A stretch of DNA of 64,000 bases from Terebella lapidaria. Lineage: Eukaryota; Annelida; Polychaeta; Terebellida; Terebellidae. Each line of letters opens with the position of its first letter. Positions within the stretch are counted from its first letter, which is position 1. This document shows positions 1 through 64,000 of this stretch, in pieces. The stretch is from contig OX424564.1 of NCBI GenBank assembly GCA_949152475.1, positions 37,632,165 through 37,696,164 on the forward strand, given 5' to 3'. A program made the position numbers and the translations under genes. The notes beneath the pieces are model-generated. The model ran no database searches. It saw only the letters and a program-made list of their open reading frames with translations, and had not been told where the DNA came from.

Positions 1-34
1 ACACAGTGAAGATATATCTGTTCTGTGTTACCAG

Positions 35-1436
35 ATGTGAAACAGAAAGTTTTCACGAACGTGACGTTCGACCAGCACCAAATCCACAGCGCGGGGCGAC
101 CCTGTGCATCTCTCTACTTCCGCTCTCGAGCACGGCCGTCGTTAGCTGAACTCGATAGCGAGGTGGTGCGATCCTGGCTGGGACCGAGTACTGTCAAAGT
201 CCCTGAGGAAACCTCCGACCTTGACCTCACCCTCATCGTCCTCTGGAAGGTCAGCTGTCTTGGCAACATTCCTGACTTCCAATGTTAAAATAATCCAGAA
301 GATGTTTCCTGTCAGAGGTGATATCAAGCGTTGTGTATTTTGATTCCAGGCATTTGTCGTAGAGGAGACAGGGTGCAGCGTCATTCACGGACATCACTAC
401 GTCACACTGTCAGAGTTAGCGACTACCGTCTGTGCACCCATCATCAAACAGGTACGGCAGCATACTGGTAACCAGCGCAAGTATAGTATGTCTTGCCCTC
501 TGTATGTTAGTATGCAGTTCGTTGTCAACACTGTAGTAATCTTTGTTAGTTAGTTTCCATTTCTGTCATGTACTCTGGATGAATATCCTGGTTTTATTGG
601 TATCTATGTCAGTGTTCATGAGAATATACTGTCTGTTGGCCAGGTGTCGGTAGAACAGCCGCCCGTGAAGCTGATAGTGTCAGTTGAGGAGGAGACCCCA
701 GCTGTTCCTTCGACAACAATCATGTCACAGCTGATCCGATACAGCGTCCGACATCCCCAAACTGTCTGCCACAACTTTTCAAAACATCCGTACGTACTCA
801 TCACGAATATATCCCTATCTGAGGGGAAATCACAGTCACATCAAAGAGCTTATATTGGGTATTATCTCTTTGGTCACATTGGAGCAAGAAGCAAGCTGTT
901 TTATCCAGACTAAATCAGGTATTCATATTGTAGACACAAATTGTAATCTGACAATTGTTCGTCTGCTCAGGGTGTGTCGTGTGAAGGTGACTCTGTGGTT
1001 GTATAACTGTAGCCCGGCCCCCGCTGAGGTCATGGTGTCCACTGATAGGTAAGTGATTATACCTCAGCCCGCTAAATCATCAGCATGCTGTTCATACAGT
1101 GAGATTTATCCTGTTCTTCCATTCTCTTTCAGTTTGCATCCAGAACCCGATGATAGAGGAGAACCGCTACACTCCTCTCCTGCACTGTTTTGGGGCGGTT
1201 GTGGATCAACATGCCATGTTTTAGAAGCGAATGCGTCGACACGCGTGTGCCTCTTGGCATGTGTGACCCACGGCGGGGCATACGACCTCCGGCAGGTCGC
1301 CGTCAAGGGGCGGTCTCTGGAGCCGACTGGGGCGGACTGGACCGAACAGAGAGCCCCTGGCACCAGTGTGGTGGTTGTACAGGATACCAGCAGTTCACAT
1401 CAGTGCTCGGACTCTCAGAGAGATGGTGCATCTTAG
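35..1436 (+). CDS. TRAPPC8: TRAPPC8, C-terminal part (gene enters from the left edge)
   Basis: TRAPPC8 (the animal relative of yeast Trs85) is a subunit of the TRAPP III tethering complex, which acts in ER-Golgi traffic and autophagy. Five exons join in phase: 35-249, 350-451, 644-789, 971-1048 and 1133-1436. They end in TAG after ...SQRDGAS. The joined product contains LIVLWKAFVVEETG, a VSVEQPP..SQLIRYSVRHPQ segment, HPVCRVKVTLWLYNCS, and a final beta-rich segment with CVTHGGAYDLRQVAVKG. The order and spacing match the C-terminal region of vertebrate TRAPPC8 as I remember it (LWKAYVVED, then a short-helix segment, then a VTLLLSNCS-like and a HTGVYNLG-like segment). The N-terminal bulk of this large protein lies outside the window. 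The first donor (AAG|GTCAGC) is weak, but the phase fits. The assignment rests on remembered family sequence, not on a search. Confidence 0.85.
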
Positions 1437-2798
1437 TGCAGTGTGCATTCAACCTAGGCATTTTACCCTTGTGTTGTGCTTGTCAGTGTTTGATACTACA
1501 CTTGTTATGTTTTATATGTGTGTGGGAATGTTTCGTATGTATGACAGACTTAATCATGTGTTTAGTATGTGAGGAAGTATGTCAGTTTGTATGGATTGTA
1601 ACATGTGTGGCAGCTTTGGGTGTGATGATCGAATCATTCATTCCAAGTCCATAATATTGAATTTAATGAACTATTTCTCTTGTTGTGGCCTTAGGCAATG
1701 TTAGAATGTACTTGATCTTGTTATTATTCAAAGTAATAGTTCCCCAAACTATGAATAAATTTACTGCATTACTTGTTCAGAAACTGGTCAGTGTCATGAT
1801 TATGTACTTTCATATGCTTGGTGATGCAGTGGAAATTCACGGAATTTAGTTACTTAAGTGTAAAGCAAGTCTTTTCCTTCCGACAGTTTATTGATATCCA
1901 TTGTATACTTCAGTTTGTTATAGTGTAAACGAAATTGCAGATATTCTGTACATGTTTGCAGATATTCTGTACATGAATCGTCAATGGAACTAATTTGACA
2001 CCCTTTCAGGGATAGGCTGCTTATATCTGAATGTTTCAAAGCTTGGTCATCGCACTGATTTCAAAATTAATTTAATGCAATGCTGATCATGTGTTAAGTT
2101 TGCTAAATTGTTATAGCAGTAGCTTAGATACCCATGTTTGGGTACAAGTATTTAAAATTCAAGATTGTTGGCTAACATCGAGTAACTTACTAAACTTAGC
2201 ACGAATTACTTTTGGTTGGATTACAAGTACACCGCTTGCTGTAACGAACAAGGTATATCTGCAATCTGATCGGAAAGTTTATGCAATAAAATAATAAGTG
2301 ACGTGTTCTCCTTTATGAATAATTGCATGCACCATGGTCCGGTACATATGTCATTTTGTGATACTGCAGTTGTGCGGAAACTTTCTTACTAGCGTTAAAC
2401 TGGCAATTAACTAGCAAATTCAGTCATAAATTTGATAGTTCTGTTCGGCATAAATAAAAGGAAATACATATTTAATATGTGTAAATATAACAATAAATAA
2501 TCATTCAACTCTCGACTTCAGATTGGTGTTGTTCAAGACAAAATACAATGCTACAGATTGCTAGAATTGCTGAAACCTGCTCTGTGAATAGTTGAAATTT
2601 GATGAATCAATTACAAAATGTCCCAAAAAGAGAGTAATAAATGAGAACAATTCCAGTTATGTTTTGAATTGTAGATGCACAATACAAAGATTGCTATCAC
2701 AATTCGATTGCCACTACATGTAGTATTTTTGCCACCAAACAATTTATGCTCTATTCATACTCTATCATAACACACACGTAAACATTGGTCCACTTTAT
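1437..2798. other. TRAPPC8 3' UTR and tail-to-tail gap to DPM1
   Basis: AT-rich noncoding DNA. It holds the TRAPPC8 3' UTR and several AATAAA signals. The DPM1 stop codon lies at 2799-2801 on the other strand, so the two genes converge. The DPM1 3' UTR must also fall here. No other gene is visible. Confidence 0.6.
1754..1759 (+). terminator. Likely polyadenylation signal of TRAPPC8
   Basis: AATAAA lies about 320 nt after the TRAPPC8 stop codon, followed by T/G-rich sequence. Further AATAAA copies at 2285 and 2453 could serve longer transcripts. Confidence 0.5.
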
Positions 2799-6306
<3,508 letters not shown>

Positions 6307-6715
6307 TTAGTTGTCAAATGTTCTGCGATAGAGGTGGGTTTTAAGATTTAACTTGAATGTAACGAAATTGGTAAGTGATCCGAGGTTGTCTGGAAGGTCA
6401 TTCCAGAAACGAGGTCCAGCTACACTGAATGAACGGTCAGCAAATGTGGAATTTTTGTAGTTACATCGCAACCCTGGGACAATGCCCCAGCATGGGTACG
6501 GTCAGTCACCCAGTTTCGTTGGAACTAGAGTTTTTGGTGCGTGGAACATGGAGATAGTTTCTGGCTGAACGTCTTGTGGCACGGCTGGGGACAAATATTT
6601 GGAGGCTAGCCCATGAAGGCATGCGGGTGGGATGCGATTTCTACAAAATTTTGTATCAGGCCTGCAAGGGTATGTCAGTCTAATTTCATCAAAACTGGGT
6701 GACTGCATGACACTC
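6307..6715 (-). mobile_element. Decayed non-LTR retrotransposon (LINE) 3' fragment
   Basis: On the minus strand, codons from about 6490 down to the TAA at 6309-6307 encode the signature found at the end of many LINE reverse-transcriptase ORFs: DRSFSVAGPRFWNDLPDN, then TFKLNLKTHLYRRTF. Upstream sequence up to about 6715 looks like an eroded continuation (an APKTLVPTKLGD region) interrupted by a stop or frameshift. The element is 5'-truncated and broken, which is usual for dead LINE copies. Clade (CR1-, RTE- or Jockey-like) cannot be decided from this short piece. Confidence 0.75.
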
Positions 6716-7049
6716 TCCCAAGGTTGTAATGTAAGTTGATGTAATTATAATTATATAGTGTCAATCATGTGTTTATGTAATCGGTTTGCTATAAAGGGGA
6801 TTTAATTAGAGCTTGAATGAAGGGAGAGTGTGATAGTCGCAAGTTAACTGTTTCGATGTTGGAGAACAAATGTGTGTCAAGTGTGAAAAAAAAAATGGTT
6901 GGGGCGTTTGTGTGGGTGGGTGGGGGGGGGGGGGGGGTTAGCGGCGGGGGCGGAAGGGGAGATTCGTAACATTTACCACGTCTACGTCCTCGAAGCGTAT
7001 CTTTTCAAACAAAAAAAACTAGACGTCAAGGCCTAAAGATGCCTTGGAG

Positions 7050-8065
7050 GCATTTCGGTGTTAAGACTAATTTATAATATTTATAACATGTTTACCATGA
7101 GCTCTACGACACACTGTTTCCAAGATATCGACGAAAATAAAAAATGTCGACTCTGCAAAAAAATCACTGAGGCCAAGGTCAAAGTTAATCCATAATACTC
7201 CTTGGACATGATTGTCCAACGCGCTAAGTCCAAAAATAACGTCCGACACATCGTTTCTGAGATATCAATAAAAACGAAAAATGTCGACTCGGCAAAAAAA
7301 ATTTGAGGTCTAGGTTCATCCATAATACCCCTCAGACATGTTTGTCTAGGGCGTCAAAGTTCATCCATAATACCCCATAGACTAGTGCCTTGAGTCCGAA
7401 AACAACGTCCGTTTCGCTCTACGATGCACCGTTTTCGAGATATCAACGAAAACAAAAAACGGCCGACTCGGCGAAAAAATTTCAGGTCAAGGTCAATGTT
7501 CATCTATAATACCCCTTAGACATATTTGTCTAGTGCCACGAGTCCGAAAAAAACGTTCATTTCGCTCTACGACACACCGTTTTTGAAATATCGACGAGAA
7601 CTGAAAAAAAAGGCCAACTCGCAAAAAAAATTTCAGGTCAAGATCAAAGTTCATCCATAATACCCTTAAGACATGTTTGACTATTGCCACGAGTCCGAAA
7701 ATAACATCCGTTTTGCTCTACCATGCACCGTTTCCGAGATATTGACGAAAACGAAAAATGCCGACTCGGCAGAAAAAATCAAGGTCAAGGTCAAAGGTCA
7801 TCCATAATACCCCTTAGACATGTTTGTCTAGTGCGATGAGTCCGAAAATAACGTCCGTTTCGCTCTACGACGCACCGTTTCCGAGATATCGACAAAAACG
7901 AAAAATGCCAACTCGGCAGAAAAAATCAAGGTCAAGGTCATCCTTAATACCCCTTAGACATGTTTGTCTAAGGGGTATTAGACATGTTTGTCTAAGGTGA
8001 CAAGTATAATAACGTCCGTTTCGCTCTACGACGCACCGTTTCCGAGATATGCAGGAAACCTCAAG
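7050..8065. repeat. Diverged tandem repeats, about 140-150 bp period
   Basis: Around seven imperfect units share phrases such as TCCATAATACCCCTTAGACATG, GTCCGTTTCGCTCTACGAC, CCGTTTCCGAGATATCGAC and AAGGTCAAGGTCAAAG. Units differ by substitutions and small indels, and some are truncated. A long G run lies just upstream, near 6917-6937. Several translated frames are open only because of the repetition. The style (AAGGTCA-rich, degenerate) resembles cores of satellite-bearing non-autonomous transposons, but no termini were identified. Confidence 0.75.
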
Positions 8066-11000
8066 GATGACTAGGCGAAAACTCTTCCGACCTCTAGGTC
8101 AAAGGTCGTTTGACAGATTGATCCCAAAATCAATAGGGTTCTTCCCTGTTGATATATGAACTTCCATGCAAAGTTCTGCAGCCATTGCCTACATACTTTT
8201 TGAGTTATCGTGCGGAAACAAAGTCCAAAAAACAACATTAATTTCATCCTCACGGACCTCGGATCCGGTTGAAAAACAATAGGGTTTTTCCACATAATAT
8301 GTCTGACCAATGCTGAAAATTTGGCGAAGATACATCGAGGCAAACTAGAGAGAGAGAGAAAAAAAAATAAATAAAAAGAAGAAAAAAAATTCTGCTAAAA
8401 CCATAAAGGCATTAATAAGCACATTGAATACAATCCTCATGTTGAATAATTCAAGAATGATCAAAACTACCGAAGACGATCGCATGCCAACAAATTGTAA
8501 AAGAAAACGTAGAAAATATCATGGTTCTTCTCTGGAAATGTTACTCTTCCATCACTGCAGGTCATTGTTCAGGGGAGGTGTTGGTGCTATATCCTATTAT
8601 GGAAGATAAGCCAAACAATTGATCCAGAACGAATATATGGAAAAAAAATTTTCACATCGGGAGTACCTACATGCAAAAGCCCTCTGCAGTAGAGGGACTT
8701 TAAACGTGATAAATATGCTTGAAACACCAGAGTATTTAAAGAAATTCAGCTGAGTGCTTGATAAGTTCTCCAAAAATTTATTTCAAACAGTCCAAAACAG
8801 ACAAAAGCAGGCCTGTGTCTGTTCCTTAATGACAGTGTGTGTGGAAAATGTGAATTTACATGGCAGTTTTATGTATTTGTCATTTGCTTGGTCATAGCGT
8901 TCCCACGTTCACCATCGGCGATATATAATCAGCGTTGTCATATCACACCCATTGCGTGGTGACGTACGGGCTCAGGTACGGCTCACATGCACCTCTGAGT
9001 GAGTGTAGGCAATCAGGCCAATGCACTCACTCACCTGGGGGGGACAGGGTTGTAAACATACGATTCTAAATGATCTCAGTCCAAGTTTAGCCGTAAAATA
9101 TCATGAACGATTAGATGTATCATATCCACTGTAATTAATACTTCAGGATATGCAACAAGATAAACAGATCATATTTCACAATACACAAGTCGCACACAAC
9201 CTAAACGCCCCTGCGGCAAGAATGGAATCGCCCGACCATAACAAACCCATGAGTGTGAAGCGTATACAAATAGGGCGGGTACATGTCCAATCGGGGGGGT
9301 GTACATGTATGCGTGTGTTTAGCCGGGTGGAACTGCCAAATATGCTGTATGACACGTTTGTCTATCAGGTTATATACAAGTTCTCATAGAAAAACGATGT
9401 CAATCGTGACATCCGCTAAAGATTTCCCAGGCAGTATGGCTACATTGCACAAAGGCTATGATTTTCGGGGAACTGTCCAAAATATCAGCTCCAGGTGTGT
9501 TGTTTGGTGGTTATAATGTACAACAAGTGATCAAAAACACCTGGGGAATATGGACATGTCATCAGTTATATCAGGTAAGAATTTCTTGTTATCAAGAGTA
9601 CGCATATGTTATCAGTTGATCACTCTCACTGACTGATTATAAATGATGTTTGCGCCTGTGGGGGTGGACCTGGTATTGATAAGCAAAGAACTGAGGGGCA
9701 TATGGTCATTATTGATTACTGATATGACAATGAGCCATCCAATGAACCATAATTAAATTGTATATAGATTTAGTCAATAATTGAGCAATGATTTATTGAC
9801 TACACAATCAATTAGTATGTATACTTGTCACATTTGAAGAGTTATTATCTGTTTTACATGTTTCACTCACATATATATGATACCACATTTAATGTGACAG
9901 ATTGTTCATTATATATTAATTCAGACCTAGTTCAAATAGACTTTCTCGTTCAGATTGTGCGGAAACATACAATATAATTGTTGGGGTTGAGTGCACAACT
10001 TTTCCTGTCTTTTATTTTTGCATGATGTATTTCTGTAGTGTTGTGTCCATAAGACCGTAACATTACAGAAGTTTTTGTGACTTACAATGAACTACTTAGC
10101 CGAGGTCACATATATACCGCCTACAGCATTAATGATTTACAACACAGTCAATTTTGTTGCATTTAATGTTTTTGAAAAGCATTTTAATTGTTATATCTGC
10201 ATATACATGATCAAGCATATCATGTATGATCACTCACTCGTATAAATATCATATATATACTTCTTCCAAAAATGAACATTAATATTTTTATTTTAATTTT
10301 AGACTTATATTTATGTTTCTGAGATCATTCACAGAAAAATGGGTTTGCCTATAATTATAATGTAGCAGTGTTTCTGTAAGGGATGTGTACGATTTTTTAA
10401 TGTACTAGACTATACATGTATTACTCTTTTTTTTTTAAAAAGGCTTTTAAAATCTTTTTTTCATTTGAAACATACCTGTGAAGTGTTAAAAGCCTTTCAC
10501 ACATCAGCCTTCACGTAACAAATGTGAGTTTTATTGAGAGATGGGGTATGATTGTATATGAAGTGTTAAGCGGAATTGCACAGGCAAAGCACACAAAAAA
10601 TAAATAAATAAAAATAACAGTTTAAGAAAGTTGAAAAGCTAGCCTTCATACAGAATAGCTTACATATATAGTAGATAAAAAGCCATACATTTAACCCCTG
10701 CAGGCATTGATTTTGTGATGTCACGTCTCTTGACCTGTTATGTATGGACCGCTAGGTTCTGATAGTGTTGTCGCTATAGATTTATTGCCCGTGGCGTTAT
10801 CTTTTGACTGACTAACGTATGTTTCGCCAGATTACTTCAGGTCGTGCATGCATTGGCTTGGCGCACAGATAACTCAGTGACGTACATTTAGCTGGATTAG
10901 ATTTTTGGGTGCTGTCTTCAAGTATTACACTTTTTACTGGGCAAATACTTATACAGTCCAACTGCACGGTTGGATGTTCTCTTATTAAATTTTAGTATGT

Positions 11001-11188
11001 ATAAATTTTGAGAAAACAGGAAGTGCGGTCACAATAACGTATTAATGTTTCCAATTGACAATAAGGATATAACTATAATCCATTCTGTGGGTTTGCCTAA
11101 TTGGATCATGCAATGACCTGGACATGCAGGACTGTCAGCAGTTTGTTAGCCTTTTGTATGGTAGTTACCCAGCTCTGTGTGTTTAGAC
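8066..11188. other. Intergenic DNA, upstream of the PHLPP gene
   Basis: AT-rich DNA with short low-complexity runs, for example an A-rich patch near 8350-8390. The sequence at 8090-8340 looks like a decayed continuation of the repeat on its left. No coding exon, RNA gene or clear transposon terminus was recognised. The PHLPP promoter and any 5' noncoding exons should lie toward the right end. Confidence 0.4.
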
Positions 11189-14100
11189 ATGGGTGCTGCA
11201 AGGCGCAAGATCCTGTACTACAGACAGGAGAGAGTAGCCGTGGGTAGGTACACAGCACCTGGAGGTCTCTGCCTTGAACTTGTTTGAGTTGCTCACGGCT
11301 TACTTGGTCGTTGACAAATGTTTGGGATCAACTACCTGTGTTGATCTTGTTCACAATGTGTGGTTTCTTGAGGTTATTATGCTTTCAGTGTAGACATGTA
11401 GGCATCCATAAATATTTTGTGTAGGGAAAATATACCAAGGACAAGTAGGGGTAGTGTCCTTAACATTGTTCACCATAATAGCTATATCACCTTTGAATAT
11501 TTAACAAACTATTGAATTGAGAGCAATCACCCAGTTCACATATCCTAGTGGTCTGAGTTAATTCTCACATCTCTGTCTGTCTGCAGGCATGTCGCCGGGC
11601 CACGCTAGCGTCCGCAGTGCCCGCAGCACCCTCAGTGACGGCTCCTCTCACAGTGGCGCAAGTCTCGATGGTGAAGTCGACTTCGAGCCCAATAACAACA
11701 TCAGGGGTGGGAAGGACCGGGCGGAGGCTTGGTGGAGTGTCGGAGAACACCTGGAAAGCAAGAACTTGACACATCAGAGCGCTCGGCTTACGTTAACCGG
11801 TAACCGCGTCTTTGGCAATCAACGCGACGAGCTGTGGGACTTGTCTGATTCCATCGTAGAGCTGTATGAGACAATACAACGAAGCGAGGGCGGAGGCGGT
11901 CCACAGCAACTCAAACGCACCAGCGAAACCAAGAATAGAACGGTCGACGTCAATGACTGGCTTTCAAAGGAAATCAGTCATGGGTTCATTCGGATATATG
12001 CCCCGGATATGGTCAACTTTTTGAACTCGCGCTTGGTGCCAGTGACGCTTAGCACCACTGTTCAACAAGTGGCACATTCTGTTGGGCTCTCTATGAATGC
12101 CATCCACGTCCAGTTCAATGGGGACATAATCCGACGTATGGATGCTTATGAACACCCTCTCGTGCTGCAGAACCAGTACCTTGCTGGACTGGGGTTTGAT
12201 GACATCAACCGCATCCAGGAGGAGGGGCCGAAAGAGGAACTTGGATATCTCATCCGATTCTACTCAGGTAAGCATGAGTTATAAGGTACAATAAAAAGTA
12301 AAATCATCTGACCAGTACTTGTCTTGATCAGGTGTTTCAAGAAAAATATGAAAATGATGTATCCGCCAGGAAAGCCGATGTTCGACAGCACTTTCTCGCG
12401 AAACCAGCTGCAGGCTTACCTTGATATCCGGAAGGGTGGGGTGCTCCAAAACTGGATCAAACGTCTGTGCGTGCTCTCCGGAACAAGATTGCTCATCTAC
12501 AAAGGTAATCCTACTGGCTTTAGGTCATCATTTATGGTCTCATCGTAGTGCCACATGTATTGATTTGTACATGTATATTGTAATTTTTCCTCTTCGACAT
12601 ACCACTTTCCATCACATGGATACATGTATATCGTTTAAAGAATTTGTTGTTGGTCAATTCTTTGTCAATCATTACCTTTGTCTAATCTTGTGTTGAATGT
12701 ACTAATACCTTTTGTGCACAGACAAGTACAAAAGGACAGAACCGACCGTGATCCAGCTGGCAAAGGGAGCAGTGGAAGAGGCTAAGTTCAAAGGTCATGA
12801 CTTTTGCCTCAAACTGACCTCCACCATTGGAGGGGAGCGAATCACTTTCCTCTCCTTCGCGGCTGCTTCCGAGTACATGCGCTGGTTCAAAAAGTGCAAA
12901 AAGGTGAGTACTTCAGCAAGACCTCATCGCCTTTATAACCTGTATGTATGTATACTATTTGCTGTAACCATGACAACTTATATATTTCTGTGACAACAGG
13001 CCACAGACAAGCTACCGACCTCTGCCGATCTCTCAAACTGCCACCTGGAGTTTCTTCCGGAGAACATCTTCGTCAACGACCAGCTGGCGATGCTGAACCT
13101 ACGCCACAACGTGCTCAAGGAACGGCCGATCGAGGAGGATATCTTCGTGATTGGCTGGCTGGATGACCTCAGCAGGTCAGTACCTTGGGAACTTAGTCGC
13201 ACTACAACAGTACTTAATGCTCTGTGCAAGAATGTGCATCAATGCTTTGGCCATTGAATGTTCTGCAGTGTTGAGCATGTTGAGTATACAAGATACTCAG
13301 TAGATATTGCTCAAGGTGATCATGAACTCCTGTTTGTCACACAGATTCAGTCATTTACGGAGCCTGAATCTGGCTGACAACAACCTTGTTACATTTCCGC
13401 TGGCGGTGTGTCACATTCCAACCCTCGTGGAGCTCAACATTGCCAGCAATAAACTCGAGGAAATCCCTCCAGACATCGCTGAACTCTACAAGTACGCCAA
13501 TTTATCTTTAGTGTATATGCAGCAATCCACAACATACATGTATCGTTATTTTATCAAGTACATTTAGACGAGAAATGTGTGGTAACATGATTAAAGATTG
13601 TATAAAAGATACCTGTATAAATTGTGTTTTGTTTCAATTTGAGTGTAATGTTTTGAATAGTTTTGAGAGTTTTGAATGTCATGACTCAATCTTTAATTCC
13701 ATCATTTCATGCCCAGTCTCCAGGCACTACATATCCACAACAACCACCTGACCGCCTTGCCCGACGACCTGGTCCAGCTGCGCAAACTCTTCATTCTCGT
13801 CCTCGCGTTCAACCGTTTTCACACTGTGCCTCCCGTCGTCGCTCAAATGACGAACATCCGGGTCTCCGAGGTCGAGAACATCATCATGGCAGGCAACCGC
13901 ATCGAGAAAATACCTGCGGAAACTCTCGTTGAGATGAAATATGTCAAGAAAGTCGACTTGCGGATGAATCAGCTCACACTGACGAACAATGAAACCATGA
14001 AATTTACAGTGTTAGAACACTTAACTCATTTGGATATTCGGGATAATTGTGTACAGGAGTTGGATGTGCGGCCACTACGCATGCTGGAGTATTTGAACTG

Positions 14101-17100
14101 CCAGAGAAATGACATGGTCATACTAAGAGTGAACGGTGCTCAGTTGAAAAGTTTGTATGCAGCTCAGAATTGTCTGGAAGTTCTTCACGTCAACCCAAAA
14201 CCAGAGTACCTGCAACAGATGAATATTGCTTAGTGAGTATGATAAATTTGACCTTATAGTGGTGCTGTAGTAATGTTATTTATTAGACTATCTATTTGAA
14301 GAGTGAGTTATGGATGATTTTCAAGAGATTATGTATTTTTACAACAGTAACCAGTTACGTGAGCTGCCGGACTGGATCTGTGACTGTTTCTTCTTGCACA
14401 AGATGAATGTCGGCTATAATCTACTTGTGGAATTACCTCCGAGGTAAGCTCTCAGACTGAACATCACTGCTGATCACCACTGCTATAATTGTATCCCCCG
14501 AACAAAGTTCGGCGGATACTATGGATTTGGCTTCGTCGTCCGCGTCCGCGTCCGCGCCCGCGTCCGCGTCCGCAGAGATTTTCTTGTGAACGCGCTACAG
14601 GCCACAATTCTCACCCGATCACCATTATTTTTTGCAGGCACATATATAATGGTAAGATCCCGACACCAATCGATTTTGGTTGCCATGGCAACTGAATTGG
14701 TCGTTTGGGGACACAATTTGCGTTGAAAACAGCCTGTTTGAGACACATGGCTTGTGAACGCTCTACAGATGGCAATTTTCGATGAATCTCAATAATATTT
14801 GGAAGTGTTGTTGGGAAGGGCTGTCACACGAAACCAATCGTTTTTCAGAGTGATCATATAAATATTAATATGTTAACAGCCTAACTTATTACAGAAATGT
14901 GAAATATCCATTTTGATATGTATGATCATTCCAATAGCCTGTACTATGGAAGTTAGTGGCAATGGTTTCTTGTTCAGAATGGAGAACTGATGTTTTCGGT
15001 GAAAACAGGACAATATTACTGAATAAGTTAATGTTAGTTTTACTAGTTAAGTCTATTATTGACCAAAATAAAAATAGTTAAGATGAGAAACATTTATTAA
15101 TAAGCTCAAAAAGGTAAAGGTTTTGTCCAGTACAAATTTCATGGGTATAACCGAATAAGTTAACATTATTTTTACTAGTTAAGTCTATTATTGACCACAA
15201 TAAAAATAGTTAAGTCTATTATTGACCACAATAAAAATAGTTAAGACGAGAAACGTTTATTATTGGGCTCAACAAGGTAAAGGTTTTGTCCAGTAGAGAT
15301 TTCATGCCTGTAACCAAATAAGTTAACATTATTTTTGCTAGTTAAGTCTATTATTGACCACAATAAAAATAGTTAAGACGAGAAACATTTATTATTGGGC
15401 TCAACAAGGTAAAGGTTTTGGCCAGTAGAGATTTCATGGCTGTAACCAAATAAGTTAACGTTATTTTTGCTAGTTAAGTCTATTATTGACTACAATAAAA
15501 ATAGTTAAGACGAGAAACATTTATTATTGGGCTCAACAAGGTAAAGGTTTTGTCCAGTAGAGATTTTATGGCTGTACCAAATAAGTTAACATTATTTTTG
15601 CTAGTTAAGTCTATTATTGACCACAATAAAAATAGTTAAGATGAAAAACATTTATTAATAAGCTCAAAAAGGTACAAGTTTTGTCCAGTACAAATTTCAT
15701 GGGTATAACCGAATAAGTTAATATTATTTTTACTAGTTAAGTCTATTATTGACCACATTAAAAATAGTTAAGACGAGAAACATTTATTATTGGGCTCAAC
15801 AAGTTAAAGGTTTTGTCCAGTAGAGATTTCATGGCTGTAACCAAATGAGTTAACATTATTTCTGCTAGTTTAGTCTATTATTGACCACAATAAAAATAGT
15901 TAAGACGAGAAACATTTATTATTGGGCTCAACAAGGTAAAGGTTTTGTCCAGTAGAGATTTTATGGCTGTACCAAATAAGTTAACATTATTTCTGCTAGT
16001 TAAGTCTATTATTGACCACAATGAAAATAGTTAAGATGAAAAACATTTATTATTGAGCTCAACAAGGTAAAGATTTTGTTCAGTACAGATTTCATGCCTG
16101 TAACCAAATAAGTTAGCATAATTTTGCTAGTTAAGTCTATTATTGACCACAATAAAAATAGTTAAGACGAGAAACATTTATTATTGGGCTCAACAAGGTA
16201 AAGGTTTTGTCCAGTAGAGATTTCATGCCTGTAACCAAATAAGTTAACATTATTTTTGCTAGTTAAGTCTATTATTGACCACAATAAAAATAGTTAAGAC
16301 GAGAAACATTTATTATTGGGCTCAACAAGGTAAAGGTTTTGTCCAGTAGAGATTTCATGGCTGTAACCAAATAAGTTAACGTTATTTCTGCTAGTTAAGT
16401 CTATTATTGACCACAATAAAAATAGTTAAGACGAGAAACATTTATTATTGGGCTCAACAAGGTAAAGGTTTTGTCCAGTAGAGATTTTATGGCTGTACCA
16501 AATAAGTTAACATTATTTTTGCTAGTTAAGTCTATTATTGACCACAATAAAAATAGTTAAAACAAGAAATATTTATTATTGGGCTCAACAAGGTAAAGGT
16601 TTTGTCCAGTAGAGATTTCATGGCTGTAACCAAATAAGTTAACATTATTTTTGCTAGTTAAGTCTATTATTGACCACAATAAAAAATAGTTAAGACGAGA
16701 AACATTTATTATTAGGCTCAACAAGGTAAAGGTTTTGTCCAGTAGAGATTTTATGGCTGTACCAAATAAGTTAACATTATTTTTGCTAGTTAAGTCTATT
16801 ATTGACCACAATAAAAATGATCAAGACGACAAACATAATACTGAGCTCAACCAAGTAATTGGAATTTCACATTCGAACATAATTTGGAACATTTTTGGGG
16901 TGAAAATAGAGCTTTTTATGAAAATGTTGATCTGGCTGCAATTTTGTCATCTTGAAATGCAGTTTTGGTCAACTTTTACTTTGAATTTCAACTTGAAACC
17001 ATGTATGGGAAATATTATTAGTTAAAATATAACTTATGGTGAAAAGTTCGATCTGGCTCCAATTTTGTCATCTTGAAATGCAGTTTTGGTTGACTTTTAC

Positions 17101-20100
17101 TTTGAATTTCAACTTGAAACCAAGTTTGGCACATAGCATGAGTTAAAATATAAGTTATGATAAAAGGTTCGTTCTGGCTTCAAATTTGTCATCTTGAAAT
17201 GCAGTTTTGGTCAACTTTTAGCATGTTTAGTTTGAATTTCATCTTGAAACCAAGTTTGGCACATATTATGAGTTGAAATATAACTTGTGGTGAAAAGTTT
17301 GATCTATAAATATAAATTAAAAATATAAATTGAATTCGACCTTCAATAACCTTGAAAGATCAATGCAGCAATTTTGGTGGGGGAAAAACAGTTGTGGCTT
17401 ACGATTTAACATTTCTCTGTAGTGATGGGAGTTGGTGTGAATTTCGTAATCGATCATTGGTTCATAATCGGTTTGACAAACCAACTGACTTCCGATTATT
17501 AATCGGTTTAACTGTGATATCATAATGAAGTGTTGCACAATCTTTACTGGCAGAATATATGTTATAAAGGGGAATTGATGTAGTATCAAAGTAAATACTA
17601 TAGTTTACAACTTCACATTTCACAAATTTGCAATTAAAAATTGGTATCTATTTATGAAATACATATTCTTTGTGGACTTTTCATGGATTACAAAGAACTT
17701 TTGCCACTTTTAGATAATCGATTATAGGATTCCATAATCGATCATCGAAATCGGTTTGGCAAACCAACTGACTTTCGAAAATAATCGATCATTGGCCCAT
17801 CAGTATTTCTCTGGTAATCTTTTTTAGCCTTTGCTCTATTTTTTCACACCTAACAGTAATATATATGAAGCAACAGGGATAATAGGGCTACGGGGGATAC
17901 ACCCAAGCGGTCGTAGGCGACCGGAAGCGTCTAGTTATCATAGTTCCGTGATGAACATTTTGTACATGTCTAACGAAAATGTCTATCCCCCCCAGATTAT
18001 TCATCGATGCCAAGCGCCTGCGAGTGTTGCGTGCCGACCACAACCAACTACGAGATTTGCCTGCAGAGGTCGACGTGACGATGATTGAGGAGGTGCATAT
18101 CCACCACAACCTCATCACACAGCTCCCCGATGATTTCTTCCGCAATGCTAACAAGTATGGCACTGAATAGTGGTGGTGAAAAGGAATAATATAATAATAG
18201 TTGTCGTGCATCAAATTTGTGATGTATATGAAGAAAGTAGAATCATTTTAATCATATGAGTAGCTATTTTGAATACATGGAGGAAGTTATTAATAATAAA
18301 GATTTTTGCAGACTCCGAGTTTTGAATGCATCGAAGAACCGACTGGTCACCTTACCGCCAGTGAACAAGAACCCTGATCTGAACAAAGTCCAGGAACTGT
18401 ATCTGACAGCGAACTCACTCGGGGATGGTGCAATGTCCGTCATAGCTGGCTTCCCTCGACTCAAAATCCTGCACGTCGCCCACAATGAAATCTACAACCT
18501 TTATGATGGGTATGGAATATAAAAAAAAGTCCAATGGTATCTATACTTTCATCTATATAATAATTATCATCTGACGAAGCTGGTGATTTCGATAGATAAC
18601 ATATTCTGACATACAGTCAACACATGTGTTTGTTTATTTGAAAATGTGTGTAAATGCACACAATGTGTCCGAAATCAAAGAAGAGCATCTTGATATTATT
18701 GACAGCCATTTTCTTATGCAATACAAATGAACTCTGAGGGGTCAAGCACAAGCAAATTTCACCTTTTCAAAAAAGAAATATCGTACAAACTGATTTAAAG
18801 TGTATAATTTTCCGCTATCTGCAGGGACATGTCGCGGTTGGAGTTGCTACAGGAGCTGAATATCTCCGGCAACCAACTACGGGACTTGCCGGCCAGCGTG
18901 GGCCGTCTCTCAAAGCTGGTCGTGCTGCGCGCTCACACGAATGCTCTGGCCAGTCTGCCCGACCTGCACAGCGCCACGAACCTGAGGGTGAGTGTCAGGG
19001 GTTACCATGGTAACCTCCATAAGAACTCTGTATAGATTCATGTGTACCTTCAAACTTTATGGGATTATTGTTGGAAAAAATAGATGTGCTGTGTTTTTCA
19101 TTGCGTTCTTGTGGTGTTATGTTACAGGTGTTAGACGTTGGACACAACCAGCTCTACAATGTTTCCGTTACGAATCTGATGGCGTCACAACTCAACCTTC
19201 TTGACATGTCACTCAACACACAGCTACGCGTTGACCCACGTGAATTCAAGTCCATCAAGTAAAACTTCGAGATATTCTCATGTGCTACAATGATAAATAG
19301 GGCATTTGACAGCACACATAAATTTTTGGAAAATTCAAATTGTTTATCGAACAGAAGAGCATTAGCCTCATAGGTGTATCATTGCCGACTTGATTTTCTA
19401 GGCACAGGAAGAATGTATGTTTAGTGGATGCAACTGGCCAGAACCGACAGTTGCCAGGCCTAAAGCGCCGCAGTCAAAACTACGACGCAGACGACGAGAC
19501 TGATCCAAACACACCCTGGAAAGTCGGCTTCTCTGAAACTTCTGGTGTCAGGAACAAGTAAATACTCACTCATTGGGGCATGTCTAATTATGCTGAAATA
19601 TGTTTTCTCGCCGATTGTTTATTGCTGATTTATATCGCATTTCACCCAGACTATGTGTGACTACCGTGAAGCTTGCTAAGCTACGAGACGAGAATGAATC
19701 ATTGTTTGGGATGTTTGATGGTGGCCACAATGATGAAGTTCCAAAACTGCTCAAGGAAAAGTTGACTGATTTGCTCAAAGAGGAGGTTAACCATCCTAAG
19801 ACCCAAGCCAAGTACATGAAATATGTCATGTTGAGTGCCCACAGGTCAGTGGAAAATATCCTGAGGTCCCACTGAAGAACTTACTTTCGCTTAAGTCTAG
19901 ATATTTTAACTGGGAAAGTTTGTAGTTCACAGAGGTACTTTGGTTTACTAGGTGACCTGACCCATGTATTGGTATAAATCGATTATACTGTTTTGAACCA
20001 GTTGTCGTGAACTGTCATATCTAGTCCAACATCATTATCATCCCTCAGAATGTTACGAGGGACCGGACAGAGACTTGGAGCCTCGGCGGCTGTAGTTCAC

Positions 20101-23100
20101 CTTCAGCGGACATCCTCACAACAGATGAACATTTTCCGCCTGCAGCTGGCCAATGCTGGGGATGTGGAGGTCGTTCTCTGTCGCCATGGAGAACCTCTTG
20201 TCCTCACCCGCAAGTTTGTCACTGAGGAGGACCTCACAGAGTGCGAGCGTATCCACGAATCTGATGGCATTGTCACAGAGGTAAACTTCAGCTGTCACAA
20301 GCCTGATGTTTGAATATATTGGTTTTTCTTGTCAGTGACTTTCATTTTAATACCAAAAATGTTTAATCCTTTTCGTTAACAAAACAGGCCGTTGATTCAT
20401 TATGTGTTGACTTTTACAGGACAGTAAAGTGAATGGTGTGACTAAGAACACTAGGATGCTTGGGTGTGCATTCCTCTACCCCAACATCATCCCTTGCCCG
20501 TACACGGCTGAGCTTGCGCTCCGCAATGATGATGAGTTCCTGATCATCGGCAGTCGCGGCCTCTGGAAGTACATGTCGTATGGCCACGCTGTCGAGGAAA
20601 TCTACGATATTGGGAATCCCGTGGTGGCTGCCAAACGCCTTATGGACATTGCTCAAGCTTATGGATCTAAGGAGAGTGTATCGGTGCTCGTGATCAGACT
20701 CAACACTGACCGGGGTCCTTCCCTTGGGCGACTAAAACCCCCACCTCGTGATATGTCTATTGACGATGTCCATGCCGCAGAGCGACACGAAATGGCCATG
20801 CGAGCACAGAAGTTGGAACAGGGCATTGCTCGACGTGAGGCCATGAACAAGAAGACTGGCGGCTCACACAGACAGCCTCGTCAGCGAGAGAGCTTCGATC
20901 TGACAAACATGAGGATCCCATCCCAGTCAGATCAGGTTCTCTCTCCGAGGTTTGAGAACAACGGGAGCACAGACACGCTCACTGAGGAGTTCCCTCTACC
21001 TCCACCTCCTATCACTAACGGATTCCACAACACACCACATGGTGATGACAACACAGACTCACACTCACCTCACATGGACTTGTCTGGAGACCTTCCACCG
21101 CCCCCAGCACCGCATGTGTTAGCACCTCTGGCACCGCATGTGTCAGCACCTCCGGCACCACATGTGTCAGCACCTCCGACACCACATGTATCAGCACCTC
21201 CGGCACCGCATGTGTTAGCACCTCTGGCACCGCATGTGTCAGCACCTCCGGCACCACATGTGTCAGCACCTCCGACACCACATGTATCAGCACCTCCGGC
21301 ACCGCATGTGTTAGCACCTCCAGCACCACAACCACAGGTGCCTATACCACAGGCTCCAGTGCGACTCAAACGACTAGGCTCTAAGTCTGGTGATGACAAG
21401 GTCAAGGCCACTTCGAGCCAGTTACCGCAATCACAACAGTCAAGTAGAACCTCTGTGGTTCACAGCGTGAGCTCACACAGTGTCGTTCAAAGAAAGCCGT
21501 CCATGGAGCGGTCAGTCGTCTCAATCGCTGGAGACCCATCAGTGTCCTTGAATTCTGTGCTCTCTGGGTCCAGTCTGGAAGAACCGAGGGAAGGCTCTCC
21601 ATCCCCGACCCCAACCCCGGCTCCCAACACCGTCCCTGTCGACCCAAGCAAGGATATCAAACCTCTCCCCAACCAGCGCTTTGTCAAGAAGAGTGCAGCA
21701 CAGGAATGGGAGGTTTTGTTACAGAAACGCTTGTCATCTGAGATCAAGGATAGAGAACTCGAGCAGCTGACGGGAGGCGGTGAAGTGGATGATGCTGAAC
21801 TTGAATCTCTTCTGAACTGTACCAAGCAGGTGGACAGTGATATGGTTGTGTTGGATACAATGGGCAAAGGTCAGTCGCGCAGTAGATCTCAAGGGGATAA
21901 ATTTGGTTCAGTTACTTCTCAGACATTTGTAGCCTCAGTTATGGATGGAGACAGCACGCCAACAAACAGTGTCCGTCGCAAGAAACCAGCAAATGTTCGC
22001 AGTCGGATAGCAATGTTCGAGACCATTCAGCAGGATGCCCAACCAGCGAAGCCCGACCAGCGAAGAAGAACATTTTTCTCACCAGCCCGCACTGAGCCAC
22101 GGAAGCCTGTTAGTGGTGCTTGGAGATCCCTTTCTCCACCACCCAACATTGGGCTTGTTGCTGACAGCCAGAAATCTTCGCCAAGCAGCATAGTTGCCAT
22201 GAAAACAGCTTCCCAGAAACCTGAAGCACCCACAACGCAGGCCTCAAGAGCCTCTCGGCCTACTGACCAGGGAAAATCGGGGTCGTCAAGGGATCAGAGG
22301 GCCCAGGCAGTAGTCAGTCGACCTCATAGCACGGGGCCCTCCATATACAGACGACATCTCCCAACTGAGCATGGGACCTCCCAGCCTCCAGGGTCCAGTG
22401 CTGCACCTGCCCAGCGTAATGTACAGGCTGCCAGTAAACCTGCAAACCAGCCTTTGGTACGACCTTCTGCCCATCCGATAGTCAGGCCATCACCTCAGCA
22501 TTTAAATAGACCACCAAATCAGACAACAGTTCGGCCTCAACAGTCTTCTGTTCGATCTCCAACACAGCCTGCATTTAGCCCGCCGAGTATCAGAACTGTT
22601 AGACCACAAAACAAGCAACCACCACAAAACCAGCCAACAGCTCAACCTTCTAATCGCCCAAGACTTAACATCCCCTACCAAGCTGTCGTTCAACCTGCAA
22701 ACAAATCAAAAGGTCACTCAGGTAACCCCAGTGTCAGTTCTCAGAGTTCACCTGGGAAGCAAGACTCTCCACGACAATTGCCCCAGGCCCCCCAAAACAA
22801 GAAAACCCCTCCAAGCAGCCCCAGCTGTCTCCCAGTGACTCCGCCAACAGGCAAGGCCCCCCCACTCCCTCCCCCCGGACACCAGGCATCACCACACCCG
22901 CTAGGGATACAGAAACCCTCAAGTCCTAACTCAGCCAATGCTGCGACTTCTGCACAGCAAGGAAAGAAAACTACAAGTCATTCACAGACCACAAACCGTC
23001 AACAGAGCGGCATGATTCCACCCCCAACACAGAAAGCTACCAGTGCTTCACATGGATCGGCACAGAAAATCTCAAGCCCCGCAGGCCCGCTCCGGGCACC

Positions 23101-23311
23101 CAACCAGACCTCACCTGCGGCCTCAACTCAGAGGTCCCAGGCCTTCCACGGCTCCGTGGAGAGCGACCTCTATGCCAAGGTCAAGCGTGTGCGACACGCG
23201 CCCTCAGGGGGTGGGGGCAGTGGTGTGGGGGGTGGGGTGAGCCCTCAGGGTCAGGCCAGTCTGACCGAGGAACCCTCAGAGCCACTCGTTGTGGAGATCT
23301 CACATCTGTAG
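11189..23311 (+). CDS. PHLPP: PHLPP, PH-domain leucine-rich-repeat protein phosphatase
   Basis: In other animals PHLPP dephosphorylates AKT, PKC and S6K and so restrains growth signalling. Sixteen exons join in phase: 11189-11243, 11587-12267, 12316-12504, 12722-12903, 13000-13175, 13345-13491, 13717-14232, 14348-14443, 17996-18154, 18312-18509, 18825-18987, 19128-19258, 19402-19557, 19650-19844, 20049-20280 and 20420-23311. The product is about 2055 aa. Domains in order are a Ser-rich N terminus; a Ras-association-like fold (FIRIYAPDMVNF..., about 145-245); a PH domain (AYLDIRKGGVLQNWIKR..., about 265-370); about 20 leucine-rich repeats (about 390-900); a PP2C-like phosphatase (LFGMFDGGHNDEVP, LANAGDVEVVLCRHGEP, RMLGCAFLYP, about 925-1190); and a very long Pro/Ser/Gln-rich tail. 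The tail ends in ISHL, which fits a class I PDZ ligand. The start is the least certain part: exon 1 could be replaced by the ATG at 11589. The exon 3 boundary was chosen by phase. Two usual metal-ligand motifs of PP2C are altered (see findings). Confidence 0.93.
14990..16835 (+). repeat. 132-bp satellite array inside the Helentron-like element
   Basis: About 14 tandem units, period 131-132 bp. Each contains CTAGTTAAGTCTATTATTG, AATAAAAATAGTTAAGACG, TTTATTATTGGGCTCAAC, and a GGTAAAGGTTTTGTCCAG block. One unit near 15190-15225 carries an internal duplication of about 32 bp. Positions of the CTAGTTAAG mark give the spacing: 15338, 15470, 15601, 15733, 15865, and so on. About three to four units of the same repeat occur at 56285-56730 in the second copy. 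Confidence 0.9.
16870..17310 (+). repeat. Second tandem repeat (about 120 bp) in the same element
   Basis: Three to four units carry a GATCTGGCTCCAATTTTGTC block, ATCTTGAAATGCAGTTTTGG and TTGAATTTCAACTTGAAACC, spaced about 120 bp apart. The same repeats occur reversed at about 55860-56285 in the second copy of the element. Confidence 0.85.
21107..21322 (+). repeat. Coding minisatellite, 9 x 24 bp, in the PHLPP tail
   Basis: Nine in-frame 24-bp units encode eight-residue repeats of the form APHVSAPP, with variants APHVLAPL and TPHVSAPP. A block of four units is itself duplicated (variant order L-S-S-T, then L-S-S-T again, then L). The repeats sit in the Pro-rich linker just after the phosphatase domain, within the last exon. 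Length polymorphism in eight-residue steps is expected between alleles. Confidence 0.9.
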
Positions 23312-24390
23312 GAACTCTCTCTCTCTGTTATATTGGCCGTTCCCTCAACCTGTGCCATGGTATTTTAACAATGCAATGCTTGTACATTGTGTATGATGTA
23401 TGCTTCATGCCAAAGCTTTTGGTAGCATGTCTGGTGGCATTGGTGATTCATACATACCTAATGCTTGGTATGAGTACTAACTCTCAGTAAGTATTCTATA
23501 ATTGTGATATTTTAGATATTTTGAGAAATTAATTTTCATGCCTGCATCATGACTTAGTAAGGAAGGTGTTTGTTATAGATAGCAGTATTTTGTTAGTAGA
23601 ATGCTCATTGACTTGTGCAGTAAAACCCTAAAAGACTACTAATCAGCTTTCACAGAGCACAGAGCTGGTGTGAGTACTCTGCATAATTGCCTATTTATGC
23701 CTCTTATATTAATATGCTAATGCCAAACAGGTTGAGTGCTAAAAAGTCTCGAACAATCCTGATGTCCAGAAATGTGTACGTAGATGTAAATATTCAAATG
23801 GTGTATACTTATAGTTATCATTAATTATGAAATGTATATATTTTTTGGACCTAATTATACATTTCGCTGGATTGGAAAATGTTGTGTATCTCCAGATTTG
23901 TCTGTTAATAATTTTCTGTCAATATTTTGTTTTGTAGCTTTGTTTATGAATTTATGATGTAAATTTGCAATATTCTGCAGTTGTCAAAATCAATTTGCAA
24001 TATATTCTGCAGTTGTCAAAATCATTCAATTTGGATGGACAGTGGAGCTTTGCAATCAAAATGATGAGCGAAGTTCATGATGCATTTCAGCTTGCTCATT
24101 ACATGCACAATGTGTTCAGAAGATGTTCAAAACCTCTAACATCACTGTTGTATTTGTGGAAGCCGTCTTTCAGCTTGTGATATTTGCAGCATTGCAGAGT
24201 TTGCCAGAAAATACTCCTGCAAGATGCAAAACAAACCCACCAACATGCAATCATAAAACTGTTGATTGAACATACTGTGAAGAATTTACACCTGAAATTG
24301 ACATTTTGTGTTAAGACTGTGGGCCTAATAATTGTTGTGGGGGCCAAAACCATGACTAGGGTCTATCTGATCAAAACGTTACGCTTTTTT
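23312..24390. other. PHLPP 3' UTR and downstream DNA
   Basis: AT-rich noncoding sequence after the TAG at 23309-23311. A 31-bp direct duplication containing TTTGCAATATTCTGCAG-type sequence lies at about 23965-24026. I did not find a convincing AATAAA here; one at 26333-26338 lies far downstream, past a transposon. No gene was recognised. Confidence 0.4.
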
Positions 24391-25805
24391 AGGTTACCGG
24401 ACTATGGTCCGATAACCTATTGGTATGGCGTTGCGTCCGTCGTCCGTCGTCCGTCGTCGTCGTCGTCGTCCACATTTTTATCTTTTTTGTTTATGGGTGA
24501 ATTTTTCTGAAATTTTGCACAAAAATACTTAAAAATAATTCAAGAAGGAGGTATTCTTTAGTTTTTTTATTTTCGCATTTTTTTTAAAATGGCGGCCGTT
24601 TTCGACGAAAAATGCTTGATTTTGGACTTTGGCGGCCATTTTCTCAAAATCTGTTCAGTAACTTTTTTTCTTTTTGATACATAACACTCCTCATATGTAC
24701 TTCTATGATGTCTATAAATTTCGTTGCGCTTGAATCGCTCGAAGTGGGCCATTTTGGCCCAAACTCGGCCCAAATGGGACTTTCCCATGTTAAATTCTCC
24801 TATGCCTCATAATGGGACACATTATGCCTAATATCTCACTTAATATTGAGATTAGAGACTAGGAATCAATTGTGGACATATGGGAAATGATATATCCTGA
24901 ATATTCTCGTGACCTTCAATTTGACCTCTGACCTCAGTTTCAAGGTCAGAGCACAAAATGGCTTATATCTTGCTTATTATTGACTCTACAGCTTAGGAAT
25001 CAATTGTGGACATATAGGAAATGATATATGCTGAATATTCTAATGACCATGAATTTAACCTTTGACCCCATTTTCAAGGTCATAGGACAAAATGGCTTAT
25101 ATCTCGCTTATTATCGACTCTACATCTTAGGAATCAATTGTGGACATATAGGAAATGATATATGCAGATTATTCTGATGACCTTAAATTTGACCTTTGAC
25201 CCCATTTTCAAGGTCATAGGACAAAAAAGCTAATATCTCGCTTGTCATCGACTTTACGGCTTACGAATCAGTTCTGAACATATAGGAAATGATATATGCA
25301 AATTATTGTCGTGACCTTGAATTTGACCTTTGACTTCATTTTCAAGGTCACAGGACAAAGTGGCTAATATCTCACTTATTATCGATTTCACAGCTTAGGA
25401 ATCAATTGTGGACATATATAGGAAATGATATATGCTGAATATTCTCGTGACCTTGAATTTGACCTCTGACCTCATTTTCAAGGTCCAAGTACAAACTGGC
25501 TCATATCTTGCTCCTCTATTGACTGTATGGCTTGGGAATCAATTGTGGACATATAGAAAATGATATACACTGAATATTTTGATGACCTTGAATTTGACCT
25601 TTTGCCTTCATTTTCAAGGCCATAGCACAAAATTGCTAATATCTCTCTGTTTTGAATTTACAGCTTAGCAATCAACTGTGGACATGATATATGCTTAATA
25701 TTATATATGCTGAATATTCTTTTGACCTTGACTGTAACCAGTGACCTGGCTAACATCTAAAATATTAAACATTGTCCGGTAACCTATCTTTGGCCCTTGG
25801 CCTAA
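24391..25805 (+). mobile_element. Second satellite-bearing Helentron-like element
   Basis: Subterminal inverted repeats GGTTACCGGAC (24392-24402) and GTCCGGTAACC (about 25774-25784) bracket an interior of six to seven imperfect tandem units, period about 130 bp. The units share GAATCAATTGTGGACATA, GGAAATGATATATGC, TTGAATTTGACCT and TTTTCAAGGTCA. Near the right end GGCC-CTT-GGCC can fold, followed by CTAA. A GTCGTC microsatellite lies near the left end. The layout parallels the other element (5' hairpin, microsatellite, tandem core, 3' hairpin), but the sequence is unrelated. No coding capacity. Exact termini are uncertain. Confidence 0.6.
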
Positions 25806-26387
25806 TTTTTATTTTTAATGACATTTTTAATGAGGACTAGTTATTGATATTGATTGTTACAGATTTCATGTGATACACATAATACATTGCAATAGCCATG
25901 AGAATGATACCTTTGTAGGTATTAATCAATTCATGTCCATTTTTGTACAGCAGACCTTAAGGTCACTCGCCTGTCTGAGCTTCCTATGAATTTGTTTGTT
26001 GTGATTTTTAACATTGTGCAGTTCTAAATCGATACGTTCACCCACCGATCTTGTCAACATTTATTCATTTTGTCAACATTTATGGTCAACATGTTATTCC
26101 TCTGTCATTGAAAATCTTTTGTCATGCATACCTTGGGAGGTTTTTTCCCCTTAAGTGGTATGAATGATGATTTATTTGCACATCATAGTAATCAATTTCT
26201 ACCAATTTGCAAGCAACTTCAGTAACACTGTGTGTGTGTGAATGATTTGAATGAGTCAATGTCGTGCCCCGAAGTTATAAATACTCTGAAGTTATACTAT
26301 GGGATACCTGGTGCAAACTTGTTATTGTCAAAAATAAAGAGCTATCAAACCGTCTAACAGTATTCATTATGTCAAGTTTCTTTTTAA
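25806..26387. other. Intergenic DNA
   Basis: AT-rich. It contains an AATAAA at 26333-26338 and no recognisable gene or repeat beyond short homopolymers. Confidence 0.4.
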
Positions 26388-26551
26388 GGGATAAAAACTG
26401 GTTTGCCATGATGTATGTGTGGGGACTGAACGCTCGAGGGACTGTGTCGCAGATTTGAGACCGACCCGAAGGGGAGGTCTCAAATGTGGCCGCACAGTCC
26501 CGAGAGCATTTCTAATCGCCACAAACATCATGGCAAACCAGTTTTTATCCC
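26388..26551. mobile_element. Fold-back (long inverted repeat) element, 164 bp
   Basis: The left arm starts GGGATAAAAACTGGTTTGCC and the right arm ends with its complement GGCAAACCAGTTTTTATCCC. The arms continue to pair imperfectly inward: ATGATGT with ACATCAT, GGGACTGTG with CACAGTCCC, and TTTGAGACC with GGTCTCAAA. The middle is only a few bases. This is a hairpin-forming MITE-like unit. Confidence 0.8.
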
Positions 26552-26553
26552 GA

Positions 26554-26880
26554 TTATAACACGGCATTACTTTTTAATTGTGTCTTACTTGATTTCCATA
26601 TGTTTTTGAGTTGGAATAACGCTTATTTTGCCTTCGAAGTGAATGAAGCTGCAAAGTTTTCGAACTGGGGATGGCCCACAGTTTCGGTCTGGAAATAAAA
26701 AGATCCATGTAATAGCAATGACAACACACGTGTAGAAGCGCATTATACGTAAACAAAACAATGACGTCATGGCAACCAGCAGCCGGTCTCAAATGCCGGT
26801 CTCTGACACTTATTTGAGACCGGCTTTGGCTGCTCAAACATTGCCGCATCGTGGATCTGGATACTGATGCCATGTTATAA
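26554..26880. mobile_element. Possible MITE with short terminal inverted repeats
   Basis: ATTATAACACGGCAT at the left and ATGCCATGTTATAAT at the right form near-perfect 15-bp inverted ends around about 325 bp. The inside repeats a GGTCTCAAAT motif shared with the adjacent fold-back element, so the two may be one composite element. No coding sequence. Confidence 0.5.
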
Positions 26881-27440
26881 TACTATTTAGCCACTGGTAA
26901 CCTTTCTTGTCCAAGCCATAGGGAGTTGGGTATATCCTGATAACTATCATAAGTCGGAAGCTTTATACAAATTCAGTCTGAATGCAGTACAATTTATTGA
27001 ACAATTTAGTACGTACATATACATGTATACAACATATCCTGGCTCTCACTCAGCGAAACACAAATATGTAACCATGCAGTGAGAACAAGCTTGCAGTGAG
27101 CTGTGTAAATGCTGTATTTTATTGTATTCTTTAAGTCATAATTTCTTTTCAAGTGCAGAAAATAATGTCAAACTGTTCAACCAGTCGTGCAAAGTATAGT
27201 CAATAACGGAGAAGTACTCAGTTAGGTTGAAATCCTGAGAACAAAAGTCCTGATCAGCGTACACAACGAGTTAAAATATAATCTAGTTAACCAGCTACCA
27301 ATTTCAGAATCCTTGTGCGAGCTGACCTTGAAATTGCACAGGGGAGAAATTTGAAGACCATATTGTTGATACCCTCAGATGAGCGCACTGTCCGGGTACC
27401 CAATATCAGAATGCGCGTAAAAAAGGAAGTTTCAATTTAT
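26881..27440. other. Intergenic DNA
   Basis: AT-rich DNA between inverted-repeat elements. No gene or repeat was recognised. Confidence 0.35.
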
Positions 27441-27754
27441 TGAAACCAGTCTTTTTTACACACCTCTATAATAAACAATCTTGGGTAATCTTACCTGGCA
27501 ACCAAATAAGAAGGAAAAATTGCCATTATACTTTCGAATGGCATACTCTCTTAAACTGGTCGTTCTATGCCGCTCAGTTTCTGTCTTTCTTGACGAAACT
27601 AGACAGAGTCCGTGGTGTCTGAGAATATCTTCTTGACAAAACCTTTCCCCCGGAACCACCATTCCTGTCTCCCAGAAGTTAGGCAGGGGAGGCGGGAGGG
27701 AGAATTACCATGTTTATTATAAAGGTAATTAGTGTGTAATAAATACTGGTTTCA
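27441..27754. mobile_element. Short inverted-repeat element (MITE), 314 bp
   Basis: The ends are TGAAACCAGT and ACTGGTTTCA. Inside them the arms stay related (TTACACACCTCTATAATAAAC on the left against the complement of GTTTATTATAAAGGT..AGTGTGTAA on the right). The inner motif CTATAATAAACA is shared with the larger neighbouring element, so they belong to related families. Confidence 0.6.
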
Positions 27755-27771
27755 ACAGTTTAAAACTTCTT

Positions 27772-29468
27772 ATTTATGTCCACAATTTGACCTCTATAAT
27801 AAACATGTCACTTGGGTTATGTCAGAATAACCACTGGATGTGGGTGAACCCCCCCCCCCCTCCCCCCTCCCCCTTCCCTCAAACATATCATCATTGAGGC
27901 ATAGAATGATAATCATACTTATGTTAATGTTAATGATAAAATAATCGAGGTTAAAAGTAAATGTTGCTTGAAAGTAATGACTGCTCAAAAGTAACTTACT
28001 CGTGCAAGTATTTAGTGTACGGAAGTAACATCAAACATAACTAAGAATAGCGCCTGGTTAAGAGAGTGGTGTCGGCACTGGATATGCCCCCACTGTAGAT
28101 TGCTGGCGGCAGGCGAAATAAAATTGCTCTCCACACCGATGTCTGTCTGTGAGTATATACAGGTGTTGAACCATGTAAAACGTGGACGCTGGAGCAGTCC
28201 CTGGTAGAACTGGGTGGAGGCAAAGCCTGTGCATGAGCTGTTCGGGAACTCAAAACGCTGAAAAATAGCATTCCTTTGCCACAACTCCGAGGACGACCAA
28301 ACGTGATCATCCAGCGCCACCTAATCTGCCACGGCTCGACCCAAAGACTGCAAAAGTCCGACAAAGTGAAATTCCCCCGGGAAAGGAAATGGAACGACAC
28401 CCCAGGAATCACGCTCATTGGGGTACGGAAGGCCACAGAAGACGGAAGCCGACCCGGTAGAAACCACTAGCGGTGAACAGACAGCCGTGGTGATGGACGT
28501 CGGCTGAGACGAAGTTACCGGAGCCGACTTTTGCAAATCACTGAGGTGATTTTGGAGTGGAAGTTACCTCACCTTCCTGGAAATCCTCCGCAACCTGCAG
28601 AATAAGACACATTAGAATCGAATGATACCGACTTCTTGGTTTAACAAGAAACCGAAGCAGTAACGCAAGTCCTTGGCCCACTCACTGATGGAGGTCGGTT
28701 AGCAATAACCCTGAAAGACAGTGGATACTGCAGCATGGCCGACTGAGAGCTCCATATGGAAAACGAGTCCCGGTGCCCAAACCCCGAGGAAGCATGCCCC
28801 GGAATCTGTGGAACTAGATGCTGGTCCCGGGAACCAGGCTACGATTCTCGGGGACCAACACATGGCTCTCGAGAACTGGTAAACGGATCTCGGGAACCGG
28901 GCAAACAAGTCCTGTATAAGTGGCAGCTTTGAGCCCCATAGCCGTAGCGATGGAAGCCCGGCATGGCAGGGCTAAACCCGAGCGAACTGGGTCCTCGGAA
29001 CCTATGATGCCGTTAACCCGATGTTCACTAATTGAGACAGTAACGGTCTTAAACTCTCGGGTAGTGGACACCGAGAGCTGCCTCTGGACGAAAAACCGGG
29101 GTCTATAGGCAGGTTTCGTCCCCTTGTCCGGGTGTACAATGGTGGAACTGGGTCAGAGTTAACCAACACCAAACATGAAGAATGACGCAAAAATTTGCCA
29201 CTTCCTCAGATTATTCAAATCTACAGTAGCTGTACTAAGTACATCAAAGTAGGCTGAAGCCCAGTGAAAAAATCCAAGTAGAAAGCTAAATCCGCAAACT
29301 TGAAGGCCTAGAGGCAAATTCTTTTTTGTTTACCAGAAGCAGGGACAAAGGAAAAATTTGGAAAACTATTTTAAATGACAGAGTCTGAAGGGCATAGAAT
29401 GACCTCTTATGGAAGCCAGATAAGTTTACCCAAGTGTTTATTATAAAGGTCTCAGTGTGGACATAAAT
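27772..29468. mobile_element. Inverted-repeat element, about 1.7 kb, with GC-rich interior
   Basis: The left arm ATTTATGTCCACA..GACCTCTATAATAAACA..CTTGGG (27772-27815) pairs with the right arm CCCAAGTGTTTATTATAAAGGTC..TGTGGACATAAAT (29429-29468). Between them lies 28030-29160, clearly richer in G+C than the surroundings, with short open frames on both strands. I could not recognise a protein in any frame (128-residue class ORFs only). It could be a DNA transposon with a decayed transposase or with captured sequence. A C/T run lies at 27849-27877. Confidence 0.55.
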
Positions 29469-31498
29469 ATCCAGAAACTGGGGGACTAAGGATCATTGTC
29501 ATCATTACTTAATAGTGTTTTATTAACCTAGAATTCAACATTGATGTTTTTATTGTGCACAACACAAATCAGATATTCACATGTACAATTCAAGATGATT
29601 TAGTGCCTTATTTGAATACAATTATTGCGCTAAACAACAAAACTGAATGTTTCTTTTTCTTTGATACCAGTCTAACAGGGAATATATGCATTACAGTTGG
29701 AGTTAGATTCAAGCAAACCAAACATATTTTATTAAATGCAGTAACTAATGCTATTTATTTTCAAATACACTTGCTGGATAATGACTGCAGAAGCTTGAGC
29801 CAAAACTTCACTCAAGCAGGCAAGGCACATAAATGAAGACTTTAATCTAGTTTGGTAACTGGAAGAAAATTGTACTAATAGCTGGATCAAACCAGTACAT
29901 TTATTCAGTAGTGAGCAAATCCCTCACACGCAACAATCAATACATTTCTCGGTTGCTCAAACTGTGTATGCTTTAACAGAATAAACTAATTCTTTGAAAT
30001 TCACATGTTTTCCATACTTTATTTCATAACCATTTGACAGATGTGAGAATTTTACAATTTGTCTGAATATATATGAACAATCAGCTGTATTTTATGCATA
30101 ATATCTCTAAAAATGGTGCATTTTGACATAATTTGAACTGCAAATAAGAACACGGGTGATATTTACCACCTACGAGAATTCATTCCCACCCAAAGCCCGG
30201 GTGAATTCGTCTCAGTTATTCAGAAACATTTACAAGTTTACATTTACAAGTGTACTAACAAGAGCTACACAAAAGGGTTCATGGAGGAATGTCCAACATG
30301 AAGCGAATTCTGATCGAGGACTGTGTTAAAACAAAATGTGAAAACAATTTTCTGAAGTCTAGCCTAATTAGACTTGTTCGTCATTAGTTTGACAATAGAT
30401 AGATATCAAGGTACATAACAATACATGGGAGATAATATAACATCAGTTATACCATACAGCAACAGCAAATACGTTTTAACAAATTTTCTAGACATGCAAT
30501 TGATGATGCAGAGCTGGTTCAATGATTGTACTTCCTTATACCATCATGTGCACAGAACAAAGTGTTATTGGACATAAAATTCAACGATCGGTTAGTAAGA
30601 TCCGTTTTCATTGCCGACTTGTCAGCTAGTAAATCTGTTTTGAGCACATAAGTTGGCAGGTTGAGGACATACTGGACAACTGAATCTCACTTGCACAGGA
30701 TACAGACTTCCAGTACAAACACAACTACACATTGTAGGATGCTGGAACCATGAGCTTTGGGCAACCAAACAAATATATTTGAGACAAGATATGTTTTTTG
30801 TACAGCAATTAATTCAAAGTCAATACATTTTATAGTATGGCTGTGTATAGATATTAAATGCTGTATGTATGCTTGCCTATTCTGTTAATCAGTTACCCTT
30901 TTTTCGGCTGTCAGAAGTAATTTATGCAAACAAAACATATAGTTTATTACAAAGGCGGTGAACCTTTGAAAACAAATCCTTATTCATGTACCTGTACACA
31001 CATGAACGACAGCAAAGCTACACAGAATATTGCAGTTGATTTCATGATATTTAAGATAACAATAAATATTAAACATATAAAATCATCACAAGTTAAACCA
31101 GCAACAAACTTGCCAGTAAAACAAGGTTTTGCTTAGCACTATAGATCTCCTAAACTTACATCCTTTCGTACAAATAATTTTTTCACACTTACCATTCAAA
31201 CATATTATACCTCATACCATACAACATTTATATACCATTTTTCCACAAGAACCATACTATGCACTTACATACAATGTGGCTTACACACTACATCCATTCA
31301 CAGCTTTGGTTGCCAAAAAAAACTCCTCATTTTTTTTCTCAGCCACGTGCACGTATATACATATTTTCTTACATTTCCATGCCGCATTCACACTTCGTTC
31401 TTGCAATATTTACATACAATCACTCAACACCATCAACAACTGTGTTTTTAATAGTTCATCACAATTTTAGCTTTTTGCTTTGTCTAGAAGGCCAAGGA
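29469..31498. other. Ubiquitin-ligase 3' UTR and intergenic DNA
   Basis: AT-rich DNA downstream (on the minus strand) of the HECT ligase stop codon. Several TTTATT motifs (AATAAA on the minus strand) occur, for example near 29516, 29727, 29755 and 30010, so the 3' end cannot be fixed. No other gene was recognised. Confidence 0.4.
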
Positions 31499-37278
<5,780 letters not shown>

Positions 37279-39873
37279 CCCTCAAGAATTCAGTTGTACT
37301 GCAATAAGAACAAATTCATTATGGTACATTGCAATATAAATTCTGATATCGTTTGACAGCAGACACCAGCATCGATAAAGGCTCACCACCAGTTATGGCC
37401 ACCACCGGACAACGGCCACCCTATAATCAGCTGGTTACATGAACGGAATAATCAAAACAGCTCACTGCAATCAACAGGCGGCCATTGCCCGGCACTGGCC
37501 ACCCCCATTAAAGTTGGAAAGGATGATTGACGATTGTTCTTCTTTGAAATTTGTCATTGATTGAAAACCAGTCACACCACGGGTCACTTAATTGAGCAGA
37601 GCCTTGACTGGTTGACACTATTTAGATGGCGTAAACTACGGTACAGAATACACCTGTAGAGATAAGTGCCAAGGGCCGGTGTCACCTGACCATTACCAAT
37701 TGATTACTGACTGATCATTCTGATGTCATGCCTATTCCATGCCCTGGCCCTGGCCCTGGCCCTGGCCTGGCAAAAACTAAAATTATGTAAGCCTCAGTCA
37801 GTTGATATTCAACCATACATTTAACACTAGACATCGACGATCTAGACTTGATAAAAAAAGCTCGACAGTTCATACACATTATATATATCTACTGGCCGCA
37901 CAAATGAAAGGGAATTGCCACTTAGCAATCCCCGGAAACACCCATGAAAACAATAACAACACAATCAACAATTGAAAATACGGCAGTCAAAAACTTACAC
38001 TCAGATTAAACCTCGAGACAAGTCAATTTAGTTGTGGCGTGTGAGCCGATAAACACGACACACTTAGTAGGATCTTCCTCGAACGCTTTAGGCGCAATAT
38101 CCAAGAGAAAATGTCTAGGAAGTGATACGGAATTATCAGCAATCAGAGAGGGTCAAAGTTTGCCTCGCCATTTTCTCAAATGTTATCGTGATCTGCCATT
38201 TTGTCACATGATCCCATACGTCATCGAAAGACGGTCACGATCCCTGCTACCGTACTTTGCCATTTATAGGCCACTCTCCAAATATTGTCTAGCTGTCTGA
38301 CATGATACCGCCTTATTTTTCATATTTGTGGAACAATTAATAAGGCTTAGGAATGTGGTATTTTGATAATTAAAAAAAAACTTTGCTAACGAATTTATTT
38401 GACTGAACAAGGAACCAGTCCGGGTCCGAATCAGGTCCAGAAAAATGTCATGAATCTACCTTACACGCTGGTCCATCGACTCGCAGGATTTACGGATCAC
38501 ACTGGTCGGCTAACAGAGAGTAGCTAGGTACATAGTATGTGATTATATGATGCTAACCCAATTAGTCTACCAGATAAGTAACCAATATCGTATAACACAT
38601 ATATTTTAGTGTCCTAATTGCAGACATTTCTAAAATGCATTGGTGATAGGGATGAATGAATTATAGTGTCAATACGTAGGCCTACGCACCTACAAAGTCG
38701 ATTGAAAATTTTTTGTATAGGTAGATTTTCAATTGTATATGTTGCTGTTTTGGGATGGCGTCCTTTTGGTGGGTCCAATTTCAGAAATATTTTGTGATCA
38801 TTTCTTATGCAAAGATAAATTCATAATTAAAATTTAAAATATGGCTGATTATGAGACAGTTTTTTTGTAGGATTCCATCAACAGAAAGTCTCACCTAAGC
38901 TCAGCTGTAACATAATCGAAGTTGAATGTCAACATGTATTTTCACAAAAAAGAAAAGAAAAAAGGATTCAGTGACGATTATGTTGTAAACTTGATGCAGC
39001 AATCCTAAAAATTATCTTCTCCACAATCTCCTACTGTTGTGATTTCGTTACTGGAATCCATTGTAAAGAATATTATCCTGTTTAAATTTGATGTAAAAAT
39101 TTGAATGCAATATCTGTTCATACCTCACGCATAAACGACAGATTTAAAAAAAAATTAATCTACATATATAGTCCCGATCAAAATCAATCATTTGTTTACT
39201 AGTGTGATATAATGTCTAGTCAGGTGCTTTATCATATTACATACTCGATCGGCAAATTTCGCCCAACAACTTGATGTGTGTATTCCACTGGCGGATCCAA
39301 GATTTGTTTTTGTTGGAGGGGCCATTTAAAATGTTTGATCAGACCCCGACTGGCTCTGCGGCTGCATGCCGCCGTTGACGGCCCCCTTCTAATGATCATG
39401 ATTTTTTGTTAAGATCATTGATTCCCCTCCCCCTATGTTTCCACCAGTGCAGTGTATTCTTCATATACTGCATGGACCACAATGGAATTAAGTATTTATA
39501 CATTTTTTATGTTATCCCAGAAATCTGTCGGCCTACCAGGCACACGTACTATATCTATACATTATATAATTTATTTTCCAATGGATCAATCAAATTAAAT
39601 TGTCCTTCAACCCGGAGATAAAAATAGAAAATCTTTGACTGACAGTGTGCTGTGATATTTCGGAATAACCTCCCCGGTACCAATTCACCATATATAGGAT
39701 ATTGCTCGGCACCTGTTGCCATAGAGTTCTAGTGAACTGATCAAATTCCAATACAGCTTATCTGATAGAACTAATTAAATCTCCCACTTTATCAATGTAA
39801 CGTGTGTCATAACTATATTGATATAACGGTAGAACTATGTTTATGTACCTGTATTCCCAAGACACCATCTTAA
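37279..39873. other. Intergenic region, upstream of the HECT ligase
   Basis: Contains the ligase promoter and possibly 5' noncoding exons. A short run of CTGGCC-type hexamer repeats lies at about 37739-37770. The rest is AT-rich with no recognisable gene. Confidence 0.4.
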
Positions 39874-40490
39874 GCAGCGGTCAGACGTTCCGGTGGATAT
39901 TTCCCAATGGTCCGGGGTACACCGAGGACTACCGGGACGATTTTGGCAAAACAATTATTTGCAGTCACACATTCTCGGACATATGGTGTAGCCCCAGTAT
40001 GTGTCATGGTCCAGTCCGGCAGACGAAGGTATACCCCCCGGTGTGTCAGGTTTTAGCAAAGCTTTACTCCCGTTATTTCACGGTATTATCACTGTTTCCC
40101 ACGGTGTTCTATCAGGATGCCTCGGTATTGTGTCGGTAGTCAAGGAGACTTCACTGTCCCGGTAGACCTCAGGCAGCCTACGGAACGCCCAGGAGGACTC
40201 ACTGTGTCCCCGTATCCCAGGGGTTCACTACGGTACGATCCCGTTGTCTCAAGGTTAATAAAATTCAAATTATACCAAAAAAAACAGATGCGTCAGTAAA
40301 TCTACTTTTCTAACATTTTAAAACCACTGGGGAGTTTGCCGGTGCGTCACGATTGATCAAGGAAGTGCCACGGTATCCCAGGGTGTCACTACGGTACGAT
40401 CCCGTTGTCTCAAGGTTTGCCACGGCGGTCTAAACTGGGGCATATATGTAAGGCGTACCGGGGGCCACACCTGCACTGTCTGACCGCTGC
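39874..40490. mobile_element. TTAA-flanked MITE (piggyBac-like target site)
   Basis: GCAGCGGTCAGAC at the left end and GTCTGACCGCTGC at the right end are perfect 13-bp terminal inverted repeats, each flanked directly by TTAA (39870-39873 and 40491-40494). TTAA duplication is the hallmark of piggyBac-type insertion. The interior is 617 bp in all, noncoding, and includes a repeated block containing CTACGGTACGATCCCGTTG (about 40229 and 40390). A second repeated block, AAATTCAAATTATACC followed by GCGTCAGTAAATCTAC, occurs inside (about 40260) and just outside the right end (about 40503). Confidence 0.75.
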
Positions 40491-40830
40491 TTAAGCCTAA
40501 TAAAATTCAAATTATACCAGAAAAACAGACGCGTCAGTAAATCTACTTTTCTACTATTTTCATAATTATTCCTGGACAATAAACAAACGCGCGGTCATTA
40601 TTTCGATCTACTTTGTAGAAAATTCGTCTGACGTTCGTAACGTTTGTCCACCGTGCACCTGGTTTTGAGCGATAATTGGGGCTACTGTCAAAACTGCCCT
40701 GAACTTGAAGTACCGGCAAGCTGACAAGTGAGAGGTAACTTCATTAGATCTACGGTTACAGTAGCTGACTTGATCGAATATATATTTAATATATGTCTGA
40801 CAGATCTTCTTATGCCATGAACATTGACCT

Positions 40831-40980
40831 CGATGTCTTCTAAACGCTGGTACACTGGTATGCTGGTACAAGCATTGCAAGGTGCATGAACTCAACAATA
40901 CTGCTCATTTCGTGTATGCCTCAATAAGCCTCACAATGCTTGTACCAGTATACCAGCGTACCAGCGTTCAGAAGACATCG
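40831..40980. repeat. Inverted repeat, about 47-bp arms
   Basis: The left arm begins CGATGTCTTCTAAACGCTGG. The right arm ends with the near complement CCAGCGTTCAGAAGACATCG. The arms also share GGTAC..TGGTA..TGGTACAAGCATTG. The loop is about 55 bp. It could be a fold-back element. It lies some 275 bp upstream of the TMEM186-like start codon. Confidence 0.75.
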
Positions 40981-41254
40981 CATTGACAGCGAGTTATACA
41001 CAATATATGTGCGCTTGAAGTGTATAAACTACATTATACAGCGTAATACCAGCCCCCCCCCCCCCCCCTTCTTCCAATATTCCTGGATCCGTCTCATCAG
41101 CCCCTCTAAATATGCCCCTGCACACATGCCTATATTGTCAATTGGTCGATTGTTCCAGAACTAACTAGAACTGGGCGTGTCCTATTTATTTTACGTTGTT
41201 TATTTAGGTACATACATACCGTATGCGAACTGTAACTGACGAAAGACAGCCATC

Positions 41255-42134
41255 ATGGCCCTGTGTATCAACGCCTGCAAGCCTTGGTCTGCTGGGAGGA
41301 AAGTACTGAAGTACACCACAACACTAATCAACACACGATCTTCTGTGCCCATGGTAGGTACCGGTAATACCTAATGCTAGCAATGTTATTTATATAGATG
41401 TATTTCCCAGACTCTTGTGTGGACTTCATATTCTTGTGCTTTGTTTGCAGATGCATAGCATAGACATCCAGGTGTTTCGATGTCGGTGGGACCAGCAGAC
41501 TTTACCGAGGGCTCTCGGCTGTCGGTTGTTTACGACAGTCTCCAGATTACAGAGGGTACCACACTCTCACAAGTTACTGAACACACAGCTGCCGCGTAAC
41601 CTCGGCTACCGTACACTCACCACACGTAAAGACCCCGCAGCCATACAGAGCAGTGATGGCATCCCTCGCCAGTATAGACTCATATACCAGTCTGCCCTGC
41701 AGAGGGAACTCCAGTGGAGTTATGCTTTCTGTGTACTCTGCATGGTTCCCGTACTCTTAAATGCCGTGATTGTGTGCAGTGCATGGACGGAACTTTCAGA
41801 TGTATTTTCCTCTGCTAATGACAAACATATGATTCCTGTGTATGGATCGCCATTTGGAGTTTTACTCCTGGTCACATACAACTTGGTGTTCTCAAGGGTT
41901 TTCTTTCGAATTTATTATGACGAGGCTGAGGACAAATTTATTGGTGTTAAGAGCAATGGAGTTTTCAGAAAGAAATCAGTGGAATTCCAAACATCTGACA
42001 TTGTGGATCATGGCAATGGTTCCTTCAGTATCACAGGGAAGAAGCACTTTGTGAGAGTGGAGGATTTCAGATCACCTTCGTATTATAACCTAATGATGGG
42101 TTATATGAAGAATTACGATGATGATCGAGACTAG
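41255..42134 (+). CDS. TMEM186: TMEM186-like two-pass mitochondrial protein
   Basis: Two exons, 41255-41353 and 41451-42134, give 260 aa. The N terminus is rich in Arg, Ser and Thr with few acidic residues, fitting a mitochondrial presequence. Two hydrophobic helices follow (about 124-145, YAFCVLCMVPVLLNAVIVCS; about 168-185, GVLLLVTYNLVFSRVFF) with a short loop between. A soluble domain follows (IYYDEAEDKFIGV..., ...HFVRVEDFRSPSYYNLMMG). The order helix-loop-helix, then a short beta-rich domain beginning with an I.Y.e.....gv pattern, resembles TMEM186, which in mammals has been linked to complex I assembly at the inner membrane. TMEM223/TMEM70-like proteins share this plan, so the symbol is tentative. 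The start codon is the first ATG of exon 1, and the donor ATG|GTAGGT keeps phase 0. Confidence 0.6.
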
Positions 42135-42179
42135 TATGCAACATAATATGTGAGATGGGTGTTCAGTTTTTGGAGAAGT

Positions 42180-42185
42180 AATAAA
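42180..42185 (+). terminator. Polyadenylation signal of the TMEM186-like gene
   Basis: AATAAA lies 46 nt after the stop codon, giving a very short 3' UTR. Confidence 0.6.
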
Positions 42186-43526
42186 GATTTTTTCAAATGC
42201 AAACCTCAATACATGTACTGCCGGTACAAGTATATAATAAATTCACAATCATTCACATACCCGATACCTGACAGACTGCAGCCACATGACACGAAAAACT
42301 GCTTGTTGTTTTCAGTGATATATTTTATACAATTTTGTTACATGTACAGTACATATTTCCTGACACTTTCAGGCCAGGTTTTTGTGAAAAATTTCCACAC
42401 GATTAATCCCTAGAATAATCTTATAAAATATTTCTGCACATCTGCAGTATGTACACATAAAAGTATTGTCAACAGTGACAACTGAGAAATGTCCATTCAC
42501 ATGAGAAACATTGGTACACATTAATTTAGTTGTAACCAAAACAGGGAGTTATTAATACTTCATCATGATATACGATACCATACAATATTCATGATGACAC
42601 TAGTTTAATGTCCAATATGTTATTTTAACTCTTACCAACTGATAATTTATCATGTCAATTTCAGAAAACTTATGAGGCCTCCTAGATGCACACTTGTGAA
42701 TTACTCAACTCCAACCTCTGTTTACATACGTGACAAGTTATATACTAGCCATATTGACCACTTCAACCCAATTGGATAGGTTTTAACACACTAGTTATAA
42801 ATAGGCTAATACAAGGCGAATGTGAAGTATACATACATGTATATAAATGTTTCTATACATGTACTCGGTAAGCATTTGCTCGCAAAAACAAACAACTCTG
42901 CAGTCAGGGAATGAATTCCATTGTTCTGTAGATAGCTAAAGTATTGTGAAGCACTTTCTGGGGGCAGGAAGACCATGTCCAAAAGATCTGTTGCCATAAC
43001 AACAAGTATCAAGACAATTGTAGTAGTCAGTGGTACAGGAAAATGCAAGAGATCTGCTCTAAATGCTGGACAAATGTGTAAATGCAGAGACACCCTAGCA
43101 TTGGTTAACGGGTGAAAATACCCTAAGTCTTGTACAAGCATCACAAAAAGTCTAAAAGAGAATGCCTAAGTTTGAATACATGGACGTTTTCGTTAGGTAC
43201 ACCATGTACATGTACACCTCAGTACAAAGATATCAGTAACTGCCTTATCACAAGACAGGTGTATTCTGGGATATGTGACCAAATACACAATGCTATACGA
43301 CTACTGGTAGCTACAGTAAGTATTATGCCAGTCAACGTTCCACACTGGATTGCGGTAGGTTTGTGAAGCATTCCTCATCTGTGTGACTGTGACTCCCTAG
43401 GTATGTAAGTCTGGAGCAATCAGTACAAAGGTTTGTCGAACCCAGTGACAGTCAGTCTGAAACATCAATGAAAACGGATTACTGCAATTGTAATTTCTTC
43501 ATCTGACTTCAGGTAATAATAAGGTT
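42186..43526. other. Tail-to-tail gap holding the PLC-gamma 3' UTR
   Basis: AT-rich DNA between two converging genes. No exact AATAAA was seen on the minus strand close to the PLC-gamma stop; an ATTAAA variant may lie near 42604. No other gene was recognised. Confidence 0.4.
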
Positions 43527-46500
43527 TTACATCGGTTGAGAGCAAGATTTTTTTCCTGTCGTTCTGAATGCCCACCGTGATCTGGAGCGTTCCTCCTGTT
43601 TGTCGAGCAGTCGGGTTTCTGTCTGGAGCAGTTCCCGTCGCACTCGATCCAATCTCGTATTGTCGTGGGCCTGTTCCGCATCCTCCATTTTTGTGCGTAA
43701 ATCGTCAGACTTCTCCCGCAGCTCCTGAATGGATGTGTAAATGTCGCCTTCCTCCTCCTGTCACAACAAGGACAAGATGTCAGCAAACAGGTGGATAAAT
43801 TTCCAAAGGAAGGGAGGGTTGACTGCAATTGTTGTTACAGTGAATATTCATTGGCAATAGAGCGCAGCCCATACTTTTTTTTACCTGAGCTCACGATAAT
43901 GCTCATACTTTCAAGGACACCACCTGTACTTACAATGCCACCCATACTTACGACACCACTTGTACTTACAATGCCACCCATACTTACGACACCACTTGTA
44001 CTTACAAAGCCACCCATACTTACGACACCACCTGTACTTACAATGCCACCCATACTTACGACACCACCTGTACTTACAATGCCACCCATACTTACGACAC
44101 CACTTGTACTTACAATGCCACCCATACTTACGACACCACCTGTACTTACAATGCCACCCATACTTACGACACCACCTGTACTTACAATGCCACCCATACT
44201 TACGACACCACTTGTACTTACAATGCCACCCATACTTATGACACCACCTGTACTCACAATGCCACCCATACTTATGACACCACTTGTACTTACAAAGCCA
44301 CCCATACTTAGGTTGCCACTTGTACTTACAATGCCACCCATACTTATGACACTACCTGTACTTACAATGCCACCCATACTTACGACACCACCCATACTTA
44401 CAATGCCACCCATACTTACGACACCACTTGTACTTACAATGCCACCCATACTTACGACACCACTTGTACTTACAATGCCACCCATACTTACGACACCACT
44501 TGTACTTACAAAGCCACCCATACTTACGACACCACCTGTACTTACAATGCCACCCATACTTATGATGCCACCTGTACTTACAATGCCACCCATACTTATG
44601 ACACCACCTGTACTTACAATGCCACCCATACTTAGGTTGCCACTTGTACTTACAATGCCACCCATACTTAGGTTGCCACTTGTACTTACAATGCCACCCA
44701 TACTTACGACACCACCTGTACTTACAATGCCACCCATACTTATGACACCACCTGTACTTACAATGCCACCCATACTTACGACACCACCCATACTTACAAT
44801 GCCACCCATACTTAAGACACCACTTGTACTTACAAAGCCACCCATACTTACGATGCCACCTGTACTTACAATGCCACCCATACTTACGACACCACCTGTA
44901 CTTACAATGCCACCCATACTTACGACACCACCTGTACTTACAATGCCACCCATACTTAGGTTGCCACTTGTACTTACAATGCCACCCATACTTAGGTTGC
45001 CACTTGTACTTACAATGCCACCCATACTTACGACACCACCTGTACTTACAATGCCACCCATACTTAGGTTGCCACTTGTACTTACAATGCCACCCATACT
45101 TACGACACCACCTGTACTTACAATGGGGTTGTTGAGTGAGATGAAGACGAGAAGGGACGCCAGTTCAAGGTCTTCGCTGTATCCATTTTGGAGCTGCACG
45201 GAGCGGAATCCCTGACGTACACAGCTGATTGGGAAAGTCGCGTGACCCAGGAAGTTGGCCTCACTGAACATATCCTCATCATAGAGAACGAACCGCAGCG
45301 ACGCCACCTGGGGGTTGATAATGTCAAACTCACACTGCTCGTTCCACACTGGGTTGAACCCGTTGTCCGCTGTCAGAGAAAATATACTTTCAATCAACAA
45401 CAGAAAATGTTCATGATGATAATATATACATATGACAAAAGCTATTCCGAATGCTATCCATCAAACACAGCGAGTTTTCCGTACATTTTGGTCCGGTTTT
45501 GTACTTGTTGTGGCTGTCATAATCTGCGCCAATGACTTCCACTTCCACAAAAGGACATGTGATCCCTCGGCCTGATTTGTTCAAATGACGAGCCCCGATG
45601 ATCTGTATGAAAACATTGGCAGGGCTTCAGGTAAAGTTCAAAGTAACTCGGTGTAGGAGACAACTCCACAGTACAAATTGTGCCTTGGTATTGAGGTGCA
45701 AGTCGAGTACCGTGAGATGTACGCTGAGTGGCTGAACGTCCTGTAGAGTTTCTCGCTGAAAAGCGCTGTACTTTGGGTGGCGCACACACTCCGGTTGTAA
45801 AATGTACCCACATCGGCCATTCCTTCGGAAAAATCCCTGGTTGAGCTGCATCGCTCGGTCTGTAACAAGCGTAACAATTCCAATCTGTATAACATTGAGG
45901 TGGATCTGCATTCAACCTACTTCACAAAACCCCAATCACTGGTCAGAAACAAACTTATTTATGCAGACACAAGGCCTATTGACGTAATGCCACACGAACC
46001 TGATGTCTGGAAGTTGAGGGCAGCCATGTGCACATTACAATTCCACATGACCATGGGATCGTAGTTAGCGGAGTCGATACGCGAAGCCTTAGGGTACACG
46101 CGACTGAGCTTCGTGCTGTTGAAGTCCAGCAGTGTCCGTGTTTGTTTCCTCTTCATCCAGACGTCCACCTTCGTCTCCGGGAATGAACACATCTCGTAGA
46201 AATTTTTGGGGTCAGCTACCGAAAGCAAACAGTGGGATTGTGTCACAGTCAATACAGTCAAGTGCATGTCCACAATACCACATAGTATGCTTGTGAATTC
46301 ATGTATACAACAAACTTTGTACATAGAGTTACCAAGTCACTTACCTCTCTCAAAGGGAACTGGCCGGCAGTAAACACTAATGTCTGACAATTCTTTGGCA
46401 ATATTTCGTTTCCTTTCTTCTTTCTTTTGCCCTCGTGCCTGCAAAATGGATATATTAATATTATTCATTAAAGTAAACGCAGTGTATGCATAACAACACT

Positions 46501-49500
46501 AGTCTTGTTCTTCCAGTCATCGTTACATTATTGGTTACCATGGTTACTTACACAGATATGAACATTGCTAGCCGTTACCATGGTAACTTACACAGATCTC
46601 GGCATTGCTAGCCATTACCACGGTTACTTACACATATCTCAGTATTGCTAGCCATTACCACGGTTACTTACACAGATCTCAGCATTGCTAGTCATTACCA
46701 TGGTTACTTACACATATCTTAGTATTGCTAGCCATTACCATGGTTACTTACACAGATCTCAGCATTGCTAGCCATTACCACAGTTACTTACACAGATCTC
46801 AGCACTGCTAGCCATTACCATGGTTACTTACACAGATCTCAGCACTGCTAGCAGTTACCATGGTTACTTACACAGATCTCAGCATTGCTACCCATTACCA
46901 TGGTTACTCACACATATCTCAGTATTGCTAGCCGGTACCATGGTTACTCACACAGATCTCAGCACTGCTAGTCATTACCAAGGTTATTTACACAGATCTC
47001 AGTATTGCTAGCCGGTACCATGGTTACTTACACAGATCTCAGCATTGCTAGCCATTACCATGGTTACTTACACAGATCTCAGCATTGCTACCCATTACCA
47101 TGGTTACTTACACAGATCTCTGCATTGCTACCCATTACCAAGGTTACTCACACAGATCTCAGTATTGCTAGCCGGTACCATGGTTACTTACACAGATCTC
47201 AGCATTGCTACCCATTACCATGGTTACTCACACATATCTCAGTATTGCTAGCCGGTACCATGGTTACTCACACAGATCTCAGCACTGCTAGTCATTACCA
47301 AGGTTATTTACACAGATCTCAGTATTGCTAGCCGGTGCCATGGTTACTTACACAGATCTCAGCATTGCTAGCCATTACCATGGTTACTTACACAGATCTC
47401 AGTATTGCTAGCCGGTACCATGGTTACTTACACAGATCTCAGCATTGCTACCCATTACCATGGTTACTCACACATATCTCAGTATTGCTAGCCGGTACCA
47501 TGGTTACTCACACAGATCTCAGCACTGCTAGTCATTACCAAGGTTATTTACACAGATCTCAGCATTGCTAGTCATTACCATGGTTACTTACACATATCTT
47601 AGTATTGCTAGCCATTACCATGGTTACTTACACAGATCTCAGCATTGCTACCCACTACCAAGGTTACTCACACAGATCTCAGCATTGCTACCCATTACCA
47701 TGGTTACTTACACAGATCTCAGCATTGCTAGCCATTACCAAGGTTACTCACACAGATCTCAGTATTGCTAGCCGGTACCATGGTTACTCACACAGCTCTC
47801 AGTATTGCTAGCCGGTACCATGGTTACTTACACAGATCTCAGCATTGCTACCCATTACCATGGTTACTTACACATATCTTAGTATTGCTAGCCATTACCA
47901 TGGTTACTTACACAGATTTCAGTATTGCTAGTCATTACCAAGGTTACTTACACAGATCTCAGTATTGCTAGCCGGTACCATGGTTACTTACACAGATCTC
48001 AGCATTGCTAGCCATTACCAAGGTTACTTACACAGATCTCAGTATTGCTAGCCGGTACCATGGATACTTACACAGATCTCAGCATTGCTAGCCGGTACCA
48101 TGGTTACTTACACAGATCTCAGCATTGCTAGCCATTACCATGGTTACTCACACATATCTCAGCATTGCTAGCCATTACCAAGGTTACTTACACAGATCTC
48201 AGTATTGCTAGCCGGTACCATGGTTACTTACACAGATCTCAGCATTGCTACCCATTACCATGGTTACTCACACATATCTCAGCATTGCTAGCCATTACCA
48301 AGGTTACTTACACAGATCTCAGTATTGCTAGCCGGTACCATGGTTACATACACAGATCTCAGCATTGCTACCCATTACCATGGTTACTCACACATATCTC
48401 AGCATTGCTAGCCATTACCAAGGTTACTTACACAGATCTCAGTATTGCTAGCCGGTACCATGGTTACTCACACAGATCTCAGCATTGCTAGCTGGTACCA
48501 TGGTTACTTACACAGATCTCAGCATTGCTAGCCATTACCAAGGTTACTTACACAGATCTCAGTATTGCTAGCCGGTACCATGGTTACTTACACAGATCTC
48601 AGCATTGCTACCCATTACCATGGTTACTCACACATATCTCAGCATTGCTAGCCATTACCAAGGTTACTTACACAGATCTCAGTATTGCTAGCCGGTACCA
48701 TGGTTACTTACACAGATCTCAGCATTGCTACCCATTACCATGGTTACTCACACATATCTCAGCATTGCTAGCCATTACCAAGGTTACTTACACAGATCTC
48801 AGTATTGCTAGCCGGTACCATGGTTACTCACACAGATCTCAGCATTGCTAGCCATTACCAAGGTTATTTACACAGATCTCAGCATTGCTAGTCATTACCA
48901 TGGTTACTTACACAGATCTCAGTATTGCTAGCTGGTACCATGGTTACTTACACAGATCTCAGCATTGCTAGCTATTACCAAGGTTACTCACACAGATCTC
49001 AGTATTGCTAGCTGGTACCATGGTTACTTACACAGATCTCAGCATTGCTACCCATTACCATGGTTACTTACACAGCTCTCAGTATTGCTAGCCGGTACCA
49101 TGGTTACTTACACAGATCTCAGCATTGCTACCCATTACCATGGTTACTTACACAGCTCTCAGTATTGCTAGCCGGTACCATGGTTACTTACACAGATCTC
49201 AGCATTGCTACCCATTACCATGGTTACTTACACAGCTCTCAGTATTGCTAGCCATTACCAAGGTTACTTACACAGATCTCAGCATTGCTAGCTGGTACCA
49301 TGGTTACTTACACAGATCTCAGCATTGCTAGCCGGTACCATGGTTACTTACACAGATCTCAGCATTGCTAGCTGGTACCATGGTTACTTACACAGATCTC
49401 AGTATTGCTAGCCGGTACCATGGTTACTTACACAGATCTCAGTATTGCTAGCTGGTACCAAGGTTACTTACACAGATCTCAGCATTGCTACCCATTACCA

Positions 49501-52500
49501 TGGTTACTCACACATATCTCAGTATTGCTAGCTGGTACCATGGTTACTTACACAGATCTCAGTATTGCTAGCCGGTACCATGGTTACTTACACAGATCTC
49601 AGCATTGCTAGCTGGTACCATGGTTACTTACACAGATCTCAGTATTGCTAGCCGGTACCATGGTTACTTACACAGATCTCAGCATTGCTAGCCGGTACCA
49701 TGGTTACTTACACAGATCTCAGCATTGCTACCCATTACCATGGTTACTCACACATATCTCAGTATTGCTAGCTGGTACCATGGTTACTTACACAGATCTC
49801 AGTATTGCTAGCCGGTACCATGGTTACTTACACAGATCTCAGCATTGCTAGCTGGTACCATGGTTACTTACACAGATCTCAGTATTGCTAGCCGGTACCA
49901 TGGTTACTTACACAGATCTCAGCATTGCTAGCTGGTACCATGGTTACTTACACAGATCTCAGCATTGCTAGCTGGTACCATGGTTACTTACACAGATCTC
50001 AGTATTGCTAGCCGGTACCATGGTTACTTACACAGATCTCAGCATTGCTAGCCATTACCAAGGTTACTCACACAGATCTCAGTATTGCTAGCCGGTACCA
50101 TGGTTACTTACACAGATCTCAGCATTGCTAGCCATTACCATGGTTACTTACACAGATCTCAGCCTTGATACCCATTACCATGGTTACTTACACATATCTC
50201 AGTATTGCTAGCCATTACCATGGTTACGTACACAGGTCTCAGCATTGCTAGCAGTTACCATGGCTAGTCAGATTTTAGCATTGCTAGCCATTACCACAGT
50301 TACTTACACAGATCTCAGCATTGCTAGCTGTTACCATGGTTACTTACAGATATCTCAGCATTGCTAGCCATTACCATGGCTACTCAGATTTGAGCATTGC
50401 TAGTCATTATCATGGTTATGCAGATTTGAGCATTGTTAGCCATTACCATGGTTACAGATTTGAGCATTGTTAGCGGTAACCATGGTTACACAGATTTGAG
50501 CATTGTTAGCCGATACCATGGTTACTCACAGATTTGAGTATTTCTTTTATCTGTAATCCAAAATTGTCAACGGCACATCAATTATTTGTTTGGTGCGGGA
50601 CCGATCTCGGCAGTGAAATGTGATGGTTTTTTTTTTATTAGATGGCACCACAGATTTGTCGCAGTTGTTACTGTGAATTCAAATTTTATTCTTTATGTCA
50701 TTGAGGCTTCCCAGCGAAGTAAGTTTTGCTTTTCAGTAATGTGTATTCTGTTTCTGTAGCTTTCTGCCTAAACAGCATAGTTTTGAGTCTATATTTCCTC
50801 CGTCAAGTTTGTTTTTTGCAGTAAAGTTTTGGTGTACCGATTTATGACATGTACAGCGGTATTGGGTTGCACATCATTGACTGTCATTGGTTTTTCTTAA
50901 AATATGTTTTGACTAAATAATTTAGATTTGGGGTAGATTGCCAACTTCTTCAATTTTTGCAATAGAAGTTCGAAATTTGATAGAATATTGCTGTTTAATT
51001 CCCAGGTGGAGTATACCAAGGGATAGTTCGATACCATTCAGAAACGCAAAAACATTGTCAAAAACCGGTCTAAACAAGTTAGCAAATTCAGAGTATAGTC
51101 ACTACCATGGTTGCTCACACAGATTGGAGCATTTCTAGTTGTTACCATGGATACTCACAGAGATTTGAGCATTTCTAGTTGTTACCATGATAACACAGAT
51201 TTGAGCATTGCTAGCCATTACCATGATTACAGATATTTGAGTATTTCTATTTGTTACCATGGTTACTCACAGAGATTTGAGCATTTCTAGTCATTTCCAT
51301 GGTTACACAGATTTGAGCATTGCTAGCCGTTGCCATGGTTACAGATATTTGAGCATTGCTAGCCGTTACCATGGCTGCTCACAGATATTTGAGCATTTCT
51401 AGTTGTTACTATGGTTACTCACACAGATTTGAGCATTGCTAGTCGTTATTATGAATACTCACACAGATCAAACAGATTTGAGCCTTGCTAGTCATTACCC
51501 TGGTTACTCACAGAGATTTGAGCCATTTGAGCTGCCTCTCTGATCCGCCTCATCCAGTCGAGCATCTCTTCCTCAGTATCACAGGCAATCTCCATCTTAA
51601 CATTCATAGTATTTGTGACTCGGAATATGTACATTCGGTCTCCCCGACTTAACCGATCTGCAAAGTCAAACAACTCTTTATCCAGTCCGTTTATACGCCT
51701 TTCGGCAGGGTCTTACATACTTACATGGATAATATTAATAGTTAATTTGTAAGTCAGTCTCCAGTATGTTCATAAATTACCTTATACTCAACTGTCATTT
51801 GTTGGGGTGTAATACTGACCGACGACGACGTTGCGGATGTCCATGGAGCCTTTCTGCAGCGAGCCGAGGACCTGATCCGCCGTCTCCTCCTCAATCTCCT
51901 CAACGTGATTGGACGGGAACCACATCTGCTTCTTGCCGCCGTAGTCACCACGCCACCTAGTGGGGATTACACAGGACACATTATCGGATGAACCTTCCCA
52001 TGGATCAAACTTCTACACTGCAGCTAGACATAGTTGATATGTTCAATTCAAGGAATTCCATCGTGAACTCAATACCAATCGCTATCCTGATATCTTGAAG
52101 AATCCTAATTCCAAATGGGTGGACAATTTTGATTACCAATTTGATTTTGCATAAAATATAGAAGGGTGACCATCTTGTTTCATTACACTTCAGTGGATCA
52201 GTTTTCTGTTACCATTTGGATGGTAAAATATCAGATTTGTTCAATGCTGCAGACGATGTCACGATGTACAATGTACTGACCAGCCTCCATCCTGTTTCTG
52301 GACGTTTCGGATGATTGCATTTTTGGTGAAGGAAAGTTCATCTTCTCGTTGTTGTTTGTAGTCATACAGTGCCCGCACTTGGACCTACCAACAATTGAAT
52401 CAATATTATGTGACATGTTCAAACATGTTAGAATCACAAATCTTTTTATTTTATTGTACTTTAAAAGTTCATAGTTGTAGGTACGTAATAGCTGCCCAAT

Positions 52501-55500
52501 TCACGAACATCAATTGATAAATACAGTGGTCTCTGTAAGATAAGACCTCACCTTTTGCAGAGAAAATGAGGTCTTATCTTACAGGAAGTCTTATTTCACA
52601 GGTTCATTTACATGCTAAATTGATCTTTGGGGAATTCAAAAAAGTCACAGACAGGGAAGTCTTATTTCGGAGGTGTCTTATCTTACAGGGACCACTGTAC
52701 ACATGTACTAGTAGTTTTTCATAGAATACCAGCAGCATAATACCACACAGATAATGTCAGATGCAGCATTTATTCGTACTAACCCTGGACACGAAGTCAT
52801 TAGGGTTGGTGTAATCTGAGCCGAAGTAGATTGCTCCTGGGTCGGGGGCCTCGCCTGATTGGTCCACCAGTTGCTGGTTGACTGGGTACCGTAGCTTCAT
52901 CTTACGGTAAAGAGGACTCTTCTTGTAGTAGTCAACTAGCTCAATCAGACTCTCAAAGGACGCGTTACCAATCGTGTACAAACGACCCTCCAGCTTGATT
53001 CGACAGTGCTTGATTTTACCTTCAGCCCTGCAATAATACAATTAACTCATCAAGTTCACGTACAATTTCTGATGATAGTTCACATGTTCAAGTTTGGGTA
53101 ATACTAGTCTAGTCTAGAAACACGAAACAGTATTTGTAGCGACCTGAAGGAGATGGCGAACTGTGAGGGGTCGCTGTTATCGTGGTCCGTGGACACGTTG
53201 CGACCCCGAATCAGAAACGCTCCATCTCGCGGCACTCGACTCAACCAATCCTCAGCCTCGTCTCTCGTCATGTTCATGTGGAACCACCTGTAACCATGGA
53301 AACACGAGTACGATATAACCCTGAGTTCATGCTGTTAATATAATGACTGATACTCTTGTGTACATGCACAAAAATCTGCTAAGCTTGAGGTAGGAGTGTC
53401 ACTAACGGTTGTCCGATGTGGCCCTCAGGCTGCGGCACGGGTTCAATCAGAACCTGCTGGAAGTTTGCGGCCTTGAGTGGGAAATCTCGGTAGTGGCGGA
53501 TGAGGGAGTACAGGTTGTCGAACAGGCGGTTAGCGATCAAGTAATACTTGACTTGACCACCATCCTGCTTTGAGTGTATTCGACAGTGGTGAATTGTACC
53601 CTGGCGCCTGCAAAGTAACATACCAGTAAGCATGATATGACATCCAAGCTCCACACAAAGTTGTAACAATTATACACTTGAGACTACTCTCTTCTAGACG
53701 CGGCCATGTTACCATGGTTACTAACCAGAAGGACAGCGAGAAGTCCCCGACGAATGTGTCGCTGTCGCGGACGAGGAAGGTACCGTCGCCCATGTACGCG
53801 TAATCTCGTAGCAGCTCCTCGGCCTTGTCACGACCCCCCACGTGCTTTCCGTGGAACCACTTCTCGTCATAGTGCAGCTCAGCATTGCTCAGTTGCTATA
53901 AGCGTGGGCGAAAGTTTTCTCGGGACAGTTAGAGCTCGCCACTTTGATTACAACCATATACAAATTCATAGTAAAAATGCTGATAAAATTTGGCTCCTTC
54001 TTTGTTGTTCATCCCCTCATGTGCAATCCAACTACAAGCAGCTATAACCACATATACTACTCTTGCACACATTAGGATGGAGGTTCTGACCTCGTTGAAG
54101 TGATTTGTGTCGTCATCCTCGTCGTCGGCTGTGGGACTCTGTAGCGTCTCCTCTGTGTAGGACAGCTTGGTCGAGGTCAGCACAAAGTAGTGCGGCAACC
54201 ATTCCTACATGTATGAAACATCAGACATGGAACTTTGTGCTTACATACTTGTATCTAATTAACAACTTTATGAGCACCTAGAATCATAAAATTTTACATT
54301 ATACCAAACAGAATTGGAAGTTGTTGCTTAGAGCAAGTCAAGTGAAAGTTATACATGGTGTAATATTCCGAAAACTTTCATTGCAAATAGACGGGCAGCA
54401 GTAACAGGCTTACGTGGTCTATCGGGTCCTCCAGGTAGAGAATGCCGTTCTTGACGGAGTTACTCAAGTCAGTGTCCGTCTGATTGGCTGAAAATGACAA
54501 GAATATGTGATTTAATATCATAAATTTTTTTTCATATTGTTTCAAGGTTGGTGACATTTGTAACATTACTGACTGTCGAAGAGTTACCTTCGTCGTTGAC
54601 GGGTTCATTGAGTTGGTTCTCTGTAAGCTTTTTGTGCTGCAGAAACAAAATTCATTATTTTACAGCATGAAATAGGCCGAAAATATTCAGGCCTGTTTTT
54701 AGAGTATGTAGATATCATACATAAATTTGGATATGTATTTTCAAACAAGTAACTGTAAACAGTAGTTAACCTTGATGATGATGCGTCCCTTGAGTTGATT
54801 GGGTGAGGGGAGCTGTGTCGCGTTCGGGTCTAGGTAGTCAGTGACGAGCATTTCCCGGAATATCTCACGGAATGCTGAGGCCATGGTTCGTTGCTGGGAT
54901 ATGCTGCAGTGGTTCTCAATCGAGAGGATGAGTGGATAGCTGCGGCAAGGGACGAACAGACAGACATGAGCGCAACAGGGTGGATAGCAGGTCAGTTAAG
55001 TACACAACAATTATTTGTCTCAGAAGTTTTCTGATATTTTTCATATTCTGATATTGTTAGATTTACTTTGCACAACAGCTCATAGTGCTTATACATACAT
55101 ACGTAGTAAATGTTGTGTTAGATTGCATATGTGTAGAAATAGTGAAGAAAGCAGAGTTTTTAAGAGTACAAGCGTGACTTACTCAGAAGCAACCCAAGCA
55201 TGCTCTTTGATAACTTTGAGGACATCAAGGAAGCGTATCTTGGAAGTTAGAGTGTGGCCGTGGTATATGTGTGGTGAGCCATCCGGACCGTCCCAGCAGT
55301 CCACTGGGGGTGGGGGTGGGGGGGGGGAAGGGTGGGGGGGGGGGCAGGTGGTGAGGGCACAAGGGTAGGTTTGTTAGGTTTATCATACACACAGATACAC
55401 ATAAATCTATAAGCGAAGGTCCACGGTTATATACGATAGATGGTACATGCTGAAAAGTGAATACATGCTGAAAAGTTGAATACTATTAGTATCCAGAACA

Positions 55501-58500
55501 TGCCCTCCTGTAAGTTGTAGCATACATTCCATAGATATCAGTATTACATATGCAGGTAGCACTGTACTGCAATGTTAGATGCATTAGATTACGTGTACCT
55601 CACAGTCATGAAAGTACATTCATGTCATAATCATCAGTTCCTGGCCCTGTATCGTGCCGTGGGCCCAAGCATGGGGACAGGTTCCTGATTACGGGTTACC
55701 TACCCTTCAACGTTTCTGAACGATTTTCCATTTTTTGTTGTTGATAAAACTAGACGCTTCCGGTCGCCTACGACCGCTTGGGTGTATCCCCCGTAGCCCT
55801 ATCATCCCTGTTGCCCCAAATATATCGCTGATGTACATTGTGAGTGTGAAACCTTTCAGACACTTTTGAAGGTCGAATTCAAGATCACCACTAAAATCAC
55901 TGCATTCGCAACTTGGTTCGCAACTAAGTTGCGAGATGACTAAATTGGAGCCAGATCGAACTTTTCACTGTAAGTTATATTTCAACTCATACTTTGCGCC
56001 AAACAACTCATACTATGTTCCAAGTTGAAGTTCAAAGTAAAAGTTGACCGAAACTACATTTCAAGATGACGAAATTGGAGCCAGATCAACTTTTCACCAT
56101 AATTTAAATTTTAATTCATAATATGTGCCAAACTTGGTTTCAAGCTGAAATTCAAGTAAAAGTTTACCAAAACTGCATTTCAAGATGATGAAATTGGAGC
56201 CAGATCGATCTTTTCACCATAAATTATATTTTAATTCATAATATGTGCCAAACTTGGTTCCAAGTTGAAATTCGAAGTAAAAATTGACTTTACTGGTAAA
56301 AATAATGTTAACTTATCCGGTTACACCAATGAAATCTCTACTGGACAAAACTTTTAAATTGTTGAGTTCAATAATAAATGTTCCTTGTCTTAACTATTTT
56401 TCTTGAGGTCAATAATAGACTTAACTAGTAAAACTGATGTTAACTTATTCGGCTACAGCCATGAAATCTCTACTGCACAGAAGCTTTACCTTGTTGAGCC
56501 CAATAATAAATGTTTCTTGTCTTAACTATTTTTATTGTGGCCAATAATAGACTTAACTAGTAAAAATAATGTTAACTTATTCGGTTACACCTGTGAAGTC
56601 TCTACTGGACAAAACCTTTACCTTGTTGAGCTCAATAATAAATGTTTCTCGTCTTAACTATTTTTATTGTGGTCAATAATAGACTTAACTATTAAAACCA
56701 ATGTTAACTTATTCAGTAATATTGTTCTTTTTTCACCAAAAACATCAGTTCTGTATTCTGAACAAGAATCCAGTGCAATTTGCTTTCATAGTACAGGTTA
56801 TTGGAGTGATCACACATGTCAAAGTAGGTATTTTAATTGTCGTAATAAGTTAACCTCTCAAACTTATTAATATTTATTTGATCATTCTGAAAAACAATAG
56901 GTTTCGTGTGATGGTCTTTCTCATTGAGCCTGTGCGATTTCATCATCATTCATTGAAAACTCCCACCCGTAGAGCGTTCACAACCCATGTGTGTTAAACA
57001 GGCTCATTTGAGCACAAAATGTTACGCCAATCGGCTATTTTGGTTGCTATGGCAACCAAAATCGATAGGTGTCCAGATCTCACCATAAGACATGTCCATA
57101 TAAAATATTATCAAAATCGGTTCATATTTGCAACCTGCAGCGCGTTCACAAGAAAGTGTCTGCGGACGCGGACGCGGACGCGGACGCGGCGGCGGCGGCG
57201 GCGGCGGCGGCGCGACGATCGTAAATCCATAGTATCCGCCGAACTTTGTTCGGGGGATACAATGAATGTACAAGTTCAGTTCAGTTCAGTATGTGTTTTT
57301 CTTCTTCATCAGAAATAGCACTTGAAATTGAAGGGCGAGTCTCCCAGTAACCATAGTAACAGAAAACATCATTCACACAGATAAACTTCAGAGCATGCTG
57401 ACAAATGTTCTCCCGATTACTAGAAATACGAAGAAAAGCAGAAAGTTAACAGCCAATAACTGAAAGTTAGCAAAGACAAGGAAATTAGTAGGTTGTCATG
57501 ATGACTAAGGGACTTACTCAGACACGACAAAGGCGTTTTCACAAATACATTTGATGACATCGATGAAGGAGATTTTTGAGCACATGGTGTGTCCATGGGT
57601 GATGATCGGTTTGTCCGGCCCATCCCAACAATCCACTGAAAGTATGCAACAAATGCTCGCTAATAACAAATGCGGACGTTCCTATCTTTATTCGAAATTC
57701 CCAAGCCATCACCATGCCCAGGAATACATGCACGTTGCTGTGTGAGAATTGCATCATAACTGCTCCATGACCGATAAGTGTCTTTTCATCATGCAAGATA
57801 CTTATATTCAATTAGCTGTGCTGCCAAAATTAAACTGCTCTCTAGCTGAAAATGCCCGAATACCAGAGATCATTTGAGCCGTAACCTCGAAGCAAGTGGC
57901 ACCGGTACTCACATTCTATACAGCGACAGCCCCAGCGCAGCACCCGAGCGTACGCCTCAACGGTGGACTCACTCAGAAACTGGTCCCCGGTCAGGTATCT
58001 GAACGATAGCAACAGACATATTACATGGATAAAGTCCATACATTAGCTGAAGTTCTGGCAAAACAAATTATTTACCGCTGTTGAGAATGAATTTTGGAAC
58101 TAAATGAGATAAGGAGTTACTGCTTGCCATGCGAAGGGGAATAACAAGCGTTACTACGGTAACGTTATACACTGACGTGTTGTGTGAGGATGATATCCAG
58201 TAGTTACAGATGGGCTGGTCCATATCCATGGTAACAGCATCGTGTGCCTCATCCCAAATACTGTTGTGTTTGGAGAATAGATAGGACAGGAACTGTGGGC
58301 ATCAGAACAAATTCCTGTTATCATAGTGATATCAACTTGGAACTGTCAAAGTAATCTCCAAAATGCAGATTACAAATCCTGATATAACGTACCTCCTGAG
58401 GTGAGAAGTAGACACCCATTGCCTCACGACACCTGTCCTCCAGGAACGAACACATGTGTCGCTTGACCCAGCCCCTGTCCACAGCATTCGGCTCCTGTCA

Positions 58501-61500
58501 GGAGAGTAAGATAGACATGAGTGCTCGTAAAAGAAAGATGGTGTAGCATGGAAAAGTTCCTGTTATGATCGGTTGACGGGTTTGGCAGGCAGTGAAAGTT
58601 TGTGCTCACCTTCTGGACAAGCTGTAGAAATTGCTGGAAGTTTTCTAGCCCAAGTTTTGACCTGGAAATAAATGCATATACTAGCCGAGTGCCTTATGAT
58701 GGATACATTATAATGGGTATCTGACTTGGTTTTGTATCTGAGTTATATACTAGTATCATGAGTATTATGAGTTATGTCATGACTTCATGAAAAGTATTTG
58801 GATTCCAGGTACACCTACTTGTCTGCAGTCAGAAAGAATGGCACAAAATGTTTGTCAAACACATCCTTGGAGAAGACAAGGCTCTCATAGAGTTCCCTGA
58901 ATGTCTCAAAATTAATCTCACTTGCGTTGCCAGAAACGTCCTGCAACACAATAAAGGACAAAATTGTAAAAAAAAAGTTGACACTTTTATCTTCATACAG
59001 ATACCAAACATATTCAATTTCAAAACTGTGAAATCAACAAAACCTACCTGGAATTTTTCCCTCAGACTATTCGTTGATATTTTGAAATTCACTTTTGGTA
59101 GCCATGATTTTACATCTCGCATGCTTATCCTGAAAGAAATAACATTCCAGGAGTGCAATGTTTTGTTTTTGGAAAATGTTTGATGAAACGCACTGGTAAC
59201 TAGAATGGTTCTACTGACACATTCGTGGACCGAGAGTCGAGGTTATAGAACTCCTTCCGCAGCCATCTCTCCACTTGCAGAGTGTAAGACGCGGATTTCA
59301 GCTCGTTTATCAGGTACGACAGTCCCATGATCCAACGCTCATATTCGATATCATTCGGCGCTGCAATAAGCATGATAAACAAATGGTATTGGGTCAGACA
59401 ACACAAAAAGTTGTTACATCTAAGCAACAAAGTGTTCTAAGTTACGATTGGCACAAAAATAATAGTAACTTTGCAGTCCACATATAGGTAGGTGGCATAT
59501 GAGAGGAAATGTTTTAGTTTTACAGAACTTTCTGTACACTCACCAGCCAGGGACATGGTTTTCAGTCGGAACTCTGATCCATGGAATATGACGAAGCAGA
59601 CTTCACTTCCGCACTTGCGGGACTCTGCGTCTTCGCGCCACCGATCGAACTCCTTCGAACTCTTCCCCGGACGTATCTCTCGCACCTCCCTCAGGTCCAC
59701 TGTAATCATGGCAACAAATAGACATAGACTTACTGACATCTAGCTCATTGCAAGAGTTTCGAACAAGTACATATACTTTCATGATATTTAATAACACGAT
59801 GGATTTACTCAACTATTAAATTTTCCTTTGCAACATGTTATGTTGTTGTTAGTTTGCCAAATAACAAGTTGAATGAGATCATACACAACACAGTAATACT
59901 GGTGTTTTGTTTGGTGCCATAGTGTTTATTATACATGTTTTAGAGGCAATGGCATATTCAATATTCATTGGAACAGACAAAACTGTTCCAAATAAGTATA
60001 TACACTCTATTTAACTGTTTGCAATTGATATTTTCATCTATATGATTGTCATGTGCAGAAAAAAAATATCGCAATAACTTACAACAATAGAAGTTTCTCA
60101 ATTTTTGTCATGATCAATTGAGATTTATTGTACTATGTTATTTTCTAATTTATTTGATACAAAGAATATGCATGTTCTCCATGTTCTTTATCTACCCCTT
60201 CCTATTTCTAAGGAATTGATATTCTATACAAAGATTTCTACATGCAGCCAAAAAGCTGCATCATTGAGCAGAATCATCAAAGGAGGATCCACTATCATTT
60301 TATGATTCCGAACATGGTGGAACACATAAACTATTCATCAGGTTTATTGCCCAGCAGCTGTATAGTACTAGTATATTGCTGTATTGTTCAGTAGTTGAAC
60401 ACATATCTTCCTAATCAATTATCATTGATACCAGGAAGTCGAAAACCTAACCGACATGGCAGAATTAATAAAGCATGTTTAATGACATGTTTGTTGACTG
60501 CACCAGGAAACGTCACTATGATCTACAGTTTAAACAGCTGATATTTCATTTATATCTGTACATGTATATTTCACTGATAACATTGACTATTGCCTTGATA
60601 GGTAATCGTAATCATCAAGTTATTATATCTTGTTGATTTAGCTGCCCAATGGGTTACAGTTGAATTACTACAAGATTGGATACTAGTCTACTACCGGTAG
60701 ATAGTATAGTTCTAGCGGAATGAGACACTCATTATAATGTAAAACATCTGTGACTATATGATATTGAAAACATGAAGCAATATCGAAACAAACATTATGA
60801 CAAATCTGACAGTATGAACATGAACTCATTTGTACCTTTCCTTTTATTAAGCTCCCCGTAAAATTCTGTGCAAAATTATTCCCCTTGAAATAAAATTAAT
60901 CGATATTCATAGGACATGGTCGGTGCTGACCAGTAAGGCGACTAAAATTTGCCAGCTATACTGGCTTTGTATGCATGGAAGGTTTTCCCAGAAGAGGGCA
61001 TTAAATGCAATGCAGGTCTTTACCGACAGACTTCAATGAATTTGCAATTGGCGTAGGTACCCCATTATGTAACAGCTCCCTCCCCCCTCCCAAAATTCCT
61101 GCACACGCCCTTGCCTCGTACATACCTGCATCATGTTGTACATCCTTGCACCCCCCCACCCCAGTACATGTTGTACATCCTTGCACCCCCCACCCCAGTA
61201 CATGTTGTACATCCTTGCACCCCCCCACCCCAGTACATGTTGTACATCCTTGCACCCCCCCACCCCAGTACATGTTGTACATCCTTGCACCCCCCCACCC
61301 CAGTACATGTTGTACATCCTTGCACCCCCCCACCCCAGTACATGTTGTACATCCTTGCACCCCCCACCCCAGTACATGTTGTACATCCTTGCACCCCCCC
61401 ACCCCAGTACATGTTGTACATCCTTGCACCCTCCACCCCAGTACATGTTGTACATACCTGCGTCCTGTTGTACATCCTTGCACCCCCCCACCCTAGTACA

Positions 61501-63583
61501 TGTTGTACATACCTGCGTCATGTTGTACATCCTTGCACCCCCCCACCCCAGTACATGTTGTACATACCTGCGTCCTGTTGTACATCCTTGCACCCCCCCA
61601 CCCTAGTACATGTTGTACATACCTGCGTCATGTTGTACATCCTTGCACCCCCCCACCCCAGTACATGTTGTACATACCTGCGTCCTGTTGTACATCCTTG
61701 CACCCCCCCACCCTAGTACATGTTGTACATACCTGCGTCATGTTGTACATCCTTGCACCCCCCACCCCAGTACATGTTGTACATACCTGCGTCATGTTGT
61801 ACATCCTTGCACCCCCCCACCCCAGTACATGTTGTACATACCTGCGTCCTGTTGTATATCCTTGCACCCCCCCACCTCAGTACATGTTGTACATACCTGC
61901 GTCATGTTGTACATCCTTGCACCCCCCACCCCAGTACATGTTGTACATACCTGTGTCCTGTTGTACATCCTTGCACCCCCCCACCTCAGTACATGTTGTA
62001 CATACCTGCGTCATGTTGTACATCCTTGCACCCCCCCACCTCAGTACATGTTGTACATACCTGCGTCATGTTGTACATCCTTGCACCCCCCACCCCAGTA
62101 CATGTTGTACATACCTGCGTCATGTTGTACATCCTTGCACCCCCCACCCCAGTACATGTTGTACATACCTGTGTCCTGTTGTACATCCTTGCACCCCCCC
62201 ACCCCAGTACATATTGTACATACCTGCGTCCTGTTGTACATCCTTGCACCCCCCCACCCTAGTACATGTTGTACATACCTGCGTCATGTTGTACATCCTT
62301 GCACCCCCCCACCCCAGTACATGTTGTACATACCTGTGTCCTGTTGTACATCCTTGCACCCCCCCACCTCAGTACATGTTGTACATACCTGCGTCATGTT
62401 GTACATCCTTGCACCCCCCACCCCAGTACATGTTGTACATACCTGTGTCCTGTTGTACATCCTTGCACCCCCCCACCCCAGTACATATTGTACATACCTG
62501 CGTCCTGTTGTACATCCTTGCACCCCCCCACCCTAGTACATGTTGTACATACCTGCGTCATGTTGTACATCCTTGCACCCCCCCACCCCAGTACATGTTG
62601 TACATACCTGCGTCCTGTTGTACATCCTTGCACCCCCCCACCCTAGTACATGTTGTACATACCTGCGTCATGTTGTACATCCTTGCACCCCCCCACCCCA
62701 GTACATGTTGTACATACCTGCGTCCTGTTGTACATCCTTGCACCCCCCCACCCTAGTACATGTTGTACATACCTGCGTCATGTTGTACATCCTTGCACCC
62801 CCCCACCCCAGTACATGTTGTACATACCTGCGTCCTGTTGTACATCCTTGCACCCCCCCACCCTAGTACATGTTGTACATACCTGCGTCATGTTGTACAT
62901 CGTTGCACCCCCCCACCCCAGTACATGTTGTACATACCTGTGTCCTGTTGTACATCCTTGCACCCCCCCACCCTAGTACATGTTGTACATACCTGCGTCA
63001 TGTTGTACATCCTTGCACAACCCCCCACCCCAGTACATGTTGTACATACCTGTGTCCTGTTGTACATCCTTGCACCCCCCCACCCTAGTACATGTTGTAC
63101 ATACCTGCGTCATGTTGTACATCCTTGCACAACCCCCCAGCCCAGTACATGTTGTACATACCTGTGTCATGTTGTGCATCCTTGCACCCCCCACCCCAGT
63201 ATATGTTGTACATACCTGCGTCATGTTGTACATCCTTGCACCCCCCCACCTCAGTACATGTTGTACATACCTGCGTCATGTTGTACATCCTTGCCCCCCC
63301 CCCACCCTAGTACATGTTGTACATCCTTGCACCCCCCACCCCAGTACATGTTGTACATACCTGCGCCCTCGGGTCTGCCTCCAATGTTGCGGCTCCAGAC
63401 GATCTGGCGGGTTTCCAGTTTGACGGAGTACATTCTGTTCTCAGGTCGCCGTTTGATGTAGAAGCGTTTGAAGCAGCTGCCGGCCTGGAGCGCCAGCAGA
63501 ATCTCTGCCATTCGGCCCTCATGGCTCGTCGGGCTGTTGTCGTAGCCGTTAGTCGGCCCGTTAGCGGTCGCCATCATTGCCAT
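43527..63583 (-). CDS. PLCG1: Phospholipase C-gamma (PLCG1/PLCG2 orthologue)
   Basis: PLC-gamma hydrolyses PIP2 to IP3 and diacylglycerol downstream of tyrosine kinases. Minus-strand exons join in phase: 63583-63361, 59699-59544, 59360-59219, 59129-59048, 58940-58819, 58661-58610, 58494-58393, 58292-58177, 57998-57913, [57635-57518 or 55303-55183], 54939-54771, 54636-54588, 54487-54414, 54204-54091, 53895-53726, 53607-53407, 53287-53144, 53027-52784, 52384-52281, 51956-51820, 51711-51512, 46438-46345, 46215-46000, 45859-45711, 45602-45485, 45369-45122 and 43757-43527. They give about 1287 aa (human PLCG1, 1290). Domains are PH (about 25-150); EF-hand region; X box with [16 protein letters not shown] and HGHT; half a split PH; N-SH2 ([18 protein letters not shown], about 549); C-SH2 (WFHMNM..FLIRGRN, about 661); SH3 ([24 protein letters not shown], about 790-850); the other PH half; Y box ([26 protein letters not shown], about 955-1065); C2 (about 1085-1210); and a charged helical tail. 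The start is the first ATG of a run (MAMMAT). Three introns begin with large minisatellites. Confidence 0.95.
43915..45121 (-). repeat. Intronic minisatellite, about 33 x 36 bp (two 18-bp halves), made of splice donors
   Basis: Sits between the C2-domain exon (ends at 45122) and the last exon. On the gene's strand the unit is GTAAGTACAGGTGGTGTC plus GTAAGTATGGGTGGCATT, so each 18-bp half starts with a consensus donor. Variants (AGTGGCAACC, GTCATAAGT) remove some of them. By eye about fifty GTAAGT copies remain. The first copy is the real donor (CCCATT|GTAAGTAC), and the unit ends GGCATT|GTAAGTAC. The frame of the upstream exon stays open through the whole array, reading [12 protein letters not shown] hexapeptides. 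Confidence 0.95.
46530..50530 (-). repeat. Intronic minisatellite, about 100 x 40 bp
   Basis: A very regular 40-bp unit, on the gene's strand GAGATCTGTGTAAGTAACC followed by ATGGTAATGGCTAGCAATGCT. Each unit carries GTAAGT or GTGAGT. Degenerate copies continue at 50530-50525 and again at 51090-51511, up to the donor of the exon ending at 51512, whose junction AAATCTCT|GTGAGTAACC aligns with the unit. A non-repetitive stretch (about 50540-51085) interrupts. Unit subtypes (TACC versus TACCAAGG, GCCGG versus GCCATT) are mixed along the array, suggesting higher-order shuffling. Confidence 0.95.
51512..51711 (-). CDS. PLCG1: PLC-gamma exon encoding the second half of the split PH domain
   Basis: Encodes [19 protein letters not shown], then YIFRVTN, and ends [15 protein letters not shown]. 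This matches the C-terminal half of the split PH domain, where vertebrates have a LFVFSIS...DWVKKIREVAQ pattern. It is followed by the donor at 51511/51510, which seeds the 40-bp array. The acceptor before it lacks a pyrimidine tract (see findings). Confidence 0.85.
52524..52697. mobile_element. TA-flanked MITE, 174 bp (Tc1/mariner-pogo style)
   Basis: Ends CAGTGGTCTCTGTAAGATAA and the complement of CAGTGGTCCCTGTAAGATAA form 23-bp-class terminal inverted repeats, flanked by TA on both sides (52522-52523 and 52698-52699). The interior carries related sub-repeats of GTCTTAT. It lies in the PLC-gamma intron between the C-SH2 and SH3 exons. No ORF. Confidence 0.85.
55183..55303 (-). CDS. PLCG1: PLC-gamma X-box exon, version B (canonical-like)
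   Basis: A 121-nt exon (phase 1 in, phase 2 out). It reads (L)[18 protein letters not shown]..., then [19 protein letters not shown]. It contains the Asp of the E-LD calcium-ligand motif and the second catalytic His (HGHT). It has the same length and near-identical spacing to the vertebrate PLC-gamma exon. The acceptor is preceded by an almost pure C tract (+ strand G run, 55306-55343) ending CCCCCAG, and the donor is TCTGA|GTAAGT. It competes with version A at 57518-57635. Confidence 0.93.
55750..57257 (-). mobile_element. Helitron/Helentron-like element, copy 2
   Basis: A shorter copy (1508 bp), reversed relative to copy 1 at 14494-17934. It has the same right end (hairpin CGGTCG-TAGG-CGACCG, then GAAGCGTCTAG), the same left end (TCCCCCGAACAAAGTTCGGC), the same approximately 120-bp and 132-bp tandem repeats in lower copy number, and an expanded GCC/GGC microsatellite near 57165-57213. 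The flanking T after CTAG is preserved. It is inserted in the intron between the two alternative X-box exons of PLC-gamma. Confidence 0.8.
57518..57635 (-). CDS. PLCG1: PLC-gamma X-box exon, version A (divergent duplicate)
   Basis: A 118-nt exon, phase 1 in and phase 2 out like version B. It reads (L)[17 protein letters not shown]..., then [19 protein letters not shown]. It keeps the LD calcium-ligand motif and the catalytic HGHT, and is one codon shorter than B. The [14 protein letters not shown] wording recalls the PLC-beta X box more than PLC-gamma. The acceptor is TTTCAG|TGG and the donor is TCTGA|GTAAGT, both good. Splicing in A and B together would shift the frame and reach a TGA inside B; leaving out both would also shift the frame. 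Confidence 0.93.
59700..61129. other. PLC-gamma intron 1, non-repetitive part
   Basis: AT-rich intron DNA between the second PLC-gamma exon and the 61.1-63.4 kb array. No exon or element was recognised. Confidence 0.45.
61130..63360 (-). repeat. Intronic minisatellite, 37-bp and 55-bp units, starting at the exon 1 donor
   Basis: On the gene's strand the 55-bp unit reads GACGCAGGTATGTACAAC, ATGTACTGGGGTGGGGGG, TGCAAGGATGTACAACAG. About 34 such units occupy 61440-63360, often alternating two subtypes (110-bp higher-order period). The far end (61130-61440) has about eight shorter 37-bp units without the donor-like part. The array's first bases are the donor of PLC-gamma exon 1 (GGCGCAG|GTATGTACAAC at 63361/63360), so each 55-bp unit repeats this junction with one or two changes. 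Confidence 0.95.
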
Positions 63584-64000
63584 CTACACGGCTACATTCA
63601 TCCCTTGAAACGAAATGCATTTACACTAGTTTGGAACATATTTGCATATCCACATTCACAATACATGTAAATCATACATCAGTTAAAGGGTATATATCAC
63701 GAAAATATGATATCAGCTTATTTGAAGGCATTCGTTGAGATGAATAGAACAGTCTTTACAGAATGTTGATGTCTCGATTTGTTAAAAAGCTATAGCTATT
63801 TTAATATTGAGAATCCGGCAAATTTCTCCAGATAGTATTGAAAAATCTGTCAGCTAATTATTATGCAAATAAGATGTGTGACGTCATTGACAGATTGCTT
63901 TTTAATGAGGCGTTTAAACATGTCACAATTAGGCATTTAGGCTTATGTTAGATCACTAAAACTTATCAGTTATATCATTCAGTAGGAAAAGTCAGTGAGT
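63584..64000. other. PLC-gamma upstream region
   Basis: AT-rich 5' flank of the PLC-gamma start codon. It contains an octamer and a CRE (listed separately). No other gene was recognised before the window ends. Confidence 0.4.
63863..63886 (-). promoter_or_regulatory. Octamer (ATGCAAAT) next to a CRE palindrome (TGACGTCA)
   Basis: ATGCAAAT (63863-63870), a POU-factor octamer, is followed 8 bp later by TGACGTCA (63879-63886), the full CREB/ATF palindrome. Both lie about 280-300 bp upstream of the PLC-gamma start codon. Motif matches only; no evidence of use. Confidence 0.3.

Follow-up and report, generated by a model that had tools for sequence, protein, structure and literature searches.

The window, by which we mean the whole 64-kb stretch of DNA that was analysed, carries on its minus strand a gene for which an approximate gene model gives Pfam matches to PF00388, PF00017 (in two stretches), PF00018, PF00387, PF00168, PF23583 and PF23329; PF00169 (PH) finds a single stretch, the PH half that follows the SH3 domain. 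This domain content, with PLCG EF-hands, the X and Y halves set apart by two SH2 domains, an SH3 domain and the PH half, and C2, indicates that the gene is a PLC-gamma, in agreement with the first-pass annotation of the same DNA. Within it, two adjacent and homologous exons, here called A and B, lie between the same two neighbour exons, which are presumably constitutive, and each encodes the stretch of the PLC X box that comprises LDCW...HGHT plus the next helix. All of the results come from one assembly. The features are as follows:

45125..63583, minus strand: body of the PLC-gamma gene, from the first-exon ATG (63583) to the C2 exon ending near 45125, in a gene model drawn by eye
57913..57998, minus strand: common upstream exon (YLTGDQF...RCIE), ending ATAGAAT/gtgagt at 57913
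57636..57912, minus strand: intron upstream of exon A, 277 nt
57518..57635, minus strand: exon A (118 nt, entered in phase 1 and left in phase 2), the derived form, beta-like in part
55304..57517, minus strand: intron separating A and B, 2214 nt
55304..55350, minus strand: C-run polypyrimidine tract before exon B
55183..55303, minus strand: exon B (121 nt, with the phases of A), the canonical PLC-gamma form
54940..55182, minus strand: intron downstream of exon B, 243 nt
54771..54939, minus strand: common downstream exon ([12 protein letters not shown]...GRIIIK), with acceptor gccgcag/CTATCC at 54939 and donor AAG/gttaac at 54771 (placed by eye)
43757-43590, minus strand: coiled-coil-like exon, covered by no Pfam match, which may be the tail of PLC-gamma

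Splice Sites and Reading Frame

The coordinates, splice sites, equal phases and translations proposed earlier for the two exons were all obtained again on re-derivation. Exon A is bounded by the acceptor ...catactttcag/TGGATT and the donor GTCTGA/gtaagt, exon B by ...cccccag/TGGACT and TTCTGA/gtaagt, so that the splice dinucleotides are GT-AG for both and both donors read GTAAGT; the translations are [38 protein letters not shown] for A and [40 protein letters not shown] for B. The reading frame is kept with either exon alone, joining A to B gives a TGA within B, and skipping both results in a frameshift and a stop, which bears out the proposal that the frame enforces a choice. Retention of the following intron after A or after B adds SE and a stop.

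The acceptor tract of exon A has a pyrimidine content of 0.57, with a range of 0.52-0.81 for the other acceptors of the gene, B aside (the comparison covered 25 sites minus acceptor SH2c and donors NV and ADK). Over 21 bases, the tract before B is 0.90 pyrimidine but only 0.05 U, and a G-quadruplex pattern fits the strand opposite to it; within 110 nt of A's acceptor, no strict yUnAy branch motif was found. Because B has a U-poor C-run and A lacks the strict branch motif, one or the other site could be weak in vivo. The intron between the two exons contains tandem repeats (56017-56714) and a GCG-rich repeat (57162-57217).

Homology and Selection

In tblastn searches of the window each exon retrieves the other at an E of about 9e-14, and no credible third copy emerged there, the next best places having E 0.022 or worse. 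A protein search of the animal's own genome, in which only the best candidates were scored, returned exon B as the best non-self match of exon A (45.8 bits, E 3.6e-9, 66%); the eight matches were A, B, five PLC paralogs and a weak one on C2 (E 0.42), with no further A-type exon among them. No credible second copy was seen beside the five paralog exons either (extra matches at E 0.03 or worse).

The two exons share 25 of 38 residues, and 17 of these 25 are encoded by different codons. At the nucleotide level 44 of the 114 aligned sites differ, with pS 0.90 and pN 0.25; synonymous sites are saturated and dS is not computable. None of 20,000 neutral simulations reached 25 identities, and an identity so high at saturated synonymous sites argues that the pair is neither a chance resemblance nor a long-dead copy. 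Long-term selection on the protein sequence of both exons is thus well supported, and so, by splice sites, frame and genome-wide homology, is an arrangement as expected of mutually exclusive exons, first proposed for this locus. The regions of A and B share a single long DNA match, 131 nt at 65% over the exon (E 0.003); a duplication reaching beyond the exon was set aside, the only other matches being five shorter, chance-like ones of 10-23 nt.

Past selection on A and B does not prove their present-day use, and A might be a fossil, once functional, now unused and intact because its loss is recent. It is the faster copy, departing at eight of the 30 sites at which gamma1 and gamma2 agree (B departs at four), and it has no strict branch motif upstream. 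However, its frame is open, its GTAAGT donor, acceptor and catalytic His are all intact, the past selection on its protein was strong, and the composition of its acceptor falls in the range of the gene's acceptors other than B; we therefore regard a fossil exon as unlikely.

Three paralogous loci of the same genome (C12a, C12b and C1) have an exon that starts at the same codon, ends at the same place and has the same phases as A and B, followed by the donors gtaagt, gtgagt and the less typical gtcagt, respectively. This exon unit therefore appears to be ancient, with A apparently copied from it. In the genome's own beta-like and epsilon-like genes, this stretch is instead interrupted by an intron, at FK/DV or FK/EV. 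The exon comparison did not include the C4 locus (L010), a pattern scan of which showed nothing that resembles this exon; with a Pfam X score of 38.2 bits, above the cut-off, it may be another kind of X-domain gene.

Residues of the Two Versions

As had been claimed, the catalytic His (His380 of PLC-gamma1) and Asp367 (gamma1 numbering), a presumed calcium ligand, are present in both exons according to the alignment. In comparison with gamma1, exon A carries Thr in place of Tyr379, next to His380, Met in place of Leu384, presumably a residue of the membrane-inserting ridge that the split PH domain covers in the autoinhibited enzyme, and Cys in place of Thr385; its loop is shorter by one residue, and its cysteines at 385, 396 and 398 lie in and near the active-site wall. 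In the accessible parts of the literature, changing His380 to Ala or Phe is described as suppressing activity (PMC12387771), the ridge is placed mostly in the loops that follow beta2-beta2' and beta7 (PMC9203054), and it is described as capped by the split PH domain (PMC7004563); those parts do not name L384 (PMC7004563) or H382 (PMC9203054) as ridge residues.

Exon B is identical to the gamma1 of solved structures at 31 of 39 residues, and on such comparisons B reads as the ordinary gamma form and A as the derived one. Over its 38 residues A has 24 identities each with that gamma1, with 3qr0 and with 3qr1, the last two being solved PLC-betas, of squid and cuttlefish. The first-pass annotation had described A as closer in wording to PLC-beta; this holds locally near the catalytic His, where A reads THG.TMC and has the PIITHG.TMC motif in common with 3qr0 and 3qr1, and not overall, as the identities with B (25/38), gamma1 (24/38) and the PLC-betas (24/38) show. 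Of the 14 differences of A from gamma1, six coincide with the residue found in one or more of four PLC-betas (among them I377, T379, M384 and C385 in PLC-gamma1 numbering), against none of eight in B. The simulated mean for this count is 1.9 (P 0.004), obtained with approximate residue frequencies and in a test that was picked after the motif had been noticed. The best solved-structure match of exon A alone is a PLC-beta; when short flanks are included, the scores to 3qr0 and gamma1 are 57.8 and 55.3 bits for A and 46.5 and 76.6 for B. In trees of 14 sequences and 50 columns, FastTree joins A with beta (0.90) and IQ-TREE places it between beta and the rest. Against Pfam PI-PLC-X, the version that contains A reaches 206.0 bits and the one that contains B 211.0. 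Taken together, the beta-like drift of A, as read from the sequence, appears real but local.

These resemblances might point to a PLC-beta gene as the source of A, through exon capture or gene conversion, instead of a duplicated gamma exon, and in a DNA comparison with six loci of the same genome A's best match is indeed the beta-like gene (48 nt, 77%, E 2.6e-5). B is, however, the best match of A in the scored genome-wide protein search, A keeps the gamma-type HGHT..SKI, and the whole X part with A finds gamma2 best, at 224.4 bits against 153.0 for 3qr0. Moreover, A lies within an SH2/SH3-bearing gamma gene, whereas the own beta-like gene has other exon boundaries; A is without an intron at the FK/DV position and has boundaries of gamma/delta type. 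With these boundaries, and with B as its best other match in the genome, A was probably not captured from a beta gene, and a beta origin is doubtful. Codon sharing with the beta-like gene, at 12 of the 23 identical residues, is the highest for A but falls inside the range of all 21 pairs (5/20 to 13/22) and gives no support to recent gene conversion from beta, which is unlikely; an old partial conversion could have taken place.

A Proposed Mechanism

Our preferred reading, to which we assign a probability of roughly 0.78, is that A and B go back to a single PLC-gamma exon, duplicated in tandem long ago, and are used as mutually exclusive alternatives; most likely, the choice between them would retune the catalytic lip of the enzyme. 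Each transcript would take either A or B, and messages with both exons or with neither would meet early stops and be degraded or yield a dead protein. Given the 2.2 kb between the exons and their ordinary GT-AG sites, the choice is probably made by splicing factors together with the removal of wrong products. Steric exclusion was set aside, the exons being 2,214 nt apart, and so was minor-spliceosome incompatibility, the donors being ordinary GTGAGT/GTAAGT by inspection; RNA pairing between the flanking introns was unconvincing in five comparisons (z -2.5 to 1.9, with 60 mononucleotide shuffles each).

The B isoform would be the standard tyrosine-kinase-coupled PLC-gamma, and the A isoform would combine an unchanged regulatory body with a re-tuned catalytic lip. 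The first-pass annotation suggested that the isoforms could differ in calcium response, substrate handling or autoinhibition; in our view the most likely functional effect of A would be an altered threshold of autoinhibition or altered membrane engagement, not lost catalysis. A more specific and tentative proposal is that the A isoform has a PLC-beta-like lip, with an abnormal seating of the ridge under the split PH domain and a higher basal, calcium-driven activity, and that its added cysteines may render this isoform redox-sensitive.

Both exons might instead be used with the A form truncated or non-productive, for example through joining of A to an acceptor at 57419 (tttctag/TAATCGG), which would extend A's frame by 46 codons as a short tail (DNRENICQ...HILN-stop); AATAAA words occur at 56878, 56668 and 56536. 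By blastp, nothing in the tail matches the normal next exon, which also led us to set it aside as a decayed copy of that exon, and selection on the catalytic sequence of A better fits a full enzyme, so that we hold this to be very improbable. An assembly error or collapsed alleles, to which the repeats in the A-B intron might point, can hardly be credited, since 44/114 nt differ with saturated silent sites, far above allelic difference, and A and B are each flanked by proper splice sites and an intron of their own.

Comparison With Known Systems and Significance

In Drosophila, norpA, a PLC-beta gene, has an alternative exon pair N-terminal to the X box; like the pair described here it consists of alternative exons within a PLC gene, and it differs in region and in PLC class. 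Vertebrate PLC-gamma1/2 share with the present gene the domain order and the B version of the exon. In its accessible part, a review of mammalian PLCs names splice variants for beta, delta and epsilon and makes no mention of an alternative form of this exon in vertebrate PLC-gamma (PMC12195575). Among the literature matches listed, none described mutually exclusive exons for the X box of PLC-gamma, which is weak evidence of absence, as the search did not extend to most subscription journals.

Tandem exon duplication in general has been treated elsewhere (PMC9013439, seen in part). A close parallel, as far as the available portion of the source goes, is COQ-2, in which the choice between the mutually exclusive exons 6a and 6e of helminths, annelids and molluscs determines whether the enzyme serves the making of ubiquinone or of rhodoquinone (PMC7434440): there too, two tandem homologous exons exchange an enzyme's core. 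The COQ-2 exons are of equal length (134 nt) and are backed by RNA evidence and an exon-removal experiment (PMC7434440), whereas A and B are one codon apart in length and make up a predicted pair.

Hyperactive changes of the PLC-gamma1 ridge include the somatic hotspot Ser345Phe and a germline case, Asp1019Gly (PMC12387771, accessible part), and in their light a natural, selected variant near the ridge would be informative. An exchange of the exon for the active-site wall in which the catalytic residues are kept would amount to a natural experiment on how the lip governs autoinhibition and membrane use. PLC-gamma with its A and B exons is a likely further example of an enzyme that changes its core through mutually exclusive exons, and splicing could let cells alternate between two versions of PLC-gamma. 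If the beta-like lip of the A isoform were true, splicing would set the gain of receptor-kinase signalling within the enzyme core itself.

Structure and Frame of the Exon Pair

The catalytic X box of the PLC-gamma gene contains a real, well-formed alternative exon pair, consisting of a derived exon A and an exon B of canonical gamma form. The features on which the following account relies are:

63583, minus strand: ATG of the first exon, read by eye
57635-57518, minus strand: exon A, 118 nt, phase 1 in, phase 2 out, ending in TGA followed by gtaagt
55303-55183, minus strand: exon B, 121 nt, phase 1 in, phase 2 out, ending in TGA followed by gtaagt

The upstream exon ends at 57913 and the downstream exon starts at 54939. 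Either A or B alone leads an open frame into the latter, while inclusion of both exons brings a TGA into frame within B, omission of both leaves a shifted frame that runs into a stop, and retention of the intron after A or after B gives an immediate stop. Since 118 and 121 nt are each a multiple of three plus one, a full protein requires exactly one exon, and the coordinates, identical phases and frame-enforced choice proposed in the first-pass annotation are borne out. A and B are, very probably, mutually exclusive.

In the gene model, assembled by eye and only rough outside the X box, Pfam domains follow on the minus strand in the order PLCG EF-hands, X box, two SH2, SH3, PH half, Y box and C2; the first exon presumably corresponds to the start of a PH domain. 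A PI-PLC-X profile search of the worm's own genome (761.6 Mb, 438 contigs) returned at least 20 matches in at least seven groups of places, and among these PLC-gamma was recognised only in the window gene. An early PLC-gamma intron holds a large tandem array (61001-63461), evident from repetitive open frames on both strands, and a short-unit array open in several frames (43838-45164), probably an intronic repeat, directly follows the C2 exon. Elsewhere in the window, plus-strand open frames at 11562-23311 encode leucine-rich repeats together with a long tail rich in proline and serine, which we take to resemble a PHLPP-type phosphatase gene.

Homology and Past Selection

In tblastn searches of the 64-kb window, A and B retrieve each other with E of about 9e-14, the next best place having an E of 0.022. 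Self-match aside, a search of the whole genome with A ranks B first (45.8 bits, 66% identity); five PLC paralogs come next, at 41.2 to 23.5 bits, and a single weak match completes the list. The two exons share 25 of 38 aligned residues, 17 of these 25 with different codons; their differences fall 11, 9 and 24 times at codon positions 1, 2 and 3 (pS 0.90, pN 0.25). When B was mutated neutrally to the same number of differences in 20,000 runs, mean identity was 12.5 residues, 25 was reached in none, and 27% of the runs were stop-free. Simulation and codons together show that A and B parted long ago and were both retained as PLC sequence; their likeness, as sequences, is evidence of past selection, not of present use.

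Origin and Beta-Likeness of Exon A

B is identical to solved PLC-gamma1 at 31/39 residues and A at 24/38; of 30 positions that are the same in gamma1 and gamma2, eight are changed in A and four in B. Compared together with short flanks, B reaches 76.6 bits for gamma1 and 46.5 for the PLC-beta 3qr0. The early suggestion that A is nearer to PLC-beta holds at this scale (57.8 bits for 3qr0, 55.3 for gamma1) but not for the whole X part containing A, whose best match is gamma2 (224.4 bits versus 153.0 for 3qr0). Among differences from gamma1, 6/14 in A and 0/8 in B match a residue of at least one of four PLC-betas; in substitution simulations, pooling four related betas with approximate residue frequencies, six such residues compare with a mean of 1.9 (P 0.004, a test chosen after the fact). 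In trees of 14 exon-length sequences, weak with so few columns, A falls outside gamma: FastTree joins it to beta (0.90), and in IQ-TREE it branches between the beta group (90) and the remaining sequences (79), where even B and gamma1 join with a support of only 41. At the catalytic lip, A leans towards beta in its residues.

In three own-genome paralogs (C12a, C12b and C1), the corresponding exon has the same start codon and end place as A and B, with donors gtaagt, gtgagt and gtcagt, while the beta-like (C7) and epsilon-like (C9) genes have an intron inside this stretch, between FK and DV or EV; these class names, including delta-type, are a reading of short stretches. The common boundaries indicate an exon unit common to gamma and delta-type genes, and A is most plausibly a tandem copy of this unit. 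One own-genome PLC paralog (L009:2514-2636) reads VDTW, the other paralogs that were read having DCW in the corresponding exon.

An old partial conversion from the beta gene could also have made A beta-like, and the best DNA match of A among six own-genome loci is indeed 48 nt of the beta-like gene, at 77%. However, the codons shared with that gene (12/23 identical residues), though A's highest value, lie inside the range of all 21 pairs (5/20 to 13/22), and convergence is favoured over conversion.

Proposed Choice Between the Exons

Steric exclusion is argued against by the 2.2-kb distance from A to B, and minor-spliceosome exclusion by their ordinary GT-AG sites. The acceptor of B is an outlier (pyrimidine 0.90, U 0.05 over 21 bases), with a CTAAC starting 74 nt upstream; that of A (pyrimidine 0.57) lies inside the range of the gene's other acceptors, and no strict yUnAy occurs within 110 nt of it. 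No comparison of intron-intron pairing around A and B stood out. With the two exclusion mechanisms disfavoured, and given these acceptor features, we favour a choice in which splicing factors would select A or B and wrong products would be lost through their stops.

The C-run before B (55304-55350) is a plus-strand G-run matching a G-quadruplex pattern; lying on the template strand, it might delay the polymerase on its way from A to B. The intron between the exons carries two tandem arrays (56017-56714, periods 120 and 132). After an acceptor-like tttctag, A's frame would run on for 46 codons to a stop (57419-57281), possibly as a short alternative end.

Place in the Enzyme

Switching of an enzyme core by tandem duplicated exons is a known kind of arrangement, to which the A/B pair belongs, as does COQ-2 (PMC7434440, excerpt); among the matches listed, no literature report of such a pair in PLC-gamma was found.

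The exons correspond to PLC-gamma1 residues 367-405 (9qb7 alignment). Asp367 and His380 are kept in both, as initially proposed; A lacks residue 374 relative to B and differs from it at 375, 377, 379, 384, 385, 389, 391, 394, 396, 398, 400, 402 and 404. Residue 384 is, we assume, the counterpart of the ridge Phe360 of PLC-delta1; the literature search found no paper equating the two, and L384 is absent from the partial texts examined. According to excerpts of the respective papers, replacement of His380 by Ala or Phe suppresses activity (PMC12387771), the hydrophobic ridge consists mostly of the loops following strands beta2-beta2' and beta7 (PMC9203054), and the split PH domain covers this ridge in autoinhibited PLC-gamma1 (PMC7004563). 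From the ridge location, its split PH cover and the assumed equivalence of 384 with Phe360, we infer that A might affect catalysis itself less than it affects autoinhibition or membrane engagement.
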